Source: Arenicella chitinivorans (GTDB taxonomy: Bacteria; Pseudomonadota; Gammaproteobacteria; Arenicellales; Arenicellaceae). Taken from it: 64,000 nucleotides of DNA. Numbering within the stretch: position 1 is the first letter of the stretch; each line of letters starts with the position of its first letter. Both the position numbers and the translations under genes were made by a program. The notes under the pieces were generated by a model. That model did not search any database. It was given only the letters and a program-made list of their open reading frames with translations, and was not told the DNA's origin. The stretch is from positions 62,001 to 126,000 of the forward strand of contig NZ_BMXA01000004.1 in the NCBI RefSeq assembly GCF_014651515.1. Reading direction: 5' to 3'. This document shows positions 1 through 64,000 of this stretch, piece after piece.

Positions 1-2
1 GG

Positions 3-2036
3 GAAAACCATGGCCAAACGTTGACGACCGACTTCAACCCAGCCGACGATTTTCATGTGTATGCGTTGGAATGGGAGGAAGGTGAAATCCGCTGGTACGT
101 GGATGGCAAACATTATCAAACTCAAACGGCGGAAGGCTGGTACAACTATATTTGGAAAGGGCAAACCGAAGGGTTTGATGTCGCCAACTTTAATGCGCCG
201 TTTGATGAAAAATTCCACTTAATTATGAATCTTGCCACTGGCGGCGACTGGCCTGGCAGCCCAGACACGAACTGGGCTGAGGACCGAGAGTTAGTGGTGG
301 ATTACGTTCGAGTCTATCAATGCAAACCGCGGCGTGGATACTGGTGGTTCGGCCACCGTCCCAACAAGCAAGATTGCGCAACCGTTGATCCGGATGTTGT
401 GGTCAACTCCGACGCTGGTGCACCCGGCGTAAACGACTATCTAATCTATGACGATGGCGTTGAACCAGTCGAACTCGAACACAATGGTGCCAGCGTGACA
501 CAAGCCACTAACCCTGGTAGCTGGGAACTCGACCCAGGCACGGTATTTTTGAACGAAGTCGTGTTGGGCGACGAACGCGGCAACGTGCTTGATGTGCTCT
601 TCAATGGAACCGGCAACGTGTTTTTATCCGCACAGAATATGGACCAAGCGCCCGAGTTCGACACCGGAGTACAGTTGACTGGTGGCGCCGGTTGGACCAA
701 CTATGGTGAAATTGAATTCAAACTGCGCGTGTTGGATGCCGCAGCCGACAGCCAATTCGTAGTGAAACTTGATAGCGGCTGGCCTAATCAGGGCCAGGTC
801 GTGATCGATACCCCACCGAGCGGCGAGTGGCAGCAAGTGAAAGTAAAAGTGTCCGACTTGCTGGCCAACCCGAACCCTGACGGCGGCGGCGTTAACCTGA
901 GCAATATTCAAAACTTGTTTGTACTCGAATACACAGGGACCAACGCCAGCATACAAATCGACGACATTCGTTTGCAATGTGCGATTAATACCGAGCCCGA
1001 AGTTTGGCAGCAAGATCAACTCTGCGGTATGTCACCTAAGGCAGCGCCACTGGTGCCTGTAGGGGACACGCTGGACATTTACAGTAATGGGATCACCTTG
1101 TGGCCGATTTACGACTGTTGTGGTGGTGTCGTAATTGCCGAGATCAACGACAATGGTGATAAGCAATTACAGTTCAGCTACGATAATGACCCCAACACGA
1201 ATACGGTGACATTCTTCCAATCAGCCAGTCCTGCCGACTTGTCGAACTTTGCCGGTGGTACGCTGGAGTTCGATCTTCAGGTCTTGGCTCAACCAGGGAA
1301 TCCAGCCGCAGATCCATGGATGATGAAAGTGGACTGTGTCCATCCGTGCAGTACCGGCGACATTCCATTGAATCAAAGTGTGGAAGGTGTGTTACCACAA
1401 ACCGGCGTATGGCAACACTACACATTTAATATCAACGATCTCGTCGCTCGCGGCTTGAACCTGGCTTCGGTGGACGCCCCATTGGTGATCTTCCCAACTT
1501 GGGGCAGTCAGGATGGCGCAACCTTCAGGCTCGATAACGTTAAATGGACCAAGGGCGACGGTGCTGGCCCGCAATTGGCAACCCTGCCAGTCGATTTTGA
1601 CGACACAAGTCAAATCTACAGCTTCTCTAACTTTGAAGGCGGTGTCGCCGAGGTGGTGGTCAACCCGCTGAGTAATAGTAGCAATGTAAGCGCACAAGTC
1701 GGCCGTATGTTGAAGTACAACGGCGCGGTGTATGCTGGTAGCACGCTAGCACTTGGCGAGTCGATTGATTTCTCACAAGGCACCACGATCACCATGAATG
1801 TGCTGGCGAATCGTTCAGTGCCGGTGTTGTTTAAACTAGAAGGGCTGAATGTCGAACTGAGTCAAACCTACTCCGGTTCTGGGGATTGGGAGCAACTGTC
1901 ATTCGATTTCAGTGCTGTGGCCGGGGCCGGCGCCTCGGGCGTCACCTTAATCTTCGACCTAGGTGTCGCAGGTGATGCAGCCGGCGACCCTGGCAACTGG
2001 ACGTTCTACTTCGACGATATTCAAATCGGAAACTAG
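3..2036 (+). CDS. GH16 beta-glucanase, C-terminal part with three appended beta-sandwich modules (5' truncated by window)
   Basis: The open frame runs from the window edge through an in-frame TTG at 21, so the true start lies upstream. The first ~105 visible residues are the end of a GH16 catalytic domain (ALEWEEGEIRWYVDG, then LIMNLATGGDWPG and VDYVRVYQ, the usual closing strands of laminarinases). The catalytic E-x-D-x-x-E strand is outside the window. Three beta-sandwich modules follow, at about 130-325, 345-520 and 530-677. They have the layout of ExoP-type galactose-binding-like domains (LDVLFNGTGN..., ending in an IDDIRL-type strand), and a similar module follows GH16 in the laminarinase at 17560-20400. 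By family it is a secreted endo-beta-1,3(4)-glucanase. A strong inverted repeat follows the stop codon. The GH16 call is firm; substrate range is inferred. Confidence 0.85.
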   Translation, partial: ENHGQTLTTDFNPADDFHVYALEWEEGEIRWYVDGKHYQTQTAEGWYNYIWKGQTEGFDVANFNAPFDEKFHLIMNLATGGDWPGSPDTNWAEDRELVVDYVRVYQCKPRRGYWWFGHRPNKQDCATVDPDVVVNSDAGAPGVNDYLIYDDGVEPVELEHNGASVTQATNPGSWELDPGTVFLNEVVLGDERGNVLDVLFNGTGNVFLSAQNMDQAPEFDTGVQLTGGAGWTNYGEIEFKLRVLDAAADSQFVVKLDSGWPNQGQVVIDTPPSGEWQQVKVKVSDLLANPNPDGGGVNLSNIQNLFVLEYTGTNASIQIDDIRLQCAINTEPEVWQQDQLCGMSPKAAPLVPVGDTLDIYSNGITLWPIYDCCGGVVIAEINDNGDKQLQFSYDNDPNTNTVTFFQSASPADLSNFAGGTLEFDLQVLAQPGNPAADPWMMKVDCVHPCSTGDIPLNQSVEGVLPQTGVWQHYTFNINDLVARGLNLASVDAPLVIFPTWGSQDGATFRLDNVKWTKGDGAGPQLATLPVDFDDTSQIYSFSNFEGGVAEVVVNPLSNSSNVSAQVGRMLKYNGAVYAGSTLALGESIDFSQGTTITMNVLANRSVPVLFKLEGLNVELSQTYSGSGDWEQLSFDFSAVAGAGASGVTLIFDLGVAGDAAGDPGNWTFYFDDIQIGN

Positions 2037-2058
2037 ACCTCACTCTGCCTTTAATGCG

Positions 2059-2092
2059 TGGCTTCGATCATCGTGCTGGGTGATCGAAGCCA
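2059..2092. terminator. Bidirectional terminator-like hairpin between convergent genes
   Basis: A perfect 12-bp stem (2059-2070 with 2081-2092) and 10-nt loop sit between the GH16 stop at 2036 and the AraC stop at 2095. Only a short T run follows on either strand, so termination strength is uncertain. Confidence 0.6.
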
Positions 2093-2094
2093 GT

Positions 2095-3282
2095 TTACGC
2101 GCTTGAACTCTCCGCGGCCACTTTCTCGAGCTGCTGACTTCGATACTGCGTTGGCGTACAGCCGACCAGCTTCTTAAAAAAGGTGTTATACGTCGCCTTA
2201 CTGTTAAACCCGCAATCTCCTGATATTTCGATCATGGTTTTATGCTTTTGGCTTGGATCCGCCAAGACGCGTTTTGCCTCGTCAATTCGATACGAATTCA
2301 CAAACTCATAGAAGTTGGTCTTAAAGTGATGCTTGATGGTCACCGATAAGGTTCTTGGGTGCATCTCCAACTGATTCGCCAACTGTTCCAGATTCAACAA
2401 ATGCTTCAAATACGGCTTTTCAGTAGCCATATGGGCCTCAATCCGTTTGGTCAAGGCGTCGTCAATCTTATATTTGTCTTCTTCCGTATGCGCTGGCTCC
2501 TCGGTGATATGCCCGTCGAACAAGGTTGAACGTTGCAGACTGAAGAACATCAGCGTAGTGATCAATGCGAAGGTGAGGTAGTTCCCCGCCAATCCGAGAG
2601 AATTAAAGATCGGGTCACTCAAATTTGGTGCAAAGTAGGTGACGATCAACACAATCACCGACCAACCGCGCACGCAGGTGAAAGCGATCACCAAAAAGCT
2701 GAGCCAACCAAAATCGATTTTCTCGATATTCGAATATCGATCTCGGATCTGTCGTCTCGCTTGACGCACGTCAATGACACACAAAACACCGAATGCCACA
2801 CGCAGAATATCGCGTAAACCATTCAGCTTACCCATGATCGATGGCTGCTTAGCGCCCTCTTGTTGCTGCTCTAACAGCAGTAGTTTATCCGCCGTATCCT
2901 GCATATAAAAGGTGATCAAAATATAGACGGCAAATCCGATCGCAGGCAGTAAGTAGACATAGTCCTTACTTGACCACTTAAAGTCTCGATACAAAATCGA
3001 TCGCGTGTACCACAGCAATAGCGGCCCCTCAAGCCACAGACCCAACTCGAATGCATGATAATAATTTGGTGATGCATTCAGCGCGATGTACTTAAAAACT
3101 TCGCCGTAGTTGACCAGGATATGAAACGGGATCGCGACTTGCGCCAAAAAGAAGCCGACCAAAAAATAATCACTGATCTGCCGTTCATGCTTAACGGTCA
3201 AGACCAAAACCACGAACAACAAGCTCTGAAAAGCCGTTGCCAACAGCAGCGTATCGTGAATATTGAAAATAGGAGCCGACAT
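2095..3282 (-). CDS. AraC-family regulator with N-terminal multi-pass membrane domain
   Basis: A 395-residue protein. Residues 1-~245 hold about seven hydrophobic segments (for example LLFVVLVLTV, VYLLPAIGFAVYILI, FALITTLMFFSL). Residues ~285-385 form an AraC/XylS double helix-turn-helix ending in the signature stretch around GFNSKATYNTFFKKLVG. This architecture is common for regulators beside TonB receptor/glycoside hydrolase loci, where the membrane part is thought to sense a small ligand. It is divergent from the TonB receptor at 3635 across a 352-bp gap, so it is a likely regulator of that gene. Family call firm, target inferred. Confidence 0.9.
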   Translation of the reverse strand: MSAPIFNIHDTLLLATAFQSLLFVVLVLTVKHERQISDYFLVGFFLAQVAIPFHILVNYGEVFKYIALNASPNYYHAFELGLWLEGPLLLWYTRSILYRDFKWSSKDYVYLLPAIGFAVYILITFYMQDTADKLLLLEQQQEGAKQPSIMGKLNGLRDILRVAFGVLCVIDVRQARRQIRDRYSNIEKIDFGWLSFLVIAFTCVRGWSVIVLIVTYFAPNLSDPIFNSLGLAGNYLTFALITTLMFFSLQRSTLFDGHITEEPAHTEEDKYKIDDALTKRIEAHMATEKPYLKHLLNLEQLANQLEMHPRTLSVTIKHHFKTNFYEFVNSYRIDEAKRVLADPSQKHKTMIEISGDCGFNSKATYNTFFKKLVGCTPTQYRSQQLEKVAAESSSA

Positions 3283-3634
3283 TGAATCCGATATTTTTAT
3301 AATTATTGTTGGCGTAATTATAGTTGGTCGATCTGATTATGGACAGAATTGGTTCAAGACGGGTGGAATCAGCGTATAAATAACGGAATATGCAGTAACT
3401 TAGTCGCGTCGCCACGGAAATATTCCTAAATTAGCCTGGCATAGATGACGATGTGAATAGCGCAACAGGGTTTGGGCAGGGTCATCGCTCCACCGGGTGG
3501 CTTTTCTACGTACTACATTCGCATCCCATCTTTGTGCTTTACCACTTGTTCTCCACTGTATCTGCACGTGGGCACACGTGACAGTTGAGAAACACAAAAA
3601 TTAGAATATTGTCACTTATAAAGAGAGGATAACC
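3283..3634. promoter_or_regulatory. Divergent intergenic region (AraC regulator / TonB receptor) with paired CACGTG sites
   Basis: No credible gene is seen in these 352 bp. Two CACGTG hexamers lie at 3565-3570 and 3575-3580, exactly 10 bp apart and so on the same helix face, about 55 bp upstream of the receptor start. They are a candidate operator. A GAGAGG Shine-Dalgarno sits just before the ATG at 3635. No clear sigma70 promoter could be assigned by eye. Confidence 0.4.
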
Positions 3635-6505
3635 ATGACTTCATACGTTCTTAACGGCGGCAAGACCAAGCTTGCTTGTGCCGTTTCGTCAGCGCTGTCA
3701 CCGGTCTCAGCATCGCGCTCTGCGATGTTGGGTATGCTGGTGTGTGGTGCGATGATTGCGCCAGGTACGACCTTCGCTCAATCCGACGAACTAGAAACTC
3801 TGGAAGAAATCGTCGTTACCGGCTACCGCAGTAGTTTAGCACGCGCCACTGATTTGAAGCGAAACGCCAGCGGCGTCGTTGACGCGATTTCAGCCGAAGA
3901 TATCGGCGTATTCCCTGACACCAACCTCGCTGAGTCCCTGCAACGTATCACCGGTGTTTCAATCGACCGTTCACGCGGTGAAGGGAGCCAAGTTACGGTT
4001 CGTGGCTTCGGCCCTGAATTTAACCTAGTCACACTGAATGGCCGTCAAATGCCAACTCATAATGGCGATAATCGTTCATTCGATTTTGCAGATTTGGCAT
4101 CCGAGGGTATTGCTGGTGTGCAAGTGTATAAAACGGGTGTTGCCGACGTACCAACTGGCGGTATTGGTTCAACCATTAATATCCAGACTGCACGTCCATT
4201 AGATGCACCAGGCATGAAGTCTGTCGTGTCTTTGAAGGCGGTACACGACACGTCCACCACAAAAGGCGACGACCTGACCCCAGAAGTTTCAGGTATTTAT
4301 AGCAACACATTCGCAGATGACACGATTGGTATCGCCATTGCTGGTAGCTATCAAAAACGTGACAACGGCGTCAACACAGGCACGGTAGGTGACTACAACA
4401 ACTTCCCAGGAACTGCCGACCAAGATTGGGCGGCTGGTACCGCAGCATGGGGCGGCCTACCACGCGATGAGAACCAAATTAATCGTCCAGCGGATTCGGA
4501 TATCTACGCAGTACCACAAAGCGTTGGTTATGAGATCGCCGAGTTCTCGCGTGAGCGTATTAACGGTCAATTAGCTTTGCAATGGCGCCCAAATGACAGC
4601 GTCACAACCACCTTAGACTATTTCTACTCAGAAGTTGATTTTGAGCGTACCTTTAACAATTACTCCGGTTGGTTCAACTTCGCTGGCGTGCAGTCTACGT
4701 ACTCCGACGGTCCGGTTGCTTCACCACTGATCTACACAGAAGTTAACTCTGCAACTGATTTCGCAATGGCTGCAGGTCGCGACGGTACTCGCACTGAGAA
4801 CAACTCTCTGGGCTTGAATGTTGAATGGCAAGTTAACGATAAACTGGCGTTAGAATTTGACTTTCATAGTTCAGAAGCCGAGCGCGGTGCTAGCGGAAAT
4901 AACGGTACAGCGTCGCAATTGGCGATTGCCAGTTTTACCCGTCAACGCACTACGGCGTATCTGAATGGTGAGCTGCCAATCCTTGAGTTGGACTTAACTG
5001 GACCACTTAGCGCCGACGACATGATCGTGACCGGCAGCGTGTTTGATAACGAAGCGGCCAAGATGGAGATTCAACAGCTGTCGGCTGGCGGTGCCTATGA
5101 GTTTACTGACACCACATCAATCGATTTCGGTGTGCAGCTGACTGAGGTAGACAATCGATCGCAATTTTCGAACGTACAACGCGACACCTGGGGCGGCACA
5201 ACTCAAGCTGGTGACATCGCTGACCTGTTAACCCCGGCATCAGCGGCTGACGCCTTTGACCAACTCTCTAACGGAAACGATTCACGTCGTCAAACCCAGT
5301 TCTTCGTGTTTGATATCGACGCGCTGATCGCGCGCACCGAAGCACTTGGTGCCACACAGTCTACCGGCGGTGATTGCGGTACTGGTTTATGCCCTAGCAG
5401 CAACTTCACGACGGACCGTATCACCGAAGAAGATTCCTCCGCAGCATACATCCAGGTTAATCTTGATCGCCAACTTGGGGATATTCCCGTCAGAATCAAA
5501 GCTGGATTACGTTATGAGGAAACCGACGTAGTCTCGCAAGCCTTAGTTCCAGTCTATGCGTCGGTGGTGCAACAAAGCGATAACGAGTTCTCAGCGATTC
5601 AAGCAGTGGATGCCAACGGCGCGGTTGTTCAGGATTTTACCCGTCTAACCGGCGAATACGACTTTATTCTACCCAACTTGGATATCCGGTTTGATTTGAC
5701 CGACAACGTTGTGGCGCGGGCGTCGTATAGCGAAACAATTACACGTCCAAGCTTTGTAGACATCCAAGGCGGCCTGACGATCAATTCTTTGATTCGTGTA
5801 AGCGGTGGTAACGGCAATTCGGGCAACCCGGACCTGGATCCACTGGAGTCTAAAAACATCGACCTGTCTCTCGAGTACTATTTCGGCGGTAGTGATTACG
5901 CGTCGGTTGGCTACTTCAATAAAGACGTTAAAAACTTTATTGGTACGGCGATTTTCCAAGACCAAGTGCTGTTTCCAGGTTTGATTCATCCTGCCACAGG
6001 CGCGCCAGTCACGTTTGACGTAACTGCCCCGGTGAACAATGAAGATTCAAGCATTGATGGTTGGGAAATTGCGGTTCAAAAGACATTTGGCGACAGTGGT
6101 TTTGGTGTAATCGCCAATGCAACGATCGTGAACGGTGATCTGGAGTATGAGCCAACGAGTCTCGACACACAGTTTGTACTTCCAGGCTTAAGCGATTCTG
6201 CGAACCTGATTGGTTTCTATGAGAACGATCGCTTCCAAGCGCGCCTGATGTACAACTGGCGTGATGACTTTTTCAATGGAATCGCCGGTTCAGCAGCGGC
6301 TACACCAGGCCCGGTGAATGTCTCATCCTTTGGTCAATGGGACGTAAATATTCGCTACGTCGTGAGTGATAACTTGACGGTCTTCTTGGAGGGTCTGAAT
6401 ATCACAGAAGAAACAGTACGCACCTATGGTCGTGATGAACTTCAGGTTATTCAAGCGCTGCAAACCGGCGCTCGTTACAACTTGGGCGTGCGCTACGAAT
6501 TCTAA
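3635..6505 (+). CDS. TonB-dependent outer-membrane receptor (Xanthomonas/Caulobacter-type)
   Basis: A 956-residue outer-membrane receptor. An unusually long N-terminal leader ends near residue 48 (TTFAQS). The TonB-box region LEEIVVTGYRSSL follows, then a plug domain with the typical ITGVSIDRSRGEGSQVTVRGFG stretch, and a beta-barrel ending in an aromatic residue (YNLGVRYEF). The plug wording matches the TonB-Xanth-Caul subfamily, which commonly imports oligosaccharides. Its neighbours (GH16 genes, halogenases, SapC, cupins) suggest a beta-glucan oligosaccharide as cargo, which is inference. A GAGAGG ribosome site lies 8-10 nt before the ATG. Three consecutive hairpins follow the stop. Confidence 0.95.
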   Translation: MTSYVLNGGKTKLACAVSSALSPVSASRSAMLGMLVCGAMIAPGTTFAQSDELETLEEIVVTGYRSSLARATDLKRNASGVVDAISAEDIGVFPDTNLAESLQRITGVSIDRSRGEGSQVTVRGFGPEFNLVTLNGRQMPTHNGDNRSFDFADLASEGIAGVQVYKTGVADVPTGGIGSTINIQTARPLDAPGMKSVVSLKAVHDTSTTKGDDLTPEVSGIYSNTFADDTIGIAIAGSYQKRDNGVNTGTVGDYNNFPGTADQDWAAGTAAWGGLPRDENQINRPADSDIYAVPQSVGYEIAEFSRERINGQLALQWRPNDSVTTTLDYFYSEVDFERTFNNYSGWFNFAGVQSTYSDGPVASPLIYTEVNSATDFAMAAGRDGTRTENNSLGLNVEWQVNDKLALEFDFHSSEAERGASGNNGTASQLAIASFTRQRTTAYLNGELPILELDLTGPLSADDMIVTGSVFDNEAAKMEIQQLSAGGAYEFTDTTSIDFGVQLTEVDNRSQFSNVQRDTWGGTTQAGDIADLLTPASAADAFDQLSNGNDSRRQTQFFVFDIDALIARTEALGATQSTGGDCGTGLCPSSNFTTDRITEEDSSAAYIQVNLDRQLGDIPVRIKAGLRYEETDVVSQALVPVYASVVQQSDNEFSAIQAVDANGAVVQDFTRLTGEYDFILPNLDIRFDLTDNVVARASYSETITRPSFVDIQGGLTINSLIRVSGGNGNSGNPDLDPLESKNIDLSLEYYFGGSDYASVGYFNKDVKNFIGTAIFQDQVLFPGLIHPATGAPVTFDVTAPVNNEDSSIDGWEIAVQKTFGDSGFGVIANATIVNGDLEYEPTSLDTQFVLPGLSDSANLIGFYENDRFQARLMYNWRDDFFNGIAGSAAATPGPVNVSSFGQWDVNIRYVVSDNLTVFLEGLNITEETVRTYGRDELQVIQALQTGARYNLGVRYEF

Positions 6506-6517
6506 ACGTACCCTTCT

Positions 6518-6638
6518 GTGGACTGATAAATTGTAATTCAATTTAATCGCGAATCAGTCCACCTTGGCGGCGGGTTTCGACCCGCCGAGAGGATAGCGCC
6601 AAGGTAGGCCCGACTTGCCTCAGCGCTATCCTTTTTTT
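6518..6638 (+). terminator. Three successive hairpins ending in a rho-independent terminator
   Basis: Hairpin 1 has 10-bp arms at 6518-6527 and 6553-6562, with a nested 6-bp stem 6528-6533/6539-6544. Hairpin 2 is an 8-bp GC stem 6568-6575/6580-6587 closed by a TTCG tetraloop. Hairpin 3 has 10-bp arms at 6590-6599 and 6623-6632, followed by a run of T. The last is a standard intrinsic terminator; the first two could protect the receptor mRNA 3' end or limit read-through into the halogenase gene. Confidence 0.85.
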
Positions 6639-6676
6639 TAGTTCTCTTTTTATAACGATTAGCCTATTGTAGCGCT

Positions 6677-8236
6677 ATGCATCAAACCATGAATAAAGTC
6701 GTCATCGTCGGCGGCGGCACCGCAGGCTGGTTGACCGCAGGTGTTTTAGCTGCGCGTTATCAGGCGGGCGAGCACGGTGTTGAGGTGGTTCTGATTGAAT
6801 CACCGGATGTGGCCACAATCGGCGTTGGGGAAGGCACTTGGCCCTCTATGCGTGCCACACTTCAGTCAATTGGCGTGTCCGAAGCTGCGTTTATTCGAGA
6901 ATGCGATGCCAGCTTTAAACAAGGTTCGTGTTTTCAAGGTTGGCGCAATGGCGGCGATAATCGTTACTATCATCCTTTCTCACTACCGCAAGGCTACAGC
7001 GAGCTTAATTTAGCGCCATTTTGGCAACCCCAAGCCGAGCAAATCAGCTTTGCCGATGCCGTTTCACAACAAAGCAGACTGTGTGAACTTGGCCTAGCAC
7101 CCAAACAGGTATCGACGCCGGAATTTGCTTTTATACAGAATTACGGCTACCACCTCGACGCAGGCAAATTCGCCGATTTTTTGACACGACACTGCGTATC
7201 AAAACTTGGCGTCACCCATATTCGCGATCACGTCGTGGATGTGATACCGGACCAGAGCGGCTATATCCAAGAAATCAAAACACAGCAACACGGCGAACTA
7301 CGCGGCGATATGTTCGTCGATTGTACTGGTTTCAGCAGCGTGCTCATCGGGCAGCATTATCAGGTGCCCATGCAGTCCATACAGCCGTATTTATTTAATG
7401 ATCGAGCGCTGGCAGTACAGCTACCGTATACCGACCCCAACGCGCCTATTGCGTCTGCAACGCTGGCCACCGCACATTCGGGCGGTTGGATCTGGGATAT
7501 TGGGTTACCTTCTCGACGCGGAGTAGGTGCGGTATATGCCAGTGACTTTATGCGCGATACCGAGGCAGAAGCGGCATTAATGACGTATCTGAGCAAACAA
7601 GTCGGTGCGACTATTGCGCAACAATTGACACCACGCACCATCAAATTTAACCCTGGTTATCGCGAACGATTCTGGCATAAGAATTGTGTCGCAATTGGAC
7701 TATCTGCCGGCTTCGTTGAGCCGTTAGAAGCTTCCGCGCTGGTGATGGTGGAGTTTGCCGCCAAAATGCTGGCCGAGCAGTTACCTGCAAACCGCGAGAC
7801 CATGATCATCACGGCAAAACAGTTTAATGAGAAATTTAATTATCGCTGGCAGCGTATTGTGGAGTTTCTCAAACTGCACTACGTCTTAAGCCAACGAAAT
7901 GACTCGGAATATTGGTTGGCCCACCGCCAGACTGAAACAGTGCCGGACACCTTGCAAGCATCTCTCGATTTATGGCGCTACCAACCACCCTGGCATCTCG
8001 ATACGCCGTATATCGATGAACTGTTCCCAGCCGCCAGTTATCAATATATTCTGTACGGTATGGGGTTTGTCACTGACACAGAAACACGCCGAATTCGACA
8101 ACATGATGCGATGCAAACGAAAGCACATCAGTTGTTTCGCGAAAATGCCCAACGAACTCAACAACTCGCATCCGGCCTGCCTGACAATCGATCATTGATA
8201 GAACACATCAGGCAGTCAAAATGCGCCACACCATAA
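6677..8236 (+). CDS. Flavin-dependent tryptophan-halogenase family protein
   Basis: A 519-residue protein of the tryptophan halogenase family (FADH2-dependent halogenation of aromatic substrates). The FAD-binding GGGTAGW lies at residues 12-18. A lysine at residue 81 (SFKQG) matches the essential lysine of PrnA-type enzymes, and GFVEPLEAS is the conserved glutamate region. The usual W-x-W-x-I-P motif reads WIWDIG near 273-278, with the final Pro replaced by Gly. It is the first gene after the TonB receptor terminator and overlaps or nearly abuts the SapC gene. These locus-associated halogenases have no proven substrate, so activity on free tryptophan should not be assumed. An alternative ATG lies four codons in. 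Confidence 0.88.
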   Translation: MHQTMNKVVIVGGGTAGWLTAGVLAARYQAGEHGVEVVLIESPDVATIGVGEGTWPSMRATLQSIGVSEAAFIRECDASFKQGSCFQGWRNGGDNRYYHPFSLPQGYSELNLAPFWQPQAEQISFADAVSQQSRLCELGLAPKQVSTPEFAFIQNYGYHLDAGKFADFLTRHCVSKLGVTHIRDHVVDVIPDQSGYIQEIKTQQHGELRGDMFVDCTGFSSVLIGQHYQVPMQSIQPYLFNDRALAVQLPYTDPNAPIASATLATAHSGGWIWDIGLPSRRGVGAVYASDFMRDTEAEAALMTYLSKQVGATIAQQLTPRTIKFNPGYRERFWHKNCVAIGLSAGFVEPLEASALVMVEFAAKMLAEQLPANRETMIITAKQFNEKFNYRWQRIVEFLKLHYVLSQRNDSEYWLAHRQTETVPDTLQASLDLWRYQPPWHLDTPYIDELFPAASYQYILYGMGFVTDTETRRIRQHDAMQTKAHQLFRENAQRTQQLASGLPDNRSLIEHIRQSKCATP

Positions 8237-8265
8237 CAACTAAAACAAACAATACATACAATGCT

Positions 8266-8988
8266 ATGAGCAATTTTGAACTACTCAATCCAGCGCAACA
8301 CAGCGATCTGAAGGTCATCACAGAACGCTCTGCCGACTACGGAGATGCCGTCAATTATGTCATGACGTTTCCGTTTGAATTTCGCAATATTCAGCATTGT
8401 TACCCGATCTTTTTTCAAAAGGATGCCACCAGTAGTGCGTTCTTCCCGATTGCCTTACTCGGTTTTGAGCAGAATGAGAATTTGTTCCTAGATAATCCCG
8501 GCTGGAATGCCCCGTATGTGCCGCTGATGATCCGTCGACAGCCATTTCTGATTGGCTATCAAACCGATGCAAATGATCCGAACCAACGTAATCCAATGGT
8601 ATCCATCGACATGGATAACCCCAGGGTCAACGAAACCGACGGAGAAGCGTTGTTTTTGGAGCACGGCGGCACCAGTGACTTCTTGCAACAAGCCACTGAA
8701 TCACTAGAACTGATCCACCAAGCACATGAACATAGCGCCAAGTTTATGGCGAAACTCGCTGAGCTCGAACTGCTCGAAGCATTTTCGATGACGGTCAAGC
8801 TAAACAACGGCAGTGAAAATCAGCTGTTGGGCTTTTACACCTTGAATGAGGAGAAAGTACAAAACTTGTCAGGTGATGTGTTATCGCAGCTCAACCAACA
8901 AGGTTTTTTGCAGCCGCTTTTTATGGTTATCGCGTCGCACTCCTGTGTGAGCGACTTAGTCGAGCGCAAGAATAAACAAGTGGCATAA
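8266..8988 (+). CDS. SapC family protein
   Basis: A 240-residue cytoplasmic protein matching the SapC family that accompanies TonB receptors and tryptophan halogenases in polysaccharide loci. Features include FELLNPAQHSDLKV at the N-terminus, FPFEFRNIQHCYPIFF and SVDL-like core strands. I chose ATG 8266 (MSNFELL...) because family members start this way. An earlier in-frame ATG at 8221 overlaps the halogenase stop and would add 15 unusual Thr/Asn-rich residues. SapC was named from a surface-layer gene cluster in Campylobacter, but its role in these loci is unknown. It lies 20 bp before the cupin gene, suggesting one transcript. Confidence 0.85.
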   Translation: MSNFELLNPAQHSDLKVITERSADYGDAVNYVMTFPFEFRNIQHCYPIFFQKDATSSAFFPIALLGFEQNENLFLDNPGWNAPYVPLMIRRQPFLIGYQTDANDPNQRNPMVSIDMDNPRVNETDGEALFLEHGGTSDFLQQATESLELIHQAHEHSAKFMAKLAELELLEAFSMTVKLNNGSENQLLGFYTLNEEKVQNLSGDVLSQLNQQGFLQPLFMVIASHSCVSDLVERKNKQVA

Positions 8989-9008
8989 AGCTACCCCAAA
9001 TAGAACCA

Positions 9009-10019
9009 ATGTCCATCGCAATCAAGTCAATTTCCGAAATCAGCGTAACGGGGGCAGATGCACTGCCAGCGTATATTTTTGACGCCAAGGAACCGCTTGT
9101 ACTGCGAGGACTGGCAAGCGACTGGGAGATCGTCTCGGCCGCTCATGGTTCGGATAAACACGTCGCGGACTATCTACTGAATTTTGATCAGGGAACACCG
9201 CTTACGGTGTATCAGGGCAACCCTGAAATTAAGGGACGTATTTTTTATAACGAGTCGATGACCGGCTTTAATTTCGAGCGCACGCGACAAACCATGTCGG
9301 CGGTGCTGGCCGCCTTGTTTGCCGAAGCGGATGATGCGGAACCCAACACGTATTACGTGGGATCAACTCTGGTAGATCGATGGCTGCCCGGTTTTCGCGC
9401 TCACAATGACCTGCCTATTGGTCATCGCGAGCACCTGACCAGCCTGTGGTTCGGAAACCGCAGCCTGATTGCTGCACACTACGATGTACCAAGCAATATT
9501 GCCGTGTGTGCCGCCGGGCGTCGCCAATTTACTTTGTTTCCACCTGAACAAGCTGAGAATCTGTACATAGGGCCGCTCGATTTAACGCCATCCGGTCAGC
9601 CGATTAGTCTGGTTAATGCCGATGCACCAGAACTGGATCAGTTTCCTAAGTATCGCACGGCACTTCAGGCTGCATGTCAGGCGACACTCGAACCAGGCGA
9701 CGCGATCTTCATACCAAGCATGTGGTGGCATCAAGTGAAGTCACTCGACGCCTTTAATGTGCTAGTGAACTATTGGTGGCGCGCGACACCAGCCTATATG
9801 GGCGCACCCTTGAATGCCCTACAACATGCGGTATTAAGTATTCGCGAACTACCGCCAGAACAACGCGTCGTATGGCGCGATATTTTCGAACGCTATGTGT
9901 TCGCCGCAACGGAACAGGACTGGAGCCACATTCCTAAGCATGCACGCGGCGTTCTGGACGACATTGATGAAGCGCGCGCACAAAGCATACGAGCACAGCT
10001 GCGCCGATTCCTGCAATAG
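9009..10019 (+). CDS. Cupin-like (JmjC/FIH-type) putative 2-oxoglutarate/Fe(II) oxygenase
   Basis: A 336-residue cupin_8-type protein. The iron-binding facial triad is visible: H157 and D159 (AAHYDVPSN), and a distal H241 (MWWHQVKSL). The AAGRRQFTLFPPEQ and GDAIFIPSMWWH strands are typical of the family. Family members hydroxylate protein or peptide side chains using 2-oxoglutarate; in TonB/halogenase loci the target is not known. It is closely spaced with SapC upstream (20 bp) and halogenase downstream (35 bp), so it is probably co-transcribed. A paralogue of the same length is encoded on the other strand at 11550-12560. Confidence 0.85.
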   Translation: MSIAIKSISEISVTGADALPAYIFDAKEPLVLRGLASDWEIVSAAHGSDKHVADYLLNFDQGTPLTVYQGNPEIKGRIFYNESMTGFNFERTRQTMSAVLAALFAEADDAEPNTYYVGSTLVDRWLPGFRAHNDLPIGHREHLTSLWFGNRSLIAAHYDVPSNIAVCAAGRRQFTLFPPEQAENLYIGPLDLTPSGQPISLVNADAPELDQFPKYRTALQAACQATLEPGDAIFIPSMWWHQVKSLDAFNVLVNYWWRATPAYMGAPLNALQHAVLSIRELPPEQRVVWRDIFERYVFAATEQDWSHIPKHARGVLDDIDEARAQSIRAQLRRFLQ

Positions 10020-10054
10020 GCGGGCGGCAACGATATTTAAGCAAGAGGGTTAAC

Positions 10055-11545
10055 GTGGATTATCAGAAAATTAAACGAGTTGTTATTGCGGGCGGGGGAA
10101 CCGCTGGCTGGATGGCAGCAGCATCTTTAGCCAAACTGTTAGGCAAGAATCTGGATATCTCACTGATCGAATCCGACGACATCCCGACTGTCGGCGTCGG
10201 TGAAGCAACCATTCCAACCATGCTCACGCTGCACGAATTGCTAGGCATCAATGAACGCGAGTTCATGGCCGAAGTCAACGGCACCTTTAAGCTCGGCATT
10301 GCATTCGAAAGCTGGCGCGATGTCGGTAAAGATTATATTCACTCCTTTGGGTTTACTGGTAAAGATTGCTGGGCAGCCGGCTTTCAACACTTTTGGCTCA
10401 AAGGCCAGCAACTCGGCATTGCCAAAGACTTTGGGCAATACTGTGCAGAATTGCTGGCCGCACAGCAAAATCGCTTCGCCGTGATGCCGAAAGGTGGCCT
10501 GAATTATGCCTACCACATCGATGCTGGCCGCTACGCCGGTTTTCTCCGACGTTTAGCAGAGAAACACAACGCCAAACGGATCGAGGGCAAGATTGTCAGC
10601 GTTAACCTGCACAACGAAACGGGCTTTATCGAATCATTGACACTGGCTTCGGGAAAAGTCATCGAAGGCGACCTGTTTATTGACTGTAGTGGCTTTCGTG
10701 GACTGCTGATCGAACAAGCGCTGCACACCGGCTACGATGATTGGTCACATTGGCTGCCATGCGATTCTGCTATCGCAGTACAGACCGAGTCAGTCGGCCC
10801 ACCCATTCCGTATACGCGCTCGATCGCCCGTGAATCTGGGTGGCAGTGGCGCATACCACTACAAACTCGCGTCGGCAATGGCCTGGTGTTCTGTAGCCGC
10901 TATATGTCGGATGACGAAGGCATCCAACAACTGCTGGATAATATCGAAGGCAAACCGATTAACGAACCTCGTGTGATCAAATTCCTTACTGGAACGCGAC
11001 GTAAGCACTGGAATAAAAACTGCATTGCGATGGGGCTTTCCAGTGGCTTTATTGAGCCGTTGGAATCCACCAGTATTCACCTGATTCAGCGCAGCATTAC
11101 TCGTTTGATGCAGATGTTCCCCTACGACGGTATTCGCCAGCCCGATGTCAACGAATTCAATACGCAGATGCACGCCGAGATCATCAATATCCGCGATTTT
11201 ATTGTGCTGCACTACCATGTTACAGAACGTACCGACTCGCCGTTCTGGCGCTTCTGCCGCTCGATGGATATTCCGGATTCGTTGCGTCACCGCATTGAAT
11301 TGTTCAAACAAACTGGCCGTGTGTTTAAGGTGCCAACCGAATTATTTGGTGAGAATTCGTGGACACAGGTTATGCTAGGGCAGGGTTTGATGCCGGAGCA
11401 ATATCATCCGATTGTTAATATGATGTCGGACGACGAGTTGAAGAACTTTCTGAACGGCATCGATCAAACGGCAAATAATTTGGTGAAGCAACTCCCGCAG
11501 CACCAGGAGTTTATCAACCACTATTGCAAAGCATCCGCGATGTGA
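10055..11545 (+). CDS. Flavin-dependent tryptophan-halogenase family protein (second copy)
   Basis: A 496-residue tryptophan halogenase homologue starting at GTG 10055, preceded by an AGAGGG ribosome site. GGGTAGW at 13-19 binds FAD, and K79 (TFKLG) sits at the same number as the essential PrnA lysine. The W-x-W-x-I-P motif is canonical (WQWRIP, about 263-268), and GFIEPLEST carries the conserved glutamate. By motif integrity it is the more orthodox of the two halogenases here. It is the last gene of the rightward receptor-associated group; an opposing cupin gene ends 5 bp downstream. Substrate unknown. Confidence 0.9.
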   Translation: MDYQKIKRVVIAGGGTAGWMAAASLAKLLGKNLDISLIESDDIPTVGVGEATIPTMLTLHELLGINEREFMAEVNGTFKLGIAFESWRDVGKDYIHSFGFTGKDCWAAGFQHFWLKGQQLGIAKDFGQYCAELLAAQQNRFAVMPKGGLNYAYHIDAGRYAGFLRRLAEKHNAKRIEGKIVSVNLHNETGFIESLTLASGKVIEGDLFIDCSGFRGLLIEQALHTGYDDWSHWLPCDSAIAVQTESVGPPIPYTRSIARESGWQWRIPLQTRVGNGLVFCSRYMSDDEGIQQLLDNIEGKPINEPRVIKFLTGTRRKHWNKNCIAMGLSSGFIEPLESTSIHLIQRSITRLMQMFPYDGIRQPDVNEFNTQMHAEIINIRDFIVLHYHVTERTDSPFWRFCRSMDIPDSLRHRIELFKQTGRVFKVPTELFGENSWTQVMLGQGLMPEQYHPIVNMMSDDELKNFLNGIDQTANNLVKQLPQHQEFINHYCKASAM

Positions 11546-11549
11546 TCGC

Positions 11550-12560
11550 CTAAGTTAATCGCTCACGCAAGTACGCCAACACTGTTGCACGCTGATCAGC
11601 CGACATCTGGGTTGTGACATCGTGCAACGCTGGCGGTAGGTGGTCCACCGGGTCGCCTGTCTGATGGAACACAAAATAGTCAAATAACGCGCGCCAGGCT
11701 TCGCGTTGCGCTGCCGGTAAGCGCGCCATTGACATCATACTGTGCATCATACTGGCATTGGGCGATAAACCGTTTTCAACCTGTCCGCCCCACCAGTAGT
11801 TGATCAGAATGTTCAGGTCTTCCAACGCTTCGACCGCATGCCACCAGGCCGCAGGCATATAAATCGCATCACCCGGTGCAAGTTCAGCCTGCTGAGCGTT
11901 GTCTAAGGCTATTTCGAATCGAGGAAAGCGTGTTAGGTCCGGGGCACATAAATTCACCAGACTGATTGGCACACCACCAGGCGAATTCAGCATCGGCCCG
12001 ACATACAGGTTTGCCACCTGCTCAGGCGGAAACAAGGTAAAACGTCGACGGCCAGCCACTACAGCGGCAATATTTAGGTCAGCGTCGTAGTGCGGTGCCA
12101 CCAACGCGCGATTGCTAATCCACATGGTCGGCTTCACCGACGCTGGCAGTAAGGCCATTGGGTGCGTGTCGCGCATACCCGGAAATACGGTTTCGACATC
12201 CGCCGCCTGGATTGCGATGGCATGTGGCGCAGATTGAGTTCGCATTGCCAACAATTGATCCAACGTTGGCGCAAGTTCCGCCTGGACACTTTTAAAATTC
12301 ACACCGGAAAGATCATCCGCATAGGAAAACGCACCCTGTATCTCCGGCTGACCAACCACCGTGAACGCACTGTGTTTTCCCGCATAGGACTTAAGAAAAT
12401 CCACAACAGATTGATCATCTTGTTGTGATTTTTCGACAATCGGCCAGTCACCAACGAGTCCACGCATGACGGCGGGCTGCTGAATTGGCAATATTTCATG
12501 CTCAAACGTTCGCTGATCTACATTGTGCCATTCCGTGATCGGATTAAGTTTTTGATGCAT
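11550..12560 (-). CDS. Cupin-like (JmjC/FIH-type) putative 2-oxoglutarate/Fe(II) oxygenase, second copy
   Basis: A 336-residue paralogue of the cupin at 9009-10019. The metal motif is kept (PHYDADLN, then AAWWHAVEAL), as is the VAGRRRFTLFPPEQ strand. The start is ATG 12560 (MHQKLNPITEW); the frame extends seven codons further to a TTG, which is less likely. It is transcribed against the halogenase operon and away from the malectin-GH16 gene, so it may share a divergent control region (12561-12743) with that enzyme. Substrate unknown. Confidence 0.85.
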   Translation of the reverse strand: MHQKLNPITEWHNVDQRTFEHEILPIQQPAVMRGLVGDWPIVEKSQQDDQSVVDFLKSYAGKHSAFTVVGQPEIQGAFSYADDLSGVNFKSVQAELAPTLDQLLAMRTQSAPHAIAIQAADVETVFPGMRDTHPMALLPASVKPTMWISNRALVAPHYDADLNIAAVVAGRRRFTLFPPEQVANLYVGPMLNSPGGVPISLVNLCAPDLTRFPRFEIALDNAQQAELAPGDAIYMPAAWWHAVEALEDLNILINYWWGGQVENGLSPNASMMHSMMSMARLPAAQREAWRALFDYFVFHQTGDPVDHLPPALHDVTTQMSADQRATVLAYLRERLT

Positions 12561-12743
12561 AAGGACGCGCCTGATAAACAATCACAATTGGGCTAAGCAT
12601 ACGCCATCAGTTACGCACCTCGCGTATAAATTGCCGAATTCTAGGTTAGTTAGTCGCCGTGCAATCCAACGCTTTTTATAGTGTTGATCTGTGTGCTCAC
12701 TCAGTGAGTCACTTCTGTATCCACCTATTTGGAGCTAACAATA

Positions 12744-14084
12744 ATGACAATAAAACGATTAACTCAACGCCTAATATGTACCGGCTTGCTCACTGCCTCC
12801 TGCGTAAGTGTGGCGCAAACGCCAATCGATGAGACTGTGCAATTGGCAATCAATTATGGCGGCCCGGCGCACCATGGCGCAGATGGCATTGCCTATCAAG
12901 CCGACAATATTCATAACGGCAAGGTCGGCACAGTCGCGGACATTCGCGGCGCACAAGATCCCACCATCTTTCATACCTATCGAACTGGCGAAGTAGACCT
13001 TAGCTACCCATTAGACAATGGCGAGTACACCGTAACGCTGAGTTTTACCGAACCAGACGATGTAGCGGTTGGCGATCGCGTATTCGACGTGTTGATTGAA
13101 GGCGAGATGGTGATTCCAAACTTTGACATCTACCAGGCACGTGGCACAACCGCCAAAATGGCCGTGGTGTGGTCAATCCCGGCAGTCACAGTGCAAGATG
13201 GTCAGCTCGACATCCAACTTACAGCCGTTAAGGGAGAGCCGGTGGTGAGTGCGCTCGCCGTTCGCACGACACCACCTAAACGCGATGATTGGGAGCTGGT
13301 ATGGCAGGATGAATTTGACTATGAAGGTGCACCAGACCCCACAAAGTGGACGCACGATATCTGGCCAGCGGGCAAGGTCAATCAAGAAGATCAGGCCTAC
13401 ACGGATCGATTAAAGAACGTTCGCGTTGAAAACGGCATGTTGGTGATCGAGGCCCATAAGGAGCAATACGACAATGCCGAGTATACGTCAGGGCGTATTC
13501 ACTCTGCGGGCAAGGGCGACTTACTCTATGGGCGGGTTGATGTACGCGCCAAGCTGCCATATGGGCAAGGCACTTGGCCTGCGATCTGGATGTTGTCGAC
13601 CAACCCATTCAAGTATGCAACTAATTGTAAAACTGCCGCTGAGTGGCAGGGCAATAATAAGTGCGATGCCTGGCCCAACTCCGGCGAAATTGACATCATG
13701 GAGCATGTTGGCTACGACATGAACCGGGTACATGGCACCGTACATACCAAAGCTTACTACTGGGTCATTGGTAAACAACGTCAAGCCACGATTGAAGCCG
13801 ACAATGTCGACAAGCAATTTCATCTTTATAGCCTGATATGGTCACCAACGCGTATCGATATTCTGTATGACAACCAGCCATACTTTACGTACTTGAACCC
13901 GAATGAAGGTTGGGAAGGCTGGCCGTTTGATCACCCATTTCATGTCATCTTGAACATCGCCATGGGTGGCGGTTGGGGCGGCGCTGGTGGCCCTACCAAT
14001 GATTCGATATTGCCAGCGCGTATGTTGGTCGACTACGTGCGCTTGTATCAATTACCGGAACACCTAACCAAACCAGCAAAATAA
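12744..14084 (+). CDS. Secreted malectin-GH16 beta-glucanase
   Basis: A 446-residue secreted enzyme. The signal peptide ends near residue 25 (VSVAQT). A malectin-like carbohydrate-binding domain (~33-175, INYGGPAHHGADGIAYQAD) precedes a GH16 catalytic domain (~185-435). The catalytic strand GEIDIMEHVG gives nucleophile E315, D317 and acid/base E320. MGGGWGGAGGP and MLVDYVRLYQ close the fold. Start ATG 12744 is favoured by a GGAG ribosome site at 12731-12734; an upstream TTG would add five residues and overlap that site. The enzyme probably cleaves beta-1,3 or mixed-linkage glucan. A malectin domain in front of GH16 suggests oligosaccharide or chain-end binding (inference). Confidence 0.9.
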   Translation: MTIKRLTQRLICTGLLTASCVSVAQTPIDETVQLAINYGGPAHHGADGIAYQADNIHNGKVGTVADIRGAQDPTIFHTYRTGEVDLSYPLDNGEYTVTLSFTEPDDVAVGDRVFDVLIEGEMVIPNFDIYQARGTTAKMAVVWSIPAVTVQDGQLDIQLTAVKGEPVVSALAVRTTPPKRDDWELVWQDEFDYEGAPDPTKWTHDIWPAGKVNQEDQAYTDRLKNVRVENGMLVIEAHKEQYDNAEYTSGRIHSAGKGDLLYGRVDVRAKLPYGQGTWPAIWMLSTNPFKYATNCKTAAEWQGNNKCDAWPNSGEIDIMEHVGYDMNRVHGTVHTKAYYWVIGKQRQATIEADNVDKQFHLYSLIWSPTRIDILYDNQPYFTYLNPNEGWEGWPFDHPFHVILNIAMGGGWGGAGGPTNDSILPARMLVDYVRLYQLPEHLTKPAK

Positions 14085-14091
14085 ACCGTAT

Positions 14092-14126
14092 AAAAAAACC
14101 CGGGTTGCACTCCACAACCCGGGTTT
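14092..14126. terminator. Bidirectional rho-independent terminator
   Basis: A 12-bp stem (14096-14107 with 14115-14126, CCCGGG core) has a 7-nt loop. The A7 run at 14092-14098 becomes a U-tract for the leftward di-haem gene, and a shorter T run serves the rightward GH16 gene. It lies between their convergent stop codons. Confidence 0.85.
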
Positions 14127-14170
14127 CTCGAGACCCCACGACTAGATAGTGTGGTGGGCTCTAGCCTCCA

Positions 14171-17100
14171 CTACAAGGATTCCAAAAAGCGTAACAACGC
14201 GTTCTTATCGCTGGCCGACAAGGCTTGGTAATTTGCACGAGAATTCGCACCTTCACCGCCATGCCATAAGATGGCTTCTTCAATTGATCTAGCCCGCCCA
14301 TCGTGCAGATACGCGTGATGCGGCGTACAGATTTCACCACCTTCCGCACCACTTGGATTGGTAACACCACCGGTGACGCAGGCGTGTAAACCAAGGCCCC
14401 ATAATGGCGTGGTCCGCCACTCACGACCGCTGGCATCGCCTTCACCTAGATTATCTGCCAGGCCATCGCCCATATCGTGCAACAACATATCGGAATACGG
14501 GTGAATCGTCTGGTTCCGCGCTTCGGCCATCGGGTGATACGGGCTGGTTTGCAACGTTGGTGTATGACACCCAGCGCAACCGGTATTACTGAATACTTGC
14601 TTACCATAGACGATGGTTTGGTCTTCGAAACCCGATTCCCAACCGCGCTGCGGTCGTACACCCAAACCAGTCAGGTAAGTCACCAGCTTATCGATCTCAG
14701 CGTCCGGCAACATAGCGTTGTTGTTACTACAGCCTGACTGATTCGAACCACAATCCAAGTTTGGCATGAGCGACGTACGAACACCCATATCGGTATTCAG
14801 TGCCGACACCACTTGATGACGGATACTGCTGGTTCCGGCCTTCCAGCCAAAACGCCCGATGCGCGTGATCTGAGGATTGGCTGGATCCGCGACGCGATTT
14901 GCACGCCCTGAAATGCCATCGCCATTAACATCATTCGGATCTTCCAAGCTCTCTATCGTGGATTCAGGAATCGCCTCCAACAAACCAAGACCAACCAAAC
15001 GTGGTGCGATACGCGCCGAAAAACGCGCTGGCGCGCCATTCTGGAACTGGTAGTTTGGTGCGCGTAGGCCATTTGCCACATTGGACCAGAATGCAATTGA
15101 GACTTCGCCTTCACCAGTGCCACCAACTCGGCGTGGTTGTAAGACCTTGCCGTACTGCGGATGCGGATTGCCATTGGCGTCGGCCGTTTTGAATACCCAG
15201 CGATCGAGCAGCTCATTATTTGGCGCCACTGGGGCACCACCATTACGCTCGTGGCAACCACTGCAACTGGCTTTGATGTATGGCTGACTTCCCGCTAACC
15301 CGGCTACTGTATTTAACACGCCATTTTCTGGGTCCTCATCGTGCTGACCATCAATAAATGAAGAGTGCAAAATTCGACGGCCTTCGAGGAATTTCTGACC
15401 ATTCCCGTAACCGAGGTTGGTCGCCATTTGCATAAAGTGATCATTCGGCTCATCGGTGTACTGGTAATGAATGGTGGTGTTACCACCCAACCAATAAGAG
15501 GCCGGAATTTCGCGGCTGTCTTCCTGGAATTCACCACCACCCGGAACAAATTCACCGGCGTTTTCGGTGTACCACGGCACAATACCTTTACCGACGATAT
15601 ACAGAAAGGTGGTGCCGTAGTAATTGGCTTGGCCACGTGGGATATCGTTGCGACTGAACTGCGATATCTCGAATTCCAAGCGGTCGCCATTGCGGATCTC
15701 GCGATTGAACTGACGATTCAGATTGTCGGACTTAGTGTAGTTGTAGTACGTGCCGTCAAACCCAACGTACTGCATAATGCCACCGCCACTGTATTCAGCC
15801 ACGGTATTACGTCCGAGGTACCACCAACGATTCTCAGCTTCGGAATCACTGAGCGGCCACAGGGTACGCACATTCATGGTGATGGTGTCACCACCTTTGG
15901 CTACGGTGTCAATGATTTCGATATTGCTGGCGCGGTGCTCAAAATAAAACTTGATGTAGTGATCGTAGGATTGGAACTGATCTTCTCGCGCATGGCGAGT
16001 TCGTGGTCGATCAGAGAAACGTGTTATTAGCGCGCTGCCGGTGTCGACTTGCGTGTCGGGCTCCAGCGGTGTGCTGCTGTTGTACAAGGGTGTCACGGTC
16101 GATGGTGGCGGAGTGGTCACCGGGCATCCATTTGCATCCACCTGGGTTCCTGGCGCGGTGTTGGGGCATTGATCGCTGCTGTCCGGGACACCGTCATTGT
16201 CGGAATCCGGATCGCTCGGGCCGTTGCTTAAGGTGCCGAATACGCGCATCTCAAAGATTGAATAGCCCCAATCATTCCCCGCACTGCGTGCGGTACCATA
16301 CATACGCAGGTAACGATAACTGCCATTCACCGTCAGATCATCAGTACGATCGCCAACCTGACCGCCGCTGTAGGTATACAGTGGCGTCCAACTACTGTCA
16401 TTGTTGGAGCCTTGAATCTGGTAGTTCGCGGCATTTGCATACTCCCAATCGATGCTCACGGCACTGATATCATAGGTTGCACCAAGATCAACTCGCAACC
16501 AACTTGGGTCTGTCTGAAAATTAGACTCCCAACGCGTGGTCGGATCGCCATCGAAGGCCAGTCCGGCGGCTTGCAAGGTGGTACTACCAATGGCAGATTT
16601 ACCCAAGGCGATGTTGTTATTGCTCGGCGCCAAACTACCATATACCTTAAATTCATAGATTGAGTAGCCCCAATCATTCCCAGCACTGCGCGTGAGCCCA
16701 TACATACGTACGTAGCGAAATGTGCCGCTCACCGCATGGGTGTCAGTGCGATCACCAAAACTACCGCCGGTCGCGTCATTCAGCACACTCCAATTGTTGC
16801 CGTCATTCGAGCCTTGCACCTGATAGTGCGCTGCGTTGGCTGCTTCCCAATCGATCGTGACACTCGACAGAGCATACGCAGCACCCAGATCCAACATCAG
16901 CCAACTGGGGTCGGTATTGAAATTTGATTCCCAGCGGGTACTGCCATCGCCATCAACCGCCAGTGATGCAGCTTGCAAGTTCGTGCTCCCAATCGCATTA
17001 CTGCCCAAGGCAATATTGTTCCCAGATGGCGGTGGCGGCGGTGCCGCATCTTGATGCGTATAGGTTTTTACTGCGGTATCAAATGCGCCATTGGCACCCG

Positions 17101-17416
17101 TATCCCAGTAGGTAAACCAATACGTAATCTGATCCTGATTGTTTAAACCGCTGATATCGAGGCGGTTCACGCCATTCACAACCGGCATTCGCACATTCTG
17201 TTGTGGGCCGCTGTTAATCAGATAGTGTGCATCGGCCCAGGCCGACGTATTGATGTAGAGCTGCGCAGTGTCGCCATTGATGTGAACTGTACCGTTGTCG
17301 GCGTTTTGTGCGTGTGCTGCACTCATCGCGCATAGCAACGCAAACAGAATCGCGATTACGCGACTCGGATTGGTGCGCTGTGAGTTAGTCAGCGACTTGG
17401 ATAATAAACTGATCAT
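14171..17416 (-). CDS. Secreted di-haem peroxidase-like (DHOR family) protein with CBM56 and two discoidin modules
   Basis: A 1081-residue exported multidomain protein. The signal peptide ends near 36 (SAAHAQ). A CBM56-like beta-1,3-glucan-binding domain (~42-115, YINTSAWADAHYLIN) is followed by two F5/8 type C (discoidin) domains (~133-263, ~268-400). A thrombospondin-type-3 calcium linker (DPDSDNDGVPDSSDQCP) spans ~403-440. A C-terminal region (~480-1081) resembles di-haem oxidoreductases of the putative thiol/peroxidase DHOR family. Two c-type haem motifs are present, CSGCH near 717-721 and CAGCH near 947-951. The protein would sit outside the cytoplasm, bound to glucan, carrying out peroxide- or electron-transfer chemistry. 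It is encoded 143 bp after the modular laminarinase, on the same strand, and shares its binding modules. Confidence 0.85.
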   Translation of the reverse strand: MISLLSKSLTNSQRTNPSRVIAILFALLCAMSAAHAQNADNGTVHINGDTAQLYINTSAWADAHYLINSGPQQNVRMPVVNGVNRLDISGLNNQDQITYWFTYWDTGANGAFDTAVKTYTHQDAAPPPPPSGNNIALGSNAIGSTNLQAASLAVDGDGSTRWESNFNTDPSWLMLDLGAAYALSSVTIDWEAANAAHYQVQGSNDGNNWSVLNDATGGSFGDRTDTHAVSGTFRYVRMYGLTRSAGNDWGYSIYEFKVYGSLAPSNNNIALGKSAIGSTTLQAAGLAFDGDPTTRWESNFQTDPSWLRVDLGATYDISAVSIDWEYANAANYQIQGSNNDSSWTPLYTYSGGQVGDRTDDLTVNGSYRYLRMYGTARSAGNDWGYSIFEMRVFGTLSNGPSDPDSDNDGVPDSSDQCPNTAPGTQVDANGCPVTTPPPSTVTPLYNSSTPLEPDTQVDTGSALITRFSDRPRTRHAREDQFQSYDHYIKFYFEHRASNIEIIDTVAKGGDTITMNVRTLWPLSDSEAENRWWYLGRNTVAEYSGGGIMQYVGFDGTYYNYTKSDNLNRQFNREIRNGDRLEFEISQFSRNDIPRGQANYYGTTFLYIVGKGIVPWYTENAGEFVPGGGEFQEDSREIPASYWLGGNTTIHYQYTDEPNDHFMQMATNLGYGNGQKFLEGRRILHSSFIDGQHDEDPENGVLNTVAGLAGSQPYIKASCSGCHERNGGAPVAPNNELLDRWVFKTADANGNPHPQYGKVLQPRRVGGTGEGEVSIAFWSNVANGLRAPNYQFQNGAPARFSARIAPRLVGLGLLEAIPESTIESLEDPNDVNGDGISGRANRVADPANPQITRIGRFGWKAGTSSIRHQVVSALNTDMGVRTSLMPNLDCGSNQSGCSNNNAMLPDAEIDKLVTYLTGLGVRPQRGWESGFEDQTIVYGKQVFSNTGCAGCHTPTLQTSPYHPMAEARNQTIHPYSDMLLHDMGDGLADNLGEGDASGREWRTTPLWGLGLHACVTGGVTNPSGAEGGEICTPHHAYLHDGRARSIEEAILWHGGEGANSRANYQALSASDKNALLRFLESL

Positions 17417-17491
17417 CGGATACTCCTGTAGGGTTGACGAGTAATCTGTGTTGCCAGTGTGTAGTGGTTGGTCGGCGCCTCAGACCATGTA

Positions 17492-17537
17492 CCCGCCACA
17501 CGTTAGCCCAGGTAGATGAGCCAAAACTTGTGGCGGG
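17492..17537 (-). other. Intercistronic hairpin between laminarinase and di-haem gene
   Basis: Nine-bp perfect arms (17492-17500 and 17529-17537) enclose 28 nt, between the laminarinase stop (17560) and the next gene's start (17416). No U-tract follows on the transcribed strand, so it looks more like an mRNA-stability or partial-attenuation element than a full terminator. Confidence 0.45.
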
Positions 17538-17559
17538 CACTGAAGGTGAAAGACAGGGC

Positions 17560-20400
17560 TTATTGTGACCCTAAGACCTCCATTTCATAGATTGAATAGC
17601 CCCAGTTATTACCGGCACTTCGAGTGGTGCCGTTCATGCGGACCCAACGATAGTTGCCCGACACATTTAAGGTGTCAGTGCGTGCACCAAATTGCCCACC
17701 GCTGAAACTCGCGATGGTGGTCCACGTTGCGTTATCGTTGGATGCCTGTACGGTATACGCTTCTGCGTTGGCCGCTTCCCAGTGGATTGTTACTTGCGAC
17801 AGATTCGCACTGCCGCCAAGGTCGATCGTCAAGACACCGGGGTCCACATTGTGATTGGACTCCCAACGTGTGCTCGCATCACCATCAACCGCAAACGCCG
17901 CCGATTGCAACTGCGACGATGCCGTTGTTGACTTGTTCAGTGCCACATTCGTCGGTGTTGGACTGTTACCATGTACATAGGTCTGTGGCGCGGTGTCGAT
18001 TACCATATTGCTGACCGCGTCAAAGTAGGTAAACCAGTAGCTGACTTGGTCGCCCGACTGTAACCCAGTCAGATCGTAGGTGTTCACACCGTTGGCTTGC
18101 GTCATGCGCAAATTCTGTTGAGGTCCACCATTCTTATTGTAGTGCACATCTGCCCAGCCGCTGGTATTGACGAAGAACTGTGCCACGCTGCTCGTTTGCG
18201 CGCTGATGCCGTAGTCTTCGCCTTGGCTGACCGGGCAACCAGTGACATCCACGGTGGTACCTGCTGGCGTGTTCGGGCATTGGTCCGCCGCATCATCGAC
18301 ACCATCACCGTCTGAGTCACTTGGCTGTTGTGAGTTCAAGTTGAATTCAATCCAGTTTAGATTCACCGCATCACCCGTAATATCGACACGCACGGTGTAA
18401 GTCCCCGCTTGTGCGATGTTCACCTGACCCAGGTTATGGGTTTCATACACTTGCCAGCCGCCGGTCGAGGTAAATGCGTCGCTGCCGACCACATTGCCGT
18501 TCAAGCTGATTGTGTAGGACGGGCCACTGGCGTTATCGGTTGCGACACGTGCTAACAGATCATAGTCCCCAACGCCGAGTTCCACACTGTATTCCAACCA
18601 CTCACCTGCTGCGGTCCAACCCACGTTGTACGCGCCATTGGTGTCAGTCGTCGCCTCAATATCGACATCGTCGTTACGAGCTTCACCACCCGTGTTTCCG
18701 GCGGTTGTATCGAAATAGGCCACGTAATCCTGTGCTTGAATACGCTTAGTTTGTGGCGTGATCACAACGATCGGGCAACCATTAGCGTCGACTTGCGTAC
18801 CAGGAGCTGTGTTCGGGCAATTGTCATTGTCATCAATCACACCGTCCCCATCACTGTCGGCTGGTGGATTGCCGCCACCTTCGTAGACAATATTGTCGAT
18901 CGCATACTGAAAGGGTGCCGCAGGCAGGTTCGCACCGTCACTTGAGATGGCGAACATGTATTGCAACGACTGGATAGCGACTAGGTCACCGCGTAAATCC
19001 GCAACCGGGATTTCAACCTGGCCCCAGGCACCGTTTCTTACCAGTCCGTACTTAGTTTCAAAGGCCGGGAAGGTGATCCAATTTTCGTTGGTGTAGTTAT
19101 CTGTCACACCAATTCGGAACGAGACATTGGCCGGAATCTGGATATTGAGTTTCAAAACACCTTCGGCAAAGTTACTCATGTCTCGAGGCTGATTGGTCTG
19201 AACCCCACCGCCAAACCAAGTGTTTTGACTGTCGTAGCTCCAAGCAATCACGTTGTCACCTTCAAACGGTGCGATAGACCCTTCGCTGCTGGTTGGATCC
19301 CAGAGGAAGACGCTTGAATCCACACCCGGCTCGAGTTTATTGGTGGTCGGTGTGTTATCCGTAAAAACGCCAAAGGTACCGGTTTCTGGTGTGGTCAAAT
19401 CACCTTGAAACACTTCGCCGTGGCCGTTGTATTTGTAAATACGAATGTAGTCCACCAACATCTTGCCATTGTCTGGTGCCGTCACCTGACCCGCAGTCGC
19501 GGCGCTGGTGAAATTACCGCCAATCGCCATATTCATAATCAAATAAAATGGTGCGCGGAACGGGCCCTCATCAGAAAGCTCGATAGGCTCCTCGTACATA
19601 TCATGCTCGACCCCGTTGTCAATGACGGTAAAACGCAGACTCTCAGGCGTCCAATAGGTACGGTAAGTGACAAAACGATCGTTCAAGGGGACCGTCGATA
19701 CATACGCGTTGTCTGATTGCCAGGCCGTACTCGCAGCGCAGGTCTCATTGCCTGGAACACACGCCTGTTCTTCGTACGAAATTGCGTTGGCACCGGTAAA
19801 GTTGTTGATCGGTGGCGGGTCGGTTCGACCATCGTCGCTTGGATCATCATTGTGCGCATACCACTCAAGCCGAGCTTCGGTGCGATGCCCCATTTCCATC
19901 ATGTCAATCTCACCTTTACGTGGCCAGGGCAGGGTTGACGTACCCAACATCCAAACAGCTGGCCAGTAACCCGTGTCGAGATTCGGAATTTGCATACGGT
20001 ATTCAATCATGCCGTACTGCAGCGCCAGTTTGTTGGCCGAAAGTATCTTGCCGGAAGTAATCGGTCCGCCTGCTGGATGTTTAGCAATCAATTGTACGGC
20101 GGTATTCGTCGCTTGGCCCGGCGAAGGTTGGCCAGAGCTGATTGGCTCAATCGACACATTCGCTGTTTCATACGACTGCAACTCTTGATTGCCCCAACCG
20201 CACAAACCTTGCGCACAGCCGTTACCGACATCCACAGTCCAGACATCGCTGTTTAAGGTATCGAAATTGTCTGCCCAGAGTAATTCTCCGACTTGAGCTT
20301 GCGCAATCGCACTGAGCAGCCCCGAAGCCAGAATAAGAGATGAAGTCGCTACTCGCACAGATGTCTGTGCAGCGCGCGAGCGAGGTGATAGGTACTTCAT
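17560..20400 (-). CDS. Modular secreted laminarinase: GH16 - sandwich module - CBM6 - CBM56 - discoidin
   Basis: A 946-residue secreted endo-beta-1,3-glucanase. The signal peptide ends near 35 (SAIAQAQ). The GH16 domain (~37-330) has the catalytic strand GEIDMMEMGH (E164, D166, E169). Then come an ExoP-like galactose-binding module (~345-510), a type-3 thrombospondin linker, a CBM6-like domain (~535-690, RIQAQDYVAYFDT... and AAGEWLEYSV), a second calcium linker, a CBM56-like domain (~722-800, FVNTSGWADVHYNK) and a discoidin domain (~810-945). CBM6 and CBM56 both fit laminarin/beta-1,3-glucan binding. The start has an AGGAG site 8 nt upstream. It is first in a leftward unit with the di-haem gene. 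Confidence 0.92.
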   Translation of the reverse strand: MKYLSPRSRAAQTSVRVATSSLILASGLLSAIAQAQVGELLWADNFDTLNSDVWTVDVGNGCAQGLCGWGNQELQSYETANVSIEPISSGQPSPGQATNTAVQLIAKHPAGGPITSGKILSANKLALQYGMIEYRMQIPNLDTGYWPAVWMLGTSTLPWPRKGEIDMMEMGHRTEARLEWYAHNDDPSDDGRTDPPPINNFTGANAISYEEQACVPGNETCAASTAWQSDNAYVSTVPLNDRFVTYRTYWTPESLRFTVIDNGVEHDMYEEPIELSDEGPFRAPFYLIMNMAIGGNFTSAATAGQVTAPDNGKMLVDYIRIYKYNGHGEVFQGDLTTPETGTFGVFTDNTPTTNKLEPGVDSSVFLWDPTSSEGSIAPFEGDNVIAWSYDSQNTWFGGGVQTNQPRDMSNFAEGVLKLNIQIPANVSFRIGVTDNYTNENWITFPAFETKYGLVRNGAWGQVEIPVADLRGDLVAIQSLQYMFAISSDGANLPAAPFQYAIDNIVYEGGGNPPADSDGDGVIDDNDNCPNTAPGTQVDANGCPIVVITPQTKRIQAQDYVAYFDTTAGNTGGEARNDDVDIEATTDTNGAYNVGWTAAGEWLEYSVELGVGDYDLLARVATDNASGPSYTISLNGNVVGSDAFTSTGGWQVYETHNLGQVNIAQAGTYTVRVDITGDAVNLNWIEFNLNSQQPSDSDGDGVDDAADQCPNTPAGTTVDVTGCPVSQGEDYGISAQTSSVAQFFVNTSGWADVHYNKNGGPQQNLRMTQANGVNTYDLTGLQSGDQVSYWFTYFDAVSNMVIDTAPQTYVHGNSPTPTNVALNKSTTASSQLQSAAFAVDGDASTRWESNHNVDPGVLTIDLGGSANLSQVTIHWEAANAEAYTVQASNDNATWTTIASFSGGQFGARTDTLNVSGNYRWVRMNGTTRSAGNNWGYSIYEMEVLGSQ

Positions 20401-21038
20401 TGCATTTGCTCCTAATAGTTATTCTTATGTGTTCGGATTTCAGGAAGGCAGCAGATGATCGCTCCGAAGCAGGATACGAAATTACCGAAGATTTTATCTC
20501 CACTACCTTCAATTCAGTGCCTTCTGAGTACTATTTGGCACTGTAATTTGAGTTAAAAATGAAACTCAGCAGATTGAGAACAACCAGCAGTGAGAGCGTA
20601 TAGAAAGAGTCAGCTTACTCCACGGTGATTGCCCATCAGCACGCATACATTACTGTCAGTTATGAATGACAATCGACTAAGTTATGGTAGTTTCAATAAT
20701 TTAGACGCCTTGAATAGCGCTCCAGAGTAGCGAGCTCTCAACACTCGAAGCGCAGATCGTACTCGGCGTAGTTGAACGCAAGCCCTAGATTTAAAGCGCG
20801 ACGAACTGTCTAGATAAAAGAAAATTCAGGCATTTATACAGGCCGATCTAACGTGTTACTGCACAAGTTTGCCAGTTAGTGATGTTGCCCAAAATGAGTA
20901 CAACCGGCTGGGTAATCAACGCAGTGGGACCGCGTAGCGTAATTCGAGGCAGCTGCCATCAGCCCTTCCACGTGTTAGTCTGAAATTAAATTACCCACGT
21001 TTGAATCTTCTCGTTGTTACGAAATGAATCTCACTTTT
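20401..21038. other. 638-bp intergenic region without a recognisable gene
   Basis: It lies between the laminarinase start and the 3' end of the LysR gene. It must contain the promoter of the laminarinase/di-haem unit, but I could not assign -35/-10 boxes. Short frames here show no family resemblance. No convincing repeat or RNA gene is visible. Confidence 0.4.
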
Positions 21039-21947
21039 CTACCCCGACGACTCAATATGGTTGAAACTATATGCCTCGAACTGGTCCCATAAAGTTTGTG
21101 CTACTGGTCCTAATATTTGGTCCTTATTTTTAATCAGGTAATAGTCAAAGGTGACCCGACTCTGTATATCCTCTAAATTGAGCTCTAACAGGGTTCCATT
21201 ATCAAGGCTTTTTTGAATCTGATGCTGAGGTAGCTTGCCCCAGCCCATGCCGCTCTCAATCAACATCTTCTTTGTGGCAAAGTCGTTCACATACCAACAC
21301 CTTTGGCCATCTTGAACACCCCACCTCTTGTCCTTCGAATACTTCCCGGAATCTTGCACAACAATTTGGTATTCATTAAGCAGGTTTGTACTGGTCAGAA
21401 GTTCAGGATGACGGGCCAGTAGCTGCTCAGATGCGACATTAATCAGACAACCTGAACTCAGATAGTGCATTTTGAACTTTGTGTTTTGTATTAGCTCAGT
21501 ACTTACCGGCGACAAACACAGAGTCGCCTGTTTCTCGGAAAGCGCCTCTACAGCACCAGTTAAACGCTCTTGCCTTAACACAATCTGTGTATCTGGGAAT
21601 TGCTTTTGCACATGAGATAAGAGCGGAATGATACCTCGCAAATCATAAGAAGCTTCTGTTGCGAGAGTAATACTGGGTTCATTCCCTGAACTGATATGCC
21701 TAGCCATGTTCTGTAATGACGTGGCTTCATTTAACACTCGTAACGCATGTTGATACAGAATTCGCCCAGATTGCGTCAGTTCTAGCCGATACCCGGAACG
21801 ACTAAACAGTGTCACCCCTAGCCCTATTTCTAACTGCTTGATGCTCTGACTTATTGCTGGCTGTGTTTTGTGTAAACGATCACTGGCGCCACGTAGCGAC
21901 CCCAGTTCAGCAACGGATTGGAACATCAACAATTGATCAAGCTTCAT
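21039..21947 (-). CDS. LysR-family transcriptional regulator
   Basis: A 302-residue LysR regulator. The N-terminal winged helix-turn-helix (~1-60; SDRLHKTQPAISQSIKQLE) is followed by a substrate-binding domain of periplasmic-binding-protein fold (~90-290). It is transcribed divergently from the DoxX-like gene at 22074 with a 126-bp AT-rich gap, the usual layout for LysR proteins that control the neighbour and themselves. Inducer unknown. Confidence 0.92.
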   Translation of the reverse strand: MKLDQLLMFQSVAELGSLRGASDRLHKTQPAISQSIKQLEIGLGVTLFSRSGYRLELTQSGRILYQHALRVLNEATSLQNMARHISSGNEPSITLATEASYDLRGIIPLLSHVQKQFPDTQIVLRQERLTGAVEALSEKQATLCLSPVSTELIQNTKFKMHYLSSGCLINVASEQLLARHPELLTSTNLLNEYQIVVQDSGKYSKDKRWGVQDGQRCWYVNDFATKKMLIESGMGWGKLPQHQIQKSLDNGTLLELNLEDIQSRVTFDYYLIKNKDQILGPVAQTLWDQFEAYSFNHIESSG

Positions 21948-22073
21948 AAATACCCCAACAAATAAAGAAAATGTTTATGTCATAAATAAAAACATTCAAT
22001 ATTATTTATATTATCACCAGATTAGTATGCATTTTCACTAGCATTATAGTTTTTAGGATCAACCGGAGAGAAT

Positions 22074-22439
22074 ATGAGTAAGTTCAAAACAATACTGGTG
22101 TGGCTATGCCTTGGGTTGGCTAGTCTGGCTTTTGCAGCAGCAGGGGCAGCCAAGCTGGCTGGTATCGAAATGGTCCATGCGTCTTTTGCCGAAATGGGGC
22201 TACCAATTTGGTTTGGTTACTTCATCGGTGCCTCTGAACTGGCAGGCGCTGTCGGTTTGTGGTTGCGCCGCACCAGCCGATATGCAAGCGCTGGTTTGTT
22301 TATCATTATGCTGGGCGCTACCTACTTTCACATAGTTTACGAATCATTTCCCAAGGCTATCCCAGCCATCGTTCTCGCAGGTCTGATGGTAGTTGTCTTC
22401 CTAACTCGCAAGACAAACTCAAATGACGACGCTCAGTAG
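22074..22439 (+). CDS. DoxX-like integral membrane protein
   Basis: A 121-residue membrane protein with four hydrophobic segments (WLCLGLASLAFAAAG, FGYFIGASELAGAVGLW, AGLFIIMLGATYF, AIVLAGLMVVVFL). The FAAAGAAKLAG and GASELAGAVGL motifs are typical of DoxX-like proteins, associated elsewhere with oxidative stress or thiol metabolism. It is probably controlled by the divergent LysR gene. An AACCGGAGAG ribosome site precedes the ATG. Confidence 0.85.
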   Translation: MSKFKTILVWLCLGLASLAFAAAGAAKLAGIEMVHASFAEMGLPIWFGYFIGASELAGAVGLWLRRTSRYASAGLFIIMLGATYFHIVYESFPKAIPAIVLAGLMVVVFLTRKTNSNDDAQ

Positions 22440-22456
22440 CCTCAGTTACTACTGAG
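22432..22456 (+). terminator. Weak hairpin over the DoxX stop codon
   Basis: Eight-bp arms (22432-22439 and 22449-22456) with a 9-nt loop overlap the TAG at 22437-22439. No T run follows, so a terminator role is only tentative. Confidence 0.35.
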
Positions 22457-22833
22457 TTAATGCCCGCAGTATACCTTTCCGATGGTGGCGAACCGTTGCA
22501 ACTCAAGGGGAAGCATAATCATGCAGAGCTGACTGATTTATTAAAATCACTGGTTACCATATTATCCACACCCGGCTTTCCCGCACTCGCTGTGCAAACT
22601 AATAGAATATGTAAGCGGTGCTACCGTTAAGAAGCAAAACACCGCGACATCCCTAATATGATATTTTCGGCCTACTTTGTTTATGGAATCTTTATCACTA
22701 ATGAGCCAGGATGGAAATGCCGCGGTAATTGGAAAATCAACCACAACGACGATAGTTTGGTTTGCCAATAAGTAGCTTAGAGGCTAAACAATAGCCTCTT
22801 AGGGCCAGTCCAACTTAAAACGCGGTGGTTAAA
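22457..22833. other. Intergenic region, no gene recognised
   Basis: This stretch lies between the DoxX gene and the tRNA-derived repeats. One leftward frame of 68 codons (22562-22768) has no family resemblance and an implausible composition. No RNA gene or promoter could be assigned. Confidence 0.4.
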
Positions 22834-23154
22834 TTTTCTCTGCTGGGCCCACCTGGACTCGCACCAGGGACCAATGCCCGTTGTTATCAAGAGATGAGTC
22901 CACTGCGAACGGCGGTGCTGGACAGGAAGGTAACAGTGTCTTTTCTCTGGTGGGCCCACCTGGACTCGAACCAGGGACCAATGCCCGTTGTTATCAAGAG
23001 ATGAGTCCACTGCGAACAGCGGTGCTGGACAGGAAGGTAACAGTGTCTTTTCTCTGGTGGGCCCACCTGGACTCGCACCAGGGACCAATGCCCGTTGTTA
23101 TCAAGAGATGAGTCCACTGCGAACAGCGGTGCTGGACAGGAAGGTAACAGTGTC
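22834..23154 (-). repeat. Three tandem 107-bp repeats derived from the adjacent CAU tRNA gene
   Basis: Copies begin at 22834, 22941 and 23048 (plus-strand coordinates), each exactly 107 bp, and the intact tRNA begins the same pattern at 23155. Read leftward (the direction of rpoD and the tRNA), each unit carries the trailer GAGAAAAGACACTG, a unique spacer, and a GCAGTGGACTCAT block matching the tRNA anticodon arm. An 18-nt substitution in the anticodon loop follows, then the complete tRNA 3' part (T-arm, acceptor strand, CCA). The 5' acceptor strand and D-arm are missing, so the units cannot fold as tRNAs. Copies differ at few positions: copies 1 and 3 have a changed T-loop base. In kind this resembles the tRNA-3'-end repeats downstream of E. 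coli tyrT. Confidence 0.9.
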
Positions 23155-23161
23155 TTTTCTC

Positions 23162-23238
23162 TGGTGGGCCCACCTGGACTCGAACCAGGGACCAATGGAT
23201 TATGAGTCCACTGCTCTAACCAACTGAGCTATAGGCCC
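23162..23238 (-). tRNA. ileX: tRNA with CAU anticodon, probably tRNA-Ile2 (lysidine-modified)
   Basis: A 77-nt cloverleaf with encoded CCA. The acceptor is GGGCCUA/UGGGCCC, the D-arm GCUC...GAGC, the anticodon stem GUGGA/UCCAU with loop CUCAUAA, and the T-arm CCUGG/CCAGG with loop UUCGAGU. The CAU anticodon fits elongator Met or Ile2. C4-G69 and C5-G68 match the acceptor pairs that TilS uses to recognise E. coli tRNA-Ile2, and in E. coli the Ile2 gene ileX lies close downstream of rpoD, as here. I therefore favour Ile2. Leader (23241-23252) and trailer (23151-23161) are complementary and could extend the acceptor stem in the precursor. Confidence 0.8.
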
Positions 23239-23243
23239 CAGAG

Positions 23244-23272
23244 AAAAAGACACGCTCCTCGAGCGAGGAGCG
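23244..23272 (-). terminator. rho-independent terminator of rpoD, abutting the tRNA
   Basis: A 9-bp perfect GC-rich stem (23253-23261 with 23264-23272) is followed leftward by a U-tract (A5 at 23244-23248 on the plus strand). It lies just after the rpoD stop and only six bases before the tRNA 5' end, so the tRNA either depends on read-through or has a promoter overlapping this hairpin. Confidence 0.8.
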
Positions 23273-23285
23273 CAATGATACAAAA

Positions 23286-25148
23286 TTAGTTTTGTTCGAG
23301 GAAGCTTTTTAAGTGTTCAGAGCGACTTGGATGACGCAATTTGCGTAGCGCCTTGGCTTCAATTTGACGAATCCGTTCACGTGTCACGTCGAACTGTTTA
23401 CCGACTTCTTCCAGCGTGTGGTCGGTATTCATACCAATACCGAAACGCATGCGCAGTACTTTGGCTTCGCGCGGTGTCAGACTTTCGAGAATTTCAGAGG
23501 TAGCGAACAACAAACCCGAAGTGGTGGCGGCTTCCATTGGCGCTTCGACGTTTTTATCTTCGATAAAATCACCCAGATTCGAATCTTCGTCGTCACCAAT
23601 CGGGGTTTCCATGGAAATCGGCTCTTTGGCAATCTTGAGCACTTTGCGGATTTTGTCTTCCGGCATTTCCATTTTTTCCGCCAATTCTTCTGGCAATGCT
23701 TCACGACCTTTCTCTTGCAAAATCTGTCGCGAAATTCGATTCAGCTTGTTGATCGTTTCGATCATGTGCACTGGAATTCGAATCGTGCGCGCTTGGTCTG
23801 CAATAGAGCGCGTGATGGCTTGACGAATCCACCATGTAGCATAGGTCGAGAACTTGTAACCACGACGGTATTCAAATTTATCAACCGCTTTCATCAAACC
23901 AATGTTGCCCTCCTGAATCAGATCGAGGAATTGCAGACCACGGTTAGTGTATTTCTTGGCAATCGAGATGACTAAACGTAAGTTGGCCTCAACCATCTCT
24001 TTCTTAGCGCGACGTGCTTTCGCCTCGCCAATCGACATACGACGATTGATATCCTTGATTTCTTCGATGGGCACACCCAAGGTATCTACAATCCGCATCA
24101 ACTTGGTTTGTGACATCACAATCATGGCCTGATTGTCTTCGATCTCGTCTTTCTTTTTGGCCGCCGCTAACAGCTTGTCGTAGAGCTTCTCATCGGTTTC
24201 GTTGCCCACAAATATCTCGATGAATTCTTTTCGCGAGATACCCGCTTCAGCAACCGCGATATCCATGATGGTTTTCTCAAAACCACGAATCACTTCCACT
24301 TGTTCACGAATCATCTCCCAAAGGTTTTCGATAACCTTGGGTACGAATTTGATCTCCATTAGGCCTTCAATCAGCTCGGCCTGCACTTTTCGTGCCTGCT
24401 TGCTGTCGTAGCCGTGGCTTTCAAGTGCTTTGGCATGACGTGCGTGTTGTTTACGCATCAAGGTGAAACGTTCGACGGCCTCGTCCATATCTGGACCGGT
24501 ATCCACCGCCTTTTCAGAACTATCATCGTCCTCGTCATCATCGGCGTCATCACTCTCGCCGTCATCACTGTCGTCTTTGTTGTTCTGCGCAGCAGAACCA
24601 GACTGTACAGGATTCGGATCGATCTCGGCATTTGGGTCGATGAACGCCACCAGCAGATCGGTTAAACGCATTTCTTCTTTTTCGATTGCATCAAACGCAT
24701 TCAGGATCGATTGAATCGCAGACGGACAGGCCGCCATCGCTTCAGTCGATTGACGGATACCGTCTTCAATGCGTTGCGCCAGATTGATCTCATCGGCGCG
24801 CGTCAGCAGATCAACCGTACCCATTTCACGCATGTACATGCGCACTGGGTCAGTCGTACGGCCAAACTCACTTTCAACCGCGGTTGCTAATACAGCATCC
24901 GTGTTGTCATCGTCTTCTTCTGCTTCCTTATCCGCCGCTGCTTTGTGCAATAAAGTGTCGGCATCTGGCACGCTGTCGAAGACATCAATCCCCATGTCGT
25001 TGATCATGTTAACTACCGACTCAATCTGATCGGTGTCATTCATGTCTTCTGGAAGATGGTCGTTGATTTCTCGATAAGTCAGGAAACCCTGCTCCTTACC
25101 TTTGAGAATTAGACGTTTGAGTTCGGTTTTTTTGCTACTCGAATCCAT
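23286..25148 (-). CDS. rpoD: RNA polymerase primary sigma factor RpoD (sigma70)
   Basis: A 620-residue housekeeping sigma factor. Region 1.1 is N-terminal (~1-80). An acidic Asp/Glu-rich non-conserved segment spans ~175-215. Region 2 carries [30 protein letters not shown]-type core and -10 recognition sequence, and region 4 ends in the helix-turn-helix around [19 protein letters not shown] that reads the -35 box. Length and order are standard for gammaproteobacteria. It follows dnaG across 192 bp, as in the classic rpsU-dnaG-rpoD operon. Confidence 0.99.
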
Positions 25149-25340
25149 TAATGGAACCTCATATCAGCCCCTGCACCGTTCGAACGGAACAGCACATACA
25201 GCCAAATCGTGTAATGGGTTTTAAATCAGGTTAACGCTTAATTTTATAACATATATCATGAAAATTCGCGTTTTTTACAGTGAAACTCGTGTTGTTTGGC
25301 CTTTTTAAATAGGGACTTAGTCACGAATTATCAAGTACCA

Positions 25341-27170
25341 TCACGATTTTAGGCTGTTTAAATAAAATTCGGTGAGTTGTTGCTTTCTGGCGTGCTCGGT
25401 CTCACTCAGTTCCGTAACCTTGGCTTTCTTGATTAAGGCTTCTAACTCGCCGTTAATTTGCTCCGGCTGCGATCGATTAAAATCCTCAATAATTCGTTGA
25501 TTATTCATTCGAATCAGGTGCCGCGCTTCGTCGTCATCCAGTGACTCCTTATTATTGTGCGCATGGTTTGCAAGCGCCATCAGCGTATCGAAATAACTGG
25601 CTTGACGATAACGTTCAAGCAAGATTGCGGTCGTCGGTTTGTCAGTGGCAGCGCACACCGCATGAAGCTCCTGAATCGTGCCAATACCACGTACTTGCGT
25701 TTCAGGGATTGCATTCAACACCGTGAATTCCTCATAAAACTGTGGATACTGCAGAATCAACGACAACGCACGTCGGATCGGTGTGATGTATGTGTGCTGT
25801 TTACTGTGCGCCTGTGGCTTAGCCTGGCGTCGTGTCGAACCAACAGGTGGCGCAGAAGCCGCTTTGGCCGGCAACAGATCCGCTTCACTGACCTGAGTAA
25901 TTAGAGACAACCGATCGACCAGTAGTTTCTTCAACACACCACCCGGTAGCTTTTCCAGCAGGGGACGCGCCAGCTTACTCAGTTTAGCGCGTCCATCAAG
26001 CCGGTTTACATCTGCTTGCGATTTTAATGTGTCTATCAAAAAATCCGGCAATGGCATGGCATCGCGCACTAACGCTTCAAAAGCCTCTTTGCCCACTTTT
26101 TTCACCATGGTGTCCGGATCTTCGCCATCAGGTAGAAATAAAAAGCTCATCTGATAGCCGTCTTGCAGCAACGGAAGACTGGTTTCTAATGCCTTCCAGG
26201 CTGCGGCTCGACCAGCTCGGTCACCGTCAAAACTGAAGGTGATGTTTTGTGTATGTCGAAACAAGCGCTGCAAATGCATGCTGCTGGTGGCGGTACCCAA
26301 AGTGGCGACTGCGTTGTCGATCCCGGCCTGCGCTAACGCCACCACATCCATATAGCCCTCAACCACTAGCACGCCGTCTGCGTCCTTGATACCCGCTCGC
26401 GCGCCATGCAAGTTATACAATTCCGAGCCTTTGTGAAAAATTGGCGTTTCCGGTGAGTTCAGGTATTTCGGGTTGCCTGCTTGTTCGTCGGCCTTATTCA
26501 GCACGCGACCGCCAAAGCCCACCACTCGGCCTCGATGATCATGAATTGGGAACATTATGCGATGACGGAAACGATCATAGACGCGTTTTTTGTCGTTTTC
26601 AGTCAACATGCCAGTATCAAGCAAGGCTTTTTGTGCTGACGTCGTGGCGCCATGCGTCGACATTAAATTGTCCCAACCAGGCGGCGCAAAACCAAGACCA
26701 AAACGCTTGGCAATCTGACCGCTTATTCCGCGTTGCTTTAGGTAGTCAATCGCCTGTTGCTTGTGAGTGTGTGCGCGCAATTGCTGCTGATAGAACTCAT
26801 TGACGGTATCCATCAACTGGTACAGATCAATGCCCTGGCTAACCTTCGGTTTAGGCGTATGACCTTGCGACTCCTCAGGAATTTCCATACCCGCCAACGA
26901 CGCTAACTTTTCGATCGCCTCGCGGAATTCCATGTGGTCGTATTCCATCAAAAAGCCAATCGCGGTGCCGTTCGCCCCACAACCAAAACAGTGATAAAAC
27001 TGCTTAGCCGGCGAGACGGTAAACGATGGCGTTTTTTCGTTATGGAAGGGGCAACAGGCCTTGTAATTGGCACCGGCTTTTTTCAACGGAACGTATCCGT
27101 CGATCAGGTCGACCACATCCACGCGGTTTAGTAACTGATCAATAAAATGTTGAGGGATACGTCCGGCCAT
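25341..27170 (-). CDS. dnaG: DNA primase DnaG
   Basis: A 609-residue primase making RNA primers for replication. The N-terminal zinc-binding domain (residues ~38-65: CCPFHNEKTPSF then CFGCG), the catalytic core with the Toprim motif (VVEGYMDVVALAQ, and the acidic SFDGDRAGRAA region), and a C-terminal helical domain for DnaB contact are all visible. In most gammaproteobacteria rpsU and yqeY lie directly upstream; here they are displaced by about 2.9 kb of unrelated, oppositely oriented DNA. dnaG must therefore have its own promoter in 27171-27384. Confidence 0.99.
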   Translation of the reverse strand: MAGRIPQHFIDQLLNRVDVVDLIDGYVPLKKAGANYKACCPFHNEKTPSFTVSPAKQFYHCFGCGANGTAIGFLMEYDHMEFREAIEKLASLAGMEIPEESQGHTPKPKVSQGIDLYQLMDTVNEFYQQQLRAHTHKQQAIDYLKQRGISGQIAKRFGLGFAPPGWDNLMSTHGATTSAQKALLDTGMLTENDKKRVYDRFRHRIMFPIHDHRGRVVGFGGRVLNKADEQAGNPKYLNSPETPIFHKGSELYNLHGARAGIKDADGVLVVEGYMDVVALAQAGIDNAVATLGTATSSMHLQRLFRHTQNITFSFDGDRAGRAAAWKALETSLPLLQDGYQMSFLFLPDGEDPDTMVKKVGKEAFEALVRDAMPLPDFLIDTLKSQADVNRLDGRAKLSKLARPLLEKLPGGVLKKLLVDRLSLITQVSEADLLPAKAASAPPVGSTRRQAKPQAHSKQHTYITPIRRALSLILQYPQFYEEFTVLNAIPETQVRGIGTIQELHAVCAATDKPTTAILLERYRQASYFDTLMALANHAHNNKESLDDDEARHLIRMNNQRIIEDFNRSQPEQINGELEALIKKAKVTELSETEHARKQQLTEFYLNSLKS

Positions 27171-27384
27171 GTCGATATTCTACCTCGACCAAACCAAGAA
27201 TAGGTGCTTTATCGACGACGCAACAGCCGATTTGGGTACGCTGTATTAATGTACGCCCTAGCTACGCCTAACGATATGTACTAAGCTTGTTAACTACGAA
27301 ACGGGATTTTACGTGCTACTGGTTCAAACTCTACAATTCGTTGTAATACATTAGCATTCCTAAATTTGGGGGGAAGGTAGTTGT

Positions 27385-28944
27385 ATGCGAAACGCAAAAT
27401 TATTGCTGTTACTCGTGATCGCATTTGGGACCACTGCGGTTGACGGAAAAATTATTACCAAGTCGGTGAAATCACCCGTTGGGCTGCCCTGCAGCGATCT
27501 ATTCAGCTACGCTGGGAAAACCTATTTCTGCGCCAAACACCCGATATATGGGGAAGAGCTTCATGCGTACAGTGGAACAGGCCCTCTTGGTACCACCACA
27601 ATCATCGATCTTAGCGCTGGAATAGCCGGATCAAGGCCCTTTGGTTTATTCGAACTCAATGGCTTTCTGTTCTTTTTCGCTCAAACTCCCGCAGCCGGAC
27701 ACGCCCTCTGGCGCACCGACGGCACAGCACAAGGAACACAGCTCATTCGCTCTATCTCGCAGTCTTTCGGTGTTTATCCAACACCGATAAAATCGATTCT
27801 TGACTCTCGTGAAACGGTGGTTGGTCAGATCGCTGGGAGTGTTTACTTCGAAGGTTATTTGGATCCAAATGCTTCTGGTAATAGCGCGATGCCTGCAAAA
27901 TTGTTCGTCAGCGATGGCACTTCGAGCGGGACTCAGGAAGTGATTGGCACCACGCTTGTTGCAGGCTCAGAAACCACCGCTAGGACGAACTATCTGGTAC
28001 ACAATAACGTGCTGTACTACTTGAGCGATGGGTCACTGAACGCAGTTTTCGGCAGCGCCAATAGCCTGGTCGCCAGTCTGCCTTTTAGCGCACAGCTACC
28101 CAAAACAACGTTCACCAAAATAAGTCATCTTAATAACATGGTGATCGATGCCGATGGCGAGATCTGGCTGAGTGATGGCAGCACCGGCGGTACCACACAA
28201 TATCGGCAAGCAGTAGATCCCGGCGAGCCATACCATTTTCTAGTACCGATTGCTTCACGTAACAATCGCCTGCTTTACCTCCAACACCAGGCACTAGAAG
28301 CGTCCCCCAAGCTCATGATCACGGCATCGCCCAGTGATCTGGTACTGTTAGAACGTGATAGCGGCTTTCGGCTTTTAAACCCGGATCAGCCAGCATTTAA
28401 TAATCACATATTACTGGCGGATAAACTGGAAGCCTTCACCACAAATGGAACGGTCATTGGCACTCTCTCAGTCCCGATATCAACCCTATACTCGGCACAA
28501 CAAACCAGTACTGGATTCCTCGGATTCAGTGGTACACCGTCTGTCGTTGGCGCGCCAATCAGCCTGGTAAATTTTAATCCTGCAACGTTATCTACTAATC
28601 TACTTAAAAGCGGGTTGGGCAAGCCTAAGATTCTGGGTGAATCTGGAACATTAACGTTATTTAGCAACATCAAGTTAAACGGCAGCGGCGAAATATGGGT
28701 CACCAATGGTGGAGTTGGCAACGCTACGCTCGTCAAGTCAGGGATTGGATCGGTTGACATGACTCCACTACACCGGTTGGGCAATCAAAACTACCTAATT
28801 AATACCCCAAACTCCCTGGAATCTGGTGAAATTTGGCTCTCGAACGGATCCTCCGCTGGCACCTATCGATTAGAATTTGAGTACACACGCAGTTATAATG
28901 CAGCGGCCTTGAGCGCTATTGCGTCTTTTTTATTAGGTAGCTAA
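27385..28944 (+). CDS. Secreted ELWxxDGT-repeat protein
   Basis: A 519-residue exported protein with a signal peptide (~1-21, LLLLLVIAFGTTAVDG). The body carries recurring motifs of the ELWxxDGT class: ALWRTDGTAQGTQLI, LFVSDGTSSGTQEV, IWLSDGSTGGTTQY, IWVTNGG and IWLSNGSSAGTYRL. Such repeats probably form a beta-propeller-like fold; function is unknown. It starts 214 bp from the dnaG start, divergent, and interrupts the dnaG/yqeY neighbourhood. A degraded fragment of a similar gene lies at 29778-29978. No lipobox or cell-wall anchor is seen. Confidence 0.75.
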   Translation: MRNAKLLLLLVIAFGTTAVDGKIITKSVKSPVGLPCSDLFSYAGKTYFCAKHPIYGEELHAYSGTGPLGTTTIIDLSAGIAGSRPFGLFELNGFLFFFAQTPAAGHALWRTDGTAQGTQLIRSISQSFGVYPTPIKSILDSRETVVGQIAGSVYFEGYLDPNASGNSAMPAKLFVSDGTSSGTQEVIGTTLVAGSETTARTNYLVHNNVLYYLSDGSLNAVFGSANSLVASLPFSAQLPKTTFTKISHLNNMVIDADGEIWLSDGSTGGTTQYRQAVDPGEPYHFLVPIASRNNRLLYLQHQALEASPKLMITASPSDLVLLERDSGFRLLNPDQPAFNNHILLADKLEAFTTNGTVIGTLSVPISTLYSAQQTSTGFLGFSGTPSVVGAPISLVNFNPATLSTNLLKSGLGKPKILGESGTLTLFSNIKLNGSGEIWVTNGGVGNATLVKSGIGSVDMTPLHRLGNQNYLINTPNSLESGEIWLSNGSSAGTYRLEFEYTRSYNAAALSAIASFLLGS

Positions 28945-29005
28945 CCGGTGCTCTGTGCCGCTAAGATAACATCGCCACATTTGAGTACTCAGTCGATAAA
29001 ACCAG

Positions 29006-29713
29006 ATGCAGAGCCAAAACATCGTGATCGGCCGCCGCTACAACGGCCCACCGGATTCCGCAAACGGCGGCTACACCGCCGGCTTGCTCGCGCGCGAGCT
29101 AAACGGCCCAGTGCAAGTTCGACTGGTGAGTCCACCGCCACTCGAGACGCCTCTTCGACTCGAAGCAGACGATTTAACAGCCTCACTTTTCCATGATGAT
29201 GCCTTAATCGCAACGGCGGCGGTTTGCCAACTTGAATCGAGTACTCCTCAGTGTCCGGATAAACAAAGCATCTTGAATGCAAAGGGTTCCTACCCAAATT
29301 CACACCAGCACCAGCTTGCCAGCTGTTTTGTGTGCGGTCCTGCCCGCGACCCGAGTGACGGACTGGCTATTTTCCCCGTTGCATTTGATGATTATGGCGT
29401 CGGTAGCCTTTGGCGACCGAATCAATCAGTTCAAGATGAAGCGGGCCAAGTTCCCACTGAAATACTCTGGGCCGCCCTCGACTGTCCGGGTTATTTTGCG
29501 CATAGGCAAACCGAGCGTTTAATGTTATTGGGTTCGATGTCTGCTGAGGTGTTTATACGACCAAAAGCAGATCAAACCTTTACCGTGTGTGGCTGGCAAA
29601 CGAAAGTCGATGGGCGGAAATTTTATTCCACAACGGCGATCTTCGACCAGCAAGGTCTACTTTGCGGAAAATCAGAACAGATTTGGTTTACACTCAGGAC
29701 CGATAACAGCTAG
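29006..29713 (+). CDS. Hotdog-fold thioesterase-like protein
   Basis: A 235-residue cytoplasmic protein. SANGGYTAGLLARELNGPVQVRL near the N-terminus and the C-terminal half (ASCFVCGP..., DCPGYFAH, LLGSMSAEV) resemble double-hotdog acyl-CoA thioesterase-like proteins. I cannot place it in a specific subfamily or identify a catalytic acid with confidence. It is 61 bp after the ELW-repeat gene and lies in the segment splitting the rpoD-dnaG from the yqeY-rpsU block. Confidence 0.55.
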   Translation: MQSQNIVIGRRYNGPPDSANGGYTAGLLARELNGPVQVRLVSPPPLETPLRLEADDLTASLFHDDALIATAAVCQLESSTPQCPDKQSILNAKGSYPNSHQHQLASCFVCGPARDPSDGLAIFPVAFDDYGVGSLWRPNQSVQDEAGQVPTEILWAALDCPGYFAHRQTERLMLLGSMSAEVFIRPKADQTFTVCGWQTKVDGRKFYSTTAIFDQQGLLCGKSEQIWFTLRTDNS

Positions 29714-29777
29714 ATCCGAACAATACAAACAGAGTAGGGATGCTCTGATATAACAACGCGTACAATTATGTCCCCTC

Positions 29778-29978
29778 ATGGCGATTAGCACACAGCTGAT
29801 GGCGGGCGACGCAACCGCCAAGATTGCCACTAAAGCAGTTGGCAAGCCACGTGGATCAATGTTCAACGATAAAGTTAAAGCCTGCTTTTGTGCCGAAACC
29901 ACCGCGAATGGGGACGCACTCTGGCGTACTTAGGGCAGCAAGCAGGGCACCATACCAATCCGCTCATTTCTTAGATGA
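29778..29978 (+). pseudogene. Remnant of an ELWxxDGT-repeat gene
   Basis: In one frame an ATG at 29778 leads to CFCAETTANGDALWRT, a TAG stop at 29931-29933, and then in the same frame GSKQGTIPIRSFLR up to TGA at 29976. Across the stop this lines up with FFFAQTPAAGHALWRTDGTAQGTQLIRSI in the intact gene at 27385-28944. The likeness to one repeat unit suggests a decayed paralogue or leftover of a duplication. It lies inside the 370-bp gap between the hotdog gene and yqeY, which otherwise holds nothing recognisable. Confidence 0.5.
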
Positions 29979-30083
29979 TGAATCTTAAGTAAATGCTCGC
30001 GATCTCGTGCACTCGTAATTCGAGTGTGCGTGCAGCAGAATTGCATCTACCACATCGCATTAAAACACGGAAGCTTAAATTGG

Positions 30084-30530
30084 TTAGGCGTTGAGTTTTG
30101 CTCGGATCATGCCGCTGACTTTGCCCATGTCAGCTTTTCCCTGAAGCTGAGCTTTCAATACACCCATAACTTTGCCCATATCTTTCATGGACTCAGCACC
30201 AGTGGATGAAATAGCCGCGGCAATCGCAGCATCGACTTCCTCGTCACTCAGCTGCTCAGGCATGTAGACCATTAAATTGTCTACGTGCGTTTGCTCTTTC
30301 TCTGCCAAATCCGCTCGATCACCAGCTTTAAATTGACTGATAGCGTCTTGCGACTGTTTGATCTGCTTTTGCAGAATCGCCATGACGTCGTCGTCGCTCA
30401 GAGCAACCCGGTCGTCAACTTCCTTGCGTTGGATGGCCGCACGTAACATGCGAATAGACTCAAGCTGCGATGCATTCTTCTCACGCATCGCAGTTTTCAT
30501 GTCAGCCAGAATTTGTTCTTTCAGCGACAT
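30084..30530 (-). CDS. yqeY: GatB/YqeY domain protein
   Basis: A 148-residue YqeY family protein, helical, related to the tail domain of the GatB amidotransferase subunit and thought to interact with tRNA or translation factors. Typical stretches are MREKNASQLESIRMLRAAI, IKQSQDAISQFKAGDR and the C-terminal KGKADMGKVSGMIRAKL-like motif. It follows rpsU by 42 bp on the same strand, the conserved rpsU-yqeY pairing. Confidence 0.95.
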   Translation of the reverse strand: MSLKEQILADMKTAMREKNASQLESIRMLRAAIQRKEVDDRVALSDDDVMAILQKQIKQSQDAISQFKAGDRADLAEKEQTHVDNLMVYMPEQLSDEEVDAAIAAAISSTGAESMKDMGKVMGVLKAQLQGKADMGKVSGMIRAKLNA

Positions 30531-30572
30531 CGGTTAATCCTTCTATAACGAGATAGAAGATAACTGTCTGGC

Positions 30573-30788
30573 TTAGTACAAACGTGTTGTACGAATTCGA
30601 CCACGAGAAGCACGTTTCATTTCACGCTTCTTCGCTGCAGCGCCCTTGCGCTTACGAACTGAAGTTGGCTTTTCGTAAAATTCACGGCGACGCATTTCGG
30701 TAAAGATACCGGCTTTTTCGCAAGAGCGACGAAAGCGGCGCAGAATGACGTCAAATGGCTCGTCGTTTTTAACTTTAACTTGTGGCAT
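30573..30788 (-). CDS. rpsU: 30S ribosomal protein S21
   Basis: A 71-residue basic protein, the standard length for S21 ([22 protein letters not shown], then the Arg/Lys-rich C-terminus [12 protein letters not shown]). S21 contributes to the 30S platform near the anti-Shine-Dalgarno sequence. It heads the rpsU-yqeY unit and is divergent from tsaD, a conserved arrangement. Confidence 0.99.
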
Positions 30789-30961
30789 ATCTTCTTTTTA
30801 AGTAACCTAAATTCTCTGCGAATGACAAATTAGTCATTCAGGACGCGCGATTCTAGCCGTTTGAATTTGGTTTGTACATACCTTTGCACTAATAAATTAG
30901 GTTACACAAGTTCGAACGCTTCCTGTTAATTTGGCCGACAAATCCAGATTGCTTTCAAAAA

Positions 30962-30989
30962 TTGATTTATTTTCGCGCACGCCTATACT
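30962..30989 (+). promoter_or_regulatory. Candidate sigma70 promoter of tsaD
   Basis: TTGATT (30962-30967) and TATACT (30984-30989) are separated by 16 bp, about 60 bp before the tsaD ATG. The boxes match consensus at 4 and 5 of 6 positions. Identified by eye. Confidence 0.5.
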
Positions 30990-31047
30990 CGCCATCAGCT
31001 CCCGATCATCATACTAAGCTGTACCAACAATGACAGTGACTCCCTGA

Positions 31048-32079
31048 ATGATTTACCACAAAACACCTCGAAGAGTTCTTGGAATCGAAACCTCATGCGA
31101 CGACACCGGCGTTGCGATCTATGATGACGCCGAAGGCTTGCTAGGGCACGTTTTGTATTCCCAGATCAAAACGCATCAGGAATATGGCGGCGTGGTGCCA
31201 GAGCTCGCTGCGCGTGATCATATTCGCAAGGTCATTCCATTGGTCGACGCAGTGTTGAAACAAACGGGTTGTGATCCTTCTTCTATTAATGCTGTTGCTT
31301 ATACTTGCGGCCCAGGTCTGGCTGGTGCGTTATTGGCTGGCTCAGCTGTGGCCAAAGGCCTGGCGTATGCTTGGAATGTGCCCACCATCGGCGTACACCA
31401 CATGGAAGGGCACCTTTTAGCACCCATGCTAGAAGAGCGCGTACCGGCATTCCCGTTTGTCGCTCTACTGGTCTCCGGCGGCCACACGCTATTGGCCCAT
31501 GTCAAAGGCATCGGGGAGTACCGCATTCTTGGCCAAACCCTCGATGATGCGGTTGGCGAAGCCTTCGATAAAACTGCGAAACTTCTTGGTCTCGGATATC
31601 CAGGCGGACCCGCGATCGCCCGTGTCGCCGAAACGGGTGATGGGACACGCTTCAGTTTCCCTCGCCCGATGGTTGATCGACCGGGAATGGACTTTAGCTA
31701 CAGCGGATTAAAAACGGCCGCGCTTCAAGCCACTCAGAAAAATGATCTAGATGCGCAAACCGTCGCAGACATCGCCTGTGCATTTCAGGCGGCGGCAGTC
31801 GAAACCCTGGTCATAAAATGCGAGCGCGCACTGAAACATACGGGTACCGATCGACTGGTGGTTGCTGGCGGGGTCGGCGCTAACCTGCATCTTCGTGATC
31901 AATTACAACAGACGACTCAACGCCGTAATGCTGAGGTCTTTTTTCCGCGACTTGAGTTTTGCACCGATAACGGCGCGATGATCGCCCTTGCAGGCTGTAA
32001 ACGTTTGCACCAGGCTCAAACCGAGTTTTCATTTGAGGTCAAACCTCGCTGGTCTTTAGAAGACTTACCTCCGGTTTAG
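31048..32079 (+). CDS. tsaD: tRNA N6-adenosine threonylcarbamoyltransferase TsaD
   Basis: A 343-residue enzyme that transfers the threonylcarbamoyl group to A37 of ANN-decoding tRNAs, working with TsaB/Tsa[13 protein letters not shown] starts the ASKHA fold, HMEGHLLA supplies the metal-binding histidines, and [19 protein letters not shown] and [12 protein letters not shown] are conserved. It is divergent from rpsU. In many relatives plsY and folB flank it; here they are found 24 kb further on. Confidence 0.99.
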
Positions 32080-32182
32080 CCTCCAACGAAGGCCCTTCCC
32101 CAAGGTCTCGATGAGTTGATTGTTCCTGCATTGCTAGTCCTTTCGTACTAGTGACAATATGCCCCCCCAACCCTATTATTTG

Positions 32183-32213
32183 CATTAACTTGGGTTAATG
32201 TGCTTTATTGACA
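32183..32213 (+). promoter_or_regulatory. Dyad plus -35-like hexamer upstream of the giant surface-protein gene
   Basis: CATTAAC (32183-32189) and GTTAATG (32194-32200) form a perfect 7-bp inverted repeat with a 4-bp centre. A consensus TTGACA follows at 32208-32213. A matching -10 box is not obvious. The dyad may be an operator for the 10.4-kb gene beginning at 32292. Confidence 0.35.
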
Positions 32214-32291
32214 TTCTAGAACCTCACGAAACAAGAAGGCTGACTGCACAGCAACATGTCGCACTAACTCGTCACTAAGGGAAAAACCGCT

Positions 32292-35200
32292 ATGAACACT
32301 CCGATTCTGTTCACTACACTGCGTCGTTCGTTGAAATCATCTCGTATCGTCTTGCTTTCGGCCTCCTTGGTAGTAGCGCCGGCCTGGGGGCAAACTGAAC
32401 ATGGGTCAGCCACGGTTGGTGGACGCCTCAGTAGCGACATGGCAGAGGCCTACCTCAGCATCTTCGCACCGATCTCCTCGTCTGAAGACAGCATCTTATT
32501 TCTAAATCCACGCTTGGCACTAAAGGATGAAGGCGAGAGCGAGGGTAACTTTGGTATTGGATACCGCAAATTATTTGGCGACAGTGCAATTCTCGGCGCC
32601 AATTTTTATGCTGATCGAAGTCGCACCCGATATGACAATAGTTTCGATCAATGGGGCTTAGGATTTGAGCTGCTGACCAACAACATCGACTTCCGAGCAA
32701 ATTATTACAACCCGGGTTCGGATGTCATCATTGCCGCCACAGCAGACGTTGATACATTTTCGGAGTTTGTGGAAATCCAAAAACAGATTGAAGAGATGCG
32801 TGAAATAGAACGCCGCCTCTTGAACAGCCGAACCTCCTCCACATCGAGTGACTTTTATCGAGGCAACAACCTCCTCAATCAAACGCGCTCAACCACCCGA
32901 GACCGTTACCGAACAACGACCACCGACACCAAGACCACGACCACAACCACGACGACAACCAAGACCTTTACCGACCTTTTGTTTGAAATGCGCGAAGGCG
33001 GGCTAGAAGGGTACGATCTGGAGCTCGGCTATAAACTGCCCCTCAAAGACACCTTGCCAGAAGTCCGTATCTTTGGCGGTTACTATGATTTTGAGGGCCC
33101 ATTCGACAGCGAAATCAAAGGTGCCAAAGGACGGCTTGAAGTACGTGCAGGCGATTACTTGACCTTTGATGCAGAGATATTTGAAGACGAAGAACTCCAC
33201 GATACCGACTACTACGTCGGCGCCCGCATCAACATGCCATTCAGCTTCAGTCGTTTGTTCGATGGTAAAAATCCGTTTCTAGCCCGCAAGGATGACCTGC
33301 AACGTTTTCGCAACCGCCCGTTGTCCGAACGATTAGGCGAAGAAGTACTGCGCGATGTGAATGTCAAAACGGCCGAATCCGAGTTTGAGGAGAATATCGC
33401 TAAGCGACAGACCAAAGTTGAAGTGGATGTCGCCAAAGAAGTGGATGTTGACGTGGTGGTAACGTCGCGCGACAGTGAACGTGTGACACGTGACGATTCT
33501 GAGACGATATACACAAACGACGGTCAAGCCATTACCTTCACCCATGTCGACAGCAATTCCACCGGCACGGACCAAGGCACGTACGAAAACCCTAACACCA
33601 GTCTCACTTCCGCCAGTAACACGCAAATAACCGATGCCAATGACGTCATCCTGATTCATGCTGACAGTAACTTCGATGGCGAATCGGTAGACATAACTGA
33701 CAATCAAATGTTGATTGGTCAGGGTGGCGGCATCGACACCAATATAACGACGGATCAAGGCACGATTGTCCTGCCGGATGCAAACGATGGCACCAATACG
33801 CCAGTCATCACCAATGGTGACATAAACATTAATTCACACAATGTAGTCGTAAGCAATTTAGCCATTGATGGCGGCAGCATCTCTACCGCGGCAGGTGGAC
33901 ACCATTCAGATATCACGATTACCAATGTCAGTGTTGCCAATGCCAGTGGCGATGCGATCAGCCTTGGTGATAATGGCGGTCAACTCGGTGGCACCATAAC
34001 GTTAAGCGATATCGTCATTTCAGATGCTGGTGACGACGGTATCGACATCCAAAATCTGGTTCCAGACACACAGATTGTTGCCAACAATATCGATATTACG
34101 GGTGTTGGCGATGACGGGTTGGATATTGACGACCCAACTGGCAGCGCCACCAATGCAGCATTGAGCTTCACCAATCTGGCTATCGCAAATAGCGGCGACG
34201 CTGGGATCACTGTGTCCGGCTTAGGAGCTAACTCCAGCACCGAGTTTGTAAACACGTCGATCTCCAACAGCGGCACAGGCGGTCTTCGTGTTTCAGAACT
34301 CGGCACCGACGCCACCATGGCGTTTACGAATTTGGATATCAACAGCAGCGTCGAAAATGGCGTTCAACTGACCGACAACTCCGGCACACTGGTTTTCGAT
34401 GCCGACTCAAGTCTGCAAGGCAGTGGCGAAGTCGCATTCCTAGTTCAAGGTGGCGATTCCGACGTCCGCTACTCCGGCACCATCGACCACACCGGCGCAG
34501 ACGGTTTTGAGATGATTGAGCTCGACTCGACGCTGGCGGGCAGCAACATTGTTTTCGATAGTGAAGCAGCGGATGCCTTAGTCGACACCAACCTGGGTAT
34601 CTATGTACACAGCAGCGCTGGTAATTTATCCATAACCGCAGACACGGAGTTAAGCGGTATTGACGGGGTCTTTATTAACAATTCCAGCGGCGACTACGCC
34701 TTTACCAATACACATTTAACCGACATTGACGGCACGCTTGACCCAGATGGCTCTTCGGATGGTGCGATCGACATCTTCGAAAACACCGGCACAATTTTCT
34801 TCGGTGAAAATAGCTCAGTCGATCAATCGCTGAACCTTGCCGCCGTCGCCGTTGGTGTGAACGCGGCTGGCGATGACAGTACGTTTGTATTCAATGGCAC
34901 GATCAACGCTACGAACGGCAACGGCCTACAATTTGAGAATGCCGACGGTAGTTACACATTCGGCGGGGCAACAACGCTCAACGGCGGCAACGCGGGCATT
35001 GATATTCTGAATTCGTCCGATGGCGACTTTATCTTTGTCGACACCGATATCATTCACCCGACTGGTGTCGCGTTGAACATCAATGATGGTACCGCCAATG
35101 TGACATTTGGCGCCGATAGCTCGATCACACAATCCAATAACGCCGCAGCGGTACGGGTTGTGGATCACGCCACAGGCACATTAACCTTTATGGGCGATAT

Positions 35201-38200
35201 CAGCGCTACCGATGGCGTTGGTCTACGGTTTAACAATGCCGATGGTACTTACAACTTCGGTGGTAACAATACGTTGAATGGTGGCAATGCGGCCGTCGAC
35301 ATCATCAACGATTCAGACGGCGCTTTCACTTGGACGGATCTGAACATTCTGAACCCCAACGGTCACGCACTGAATATTAACAGCGGCACGGCGACAGTAA
35401 CCCTCGGGGCTGACAGTCAGATTGAACAAGGCAATGCGTTTAATGCGCTACGAGTAGTGGATCACAGCGGCGGCACCGTTACCCTCAATGGCACCATCAA
35501 CGCCACCAACGGCAACGGCATCTTATTTAACAACGCGGATGGCACCTATGCGCTGAATGGCAACTCGACGCTCAATGGCGGCAATGCTGCGCTTGATATT
35601 GTAAACGGCTCAGCAGGCGACTTCACCATTCAGAATATGGACATTACCAACGCGAGCGGTATTGGCGTCAGGATCCAGGATCTGGACGGTGGGAATGTCA
35701 ACTTCATCAATGGCAGTGTCGCTACCAACGCAACCGCGCCAACGGTGGATATTAATGGCGGTTCCGGTAATATTAATTTTCTGGGTAGCGATGTCACCCA
35801 AACCGGCACCGGGCTGGTGGTTGATGTTACCGACTTCGGCAACGGCAGCTCGAACATCTTATTTGATGCCTCGGGCAGCATAACGGCCACGACCGCAGGC
35901 AACCTTGGTATCCGCCTAAACGATAACAATGCCAACATCACACTCGCTAGCGCCAACATCGCTAACACGTCGTCACACGCTGTTCGATCGACCAACTCCT
36001 CTGGTCAGATCAACTTAAGCAATGTCGACATAAGCAATGCCGGTGGAGATGGCGTTCGCATCGCCAATCTTGACGGCACACTTCAGTTCCAACAAGGCAG
36101 TAGTATCGACGGCGCCGCCGGCAACGGCATTCATGTGATCGGCGGCGGTGCAGCGACCGAAGTTCAAATTCTGGGCACCTCAGGTGCGACGGACATTGCT
36201 AACGTCGGAGGCGACGGAATTGCGATCAGCAATACCACTGGCACGGTGACCATCTCAGACATCGACACGCAGAATGTTGGTGGATTGGCGTTTGACTTAA
36301 ATAATACCGGCGCTGTCTCGGTTACCAGCGGTCTGACGTTCGCCGACATCGCCAACGGACGCTTCATTAACCAGACTGGTACGCACAACATCGTAAATGC
36401 CAGCCTGACAACTTTGTTAGTGAACGGTGGTAATGCCGATATCAATCTGACAAACACGACCTTTACCAACAACACCACAGACCCAACACTGACCGTCACC
36501 AACGGACACAGTGGCTCAATCATTGCTGACGTAAACTCTAGCTTTAACACCACCAATGGCACCGGCTTCCAATTCAGTAATGCGGACGGCGTATACACCT
36601 TCAACGGTACCAATATCTTCAATGGTGGTGACGCCGGCATCAATATTGTTAACGATTCAGCAGGCAACTTCACATTTGGCGTCAACAGTTCAATTACGAA
36701 CCCGAGCGGTGTGGCGTTCAACGTCAACAATAGCTCAGCAACCGTTAATTACAACGGCACCATCACGCAAAACAATGCCGCTTCCGCTGTTAACATCAGC
36801 AACAACACCGGCGGCGCAGTGACGTTTGGTGGCCAAGTGACCGCCAACACGTCTACCGCTAACGCAGTTCGTATCGTCAACAACACCAACACCACCAGCT
36901 TAAATGGCGGCCTGAATATTGATACCACTAGTGGCATCGGTCTTCGCATCAACAACGGTGGTACGGTGAATGTAAGCAATGTGGCCGATGAATCAATCAC
37001 CACCGAGTCTGGCACAGCTTTGTCAGTGACTGGCGCTGGCTCTGTCGCAAACCTCGCGCTGGATTCAATTAACGGTACTAATCTGGGTGGCAACGACGGC
37101 ATCGTCATCGACAACACCGGTGGCGGCGATATCTCGGTTGGCAGCATAGATCTGACCGGTGGCGGTATCGATATCGATAATCACGCAGGCACCTTATCCG
37201 TGTCCGGTACGACCAATATTACCGGGGCGGCGGCTTCAGCCATCGACATCAACAACATCGTCAATAACATCACCTTTGGTGACGTAAACATTGGTGGTTC
37301 AGTCAACGGTAACGGCATCAGCCTCAGTAATATTGATGTCGCCGATATCGACTTAACCTTCGGCAATGTGAATATTGGCCAAGGTGCAGCTGACTTTATT
37401 AATGGTCACGGCATCGCTATTGCCGAAGTCAACGCCAACGGCACAAGTATAGCAACTAGCCCTGTTATGACGTTTGGCAACACCAATATTGATCATTATA
37501 CCGGTTCTGCCATCTCGGTAATCGATACGACGCTCGAAGGCGGCATCGGTCAGGCGCAGTTGAATTTCGGTGACACCCTGATTGACAACACGCTCAACAG
37601 TACAGCCAACGCGGTCGATCTACGCGGCGGTAACTTCAGGAATAGCTTTGACAGTCTGTCGATTGATAAAAATAGCATTGGCGGCCACGGCGTTTTCTTC
37701 CAAGCAAATCGCGCCAATCTCAACATCGGTGGCTCTACAAACTCTGGGTTTGACGGCGGTGTTATCCAAGGCATTGCCGCTGGCTCGGATGCCATTTTGG
37801 TTGATTCTTTGGGCGCACCAGGACTATCCGTACGCCTCCGTCATGTAGACCTCAACCCCGACGGCTCATCAAATGGCGACCACGGCTATCGAAGTACTGC
37901 TTCAAACATATCCAATCTCCAAATATTTGACTCGCGCGCGCACGGCGTCGCCGGCGAAGCATTGGATGTCAATAACTCAAGCGAAGTTCGCTGGGGCGGC
38001 AATACGTTTAGCTCCGACAATAACGCGGCAGTACGCATCACGGGTGCCGGCACTGGCGCTGGGCAACGCACCCTGGTTAGTTTTGTTGGCGACGCCGCCG
38101 CAACTGCAAGTGGTCCAACCGTGGTGACGGATGCGGCGGCAGGCGGCATCCTCATCGAAAATGCCAGCCTCGGACAATTTAATGTTGGTACCTTCGGGGC

Positions 38201-41200
38201 ACCGGATTTGGTTATTGGATCAAGTAGCAATCGTGTCTCAGGGCCTGGGTTGTCGCTTACGAATGTGAATACTTTCCCAGGCACAGCAGGTTTCTTCGAG
38301 GTAATTAACTTCGGTGAACTGGATATTTTTACCGACGGCGGCACAGGGTTACTGGTGAATAACAGCGCACTCACACCTGCTGACCTCGAACTCAACTCAC
38401 AGGGCGGCACCGTCGACACCGTTAACGGCGCCGCGATAGACCTCACCAATGTGAGCTTTGGTGGTAGCGGTTTCAACCTGGACTCCGTCATTTCCTCCGA
38501 TTCGACCAACAACGGGATCGCGCTCAGCGGCTTAGGCGGCGGCACATTCAACACCACGCAGCTCACCGCGAGTGGTGCGGACGTGGCCGCAATACGCATC
38601 CAGGGCACAAACACCTCGACGATCAACCTGGGCGATGTGGACCTCACGATCAGTGATAATAACGTGACCGGATTGGACATCAGTGGCGCGATCATCAATG
38701 GCGACCTAAGTGCCAGTGATTTTGACGTGACCGCCAGCTCGTCAACTGGGACGACTGCGATCAACGTGGTCGATGCATCCGGCAGCGGCGTAGTCCAGCT
38801 GGGCGACACCAACACCAACGGCGGCGAAAATGCCACCATAGCTGGCACGAATGTCGGTGTATTGTTCTCATCCAATACCAATCTTGCCTTTACCTTCGGG
38901 GATGGTTCCAACACCAGTCCAGACGGTATTCAGTCCGAAATCGACGCCACCACACCCATCAGTCATGATGGGTCGGGGCTGCCGACCAACGGTACCTACG
39001 ATTTTAATGACGTTAACCTGATTGGCGATACTTCGACTCTGGCTGGTCCAGATGTGTACTACGTAGACGCAACTGGGTTGGGTACCGGCACGTCACAAAC
39101 CAACGCAGGCAGCATTGCCGGTGCGGAAACCTCTGGTGCGGACGCTATTGTTCTGCTCGACACCAATGATAATGGCACTCAAGACAGCATCGATCAGGCC
39201 AACGCACCACATGAAAGCGGTGGTTTGATCAACTCACTGGAGTTAGACGACGGCCAAATCCTGATTTCACTGGTCGATGGTCAAACCATCGACCTCGGTG
39301 CCTTCGGTCTGTCTGGCGGTGCGCCAGCAAACTTTGAAACCAATGTGGGCTCCTCATCACAAATCACCGGCGATTCCAGCTTGGACTCGGTCACCGCAAT
39401 CCTGACAACCAACAGCGGCGATACCGTGGTGATGAACGGTTCTGCAGTGGTTAACGGCAACACCATCACCAACACAGGCACAGGTAACGCCTTGTCTTCA
39501 ACCCAACCGGCCACCAATGTAACGTTACAAATTAACAACAACACCTTAACCGGCGGCAGCAACGGGGCCGGTCTTTCAATCGACGGTTCTGGTACGGGTA
39601 CCGTTACTATCACCGAGTTCAATGGAAATAATATCCGTGGCGCTGGCGGTAATGGAATCGACATCACTGATGTCACCTTTGATGCGGATCTCATGACCGC
39701 AGGCTTCCAACAGGTATTGGCTGGCAACACAGTTGTTGGCATCAACGCCGCTAACCGCGTACAGGGCGATGGCGTGCGGCTCAACAATGTTCTGGGCGAC
39801 ATCAGTTTTACCAATTTGAATATCTTTAATGACAACGGCACCGGCTTATATGTACGTGACGCGGGCGGCAAAACTGGTACCTTCTCTATTGCGATTGCCG
39901 GCGGTACCGTCGACACCACCAACGGCACAGCACTGGACATTGACCCGGTCTTGGCCAACATCGTATTAGGTTCGGTTTTCTCCACCAATGCCAATGGGCA
40001 GGGTTCCAGTGCGACTAACGCCGGTGGCGTGTTCCTAGATGGTGTAGATGCACAAGGCGGTGCGGGCGCAAACGCCGTTACAATCAATAATCTAGCGGTG
40101 ACCAATTCCAACGATGCTGGCGTCAATATTCTGAATTCAACCGGTGCCTTCACATTTAACAACGCAGTGATCAACAATACCGGTTCCGCTGGTGGCGGCG
40201 TCGATCTGGACCTAGGCTCAGGCGACACGGCCACGGTTAGCTTCAATGGTTTGGACATCGTCACTAACAGCGGTACAGGGTTCGATGCCAATGGAACTGC
40301 AGGTTCACTACTGACGCTAACCACAACTGGTACCAATAGTATTAATACCGCTACCGGCCAGATTTTAAATCTGAATGACGTAACCCTGGGTAATAACGTT
40401 ACGTTTACTAACCTAACATCGAGCGGTTCGGTAGCCAATGGAAATGCGATCTTTCTTAATTTAGTGGTTGGCAACACATTGAATGGTGGCAACGTGACGG
40501 TCGCAGGCACGAGTAATGGCGACGGAATTCATATTGCTAACTCAAGCACCAACACGACCTTTACTTCTATTGATATCGACAATGTCTCCGCCAATGGTAT
40601 CCAGCTAACGGCTGCCGCAGATGCTGGCAACACCGGCAGCTTTACCGTCAGCGGACTAACTGACATTAATGGCACAGGCGCGGGTCAGTCAGCGATCGAT
40701 ATTAGCAACCAGGCTGGCGCAGTAAACTTTGCGAATGTAAATATTAATAATCGCGGCGGTGCAGGTATTGCGATTGATGGCTTCAATGATGGATCTCAAG
40801 ATATCGACTTCGGGACGGTAACCATTAATAACCAATCAAGCTCCAACACCAGTGCTATTGCGATTGATAATATCAATGGTGCAGGTAGTACCGTCGACAT
40901 TACCAACGTTGCAATCAACGGCAACGGTACCGGTGGGGCAGGTATTGCCTTGTCAAATAACGACGGTGCCACGATCAATATTAATGGCGGCTCTATCCAA
41001 AACGCCGGTGGCGCTGCGCTCAGCATCTCAAACAGTGCAGGCGATGTCACCTACGCAGGCACGATTAACAACACCGCGGGCCGCTCAGTCCAAATTCTCA
41101 ATAACGAAAATGGCGCTGACATTACTTTATCGGGCGCGATTACCGATACAGGCACCGGTATCTTAGTCAACAGTAACAACATAGGTGGTAACGCCACCGT

Positions 41201-42728
41201 CAACTTCACTGGCGGCATGACACTGAATACCGGAGCCAATGATGCGTTTACTGCGACTAATGGCGGTGTAATCAATGTCACCGGTACCAATCAAATTGGT
41301 AATGCCTCACCTGTTACCAATCGCGCAATCACAATTACCGACACGCTGATCGGCACAAATGGTGTGACGTTCCAAAGTGTTAATCAAACCGGCGGTGGAT
41401 CTGCCATCGTTCTATCGAACACAGGTAGCGGCGCCTTTAACATCACCGGTAACGGTGTAACGGGCGGCACTCTGGCAACCAATAACAATGGTTCTGGCGG
41501 CTCTATCACAGGGTCGACTGGCGACGCGATTTCACTAAACAATACTGGCCCGGTAACACTGCGACAAATGAACATTGGCGCAGCTGGCGGCTTGGGTAAC
41601 ATTGGTGGCAGTGGTGTTCGCGCCAATGCGGTGAACGGCCTGATCGTGGCGAACACCAATTTCCGAAACGTGGGCAACCAGGCAGCACCAGATGAAGCGG
41701 CGATTTTTATTACAGCGCCGTCTACCTCGAGCAATGTCACGCTTGCCAACAATCTGTTTAATCGTTCTTTTGACGACCATGTCCGCATTGAGAATCAAGG
41801 TAACGTTCTTGGAACAATCAGCGTCACCCAAAATAATTTCGACGATAATACCGCCAGCGGAGTCGGTAACGATGCCTTACTCTATATCGGTAATAATGGC
41901 TCGAACACCACGCTGAACGTCACTGGCAACCGCTTTCATCAAAGCGCCGGTGATCATATACAGGTTGGCCTAAATGGATCGGCTTCTGCGACGGTCAATA
42001 TTGGTGGACCGAACGCAGCCGATGGCAACACCATGACCGCCAATCTCAACACGGTTTTGGGTTCGGGTATCACGCTTAGTTCAGGCGCATCTGGCGGTGG
42101 TTTTAGCGGCACCTTAAACTATTTGATTCAAAACAACAGCATCAATAATGCAAATGCTGCCGCGATCAATCTCAACCTCTCTGCCACATCGACAGCGACA
42201 GCCTTGTATACCGGTTCAATACTCAATAATCAAATTGGGACTGCTGGCAGCCCTGAATCAGCAGGGTTTGGTATCACGCTCACCGGCAACGGTTCTGGCA
42301 CCTTGGAGGCCATCGTCAATAACAATACCATTCAAGAACACGATGGTGATTTTGCACTCACTATACAGGCGCGTGACGGCAATAATACAGTCGCCGTATC
42401 AGCTGCAAATAACACGTTTAGAAACACGACCAACGTAACCGGGTTCGGCTTGATCGGTATCAGTGCAGGGGCCACGGCCACTGATGCTGTCACTGTGTGT
42501 GTCGACCTCCAGAACAATGACTTTGCGGGTCAAGCGCCTTCTGCTGGCGGTGGCGCCGACTTCTTCATTCGTGAAGGCACCGGAACTAACACATTAATTT
42601 TACCGGGTTATGCTGGTGGTGCCACAGACAACGCGGCCGTGACCGCATTCATACAAGGTCAAAACACCGGTACACCGACTGGATTTGTTTCGAGTGGCGA
42701 TGGTATCACTGGCACTGCCTGTCCATAG
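32292..42728 (+). CDS. Giant inverse-autotransporter-type surface protein with parallel beta-helix passenger
   Basis: A 3478-residue protein. A signal peptide (~1-34, VVAPAWGQ) precedes an inverse-autotransporter-like outer-membrane barrel (~36-350: SDMAEAYLSIFAPI, ILGANFYADRS, FGLGFELL-like strands, LEGYDLELGYKLPL), as in intimin/invasin N-termini. A Thr-rich run (~205-225) interrupts the barrel region. From ~400 to the end the protein is a low-complexity Gly/Asn/Asp/Thr passenger of right-handed beta-helix type. Three units in register every 99 residues start at 34932, 35229 and 35526. A second passenger module start (VYYVDATGLGTGTSQ, near residue 2254) parallels the first near 405. No Ig-like domains or C-terminal lectin are seen. 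It is probably an adhesin or polysaccharide-interacting surface protein. Confidence 0.85.
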   Translation: MNTPILFTTLRRSLKSSRIVLLSASLVVAPAWGQTEHGSATVGGRLSSDMAEAYLSIFAPISSSEDSILFLNPRLALKDEGESEGNFGIGYRKLFGDSAILGANFYADRSRTRYDNSFDQWGLGFELLTNNIDFRANYYNPGSDVIIAATADVDTFSEFVEIQKQIEEMREIERRLLNSRTSSTSSDFYRGNNLLNQTRSTTRDRYRTTTTDTKTTTTTTTTTKTFTDLLFEMREGGLEGYDLELGYKLPLKDTLPEVRIFGGYYDFEGPFDSEIKGAKGRLEVRAGDYLTFDAEIFEDEELHDTDYYVGARINMPFSFSRLFDGKNPFLARKDDLQRFRNRPLSERLGEEVLRDVNVKTAESEFEENIAKRQTKVEVDVAKEVDVDVVVTSRDSERVTRDDSETIYTNDGQAITFTHVDSNSTGTDQGTYENPNTSLTSASNTQITDANDVILIHADSNFDGESVDITDNQMLIGQGGGIDTNITTDQGTIVLPDANDGTNTPVITNGDININSHNVVVSNLAIDGGSISTAAGGHHSDITITNVSVANASGDAISLGDNGGQLGGTITLSDIVISDAGDDGIDIQNLVPDTQIVANNIDITGVGDDGLDIDDPTGSATNAALSFTNLAIANSGDAGITVSGLGANSSTEFVNTSISNSGTGGLRVSELGTDATMAFTNLDINSSVENGVQLTDNSGTLVFDADSSLQGSGEVAFLVQGGDSDVRYSGTIDHTGADGFEMIELDSTLAGSNIVFDSEAADALVDTNLGIYVHSSAGNLSITADTELSGIDGVFINNSSGDYAFTNTHLTDIDGTLDPDGSSDGAIDIFENTGTIFFGENSSVDQSLNLAAVAVGVNAAGDDSTFVFNGTINATNGNGLQFENADGSYTFGGATTLNGGNAGIDILNSSDGDFIFVDTDIIHPTGVALNINDGTANVTFGADSSITQSNNAAAVRVVDHATGTLTFMGDISATDGVGLRFNNADGTYNFGGNNTLNGGNAAVDIINDSDGAFTWTDLNILNPNGHALNINSGTATVTLGADSQIEQGNAFNALRVVDHSGGTVTLNGTINATNGNGILFNNADGTYALNGNSTLNGGNAALDIVNGSAGDFTIQNMDITNASGIGVRIQDLDGGNVNFINGSVATNATAPTVDINGGSGNINFLGSDVTQTGTGLVVDVTDFGNGSSNILFDASGSITATTAGNLGIRLNDNNANITLASANIANTSSHAVRSTNSSGQINLSNVDISNAGGDGVRIANLDGTLQFQQGSSIDGAAGNGIHVIGGGAATEVQILGTSGATDIANVGGDGIAISNTTGTVTISDIDTQNVGGLAFDLNNTGAVSVTSGLTFADIANGRFINQTGTHNIVNASLTTLLVNGGNADINLTNTTFTNNTTDPTLTVTNGHSGSIIADVNSSFNTTNGTGFQFSNADGVYTFNGTNIFNGGDAGINIVNDSAGNFTFGVNSSITNPSGVAFNVNNSSATVNYNGTITQNNAASAVNISNNTGGAVTFGGQVTANTSTANAVRIVNNTNTTSLNGGLNIDTTSGIGLRINNGGTVNVSNVADESITTESGTALSVTGAGSVANLALDSINGTNLGGNDGIVIDNTGGGDISVGSIDLTGGGIDIDNHAGTLSVSGTTNITGAAASAIDINNIVNNITFGDVNIGGSVNGNGISLSNIDVADIDLTFGNVNIGQGAADFINGHGIAIAEVNANGTSIATSPVMTFGNTNIDHYTGSAISVIDTTLEGGIGQAQLNFGDTLIDNTLNSTANAVDLRGGNFRNSFDSLSIDKNSIGGHGVFFQANRANLNIGGSTNSGFDGGVIQGIAAGSDAILVDSLGAPGLSVRLRHVDLNPDGSSNGDHGYRSTASNISNLQIFDSRAHGVAGEALDVNNSSEVRWGGNTFSSDNNAAVRITGAGTGAGQRTLVSFVGDAAATASGPTVVTDAAAGGILIENASLGQFNVGTFGAPDLVIGSSSNRVSGPGLSLTNVNTFPGTAGFFEVINFGELDIFTDGGTGLLVNNSALTPADLELNSQGGTVDTVNGAAIDLTNVSFGGSGFNLDSVISSDSTNNGIALSGLGGGTFNTTQLTASGADVAAIRIQGTNTSTINLGDVDLTISDNNVTGLDISGAIINGDLSASDFDVTASSSTGTTAINVVDASGSGVVQLGDTNTNGGENATIAGTNVGVLFSSNTNLAFTFGDGSNTSPDGIQSEIDATTPISHDGSGLPTNGTYDFNDVNLIGDTSTLAGPDVYYVDATGLGTGTSQTNAGSIAGAETSGADAIVLLDTNDNGTQDSIDQANAPHESGGLINSLELDDGQILISLVDGQTIDLGAFGLSGGAPANFETNVGSSSQITGDSSLDSVTAILTTNSGDTVVMNGSAVVNGNTITNTGTGNALSSTQPATNVTLQINNNTLTGGSNGAGLSIDGSGTGTVTITEFNGNNIRGAGGNGIDITDVTFDADLMTAGFQQVLAGNTVVGINAANRVQGDGVRLNNVLGDISFTNLNIFNDNGTGLYVRDAGGKTGTFSIAIAGGTVDTTNGTALDIDPVLANIVLGSVFSTNANGQGSSATNAGGVFLDGVDAQGGAGANAVTINNLAVTNSNDAGVNILNSTGAFTFNNAVINNTGSAGGGVDLDLGSGDTATVSFNGLDIVTNSGTGFDANGTAGSLLTLTTTGTNSINTATGQILNLNDVTLGNNVTFTNLTSSGSVANGNAIFLNLVVGNTLNGGNVTVAGTSNGDGIHIANSSTNTTFTSIDIDNVSANGIQLTAAADAGNTGSFTVSGLTDINGTGAGQSAIDISNQAGAVNFANVNINNRGGAGIAIDGFNDGSQDIDFGTVTINNQSSSNTSAIAIDNINGAGSTVDITNVAINGNGTGGAGIALSNNDGATININGGSIQNAGGAALSISNSAGDVTYAGTINNTAGRSVQILNNENGADITLSGAITDTGTGILVNSNNIGGNATVNFTGGMTLNTGANDAFTATNGGVINVTGTNQIGNASPVTNRAITITDTLIGTNGVTFQSVNQTGGGSAIVLSNTGSGAFNITGNGVTGGTLATNNNGSGGSITGSTGDAISLNNTGPVTLRQMNIGAAGGLGNIGGSGVRANAVNGLIVANTNFRNVGNQAAPDEAAIFITAPSTSSNVTLANNLFNRSFDDHVRIENQGNVLGTISVTQNNFDDNTASGVGNDALLYIGNNGSNTTLNVTGNRFHQSAGDHIQVGLNGSASATVNIGGPNAADGNTMTANLNTVLGSGITLSSGASGGGFSGTLNYLIQNNSINNANAAAINLNLSATSTATALYTGSILNNQIGTAGSPESAGFGITLTGNGSGTLEAIVNNNTIQEHDGDFALTIQARDGNNTVAVSAANNTFRNTTNVTGFGLIGISAGATATDAVTVCVDLQNNDFAGQAPSAGGGADFFIREGTGTNTLILPGYAGGATDNAAVTAFIQGQNTGTPTGFVSSGDGITGTACP
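34932..35822 (+). repeat. 297-bp tandem repeat units within the giant gene
   Basis: Units open at 34932, 35229 and 35526 with a FxNADGxYxFxGxxTLNGGNA pattern. The spacing is exactly 297 bp (99 residues) twice. A related unit recurs near 36573 out of this spacing. Later coils are more diverged. Confidence 0.75.
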
Positions 42729-42739
42729 CGGGCAGTGCC
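42711..42739 (+). other. Hairpin spanning the stop codon of the giant gene
   Basis: Nine-bp arms (42711-42719 and 42731-42739) surround the TAG at 42726-42728. There is no immediate T run; a T6 tract occurs 45 bp later. It could reduce read-through into the tail-collar genes. Confidence 0.4.
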
Positions 42740-42822
42740 ATTCGGCTACTGGAATACAGAATTAGAACGAGGAGTAAGCACTAATTTTTTAACCACAGAA
42801 ATGTGATAACACAGGAGACGTT

Positions 42823-43320
42823 ATGTCTGAACCATTTTTAGCAGAAGTGCGTATGGTGGGGTTTAATTTCGCCCCCAGGGGATGGGCGTTTTGCGATGGG
42901 CAAATACTACCGATTAATCAAAATCAATCTTTGTATTCGCTGTTAGGGACGACCTATGGTGGAGATGGTCGAAGTAGTTTCGCGCTCCCCGACTTGCGCG
43001 GGCGTGTCCCCATGCATACGGATAATGGGGTTACTGAAGGCCACAAGAGCGGGGAAGAAACACACACCTTATCTGCCAACGAGATACCTCAGCATCAACA
43101 CTACGCCCAGGCATCTACGAATAATGGCAGTGCGGTAGATCCGACTGGTCGGGTTCTTGGACAGGCGTTAAACGTATACGCCAATCCAACGGCCACCACG
43201 ACACTTCGTGCCGGCTCCGTAACCAACGTTGGCGGGGGACAGGCACACAATAATATGCAACCAAGTATCGTAATCAATTTCTGCATTGCGTTGAAAGGGT
43301 TGTTTCCGAGTCGCAACTAA
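42823..43320 (+). CDS. Tail-collar-domain protein (microcystin-dependent protein-like), copy 1
   Basis: A 165-residue protein. The N-terminal phage tail-collar domain (FNFAPRGWAFCDGQILPI, then LLGTTYGGDGRSSFALPDLRGRVPMH) and a C-terminal strand ending in INFCIALKGLFPSRN are the hallmarks of the MdpB-like family. No signal peptide is visible. Members occur in non-phage bacterial gene sets, often two or three in a row; their role is not established. An ACAGGAG site precedes the ATG. It is the first of three tandem paralogues with strong Shine-Dalgarno sequences. Confidence 0.88.
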   Translation: MSEPFLAEVRMVGFNFAPRGWAFCDGQILPINQNQSLYSLLGTTYGGDGRSSFALPDLRGRVPMHTDNGVTEGHKSGEETHTLSANEIPQHQHYAQASTNNGSAVDPTGRVLGQALNVYANPTATTTLRAGSVTNVGGGQAHNNMQPSIVINFCIALKGLFPSRN

Positions 43321-43334
43321 GGAGGGGAAAGAAT

Positions 43335-43853
43335 ATGTCACAACCATTTGTAGGTGAAATTCGAATGTTCGCCGGAAATTTTGCGCCGCGGGGCTGGGCT
43401 TTTTGCGACGGTCATTTGCTTGCAATAAGTCAGAATGATGCCTTATTTAGCTTACTCGGAACAATTTATGGTGGCGATGGAAGAACCACGTTCGGCTTGC
43501 CCGATATGCGTGGCAGACTACCCATTCATGCTGGCACTGGACCCGGCTTATCGCCACGCCGACTCGGTGCAAAACTAGGTAGCGAGATCGAGACGTTAAC
43601 GGTCAACCAAATACCGCCTCACACGCACCCGATGCGCGCATCAACCACAACCGGAACCGACAATAGTCCACAGGGCAAGATGACTGCCGAATCACCATCG
43701 CTTGACATCTATGTAGAGGACAGTCAAACGGTAAATTTAGCATCAAGCGCAATAACGTCGGTCGGTGGAAGTCGGAGCCATAGCAATCTCATGCCATTTC
43801 TTTGTATCAACTTCATCATCGCCCTGTTCGGAATATATCCGAGCCGAAACTAA
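43335..43853 (+). CDS. Tail-collar-domain protein, copy 2
   Basis: A 172-residue paralogue of the flanking genes: FAGNFAPRGWAFCDGHLL, LLGTIYGGDGRTTFGLPDMRG, and C-terminal INFIIALFGIYPSRN. It starts 14 bp after copy 1 behind a near-perfect AAGGAGG ribosome site. The middle region (residues ~60-140, with IPPHTHPMRAST) diverges from copies 1 and 3, which suggests different binding surfaces on one scaffold. Confidence 0.88.
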   Translation: MSQPFVGEIRMFAGNFAPRGWAFCDGHLLAISQNDALFSLLGTIYGGDGRTTFGLPDMRGRLPIHAGTGPGLSPRRLGAKLGSEIETLTVNQIPPHTHPMRASTTTGTDNSPQGKMTAESPSLDIYVEDSQTVNLASSAITSVGGSRSHSNLMPFLCINFIIALFGIYPSRN

Positions 43854-43866
43854 GGAGGGATTCAGT

Positions 43867-44391
43867 ATGTCAGAACCATTTATTGCAGAAATTCGGATTT
43901 TTGCTGGTAACTTTGCACCTCGCGGTTGGGCTCTTTGCAATGGCCAACTGCTGCCTATTTCTCAAAATACCGCTTTGTTTTCTTTGATTGGCACAACTTA
44001 CGGCGGCGATGGGCGATCTACTACCGCTTTGCCTGATCTAAAAAGCCGTGTTCCCATGCACCCAGGGCATGGACCTGGACTTACCTCTAGACGACTAGGG
44101 CAACGCGGCGGGACAGACACCGTCACTTTGAGTGAAGCGCAAATTCCTAACCACAACCACACCATGCGCGCAGGGAATATCCCCCTGGCAAGCGTACAAG
44201 CGCCGACCGATCAACGTTCACTTAATCGATCTGCCAATGGCAACGCCTACACTGCGGCACAAAACTTAGTCGTAATGAATGAGCAGACACTGCCCAGCGC
44301 CGGCGGATCGCAAGCCCATAACAACCAGCAACCATTCCTCGCCATGAACTTTATCATTGCGTTGGCTGGATTGTACCCAAGTCGCTCATAA
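43867..44391 (+). CDS. Tail-collar-domain protein, copy 3
   Basis: A 174-residue paralogue. I chose ATG 43867 (MSEPFIAEIRIFAGNF), which aligns with copies 1 and 2 and follows an AAGGAGG site. The frame stays open to 43765, but that extension overlaps copy 2 and has no family likeness. Conserved parts are FAPRGWALCNGQLLPI, GTTYGGDGRSTTALPDL and the C-terminal FIIALAGLYPSRS. It lies 13 bp before the DUF6916-like gene. Confidence 0.88.
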   Translation: MSEPFIAEIRIFAGNFAPRGWALCNGQLLPISQNTALFSLIGTTYGGDGRSTTALPDLKSRVPMHPGHGPGLTSRRLGQRGGTDTVTLSEAQIPNHNHTMRAGNIPLASVQAPTDQRSLNRSANGNAYTAAQNLVVMNEQTLPSAGGSQAHNNQQPFLAMNFIIALAGLYPSRS

Positions 44392-44404
44392 GGAGGGAAA
44401 TACA

Positions 44405-44833
44405 ATGACTATCAATAAACACCGACGTGCCTTACTTCAAGGTGTCTCTTTAGGCGGCCTGGCAAGCGCGATCCCCTTAGCATCGGCAGCCACCGCAAAA
44501 GCTGCCGCTGATGCCCTTCAACGTAATGAGTTCCCCGTCCCTGATTTCGACAGTTTAATTGGTGATCTGGTCACCATAGACAATCAATCTGGATACCGCG
44601 TGAAAGCCGAAGTTGTTGAAGTGGCCGATCTCGCGTTTGACTCTAATGCTCACCAACGACCCGTTTACTTGCGACCCCGTGCCAAGCTCGTCAGGCTAGA
44701 AGTTCAAGGCGATGAACATTTTCAGGGCGACTTGTGCACGGTTAGCCATAAAAAATTGGGCCAACTTCAACTCCTGTTAACGCAGGTTCCAAATAAGCAT
44801 GGAAAATTAGGCTTGGAGATTATTTTTAACTAG
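44405..44833 (+). CDS. DUF6916-like protein with Tat-type leader
   Basis: A 142-residue protein. ATG 44405 is preceded by an AAGGAGG site. The leader HRRALLQGVSLGGLASAIP contains twin arginines and an Ala-rich end near residue 34, so Tat export is plausible. The mature part (~45-142) has the DUF6916-type pattern: FDSLIGDLVTI..., a long variable loop, FQGDLCTVSHKKLGQLQLL and a final GLEIIFN. DUF6916 proteins are regularly found beside tail-collar proteins, function unknown. The gene at 52092-52370 encodes a second member without leader. Confidence 0.7.
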   Translation: MTINKHRRALLQGVSLGGLASAIPLASAATAKAAADALQRNEFPVPDFDSLIGDLVTIDNQSGYRVKAEVVEVADLAFDSNAHQRPVYLRPRAKLVRLEVQGDEHFQGDLCTVSHKKLGQLQLLLTQVPNKHGKLGLEIIFN

Positions 44834-44914
44834 CTTGATACATGCTTTAACTGTTGCGCCATCAAATCCCCCACAGGACGGCGCAACCTTTGCTCATCCT
44901 CCGGGAGGTTAACG

Positions 44915-45766
44915 ATGAATAAAGGAATATCCCTACTCGCCAGCGTCATAGTTGGCGGAATCTTTAGTATTTACACCACCAACACGCTTGCAGCTACTCA
45001 TTACGCCTACATCGTCGATACTGGCTATCAGGTGCATTACGTCTCCTCAACCGGGGAGTCGACGGTTAAATCGAAACCGTACTTTGCCCTCAGTGTCAGC
45101 GCGACACCAGATGGCGGAGCTTGGGCCGTCTCGACAGATAGCGGTGATCGCGACCGCGGCGGCAATCTATTAAAATTACTCCCTAAGGGCAGCACTGAAT
45201 GGAAGACCATTGCCATCGAAGGTGACATTGAAGTGTCCAGAGTCAGTAGTGACTTCAAAGGTAACGCCTATGTGATCGACGGCGAAACACAACAGATTCA
45301 TCACATTGATACAACTGGCAAGATTCTTAAAGATTACGTTGATGAAACCCCATTTTTTTCCGTCAGCGCAGCCTTCACTTCCAACAGCCCGATCAACAAC
45401 CAACTCTGGGGCGTCTGCGCTAAACCAGACGGAAAAATCGATAGCCCGCTTTATTACAAAGTGGATGACCAGGATTGGCGAAAGCGCGGACTCGGCGCGC
45501 GTGCGATATCAGGTTACTGGATGATCAGTGACGAAGGTCGCGTTGTGATGGCCGGAACCAACAATACCAAACCACAACCAAAGTCCCCACGCGACATGGC
45601 GAGCTCAATCAGCGTAAGTAGGAGCGGTACCATTTGGGTAGTGAGCCAAGAACCCAATATGCAAAAAGGTGGCGCGATGTTAAAGATCTGGGACGCCAAA
45701 GGCATCGAATCGAAGAATTGGATCACGGTGCCCAACATCGGTGCTACCTCAGTGTCCGCCCTATAG
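44915..45766 (+). CDS. Secreted propeller-like (tectonin-type) protein, function unknown
   Basis: A 283-residue exported protein with a signal peptide (~1-27, TTNTLAATH). Recurring strands FALSVSATPDGGAWAVSTD, FSVSAAFTSNSPINNQLWGVCA and SISVSRSGTIWVVSQEP, about 90-100 residues apart, resemble tectonin/beta-propeller blades that bind carbohydrates. I cannot name the family more exactly. It follows the DUF6916-like gene by 81 bp, with a GGGAGG site, so it may belong to the same transcript. Confidence 0.55.
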   Translation: MNKGISLLASVIVGGIFSIYTTNTLAATHYAYIVDTGYQVHYVSSTGESTVKSKPYFALSVSATPDGGAWAVSTDSGDRDRGGNLLKLLPKGSTEWKTIAIEGDIEVSRVSSDFKGNAYVIDGETQQIHHIDTTGKILKDYVDETPFFSVSAAFTSNSPINNQLWGVCAKPDGKIDSPLYYKVDDQDWRKRGLGARAISGYWMISDEGRVVMAGTNNTKPQPKSPRDMASSISVSRSGTIWVVSQEPNMQKGGAMLKIWDAKGIESKNWITVPNIGATSVSAL

Positions 45767-46688
45767 CGTCGACTACACGTTGCCGGTACTCCGCTTCAGT
45801 CTAATAATCAGTTTACTGCTAGCGCTAAGTGCCTGCGCGGTCACAGGGCATCATGCAATTTCGCTTGAGCAAACTTCCACCGTCGGCTTTGAGTTGTCGG
45901 AAGTTCTGCAGCTCGGTCAACTTGTTGAGTCTGCGTACGCCCTGTTTCACGAAGCTCAGTCCAACCCCAGCCCCGCAGCCCCCAAGCTGGCTGGGTACCG
46001 ACCACTCGCAAACTTGTCTGGACGTGACGACCCCAAATCCAGTAAACGTGAATTCTACGGACATCTGCTTGAACCCCTTAATACACCCAATTCACTCATC
46101 ATTTCAGTCCGGGGCACCAGTGATGCACAAGAATGGCTAGACGACATTAAATTTGAACATCGTCGCTTTTCAGGCGATCCGAATTTAGGTCACGTGGAGC
46201 TTGGCTTTAAAGAAATCTATCACTCCTTCGCCGTTCATGACTTTGGTACAACCGACGGTATTTCAATTGAGCAATATTTACGGCATCGACCTGATCTAAA
46301 CCAAGTGACCTTGGTCGGACATAGCTTGGGCTCCTCATTAGCCACGCTACTGGCACTTGATATCAAAATAAAACGTCCCAACACGCAAGTCCGTCTGCTC
46401 ACGTTTGCCTCGCCTCGAACTGGCGACAACCAATTCAGCGATGCATTTCAACGCCATATTCCAAACAGTCTCCGGATCGTTAACAAACCCGACTTGGTAC
46501 CTCGCGTTCCGCCACGCGCATTCAAGTTTCTACACATCTGGCATGAATCACAAATTAATTCCAGACCATTAAGTCACATCAAGAACAGCGTGACTTGCTA
46601 TCATAGCTTGAATACCTATTTACACGTGCTAACACACAACAACAAATTACCCGGTGTCGCCATCGACCACGGGTGTCACGCTGAATGA
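45741..46688 (+). CDS. Class 3 lipase-family lipoprotein
   Basis: A 315-residue alpha/beta hydrolase. The nucleophile elbow GHSLGS (Ser near residue 195) and the upstream SVRGTSDAQEWLDDIKF and downstream TFASPRTGDNQF match lipase class 3. An N-terminal hydrophobic segment ends in a lipobox (ALSAC), suggesting lipidation. The start is uncertain: GTG 45741 overlaps the preceding gene by 26 bp, while TTG 45780 would give a neater lipoprotein leader; neither has a clear ribosome site. Its stop overlaps the GNAT start (ATGA), indicating translational coupling. Confidence 0.8.
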   Translation: MLPQCPPYSVDYTLPVLRFSLIISLLLALSACAVTGHHAISLEQTSTVGFELSEVLQLGQLVESAYALFHEAQSNPSPAAPKLAGYRPLANLSGRDDPKSSKREFYGHLLEPLNTPNSLIISVRGTSDAQEWLDDIKFEHRRFSGDPNLGHVELGFKEIYHSFAVHDFGTTDGISIEQYLRHRPDLNQVTLVGHSLGSSLATLLALDIKIKRPNTQVRLLTFASPRTGDNQFSDAFQRHIPNSLRIVNKPDLVPRVPPRAFKFLHIWHESQINSRPLSHIKNSVTCYHSLNTYLHVLTHNNKLPGVAIDHGCHAE

Positions 46689-47182
46689 GTAAACAAGAAT
46701 TACAACAACATGGCATTGTGTTTCGTCCAGAGACTGGGGACGACCGAGAGTTCTTGCGTATCTTATATGCTTCAACTCGTGAAGCTGAAATGGCGATGGT
46801 GCCTTGGACTAAGGAGCAAATAGAAGAATTTCTAGATATGCAGTTTGACGCGCAATCCAAGTTTTATGCCGAGCAATTTAAAGACGCTGAGTTCAGTATC
46901 GTGACTCAGGGTGGACGTAACATCGGTCGGTTGTATGTTGATCGAAGACCAAATGAAATACGCATAATTGATATCGCCTTGTTACCCAAGCACCGAGGAC
47001 GTGGTTACGGTGACGCCATCCTGAGGCATGTTATGCAGATCGCTGCACGGGACGGCTTACCCGTTACCATTCACGTCGAGAAGAACAACCCCGCAATGCG
47101 ACTGTATAAAAAGCTCGGTTACACCCTTCTTGAAGATCAAGGTGTGTACGATTTAATGCAATGGACGCATACCTCACCCTAA
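46685..47182 (+). CDS. GNAT-family N-acetyltransferase
   Basis: A 165-residue acetyltransferase. The acetyl-CoA-binding motif A is IALLPKHRGRGYGDAILRH (R/Q-x-x-G-x-G/A), followed by VEKNNPAMRLYKKLGY. The N-terminal half begins VFRPETGDDREFLR. It overlaps the lipase stop by 4 bp. Substrate not predictable. Confidence 0.9.
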   Translation: MSKQELQQHGIVFRPETGDDREFLRILYASTREAEMAMVPWTKEQIEEFLDMQFDAQSKFYAEQFKDAEFSIVTQGGRNIGRLYVDRRPNEIRIIDIALLPKHRGRGYGDAILRHVMQIAARDGLPVTIHVEKNNPAMRLYKKLGYTLLEDQGVYDLMQWTHTSP

Positions 47183-47264
47183 TCGAACCATATCCTATAT
47201 TGTGACTTCGGCAGATTGCGCTATTATTAGCAGCGATTGTTTTCACACCATTGTAGATACCTAA

Positions 47265-47777
47265 ATGGAAAAGTTTTTTGAGCGACTCATGTACCGGTCC
47301 CGTTGGGTGCTGGCACCGATTTATTTTGGTTTAAGCTTGGCAATAGTGGCGTTGGGCATCAAATTTTTTATGGAATTAGCCCATTTATTGGTCGATATCG
47401 TCGTGTTATCTGAAGCCGATATGATATTGATTGTGCTTAGTTTAGTTGACATCGCTATGGTTGGCGGACTTCTCATTATGGTTATGATGAGCGGATACGA
47501 GAATTTTGTGTCCCAAATCGATATTGATGCCGACGAAGAAAAACTCAGCTGGCTTGGCAAAATGGATTCGTCGTCACTAAAAGCCAAAATCGCAGCCAGC
47601 ATCGTCGCTATCTCATCCATCCATCTACTCAAAAAGTTTATGGCAGCAGAGTCTATCGACAACGACAAATTGCTCTGGTATGTCATCATGCACATTACCT
47701 TTGTCACGTCCGCTTTCGCCATGGGCCTGTTAGACGTTCTTTACGCCAAAGCAACAAAACACAAAAACGGTGACTAA
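47265..47777 (+). CDS. YqhA/UPF0114 family membrane protein
   Basis: A 170-residue inner-membrane protein with about four transmembrane segments. The N-terminus [20 protein letters not shown] and the segment [24 protein letters not shown] are diagnostic of the UPF0114 (TIGR00645) family. Function unknown. A convergent terminator hairpin follows. Confidence 0.9.
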
Positions 47778-47783
47778 TAATAA

Positions 47784-47810
47784 CGGGCTCTGATACTGAA
47801 TCAGAGCCCG
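47784..47810. terminator. Hairpin between convergent genes
   Basis: A perfect 11-bp stem (47784-47794 with 47800-47810) has a 5-nt loop, between the YqhA-like stop (47777) and the MATE stop (47822). U-tracts are poor on both strands. Confidence 0.6.
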
Positions 47811-47821
47811 ACACGTCTACT

Positions 47822-49240
47822 TCAGATTATCACCTGTTTCCAGTTGCCACGCCGTATCACCCAGACCGCCAACGCAGCAAACACCGTTTCCGAGATTAGA
47901 ATAGACCAGAATACACCGCTGGGACCCAAATCGACCTCGACGGCCAACCACCAGGCTAAGGGGATTTCTAATAACCAAAAAGCAACAAAATTGATCACCG
48001 TCGGCGTTTTAGTGTCCCCCGCACCGTTCAAGCTCTGCAACGCCACCATTCCAAGCGCCATCAACGGGTAGCCATAGCAGAAAAAGCGCAAGCCTTCGGC
48101 ACCAATCGAAACAATCGCAGGATCTGGGTTAAACACCGCAATCACAGTCTCAGCAAACACAACTAGCAAGATTGCAACCACCAATAAGGTCACAAAATTG
48201 AACTGGGCAGCCCGCCACAAGGACCGTTCCGCTCGATCCGGCCTATCCGCCCCGAGGTTCTGTCCAACCAGGGTCGCAGCGGCGTTTCCCAACCCCCATG
48301 CGGGCAGAAATGTGAAATGGATAACACGAACCGCAATGGTGTAGCCAGCAATCGCAACACTCCCGTACGGTGCCATGATTCGCATCATAAATATCCAACT
48401 CGATACCGCGATTAAAAACTGACCTATACCACCCAGTGATACCTTTGCCAGTCGCAACGCGACGTCCGTATTCAATCTCAATTGGGACGCACGTACTCGT
48501 ATCCGCCCGCGCACATCAAATAGATGGTAGAGCTGATACGCAATCCCAATACTCCGACCGATCGTAGTTGCAATTGCAGCGCCAGTGACACCGTAGGCCG
48601 GGATCGGCCCCCATCCGAAAATCAATATGGGGTCCAGTATTAGGTTTACGCCATTCGCCAACCAAAGTGAACGCATCGCAATCGCGGCATCACCCGCGCC
48701 ACGAAAGATTGCATTAAGAAGAAAGATATAGATGATGCTGATTGACCCGCCTAACATGACACTCGTATATCCAGCACCTTGGTCAATAGCCTGCGACGAA
48801 GCGCCCATTAAAACGAGAATCTCGTGTGCGTACAAAGCGCCAACAAGACCAATGGCAAGCGAAACTAACAGCCCGATCCATAAGGATTGCACGGCCACCA
48901 CAGCAGCCGCTTCAGGATTTTTTTCTCCAACCCGACGCGCTACCATGGCGGTGGTGGCCATACTGAGGCCAATAGCGATGGCATAACACAGTGTGATAAC
49001 CGCTTCTGTTAGACCAACAGCCGCAATCGCATCCGCACCAAGCTTGGCCACCCAAAACATATCGACGATGACAAATACTGATTCCATCAGCATCTCCAAC
49101 ATCATCGGTATCGCCAACAAAATGACAGCCGTGTTAATCGGACCGCGCGTGAAATCTCGTTCTTGATCTGCCAGACTGGTTTTTACGACCGTGCGAATCC
49201 ACTGGATACGCCGACGAAATCCGTGTTTAGAAACTCTCAT
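47822..49240 (-). CDS. MATE-family efflux transporter
   Basis: A 472-residue inner-membrane transporter with about twelve hydrophobic segments in two halves. FTRGPINTAVILLAIPMMLEMLMESVF..VDMFWVAKLGADAIAAVGL at the start and WGLGNAAATLVGQNLGADRPDRAE in the second half are typical. MATE proteins export cationic drugs or metabolites by Na+ or H+ antiport. The N-terminus is basic (RRRIQWIR). No linked regulator is apparent. Confidence 0.92.
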   Translation of the reverse strand: MRVSKHGFRRRIQWIRTVVKTSLADQERDFTRGPINTAVILLAIPMMLEMLMESVFVIVDMFWVAKLGADAIAAVGLTEAVITLCYAIAIGLSMATTAMVARRVGEKNPEAAAVVAVQSLWIGLLVSLAIGLVGALYAHEILVLMGASSQAIDQGAGYTSVMLGGSISIIYIFLLNAIFRGAGDAAIAMRSLWLANGVNLILDPILIFGWGPIPAYGVTGAAIATTIGRSIGIAYQLYHLFDVRGRIRVRASQLRLNTDVALRLAKVSLGGIGQFLIAVSSWIFMMRIMAPYGSVAIAGYTIAVRVIHFTFLPAWGLGNAAATLVGQNLGADRPDRAERSLWRAAQFNFVTLLVVAILLVVFAETVIAVFNPDPAIVSIGAEGLRFFCYGYPLMALGMVALQSLNGAGDTKTPTVINFVAFWLLEIPLAWWLAVEVDLGPSGVFWSILISETVFAALAVWVIRRGNWKQVII

Positions 49241-49649
49241 CTTTTACCTCTTAAGTCACCAATACCCATGCTTGGTCACTTTTTAATTCCTGTAATTCCC
49301 CACGTACATTAGGGAGATTCAGCGGCCTTTGTGTGTGTTTAGAGGGGACAACGGGGACCGCTTTGACCTGACCATTCCTTGCAGGTAAAGATGGATTTTC
49401 GTAAACGCTAAAGGTTAGCGCAAACCAAGCCTAACGGAGAAGACTACTTGGTGGCCGGAAACAGATTTACTTGCATGGTATCGACAGAACCCGTGTCGTC
49501 ATTAGCAACACACTCTCTTGGGTAACTTTGTTCATGACGCACCTGTTTCCTTTAACGTTGAGCTGTCAACACAGCATTGAGATGACAATGATTATAGCCA
49601 GTTCACGCTAATGGGCAAACGTTGTTAATTAGAAAAGATGTTTTCTTAT
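49241..49649. other. Intergenic region, no gene recognised
   Basis: About 400 bp upstream of the MATE start and downstream of the DUF6356 gene. One small inverted repeat (CGCTAA/TTAGCG near 49406-49420) lacks a T run. Nothing else is supported. Confidence 0.4.
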
Positions 49650-49889
49650 TCAATCAACCAAACAATCCCGGCCGGTTTTGTTCTGCCGTAAAGTTCGCTG
49701 AACTATCATTTGTGTATGTAAACGATAGATCAACAGGCTTGCCGTTTTTGGAAACAAAAATGGAAAAAGTGCATGCACAAAACAACAAACCCCAGCCACG
49801 AACAGTACGCCACTAAATCGAAGCGCGGTTAACAAATGAGTCCAATAAGTTTCTCCCACGCTTGCGGGATGTTCAGAAAATAAACGCAT
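49650..49889 (-). CDS. DUF6356 family small membrane protein
   Basis: A 79-residue protein whose N-terminus MRLFSEHPASVGETYWTH and following hydrophobic segment (LFVAGVCCFVHALFPFLF) match the DUF6356 family pattern, ending in a short LHTQM segment. One or two transmembrane helices, function unknown. It is isolated in a 760-bp gap between the MATE gene and an Lrp regulator. The ribosome site is weak, so the call rests on the family signature. Confidence 0.7.
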   Translation of the reverse strand: MRLFSEHPASVGETYWTHLLTALRFSGVLFVAGVCCFVHALFPFLFPKTASLLIYRLHTQMIVQRTLRQNKTGRDCLVD

Positions 49890-50000
49890 AAGTGTTGGTC
49901 AGTCCAAATCTGATTATTGTTAGATTATCGCGTGACGAATCGCAGCATCTTTCCCAACCCATGCTTTTCTTTTCATATTAGATAGAATATATATTTACGT

Positions 50001-50480
50001 ATGAAAGAAATTATAGAAATTGATGCTATAGATCGAAAAATCATTAGTATCATGCAATCTGATTCGAGCAAATCCATACAAACGATCGCCGATCAAGTTA
50101 ATCTTACGGTAAACCCCTGTTGGCGGCGCATCAAGCGATTGGAACAAGCAGGTATATTTGGCAAACGTACGGTACAACTTCATCACGCCAAACTTGGTCT
50201 GCGCATAACTGCATTTATCATGCTCAGAACCGATCAACATAGTGCGGCTTGGCTAGACCAATTTACACAAGCGGTAAACGCCGTTCCGGAAATCGTGGAA
50301 TGTCACCGGATGACGGGGTCGGTGGATTACCTGTTGAAGGTATTTGTCCGCGATTTAACGCACCATGACCAAGTTTATCAGCGTTTAATCGGATTGGTGC
50401 CAAGTCTGGTCGATGTTTCATCAACATTCTCTATGGAGAACCTAAAACCTGGTGCGATCATTGAATCCAGCACTTACTGA
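50001..50480 (+). CDS. Lrp/AsnC-family transcriptional regulator
   Basis: A 159-residue Lrp/AsnC protein. The winged helix-turn-helix (~1-60: IDRKIISIMQSDSSKSIQTIA...VNPCWRRIKRLEQAG) is followed by the RAM ligand domain (~70-150: VPEIVECHRMTGSVDYLLKV). Usually amino-acid responsive. No obvious target lies next to it; a terminator follows. Confidence 0.93.
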   Translation: MKEIIEIDAIDRKIISIMQSDSSKSIQTIADQVNLTVNPCWRRIKRLEQAGIFGKRTVQLHHAKLGLRITAFIMLRTDQHSAAWLDQFTQAVNAVPEIVECHRMTGSVDYLLKVFVRDLTHHDQVYQRLIGLVPSLVDVSSTFSMENLKPGAIIESSTY

Positions 50481-50482
50481 GC

Positions 50483-50528
50483 AAAAAAAAACGGTAGCAG
50501 GTGGGAACTCACTCCACCGACTACCGTT
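50483..50528. terminator. Terminator hairpin after the Lrp gene
   Basis: Outer arms 50490-50497 and 50521-50528 and an inner GGTGG/CCACC stem form a long hairpin. The A8 run just upstream (50483-50490) would be a U-tract for leftward transcripts; rightward T content is limited. Confidence 0.6.
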
Positions 50529-50909
50529 TAGGTATATATGCTCAACTCCACCAGGATAATATAGAGCGAACAACCCTTGTTTCACTTTGGACTCTGTAAC
50601 CCGCAGCTGAAACAGTGAGTTTCCTTTAAAAAGCTACCCAAATCCGGTTTTCCGAGCCTTAGTCCTCTCCTACAAAGTCCTAAGGTCAGTCACCAGTTTG
50701 TGTTCTTGAACGATAACTGGCAGCTTTTTCACCACATGTTCTGTAACTGCGTTTCCAACCGTTTGGTGTTGAAGGGGAAGGAGCAACCATTCCAAAAACA
50801 CCGTACTCTCCGCAGCCACCCTACATTTAAATGCAATGTCGGGAACTCACATCGTTATTAGAGCAGAGTGACGTTCTACAATCGTCTGACTTTAGCGGGA
50901 AGGACAAAT
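50529..50909. other. Intergenic region, no gene recognised
   Basis: 381 bp between the Lrp terminator and the AraC gene's 3' end. I see no frame with family likeness, no tRNA and no clear repeat. Confidence 0.4.
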
Positions 50910-52055
50910 TTACCCAGATTGGGAGACCTGTCGAAAACTCGTCGGTGTCTGCCCGGTCACTTTTTTGAAGGCCGAATAGAATGATGAGCGCGAATTAAAC
51001 CCAACATCGTTCGCAATCGTCAGCACCGTTTCGTCCGTGTTGATCAATCGCTCCATAGCCTCCATGACCCGTAATCGATTAACATAATCAAAAAATGTCT
51101 CTTTAATATCAAGACTTAAAGCTTGAGTAACATAATTTGGCAACACCTTGATTTCTTCTGACAAAGCTCGCAACGACAGGTTTGGGTCGCGATACTTACA
51201 TTGCTTTTCCAATGCAAAACGTATTTTTTGCGACACGTCAGCTAACTGATCCGCAGACAATGCCGATTTTTGGTACTTACGCGTTTCTTCGTTGTCGTCC
51301 TTCTGAGTTCGAGCAATTTCAATGCGTAAATCCGGTCGCTGACGAAGTCCCCATACGGCAAAAAACCACACCAACGCCAATCGAGCAAGCCCGTGCCAAG
51401 GGTAGGTCGGGTTCGGCACGTGATACACCGAATTCGCAATCTCAGCACCCAACTCCAAAGCGATATTTAAAAGAATCAACCACAAAGCCCATTGAAACCA
51501 CCTTAATTCTAGGTCTTCGGTGCTGGCAAATAGATTCATTAACTTACGTCGATAACTGGCCAGCCGGATCATGACAAACACGATATAGACCGTAAATTGG
51601 ATTAACGCTGCCAGATTCAGAATGGTATTTAGAATCTCTAGAATCAAGGCACCACGCGAACCGCCAAACGTCGGGTTCCAGCTAACAAGACCCAAGATCA
51701 CCGCCAGGATCGCCACGGGTACAACCGGGATTATAAAATGGTATTTATCCGTTCTACGCCAGCCCCGTGCATGCTCAGACGTCAATTCACGCACATACAT
51801 CCAGAATAAGGGCGGCAACATGAGTTCGACCACGAGCTTAAACAAGGTCAGCTGCGCTAAGAACGGGATCCCGTCCGTGTAGAAAACCGGTTCACGAACA
51901 ATAAAACAAAACTGCGCCACCGCATTCAGGGCAAAAAATACCGCCAGCGGCAGATACACATTGGAATGCACAATACGACGTGCCAATAAATGTGAGGCGA
52001 GTATTGATTGACCCATGGCCAGGGCCGAGATAACGACTGCGATCATAGACGACAT
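50910..52055 (-). CDS. AraC-family regulator with membrane N-terminus
   Basis: A 381-residue protein of the same architecture as the one at 2095-3282. Multiple hydrophobic segments occupy ~1-240 (VYLPLAVFFALNAVAQF, IIPVVPVAILAVILGLV), and a C-terminal AraC DNA-binding domain (~275-380) ends in NDVGFNSRSSFYSAFKKVTGQTPTSF. It starts 36 bp after the DUF6916-like gene on the same strand, so the two probably share a transcript. Target unknown. Confidence 0.9.
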   Translation of the reverse strand: MSSMIAVVISALAMGQSILASHLLARRIVHSNVYLPLAVFFALNAVAQFCFIVREPVFYTDGIPFLAQLTLFKLVVELMLPPLFWMYVRELTSEHARGWRRTDKYHFIIPVVPVAILAVILGLVSWNPTFGGSRGALILEILNTILNLAALIQFTVYIVFVMIRLASYRRKLMNLFASTEDLELRWFQWALWLILLNIALELGAEIANSVYHVPNPTYPWHGLARLALVWFFAVWGLRQRPDLRIEIARTQKDDNEETRKYQKSALSADQLADVSQKIRFALEKQCKYRDPNLSLRALSEEIKVLPNYVTQALSLDIKETFFDYVNRLRVMEAMERLINTDETVLTIANDVGFNSRSSFYSAFKKVTGQTPTSFRQVSQSG

Positions 52056-52091
52056 AGAGCTACCTCTGTGCCGACTACGATGACAATGGCT

Positions 52092-52370
52092 TTAGGTAAA
52101 AATGGCCTCGTAGCACATTCCTTGATCATCTGGTCCAATCGGAACCAAAAATATGTCCGTACCTTCGCCGTCATTGCGTAAAGTGTAAGTACCTTGTTCA
52201 AGAATATCGTGATTGTCGGCACGGAATACGGCAGAAAATGGTTCAGAGCGGCCATCTTCGGCCCGTTCTGCCCGCACCGAACTGACCTCAATCAACTCCA
52301 ATATTAATTGTGCTTGCGCTAATTCAAACTGTTGGTTTAGTCGAGCTTCGAAATCTTGTCTAGTTTTCAT
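52092..52370 (-). CDS. DUF6916 family protein
   Basis: A 92-residue soluble protein. FSAVFRADNHDILEQGTYTLRN and FLVPIGPDDQGMCYEAIF are the core DUF6916 pattern (QGTY, LVPIGPD, YEA-F). It lacks the Tat-like leader of the paralogue at 44405-44833 and is not beside a tail-collar gene here. It lies directly upstream of the AraC-type regulator. Function unknown. Confidence 0.75.
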   Translation of the reverse strand: MKTRQDFEARLNQQFELAQAQLILELIEVSSVRAERAEDGRSEPFSAVFRADNHDILEQGTYTLRNDGEGTDIFLVPIGPDDQGMCYEAIFT

Positions 52371-52479
52371 TTGTCTGTTATTTGGAGATTATATGAGAGT
52401 ATATTCAGATCAGGCGATCAACGCACGTCCAATTACGCCAAACTGGTAAGCGCAGTGACATACTCCACCTAGCTAACAA

Positions 52480-52938
52480 CTACGATTTCGGATTATTCAC
52501 TGGGTGGACATCGCTCGGTTTACCCCCGTTCTGCCAATTCGAAACCGCTTTTCCGTCCCGAAAGGTGATGATGTTAGTACCAGAAGTTGTGATCTCAACA
52601 CCATCGGAGCCAGTCCCCGTCATCGTCCAACGGATCGCGACTCTATGACCCTCACCCAGCAGATCATTAATTGTAAAATGCAAATCGGGATACGATTTTC
52701 GTAGGGATTCAGCCCATTTTATGGTGCCGTCTACCTTTGAGTGATGACCATTGTAGGTGTAGTCGTCGGCTAAACTGAATTCAACGATTTCGGTCAGCCC
52801 GTGATTGAACACGCCATCAAAAAAGAGTCGGGTGGCCTCTTTGTTTATCTCTGCGTCGACCACTTTCTGTACGCAACTACTGCTAAGCAGTACAACCGTC
52901 ATAATAGCGCATACGTAGGTTTGTTTTACCCTCATCAT
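52480..52938 (-). CDS. SnoaL-like (NTF2-fold) lipoprotein
   Basis: A 152-residue lipoprotein with leader and lipobox (VVLLSSSC). The mature part matches SnoaL/ester-cyclase-like NTF2 folds: LFFDGVFNHGLTEIVEFSLADDYTYNGH, YPDLHFTINDLLGEGHRVAIRWTMTGTG. The start is one of two adjacent ATGs (52938 or 52935) behind GGAG. It lies 87 bp after the haem lipoprotein gene, on the same strand. Catalytic role not assignable. Confidence 0.75.
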   Translation of the reverse strand: MMRVKQTYVCAIMTVVLLSSSCVQKVVDAEINKEATRLFFDGVFNHGLTEIVEFSLADDYTYNGHHSKVDGTIKWAESLRKSYPDLHFTINDLLGEGHRVAIRWTMTGTGSDGVEITTSGTNIITFRDGKAVSNWQNGGKPSDVHPVNNPKS

Positions 52939-53025
52939 GTTCTCCAATTATCGATATTCGGGCATTGCTGTGACAATCACATGGTCACAGCAATGCCTTA
53001 CATTAGTTAAAATTGTAGTGCGCTA

Positions 53026-54723
53026 TTAACGTCGTGGCAGCTTAGCCGTATGCACGTCCAAATTTGCGGGTTTAGGGTCTGCCAGATGTTGTTGCCATTG
53101 CATCCATTGCACAATCGAGATTGAAGTCTGAAGTGAATAATCTAATGAGATCCAGTCGGTTCTGTCGGAAGCCGCATAGTCCGGTTGACCGGGCAGGATA
53201 TTCACCGGCCCCTGATCCGTATCCACAGTGGCGTTAAAGGGCTGCGCGGCCGGCGTACTCGCGAAGTAGATTGAGTCGATCTCTGAAAAGCCAATGTCCA
53301 CTCCGTCTACTGACTTAATATTCGCCTTTACACCACTGGCATCGATCCACTTACCTTCAGCCGTTTGCATCGCACACTCAGACGTCAATCCACCAAATTG
53401 CGGCGCGATCGGGGGCACCTTGATATTTTGGTCTGCGACGGATGCGGTACCGTGGCATGACATACACGAACTGTACGCCTTGTCAGCTGGACCGTCTAAC
53501 CGCGAATTACAACCTAGGTGACCCGGGTGGGCAAACTTGTCTGCACCACCATACGCATTCAACATATCGACAGTGTCCCAGTTAATCACCATGTCCTCGA
53601 AACCGTTTTGTCGGGGATTCTCGGGATACGCTGAAGCCAAAACACCGGCTGGTGGTGTGGAATTACCCCACATCAAGCCCAACAATGAAATTCGATTCCA
53701 AGGGTTCGGCTCATCAGCCTTACGTTGTCCATCCGCCACAAAGGTACCAAACACCCATTCCGTGCCCCTAGCACGTGGCTCTTTCACCGCAATATCAAAT
53801 TGCAATAGCGTAACCGGTCCATATTCATCTAAGCTGCGTGGGCATTGCTGACTCTCTTCGGCCATCGTGCATTGCGCGGCGCCCGTGGTGGATTTGCAGC
53901 CACAGAAATCAGGCGATGAGATGTTCGCTTTCCAAGCTGGCAGATTGCTCAACATGGGCATCTGCGCTGGCGATAGGGTCGTGAACAGCGGTTTACCAAC
54001 CACCGCCCCAGTGGCGAACGACACATTCTGAGTTGGGATTTTCGCGGTGCCATCTGCCTGCCAGATTGTGCCTAAGGTGTACGCCGCGGTGGGGTTAAAG
54101 TATCCAACCGCCCACATGGTGCCTTTCGCAGCCTCGGGCGCGGTGTTCACACTAAAACTTACGGGTGCTTCACGTGTAAGACCGTGCGTAAACTCTCGCC
54201 CAGCCAATACGTTATACGTTTGAAATGGAATGTTGTACCAAGCCCGCACCCTGTTGTTACACACATCCCAGTCAGTTTCTACATTGCCACTGTTGATGTT
54301 GCCTGCTTGTATATACTCCATCACCAGCCAACTGTACTCTTCACCCAGTTGTTGTTTGGTTTCAGGGTCTGTGGCCGGGTCGAACAATGCATCAAAGCGT
54401 TCTGCTCGCCACGGCTGTGAAGCCGACTCATCCACCAACTCACGGGGGAAATCATCGCTCAATCGAAACACCGGCCCCTGGTAGCCTGACGGCGGCTGGT
54501 CACTCACTAGTTGACCCTCATACATCTCAGGAAACTTTGGATCCTGCCAGTAGCTAGGATACGTTCCCGTACAAGTCCCCGTGTCTGCGACTGGCTGCGC
54601 TACAGGCGGTTGTACCGGTTTCACTGGCTTCGATTCCGTTGTTACTTGTGGTTGTTCTGTTTGGGCATTACAGGCTAAAAGCAGCGAACAGAGTATCGCT
54701 AGTATCAGCATTCGTATTTTCAT
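53026..54723 (-). CDS. Large lipoprotein with one c-type haem motif
   Basis: A 565-residue lipoprotein starting at ATG 54723 behind AAGGAG (7-nt spacing); upstream in-frame codons add a non-signal-like extension. The leader ends in a lipobox (SLLLAC). A Pro-rich linker (~25-50) follows, then a large domain of unrecognised family. A single CMSCH haem motif lies at 420-424, preceded by PGHLGCNSRLDGP. Other cysteines (CGCKS, CTM) may form disulfides. I recognise no enzyme family. It is 19 bp downstream of the DNase II-like gene, so the two are almost certainly co-transcribed and may work together at the cell surface or in the periplasm. Confidence 0.75.
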   Translation of the reverse strand: MKIRMLILAILCSLLLACNAQTEQPQVTTESKPVKPVQPPVAQPVADTGTCTGTYPSYWQDPKFPEMYEGQLVSDQPPSGYQGPVFRLSDDFPRELVDESASQPWRAERFDALFDPATDPETKQQLGEEYSWLVMEYIQAGNINSGNVETDWDVCNNRVRAWYNIPFQTYNVLAGREFTHGLTREAPVSFSVNTAPEAAKGTMWAVGYFNPTAAYTLGTIWQADGTAKIPTQNVSFATGAVVGKPLFTTLSPAQMPMLSNLPAWKANISSPDFCGCKSTTGAAQCTMAEESQQCPRSLDEYGPVTLLQFDIAVKEPRARGTEWVFGTFVADGQRKADEPNPWNRISLLGLMWGNSTPPAGVLASAYPENPRQNGFEDMVINWDTVDMLNAYGGADKFAHPGHLGCNSRLDGPADKAYSSCMSCHGTASVADQNIKVPPIAPQFGGLTSECAMQTAEGKWIDASGVKANIKSVDGVDIGFSEIDSIYFASTPAAQPFNATVDTDQGPVNILPGQPDYAASDRTDWISLDYSLQTSISIVQWMQWQQHLADPKPANLDVHTAKLPRR

Positions 54724-54742
54724 GATCATTCTCCTTGCGTGG

Positions 54743-56092
54743 TTATTTTGACTGTAGGCTGGTTGAATTTGGCGCGAGTGGGGCAGTGTCACCACGAATG
54801 AGGTCAGCAAGACTGGCGGCCAATTGTGCGTTCTCGACCACGTAGAAAGTGCCTCCTCGACCATTCTGGCTACTGGAACATTTCTGATTTGGGTAAGCCG
54901 ATCCAGGTGCCAGTGCACCTTGCTGGTTCATGTCACCGAAGATCGCTATCGATGGCCTGGCCCCATCGTTGACCGCAAATTTTGCGTGATTAAACTCGTT
55001 ACCAAGACCACCTTTGAGACTAAAATCCGTACCATTCCACGAGCCACTGGTGGCAATACTCACAGCGCCGGCTGCTCCCAGTTGATCATTCCAGCAACGC
55101 AACGGCGTGCTTCGATCCGTCGAAGGAATGGCGGGGTCAGTCCACCAGGTCGCGGTCCGCAGATCAATGCCTCCAAGCTGGGCTGACACCAATTGCCAGG
55201 GCGGTACATGCAGGGCAGACGGCTTTGATATAAAACGCACGCCACTGGACAAAGTGACATTGATCACGTCGGTACTGTTCGACTGCTTACCCAGAGTTTG
55301 CACCAATAACTGGATCGAATCCGGTCCGCCATTTCGCACCAGCTGCGGTTGCCCGACATCTGTGACCACACTGGCGTTCGCTAATCCCGCGATCACATGA
55401 GCCAAATCTTCCGGACTGAGTCGCAATGCAAAAAAGTGCTGTGCGACTGCGATATCATCGTCCAGTGATACACAACCTAAAGTATTTCCTCCAGCTTGCC
55501 GAGGATGCTGCTGATTACCGGCACCAGGCCAGGCCGGGGTCGTGACCTGCAGCACCAAACCTTCACCATCGTCATTCCAAGCGACCACACCTTTGGCGTG
55601 ACCCCAAGGCGCTGAACAGGAATTTTCACAGCCTACGATTTTCGGCTGTTCATAGAATTGATCATTCCAGACAACATAATAATAGTTGCCCTCATAGATT
55701 TGTGCGAACGTTGCCCCCAGCGGATCCTGATCGCTGTCGCCTAAGCAAACTTGTCCTTGGCTCAACGTTGGGGCGGTACTGTTAGCCGCAACAAATTGCT
55801 GGCTGTAACCGTAACGATAGTTCTGCGGTTGGCCGCCAAATGGACAAGCACGACTCGCTTGATTAGCGCAACCGGGAAACTTAGCGGCATTGAACTTAAA
55901 TGAAAACCACCAGTCCACCGCCTTGTCTGCATGAATGAGTGGCTTCGGCGCGATTACACTATCTAATGCAACGCCATCTAAGGGCTGGTTTGTGCTTTGG
56001 TCAGCACTGCATGCTTGACACAGGGCAGCAATCGATAGAATTATCAACCAAGCTCTTGCTAGTTTCCTTATTTCAGCGTGATATTCGTCCAT
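54743..56092 (-). CDS. DNase II-like lipoprotein
   Basis: A 449-residue exported protein. It shows the metazoan DNase II layout: VDWWFSFKFN, YVVWNDQF, the first H-x-K motif GHAKGVV (H165, K167), GNTLGCVS, the second H-x-K motif FNHAKFAV (H369, K371), then FGDMNQQ and GRGGTF. The paired H-x-K motifs form the phospholipase-D-like active site of DNase II, so a metal-independent nuclease cutting extracellular DNA is likely. An N-terminal hydrophobic segment ending ALCQAC suggests lipidation. AGGAG sits unusually close to the ATG. It is first of a leftward unit with the haem lipoprotein. Confidence 0.85.
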   Translation of the reverse strand: MDEYHAEIRKLARAWLIILSIAALCQACSADQSTNQPLDGVALDSVIAPKPLIHADKAVDWWFSFKFNAAKFPGCANQASRACPFGGQPQNYRYGYSQQFVAANSTAPTLSQGQVCLGDSDQDPLGATFAQIYEGNYYYVVWNDQFYEQPKIVGCENSCSAPWGHAKGVVAWNDDGEGLVLQVTTPAWPGAGNQQHPRQAGGNTLGCVSLDDDIAVAQHFFALRLSPEDLAHVIAGLANASVVTDVGQPQLVRNGGPDSIQLLVQTLGKQSNSTDVINVTLSSGVRFISKPSALHVPPWQLVSAQLGGIDLRTATWWTDPAIPSTDRSTPLRCWNDQLGAAGAVSIATSGSWNGTDFSLKGGLGNEFNHAKFAVNDGARPSIAIFGDMNQQGALAPGSAYPNQKCSSSQNGRGGTFYVVENAQLAASLADLIRGDTAPLAPNSTSLQSK

Positions 56093-56204
56093 TGCTCCTG
56101 TCTACAGTAATGTCGCTCATTGACAACTGTAGATCAGGTTCGCATATTCACGTTGGCGCTGCTATAGCACGATTGGATTAGACTGAGTTGGTTCAATCGA
56201 CTGT

Positions 56205-56828
56205 TCAGTCCGCTTTCTTGGCACCTATTTTGGTCTCCGTACCTTGGCGAAGTCGATCAATATTTGCACGGTGGCGCTGGAACGTAAACGCAACGATCCA
56301 AAACACGGCACCAACCAGTTGCAATTGATCCGGTTGATTAAATAGTGCAAAACTCGCCAAACCGGTAATGGCACTGGCAACCAACGCGGCGAGTGATGAG
56401 TAACGGCTTATCGCTGCCGTCATCACCCAAACCAGTATAAAGACCAGCACGAGCTTCCAGCTCAACGCCGCAAACACGCCGATCGCCGTTGCGACCCCTT
56501 TACCACCTTTAAAACCAAAGAACACCGGAAATAGATGCCCCATAAATGCGGCAATCGCAACCAGTGCCAGAATACCGTTCGACACACCGGCATATTGCGC
56601 CATTAGCACCGGAATCAATCCCTTTAATAGGTCGCCCAGCAGCGTCAGTATCGCTGCTGCCTTACTGCCACTTCGTAGCACATTGGTGGCACCGGGGTTG
56701 CCACTACCAACGTTGCGCGGATCATCCAGTCGAAACAACTTCGACACGATAATCGCACTCGAGATAGAACCCAATAAGTAGCCAAATACAGGCCATAGGA
56801 AATGAGGGATAGCCGACATAACAAGCAA
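56205..56828 (-). CDS. plsY: Glycerol-3-phosphate acyltransferase PlsY
   Basis: A 207-residue inner-membrane acyltransferase using acyl-phosphate to make lysophosphatidic acid. Conserved loops GYLLGSISSAI, GSGNPGATNVLR and HLFPVFFGFKGGKGVATA are intact. It is divergent from folB (75 bp), the usual gammaproteobacterial arrangement next to tsaD, which here lies 24 kb away. Confidence 0.97.
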   Translation of the reverse strand: MLVMSAIPHFLWPVFGYLLGSISSAIIVSKLFRLDDPRNVGSGNPGATNVLRSGSKAAAILTLLGDLLKGLIPVLMAQYAGVSNGILALVAIAAFMGHLFPVFFGFKGGKGVATAIGVFAALSWKLVLVFILVWVMTAAISRYSSLAALVASAITGLASFALFNQPDQLQLVGAVFWIVAFTFQRHRANIDRLRQGTETKIGAKKAD

Positions 56829-56903
56829 GGTCTTGATCTAGTTTGTACTAATTGTACTGTGTTAGAGTTACGAAGGTTTAAAATTTAACTTAGAAGATCA
56901 ACA

Positions 56904-57263
56904 TTGGACCTAATCTATTTGAACGGCCTTGAGCTCAAATGCACCATCGGCGTTTGGGATTGGGAGCAAGCAATTCAGCAAACACTGCATGCCGATGTTC
57001 AGGTCGGCACGAATACCAGCTTACCAGCTAAAACAGACGATTTAGCTGACGCAGTGGACTACCATAAAATGACGGTCCGGCTTCAGGAAGTTGCAAAAGC
57101 ACAAAATTATGCCTTGCTCGAAACACTGGCGGAAAAGATTGCTGACTGCGTACTCACCGAATTTGCCACCGATTATGTCAAGATTAAGCTGGACAAAGGC
57201 GCTGCGGTCAAAGGGGTTCGTCACGTTGGTGTCATAATCGAACGAAAAAGCGCGCATCGTTGA
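56904..57263 (+). CDS. folB: Dihydroneopterin aldolase FolB
   Basis: A 119-residue folate-pathway enzyme, standard length. It starts with TTG at 56904 (MDLIYLNGLELKCTIGVWDWE), supported by alignment with family starts. Conserved Glu in GVWDWEQ, Tyr in DAVDYHKM and Lys in VKIKLDKGAAVKG mark the active site. Divergent from plsY. Confidence 0.96.
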   Translation: MDLIYLNGLELKCTIGVWDWEQAIQQTLHADVQVGTNTSLPAKTDDLADAVDYHKMTVRLQEVAKAQNYALLETLAEKIADCVLTEFATDYVKIKLDKGAAVKGVRHVGVIIERKSAHR

Positions 57264-57574
57264 ATCCAGAAACTGGGTATTCGGTCGGACTGAATACAGT
57301 CTCTCGATGATCTAGGCCAAAACCATAAAACCATGAATAATCAAAATGTTATAGAATAATCCCATCAATAACTCTTAACTGTCACATAACCGTAAAGATT
57401 TATATATCAACACAAACATAACCACAGGTAATTTTTGTCATAAAAATTTGTCACTGGTCGACAACGGATCTACGGCGGTAAATTAGTCATCGCTAACTGA
57501 TTGCATGTGCAACGGCGTGGATCAATTGGTTTTGCAATAAGTCCCTTGTAAACCTGATTGTTGGAGTATTTGCC
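57264..57574. other. Intergenic region, AT-rich, no gene recognised
   Basis: 311 bp between folB and the small secreted protein gene. A GGAG ribosome site lies 8 nt before 57575. No promoter could be assigned confidently and no RNA gene is visible. Confidence 0.4.
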
Positions 57575-57904
57575 ATGATGACCAAAGCCAAAAAATTATT
57601 GTTAAATTGTTCTCTGTTCGCTGGTGTGATTCTCACATCCGCCGCACACGCTACCAGTGTGGACGCCGATTTAAGTATGTGTGCTGAATCCGCGCTCGCG
57701 GCCAAACAGTTACGCGCTAAAAAACTCAGCGTGGAAGTTCCAGATGATGCTCAAGGCAGCTTGGATCACAGTGAATCTCGTCGCTTTCGGGAATACTACA
57801 TCAGCCTAGCTAATCCGCAGTCTGGTGAAGAACTCGGTCTGGCGAAATGCCGTATCGGGGATAAATCCGAATCCCCAGTCGTCGAATTCGTCGCCAGCCT
57901 GTAA
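57575..57904 (+). CDS. Small secreted protein of unknown function
   Basis: A 109-residue protein with a clear signal peptide (~1-26, LTSAAHATS). The mature part has two cysteines (SMCAESA and AKCRIGD) that could form a disulfide, and an acidic, charged middle. I recognise no family. An intrinsic terminator follows directly, so it is a monocistronic gene. Confidence 0.75.
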   Translation: MMTKAKKLLLNCSLFAGVILTSAAHATSVDADLSMCAESALAAKQLRAKKLSVEVPDDAQGSLDHSESRRFREYYISLANPQSGEELGLAKCRIGDKSESPVVEFVASL

Positions 57905-57921
57905 TGCCTGATGACGTGCAA

Positions 57922-57955
57922 AAAAAAGCCCATGTCTTAAAACATGGGCTTTTTT
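57922..57955. terminator. Bidirectional rho-independent terminator
   Basis: An 8-bp stem (57928-57935 with 57942-57949) is flanked by A and T runs that extend it. It serves the small secreted protein gene and the leftward ALDH gene. Confidence 0.9.
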
Positions 57956-57974
57956 AATGGTTTAATAGAACTGT

Positions 57975-59474
57975 TTAGAGATTAAATTCTATGCCTTGTG
58001 CTAGCGGCAAATCTGACGAGTAGTTCACCGTCGATGTCGCACGGCGCATATAGCCTTTCCACGCGTCTGAACCAGACTCACGACCACCGCCTGTTTCCTT
58101 TTCGCCGCCAAATGCGCCGCCAATTTCGGCACCACTGGTACCAATATTCACGTTGGCGATGCCGCAATCACTACCGACTGCTGATGTAAATTTTTCAGCT
58201 TCACGCACATCGTTGGTGAAAATAGCGGAGGACAATCCTTGAGGTACATCATTATGCAAGCTGATCGCACGATCCAGATCGGTGTAGCGATACACGTACA
58301 AGATCGGGGCAAACGTTTCGGTTTGTACCGTCTGATCAGCTTCTGGCATCTCCACAATTGCTGGGTTTACGTAGTACGCATGCGGGTAGGTGTCTTCAAG
58401 CGCACGTGAACCACCAACGACCTCACCTCCGTTCACCATTGCCATGTCCAAAGCAGACTGCATGGCATCAAATGCTTGCTTATCAATGAGTGGGCCGACC
58501 AAGGTTGATTGTTCCATCGGGTCGCCAACGCGAATTCCACTGTAGGCTTTCTTAAGCGCTGGCACCAGCTCACCATAAATATCGTCGTGCACAAACAAAC
58601 GTCGTGTCGACGTGCAGCGTTGCCCGGCAGTTCCAACCGCACCAAACAGAATGGCGCGCACCGCCATCTCCAAATTCGCGGTTGGCGCCACGATAATCCC
58701 ATTGTTGCCACCAAGCTCAAGAATGGATCGGCCAAAGCGTGCTGCCACTGCTGGACCCACTTTACGTCCCATGGCGGTACTGCCTGTGGCACTGATGACG
58801 GGTACACGTGTATCGTTCACCAGTTGTTCGCCAACGTCAGCGTGACCAACAATCACCTGCGACAAGCCGTCCGGGATATCTCCGACTTCCGCCGCCGCCA
58901 GATCAAACAGTTTTTGGCAGGCTAGGGCAGTGAGTGGGGTTTTTTCCGAAGGCTTCCAGATCACACTGTTGCCGCATACCAGTGCCAGTGCCGAGTTCCA
59001 ACACCAAACCGCAACCGGGAAATTAAACGCAGAGATAATGCCTACCGGGCCAATTGGATGCCAGGTCTCAGTCATACGATGACCAGGACGCTCTGAAGCA
59101 ATGGTTAAACCAAACAACTGTCGTGACAGACCAACGGCGAGGTCACAGATATCAATCATTTCCTGAACTTCACCAAGCCCTTCCTGGTAAATCTTGCCAC
59201 ACTCCATCGACACCAGTGCGCCGAGTGCTTCTTTATGATCGCGCAGCTTATTTCCAAGTACGCGGACCAACTCGCCGCGTTTCGGAGCTGGCACATTTTT
59301 CCAGTCTTCAAACGCTTGCTTCGCTTTACCGATGGCGGTATCGACTTCAGCGGCACTGTGCGTTTTAACTTGCGCAATCGCGTTGCCATTAACGGGGCTG
59401 GTCACAACCAGGTCGCCATTATTTAAATCATTTTCACTCAAACCGAGTGCGGTAAATACAGATTCGATGTTCAT
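57975..59474 (-). CDS. ALDH7-type aldehyde dehydrogenase (aminoadipate-semialdehyde / piperideine-6-carboxylate dehydrogenase)
   Basis: A 499-residue NAD(P)-dependent dehydrogenase. The catalytic Cys is near residue 287 (GTAGQRCTSTRRLFVH), the Glu in LELGGNNGII, and ISATGSTAMGRKV is the cofactor loop. The wording matches ALDH7 (antiquitin), which oxidises alpha-aminoadipate semialdehyde in lysine breakdown. Upstream on the same strand are a glutaryl-CoA dehydrogenase and a saccharopine-dehydrogenase-family gene, which fits that role. 133 bp separates it from the glutaryl-CoA dehydrogenase gene. Confidence 0.9.
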   Translation of the reverse strand: MNIESVFTALGLSENDLNNGDLVVTSPVNGNAIAQVKTHSAAEVDTAIGKAKQAFEDWKNVPAPKRGELVRVLGNKLRDHKEALGALVSMECGKIYQEGLGEVQEMIDICDLAVGLSRQLFGLTIASERPGHRMTETWHPIGPVGIISAFNFPVAVWCWNSALALVCGNSVIWKPSEKTPLTALACQKLFDLAAAEVGDIPDGLSQVIVGHADVGEQLVNDTRVPVISATGSTAMGRKVGPAVAARFGRSILELGGNNGIIVAPTANLEMAVRAILFGAVGTAGQRCTSTRRLFVHDDIYGELVPALKKAYSGIRVGDPMEQSTLVGPLIDKQAFDAMQSALDMAMVNGGEVVGGSRALEDTYPHAYYVNPAIVEMPEADQTVQTETFAPILYVYRYTDLDRAISLHNDVPQGLSSAIFTNDVREAEKFTSAVGSDCGIANVNIGTSGAEIGGAFGGEKETGGGRESGSDAWKGYMRRATSTVNYSSDLPLAQGIEFNL

Positions 59475-59607
59475 GTTCTCACTACTTTTTGGGAGTTAGA
59501 AGTTTAGGTTTGGTACTCATGGTGACGACCTAGTGCCGATCTAACGATGCTCTCACTCGATCAAGACCGGAAAACAATGCGAGTGCAGAAGACCGCGTCG
59601 CAGGTCG

Positions 59608-60795
59608 TCAATAAAAGGCTTGGATACCAGTTTGTGCGCGGCCCAAAATCAGTGCGTGGATATCATTGGTGCCTTCGTAGGTATTCACAGTTTCCAGGTT
59701 TAGCATATGACGCATCACCGGATACTCGTCTGAAATACCGTTACCACCATGCATGTCACGCGCCTGGCGCGCGATTTCCAGCGCTTTGCCGCAGGAGTTA
59801 CGCTTGAGTAGCGAAATCAATTCAGGCGCTAACTGACCTTGTTCTTTTAAACGGGTGGCACGCAAACAGCCCTGCAATCCCAGCGATATCTCGGCCAGCA
59901 TATCGGCGAGTTTCTTCTGAATTAGCTGATTCGCAGCCAACGGGCGTCCAAACTGTTTGCGATCTAAGGTGTACTGGCGCGCTGCGTGCCAACAGGCTTC
60001 AGCCGCGCCAAGTGCACCCCAGGCGATGCCCAGACGCGCACTATTCAGACACGACATCGGACCCTTCAGGCCACTAACGTTTGGTAACATATTGGCTTCC
60101 GGCACAAACACATTGTCCATTACGATTTCGCCGGTAATGGAGGCACGCAATGAAAGTTTGCCCTGAATCTTAGGTGCAGTCAGACCCTCGTGGCCTTTCT
60201 CTAAAATGAAACCACGCACAACGCCATCGTCGGTTTTGGCCCAAACCACAAACACGTCGGCGATCGGTGAATTAGAAATCCACATCTTGGCACCGCTCAA
60301 GCGGTACCCACCATCGACGGTTTTAGCGCGACTTACCATACTTGACGGGTCTGATCCGTGATCAGGTTCGGTTAATCCAAAACACCCAATCCACTCGCCA
60401 CTGGCCAGTTTAGGTAAATATTTTTCTTTCTGCGCATCTGAACCAAAAGCATGGATAGGATACATGACGAGACTGGATTGCACGCTCATCATTGAACGAT
60501 AGCCGGAGTCAACACGCTCCACTTCGCGTGCAATCAAGCCATACGAGGTATAGCTCATACCGGCGCAGCCATAGCCTTCGAGCATGGAACCGAGTAGGCC
60601 CAATTCACCCATTTCACGGAAGATCGCAGGATCGGTTTTCTCTTCACGAAATGCGTCGATGACGCGGGGCTGCAGTTTACCTTGCGCGTATTGATGCGCC
60701 GTATCGCGCGCAAGGCGCTCTTCGTCAGTTAACTGTTGATCAAGATGAAAGGGGTCTTCCCAGTCAAACTTACTCCACTGTGATTTGGAACTCAT
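59608..60795 (-). CDS. gcdH: Glutaryl-CoA dehydrogenase
   Basis: A 395-residue FAD acyl-CoA dehydrogenase converting glutaryl-CoA to crotonyl-CoA with decarboxylation. [50 protein letters not shown] and the catalytic Glu in [16 protein letters not shown] match GcdH rather than general acyl-CoA dehydrogenases. It lies 17 bp after the saccharopine-dehydrogenase-family gene, so it is operonic. Confidence 0.92.
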
Positions 60796-60812
60796 ACTGT
60801 GTCAGGTCTCGC

Positions 60813-61913
60813 TTATGCCGCGGCTTGTGTTGCTTCAGGTCGCTTATAGTATTGCCCAAACCGGTTGTTAATAAAGTCTTCAAACAACACGTCTTCTTGT
60901 TTGACAAACCCTTGCTGCGGCAATTTGCCTTCAGCCATCAGGTCCAATGCCGTACAAATGCCTGCTGCGGTGGTGATTTGGATCGCACTCCAAAGCTTAC
61001 CGTTAATGGTCTGACTATAATTTTTGCTGGCGTAGGATTCTTGCACCAGCTGACCATTTTTCATGCCGCTGACATTGATGAACACCAATACCACATCCTG
61101 ATAAGTGAGTGGCAATGAATTTTCGAAGATTTCTTTGAGCAGATCGCGATTGTCTCGCATCCGCAAATCATCTAACAGCATTTTCATGATGTCACGGTGA
61201 CCTGGATAGCGCACAGTTCGATAGTTTAGGTTTTTTACCTTACCCTCTAAGGTCTCACACAAAGTACCTAGCCCGCCCGAAGTGTTAAAGGCTTCATACG
61301 CTACTCCGTCCAGGGAGAACGTCTCTAACTCTTCGAGCGGGGGTACCTGCATCAACTTTCCCTCAACGATTGCCTCGCAGGGATTGCAGTACTCATTGAT
61401 CAACCCATCGGTTGACCAAGTTAAGTTATATTTCAACCCGTTCGACGGGTATTTGGGCAAAGCGCCAACACGCATATGGACATTGTGCAAGGTGTCGAAG
61501 TGCTTACACAGCTCATAGGCAGCAATAGTAATAAACCCCGGCGCCAAACCGCACTGCGGCATCAACGCCGACTTGGCATCTCTGGCTAATTCTTTTACCA
61601 AGTTTGTGCATGCAACATCTTCGGTCAGATCGAAGTAGTGTACGCCCGTGGCGGCGGCAGCTTCAGCTACGTATTTGGTGATATGGAATGGACATGCACT
61701 TAACGCCGCGTACTTATCTTGCATCGCCGCATTTAAGGCATCTCTGTCGGTCACATCCAGCACTAGCGTGCTAAGATTTTTATGTGGTGTTAGACGATCT
61801 AAATTGCTTTGTTCCAAGTCCGCGACAGTTACGTGGTAGTCCCCACATGAAGTCAACATTTCAGTAATAATTGCGCCGATTTTACCGGACCCTAGAAGCA
61901 ACACATTTTTCAT
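60813..61913 (-). CDS. Saccharopine dehydrogenase family protein
   Basis: A 366-residue protein with an N-terminal Rossmann fold (VLLLGSGKIGAIITEML) and a C-terminal saccharopine-dehydrogenase domain (MPQCGLAPGFITIAAYEL, LPKYPSNGLKYNLTWSTDGLINEY). In lysine degradation this family yields alpha-aminoadipate semialdehyde, the substrate of the ALDH7 enzyme downstream. The lysine-ketoglutarate reductase half is not in the window. First gene of the leftward unit, divergent from an Lrp regulator. Confidence 0.88.
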   Translation of the reverse strand: MKNVLLLGSGKIGAIITEMLTSCGDYHVTVADLEQSNLDRLTPHKNLSTLVLDVTDRDALNAAMQDKYAALSACPFHITKYVAEAAAATGVHYFDLTEDVACTNLVKELARDAKSALMPQCGLAPGFITIAAYELCKHFDTLHNVHMRVGALPKYPSNGLKYNLTWSTDGLINEYCNPCEAIVEGKLMQVPPLEELETFSLDGVAYEAFNTSGGLGTLCETLEGKVKNLNYRTVRYPGHRDIMKMLLDDLRMRDNRDLLKEIFENSLPLTYQDVVLVFINVSGMKNGQLVQESYASKNYSQTINGKLWSAIQITTAAGICTALDLMAEGKLPQQGFVKQEDVLFEDFINNRFGQYYKRPEATQAAA

Positions 61914-62011
61914 TATACGTACTCAATAAACAGGCATTAATTTTAATGTCCATTAGCTTATTGGCAATTTATGTCGATGTGGATAGCCAGATTGTGCATA
62001 TTGATTGTTTA

Positions 62012-62050
62012 AAATGATCATTTCGACAATAATATAATCATTATGATCAT
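62012..62050. promoter_or_regulatory. Paired palindromes, candidate Lrp operators
   Basis: AAATGATCATTT (62012-62023) is a perfect 12-bp palindrome, and ATGATCAT (62043-62050) is a second one covering the Lrp start codon. Starts are 31 bp apart, about three helical turns, in the divergent region of the lysine cluster. This fits autoregulation by the Lrp protein. Confidence 0.5.
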
Positions 62051-62474
62051 CGACGGCAAAGATAAGCAGCTCATTGCATTACTCAGCACCAATTCTCGCG
62101 AAAGCACCGCAAATTTGGCCCGCAAATTGGGTATGTCGCGTACCACGGTCACCAATCGCATAGAACGGCTTGAGAAGCGCGGCATTATCAGCGGCTACAC
62201 CGTGCAGTTCAGCGAAGACTACGAGCGCGGCCAAATACAAGCGCACGTGATGATCAGTTCCGATCCGAAGTCCTCTGCCAAAATCGTCAATGCGCTAAAG
62301 TCGATCCCAGCTGTACGTGCACTGCATGCGGTGAATGGCAGCTATGAACTACTCGCTATGGTAAGCGCCGAGTCGACCCATCACCTTGATGACGTGCTGG
62401 ATCAAATCGGCAACACCGACGGAATTCTCAAGACCACCACGTCTATTATTCTGTCGACTAAATTCGCTCGCTAA
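62043..62474 (+). CDS. Lrp/AsnC-family regulator of the lysine-catabolism cluster
   Basis: A 143-residue Lrp/AsnC protein. Helix-turn-helix ~1-58 (ANLARKLGMSRTTVTNRIERLEKRG), RAM domain ~65-140 (SIPAVRALHAVNGSYELLAMV). Divergent from the saccharopine-dehydrogenase gene, so probably lysine- or metabolite-responsive. Its 3' end overlaps the convergent desaturase gene by 17 bp. Confidence 0.93.
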   Translation: MIIDGKDKQLIALLSTNSRESTANLARKLGMSRTTVTNRIERLEKRGIISGYTVQFSEDYERGQIQAHVMISSDPKSSAKIVNALKSIPAVRALHAVNGSYELLAMVSAESTHHLDDVLDQIGNTDGILKTTTSIILSTKFAR

Positions 62475-63390
62475 CTGACAAGCGTGTTAGATCACTCCGC
62501 TGCGTAGCGGTTTCAGGTAACACCAGCTGTGTCGCAATACCGAGTCTGGCCAGACCACTCAAGATCCACCAACCAGGGTCCCACTGACCAGACTCCAGAC
62601 CCATACGCGCGGAATACGGAAAGGCGTGATGATTGTTGTGCCAGTTCTCTCCCATCGCCAACAATGAAGTCCAGCGTACATTCTGGCCTTGCACGGCGGC
62701 CTTCTCGACATGCCAGCTCCGGTGCATGTGCTTACTCAACTCGTCATTGTGCGCGAAGTAGCCGATTAACCAGTGCCCAAAAATACAGCTGATGACACGA
62801 GCGCAAATACCCCAACAAACCCAGGACCAGCCACCAAAATAGAAGAACAGCACGGCCCAAGGAAGTTGTTGTAGCATCCAGGTACGCTCCATCCATTGTA
62901 CCGCTCGGTCTTGTGCAATAGCGGGCTCAGGAACAAAACACGGCGGTGTCGTTAACTGAATGTTGCAACATACCTGCCACCACAAATCTCGGTACCAAAC
63001 ACCGCTCTGAGCGAACATGGCATGGCAGTGTGTCTGACGCTGAGCCCAGTCGCGCAGATCATGTGTATACAGCATGCCCATCGGACCCGCTATTCCGGTT
63101 ACCGTGCCTAAGTGAATCAATAACAGGCTCAACCAGCGCGGTACGCGATAGGCTCGATGAATAAATAAGCGGTGCATCCCGAGCGAATGTCCGAGACACA
63201 GCACCAGCCAGGTTGATACCACATAAAGTACCAGCCCTGACCATGAGAAAAACGCAGTGAGGCCAAGCGACGTACCGATCAACATAGACAAAGCCCACAT
63301 TGATTTGGTAAACGACGTAACGACGCGACCATTGCTAGCGTCAGCGATCTGGCCAGGGTGATCAATGCGTGGGTTATGGTATGTATGCAT
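62458..63390 (-). CDS. Fatty-acid (acyl-CoA) desaturase
   Basis: A 310-residue membrane di-iron desaturase with hydrophobic segments around 30-70 and 180-215. The first histidine box is HSLGMHR and the third WHNNHH (GENWHNNHHAFP). The expected second box H-R-x-H-H is replaced by HDLRDWAQRQTHCH, as in a subgroup of bacterial desaturases. Likely introduces a double bond in membrane acyl chains. A GAGGAAT ribosome site precedes the ATG. Confidence 0.85.
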   Translation of the reverse strand: MHTYHNPRIDHPGQIADASNGRVVTSFTKSMWALSMLIGTSLGLTAFFSWSGLVLYVVSTWLVLCLGHSLGMHRLFIHRAYRVPRWLSLLLIHLGTVTGIAGPMGMLYTHDLRDWAQRQTHCHAMFAQSGVWYRDLWWQVCCNIQLTTPPCFVPEPAIAQDRAVQWMERTWMLQQLPWAVLFFYFGGWSWVCWGICARVISCIFGHWLIGYFAHNDELSKHMHRSWHVEKAAVQGQNVRWTSLLAMGENWHNNHHAFPYSARMGLESGQWDPGWWILSGLARLGIATQLVLPETATQRSDLTRLSVSERI

Positions 63391-63611
63391 AGTGTATTCC
63401 TCCTGTTTTTTTCAAGTCTATCCAATCTCACCCTTTGCAGTCTTATCCATCTATAATTCGTGAATAAACTCTTTCAAACCCCGCAACAATTCACGTTCAG
63501 CTATTTCCTAAGTTATAGATTTGTATAATTGTGCTGTGTCTGGTCGCCATATACTTAAAGAGCACCCAGAGACCATCTATAATCAGGCAGAGGCTCCTCA
63601 ACATTCAGACT

Positions 63612-64000
63612 ATGAACTTCATTCAAAAATTAGAAGCACAATGGGCAACAAGCAATTCGCTACTGTGTGTCGGACTAGACCCCGATTTGACTCGCATTCC
63701 GTCGCATTTACAGGAGCACGCTGAACCGATCTATCAATTCTGTCGCGCCATTGTCGATGCGACTCATGACGTGGTGTGTGCATACAAACCACAAATCGCC
63801 TACTTCGCCGGTGCCGCCGCAGAAGATCAGCTACAAAAACTGATGGAGTATATTCGTCTTGAATACCCGCATATTCCAATCATTTTAGACTCCAAGCGCG
63901 GTGACATTGGCAGCACCGCCACTATGTACGCCAAAGAAGCCTTTGATCGCTATCAAGCGCACGCAGTAACCATTAACCCTTATATGGGGCGCGACTCTGC
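63612..64000 (+). CDS. pyrF: Orotidine 5'-phosphate decarboxylase, N-terminal part (3' truncated by window)
   Basis: An ATG at 63612 ([11 protein letters not shown]) opens a frame that stays open to the window end (129 codons visible). [20 protein letters not shown] and the catalytic [19 protein letters not shown], with the Asp-Lys pair of the active site, identify the type-2 (long) OMP decarboxylase that makes UMP. The rest lies beyond 64000. Confidence 0.93.

Follow-up and report, generated by a model that had tools for sequence, protein, structure and literature searches.

Introduction

Laminarin ranks among the main storage polysaccharides of marine algae; we know of no dedicated oxidative enzyme for β-1,3-glucan. 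The concept of a redox protein anchored on a polysaccharide next to a hydrolase is familiar from the LPMOs and CBM-linked cytochrome partners. For the proteins considered here, which belong to the di-haem oxidoreductase family DHOR (PF06537, which we take to be the same family as COG3488), the closest described systems include two enzymes that carry such a domain in the same chain as a glycoside hydrolase.

The first is Lam16A (Sde_1393) of Saccharophagus degradans, a protein of 1,707 residues listed in 2008 with a GH16 domain, two CBM6 modules, four TSP3 repeats and a COG3488 domain labelled ‘thiol-oxidoreductase like’ (PMC2386152, Table 3). In the portion of that text available, Lam16A is a table entry and the words ‘heme’, ‘cytochrome’ and ‘redox’ are absent; a second account gives GH16, two CBM6 modules and a CBM56, without a COG3488 entry (PMC3124978, Table 6). 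The second is the 1,3-xylanase Xyn65 of Gilvimarinus xylanilyticus, with the order GH26-CBM31-CBM6-Big-DHOR (PMC9638140, 2022). Among the four 1,3-xylanases of the 1,3-xylan secretome Xyn65 has the highest abundance (82.3%). The available part of the paper states that DHOR was previously unknown in glycoside hydrolases and proposes, as one of several hypotheses, that the protein acts on 1,3-xylan as an oxidoreductase. The recombinant enzyme gave 76.9 U/μmol on 1,3-xylan against 91.9 for the DHOR-free Xyn80, and so showed no gain (PMC9638140). In the partly accessible literature searched, Lam16A and Xyn65 are two isolated printed cases; no paper that we found brings the two together or assays the haem domain, nor did we find any tested DHOR activity, and among the matches listed (titles and the beginnings of abstracts, with subscription journals mostly outside the scope of the search) none dealt with the whole family.

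Here we describe a di-haem protein encoded beside a laminarinase in a 64,000-nucleotide stretch of the Arenicella chitinivorans genome (hereafter the window), and the family to which it belongs. The original prediction, made from the sequence of the window, held that no system with such a pairing had been described; in view of Lam16A and Xyn65 that statement has to be withdrawn.

Results

The di-haem protein and its locus

The gene is an open reading frame of 1,081 residues, confirmed at 14171..17416 on the minus strand, and the features of the protein that follow are all given on that strand. Its N-terminus looks by eye like a signal peptide. Then come a CBM56 module at residues 43–114 (17075..17290; PF22184, CBM_56, 4.1e-19, 69 bits against a cut-off of 27), a first F5/8C (discoidin) domain at residues 147–250 (16667..16978; PF00754) and a second at residues 266–394 (16235..16621; 4zy9 match, with PF22633 at 287–372). 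Pfam gives 7.5e-39 for F5_F8_type_C over two stretches of the protein and 9.8e-42 for F5_F8_type_C_2, and the best match of the F5/8C domains is the discoidin domain of the glucanase/chitosanase 4zy9 (5.7e-21). A TSP3-like linker at residues 402–421 (16154..16213; TSP_3 under the Pfam cut-off) leads to a β-sandwich without a Pfam name that is conserved across the family, which we call MID (residues 441–640; 15497..16096). The remainder, residues 641–1081 (14174..15496), is the DHOR domain, recognised by PF06537 (8.8e-61, 206.3 bits against a cut-off of 22; the only match of this family in the genome) and by its conserved residues. It holds the haem-binding motifs CSGCH at residues 718–722 (15251..15265) and CAGCH at residues 947–951 (14564..14578), in which C718, C721 and H722, and C947, C950 and H951, are invariant.

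This organisation agrees with the predicted di-haem oxidoreductase bearing a CBM56 and two discoidin domains ahead of two CxxCH motifs, and the CBM56 score and the likeness to 4zy9 point to an N-terminal region of carbohydrate-binding type, as had been proposed. For the haem region a search with DHOR and CCP models had been suggested: DHOR gave the match described, and CCP_MauG (PF03150) gave no match to the protein at E ≤ 1 in Pfam.

The next gene on its 5′ side, read in the same direction, is the predicted laminarinase gene (17560..20400, minus strand), whose product of 946 residues carries GH16, an unnamed region (X330), CBM6, CBM56 and F5/8C by Pfam, so that modules of the same type are indeed present on both proteins; the motif EIDMME is present in its sequence. 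The two genes are separated by 143 bp (17417..17559, minus strand). Because this gap contains an AGGAG ahead of the DHOR ATG and has no match to a consensus promoter or terminator on the strand of the two genes (in itself weak evidence), their co-transcription is likely. Convergent on the DHOR gene is a malectin-GH16 gene (12729..14084, plus strand; 451 residues from the listed TTG start, with an ATG five codons further in). A gene for a GH16-Exop_C protein (21..2036, plus strand) begins before the window and forms an open frame of 895 residues in the genome. The genes from 2095 to 12581 encode an AraC-type regulator, a TonB-dependent receptor, two proteins of the Trp_halogenase family, SapC and two Cupin_8 proteins. 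The surroundings are those of a laminarin-type locus, and the three PF00722 matches of the genome all fall within it. The statement that no LPMO is visible holds for the locus as far as it was scanned, LPMO_10 (PF03067) having no match at E ≤ 1 in three locus proteins (P0001–P0003; Pfam); it does not extend to the genome, which has one PF03067 match, on another contig.

Occurrence of the MID-DHOR family

We define the MID-DHOR family by a MID domain followed by a DHOR domain. The window protein and, in a second round, a 19-row MID+DHOR alignment served as queries. Relatives turned up in Microbulbifer, Teredinibacter, Paraglaciecola, Colwellia, Thalassotalea, Pseudoalteromonas and uncultured Pseudomonadales, and the viral contigs searched yielded none. 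A full-length match is present in 3 of 109 genomes of the window's order, the window genome included, and a draw across the class gave a match in 2 of 369, namely the window genome and one of the same genus. We count the rarity in the order against the reading in which the protein oxidises the glycan, since most relatives manage without MID-DHOR. Relatives are common in the Teredinibacter genome's family, where 106 of 144 genomes have a match of any kind (E ≤ 0.001) and at least 77 matches are full-length, and in that of a Colwellia genome, with a match of any kind in 131 of 395 genomes and at least 50 full-length matches; the full-length matches were counted by eye in both cases, and many of the others are DHOR without MID. 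One Teredinibacter genome encodes the full-length protein seven times; two additional copies are truncated at contig ends and a further one is divergent.

The 106 proteins compared below are a hand-picked and not a random sample, made up of 22 loci, four plasmid loci and 79 regions chosen in favour of long frames. Eighty regions had been picked; one of them (L159), the stretch before the window, was left out, and another (L198) yields two proteins. Dropping a fragment of the window gene (L001) reduced the set from 107 to 106 rows, and the 105-row neighbour counts also lack L026. Near-copies were counted separately: L006 and the window gene share 97% identity, and the pairs L007/L008, L022/L211 and L024/L210 are near-identical. 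By our own profiles, 48 of the 106 proteins carry CBM56, 45 CBM6, 26 F5/8C and 45 a PF03640-type repeat. Four members (L003–L005 and L155) have weak MID scores of 30–60 bits. In a quick maximum-likelihood tree (106 rows plus eight controls) MID-DHOR splits from the DHOR-only controls at an SH-aLRT of 100.

In-frame fusions to glycoside hydrolases

A glycoside hydrolase is fused in frame to MID-DHOR in 31 of the 106 hand-picked proteins (25 GH16, 4 GH81 and 2 GH3). The ExDxxE motif is kept in all 25 fused GH16 domains, and CBM56 is present on 26 of the 29 GH16 and GH81 fusions; the two GH3 fusions have CBM6 and a CBM56 match in neither. When eight representatives were checked with Pfam, seven were confirmed (five GH16, one GH81, one GH3), the eighth (L181) having a GH16 detected by our own profile only. 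A profile built from the N-terminus of L181 drifted (307 matches) and was discarded. The at least 127 full-length matches in the Teredinibacter and Colwellia families (by eye) include at least 34 long frames among those listed, 14 above 1,450 residues and 20 above 1,300; 27 of these 34 were opened, and every one carries a hydrolase, GH16 in 23 and GH81 in four.

By its published domain description, Lam16A has the architecture of these fused proteins. A same-genus genome provides a direct counterpart of the window pair (L156), with both genes in a single chain of 1,628 residues; its N-terminal part is 66.6% identical to the window laminarinase over 940 residues, and it is 76% identical to the window DHOR protein over 820. 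On the 114-row tree, a quick one in which some long branches make parts unsure, the fused or unfused state changes at least 10 times, and for the GH16 label the well-supported branches alone force 6 changes. Such repeated fusion and splitting of hydrolase and MID-DHOR is a classic mark of cooperating activities.

Genomic neighbours and controls

Of the 74 unfused MID-DHOR genes, 30 lie within 8 kb of a GH16, GH81 or GH3 gene, and 19 of these are no more than 600 bp away from one; the DHOR-only loci give 0 of 20 at the 8-kb limit (Fisher 2.4e-4). These controls are the best-scoring DHOR-only matches of the two families, hand-picked, 18 of them with full 19-kb windows. With our own profiles they have no match to GH16, GH81, GH3, CBM56 or CBM6 and a single weak one to F5/8C. 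Free-standing DHOR/DUF1111 proteins (PF06537) share the CxxCH, EWRTxPLWG and LHDGRA motifs with MID-DHOR but differ in being about 450–520 residues long, in lacking MID, CBM56 and CBM6, and in having no GH16/81/3 neighbours in the 20 loci. GH16 density is about 1 per Mb in 20 MID-DHOR genomes (102 Pfam matches), so that about 1.6% of genes should have a GH16 within 8 kb; the figure observed is 26 of 74, although the near-neighbour P values are too small, because related genomes were treated as independent and because the density comes from Pfam and the neighbours from our more sensitive profile. GH16 was also the commonest Pfam family (16) among 110 nearest-neighbour genes scanned, a set that omits neighbours more than 1.5 kb away, below 150 or above 1,100 residues, those of L003–L006, L008, L022 and L026, and then seven of the remaining 117 by size. 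The fusions, the enrichment among neighbours and the clean controls together bear out the recurrent GH16 association on which the original prediction depended. Against a link to β-1,3-glycans we count the 44 of 105 MID-DHOR proteins that have no GH16/81/3, either fused or within 8 kb.

The controls also bear on the idea that the window protein is an ordinary DHOR/DUF1111 protein with a role in iron uptake that lies beside a laminarinase by chance. DUF1111 proteins are described in imelysin and iron-uptake contexts (PMC3143127, in the part available), and the plasmid matches H7 and H8 overlap imelysin genes. However, none of the 20 DHOR-only loci contains MID, CBM56, CBM6 or GH16/81/3, and 61 of 105 MID-DHOR proteins have a GH16/81/3 fused or within 8 kb (Fisher 3.6e-7); we disfavour this idea and regard it as most improbable.

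A further possibility is that a tethered di-haem peroxidase acts as a shield, removing algal H2O2 and so protecting the glucanase and the cell. Laminarin fragments trigger an oxidative burst in algae that releases H2O2, DHOR is named as a putative peroxidase and its C-terminal haem domain is bCcP/MauG-like. A DUF1111 protein is, moreover, peroxide-induced in Dinoroseobacter shibae according to the accessible part of that report (PMC8007024). Scavenging would not require attachment to a polymer, yet 84 of the 106 proteins bear one or more CBM, F5/8C or PA14 modules, and fusion into the chain of a hydrolase would be unusual for a shield. Nor is an electron-donor cytochrome a regular neighbour: an extra ORF with at least two CxxCH motifs lies within 5 kb of 7 of 105 MID-DHOR genes, against 3 of 21 control DHOR-only genes, where each is a second DHOR-like ORF. 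On balance we consider a purely protective role unlikely.

The neighbours and fusion partners are relevant, too, to a reading in which the haem domain would oxidise reducing ends, or oligosaccharides once they are released, with lactones or keto sugars as products, the electrons going outward or to a carrier. The two GH3 fusions are in keeping with it, as are two MID-DHOR genes that adjoin giant proteins combining glucose/sorbosone dehydrogenase, F5/8C and ThuA domains with two CxxCH motifs each, one of them with a cytochrome match below cut-off. Such a neighbour was verified in only 2 of 105 loci, however, DHOR itself has no dehydrogenase cofactor domain, and direct oxidation of sugars is, to our knowledge, foreign to the known di-haem c enzymes; we doubt that this is the function of the family. 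A third neighbouring protein, beside the gene of L199, is of similar size to these two.

Distant DHOR proteins of the 1,3-xylanase type

CBM31 is found in 15 of the 144 genomes of the Teredinibacter family (E ≤ 0.001). Five loci (L298–L302) were chosen for their longest frames, and all five long proteins combine CBM31 with a C-terminal DHOR containing two CxxCH motifs. Pfam confirmed both domains in the three scanned (L298, L301 and L302), with GH26 over its cut-off in L301 and L302 and absent from the listing for L298. Beside the long gene of L298 is a second protein with CBM31, PF03640 and DHOR and no GH match, the same arrangement as in the window of a targeted DHOR adjoining a hydrolase. 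The DHOR part of these proteins is homologous to that of MID-DHOR (hhalign 99.9%), and MID is not recognisable in them; the proposal that their pre-haem region corresponds to MID, suggested by a look-alike stretch, was rejected on a negative hhalign result of 0.4%. Xyn65, as far as its description is available, resembles the MID-DHOR fusions in being a secreted endo-β-1,3-glycanase with CBMs and a DHOR, and differs from the window pair in having GH26 and CBM31 and acting on β-1,3-xylan; the similar proteins of L298–L302 have a DHOR remote from that of MID-DHOR.

In a further 19 loci with a diverged or unrecognised MID (20 regions less L282, a stub of 501 bases), F5/8C is present on 20 of 20 DHOR proteins and a GH16 ORF lies nearby in three. 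The binding module follows the polymer, CBM56 occurring with GH16 and GH81 and CBM31 with the 1,3-xylanase type; what these cases seem to share is a β-1,3-linked polysaccharide. β-1,3-Glucan and 1,3-xylan both form triple helices.

Relations of the haem and MID domains

The C-terminal half of DHOR is homologous to CCP_MauG proteins (hhalign 97.7% over 120 columns), the comparison proteins coming from a search of eight of the MID-DHOR genomes. The two groups have in common the motifs GxxLF...CxxCH, DxG, TPLWG/VPSLRN and Y-x-H-D/N-G. DHOR thus shares a homologous C-terminal haem domain with the bCcP/MauG superfamily, RoxA and 10S-DOX, but the window protein has no PF03150 match, and the residue before HDG differs: this is Leu (L1037) in at least 95% of MID-DHOR proteins and in most control DHORs, and Met or Phe in the eight CCP_MauG proteins that show the motif. 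The fatty-acid di-haem enzymes PA2077 and PA2078 carry PYLHNGSV; RoxA, MauG and 10S-DOX are described as oxygenase-type members of the Ccp family, and RoxA cleaves a polymer oxidatively (PMC4496055, in the part available). These features hint, though no more than that, at oxygenase-like chemistry in DHOR.

Conservation of this domain argues on the question of whether it does any chemistry at all. It might instead be a binding or scaffold module that stabilises or positions the hydrolase, an option also raised in the available text on Xyn65, which shows xylanase activity when produced in E. coli (PMC9638140). Both CxxCH motifs are nevertheless kept in 105 of the 106 MID-DHOR cores, the exception (L026) being broken in frame, and conservation reaches 95% or more in 110 DHOR columns, of which 74 are common to 80% or more of the free-standing control DHORs. 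A purely structural role seems distinctly improbable. Conserved residues specific to MID-DHOR include R680, R681, H684, H692, E694 and N725.

An AlphaFold2 model of residues 442–1081, made with 19 sequences, has a mean pLDDT of 47.1 in the haem core, and we therefore make no claim about the active site. A profile search of the core alignment against solved structures gave short cytochrome-type matches only, and Foldseek gave no match at E ≤ 0.001 with either model. With VIA-align, CBM56 ranked first for both models (Z 8.0 and 8.4); the MID model superimposes on the CBM56 structure 5t7a with a Z of 8.4 and an rmsd of 2.5 over 93 residues, unrelated β-sandwiches following at about 7. Identity of MID with CBM56 was rejected at the level of sequence profiles (hhalign 0.4%); any likeness of MID to CBM56 would be one of fold, and the Z values lie near those of generic β-sandwiches. 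MID was found in none of the 20 DHOR-only control loci.

Discussion

The sequence comparisons strongly support the view that the window encodes a putative haem protein with binding modules of the β-1,3-glucan type, from a family recurrently paired with laminarinase-type genes. A coupling of MID-DHOR to the breakdown of β-1,3-glycans is highly probable; we stop short of certainty, since GH16 and GH3 each span a broad range and the separate neighbours are only putative β-1,3-glycanases. The window protein is distinct from LPMOs (AA10) in having c-type haem motifs and not a copper site, and its DHOR domain could plausibly perform oxidative chemistry on glucan or handle peroxide. Our preferred reading, to which we assign a probability of roughly 0.45, is that it is an exported, β-1,3-glucan-targeted di-haem oxidoreductase that acts on the same polymer as the adjoining laminarinase. 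That the haem domain oxidises the glycan directly is a proposal we put at a little under even odds. The high abundance of Xyn65 speaks for the preferred reading, and its lack of a hydrolytic gain over Xyn80 speaks against it.

Under the preferred reading, the CBM56 and discoidin domains would hold the haem domain on an insoluble or triple-helical β-1,3-glycan. In bCcP the N-terminal haem is the one that reacts with peroxide, and by analogy the N-terminal haem of DHOR may react with H2O2 or O2, with the C-terminal, bCcP/MauG-like haem relaying electrons. The resulting oxidant might attack C-H bonds of the sugars or newly made chain ends. The polymer would thereby be loosened for the hydrolase, much as LPMOs act on cellulose and chitin, with haem taking the place of copper.

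Taken together with their 1,3-xylan cousins, the MID-DHOR proteins could tentatively be seen as a class of haem-dependent enzymes that oxidise polysaccharides and are dedicated to β-1,3-linked glycans, an assignment we hold with less than even confidence. Equally provisional is its corollary, that such a class might do with haem what LPMOs do, its targets being laminarin, curdlan-type glucan and 1,3-xylan and its members being either fused to the hydrolase or placed next to it. There is a real chance that MID-DHOR represents a new enzyme class. The occurrence of a redox module in one chain with three hydrolase families, and in a distant xylanase form, points to a step that is perhaps missing from models of algal carbon turnover, and the family suggests an unstudied redox step in the breakdown of laminarin and similar polysaccharides by marine bacteria.

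Neighbouring genes and paralogues

Two of the loci opened from related genomes encode giant proteins adjoining MID-DHOR genes, those for exported haem proteins in which a MID beta-sandwich precedes the DHOR domain. These giants, of 1,656 aa (L151:10700-15670, plus strand) and 1,540 aa (L197:10664-15286, plus strand), each combine glucose/sorbosone dehydrogenase, F5/8C repeats and ThuA with two CxxCH motifs, and are oxidative sugar enzymes neighbouring MID-DHOR; the MID-DHOR neighbour at L199:3843-8546 (minus strand) is possibly a third of this kind. A TPR protein with eight CxxCH motifs (L009:12164-14527, plus strand), lying 238 bp past a Teredinibacter MID-DHOR gene, is a candidate electron partner, and is not a regular neighbour of MID-DHOR genes. 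In the window, two Trp_halogenase-family genes, SapC and two Cupin_8 genes (6677-12581) are flanked by a receptor and glucanases, and Trp_halogenase was seen again next to MID-DHOR genes elsewhere, in 5 of the 110 neighbours scanned. The sole Pfam match at E <= 0.001 for the 3,478 aa ORF at 32292-42728 (plus strand) was a weak right-handed beta-helix.

PF03640, named 'secreted repeat of unknown function', lies between the CBMs and MID in 45 of the 106 MID-DHOR proteins (for example, L160 residues 1441-1483). A single protein carrying CBM31, PF03640 and DHOR, with no hydrolase match, is encoded beside a CBM31-DHOR 1,3-xylanase-like gene (L298:1-3573, minus strand), an arrangement resembling the window pair of MID-DHOR and laminarinase. 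In the outer DHOR subfamilies (L263-L281), MID is diverged or unrecognised and F5/8C domains are present; a GH16 ORF lies near some of these loci.

One MID-DHOR reading frame, immediately preceded on its 5' side by a GH3-CBM6 frame, is broken within the haem domain (L026:5360-7709); the related L013 and L014 genes encode single chains. Teredinibacter sp. ISS155 has about 10 MID-DHOR genes with differing CBM sets in a single genome, which is a striking paralogue expansion.
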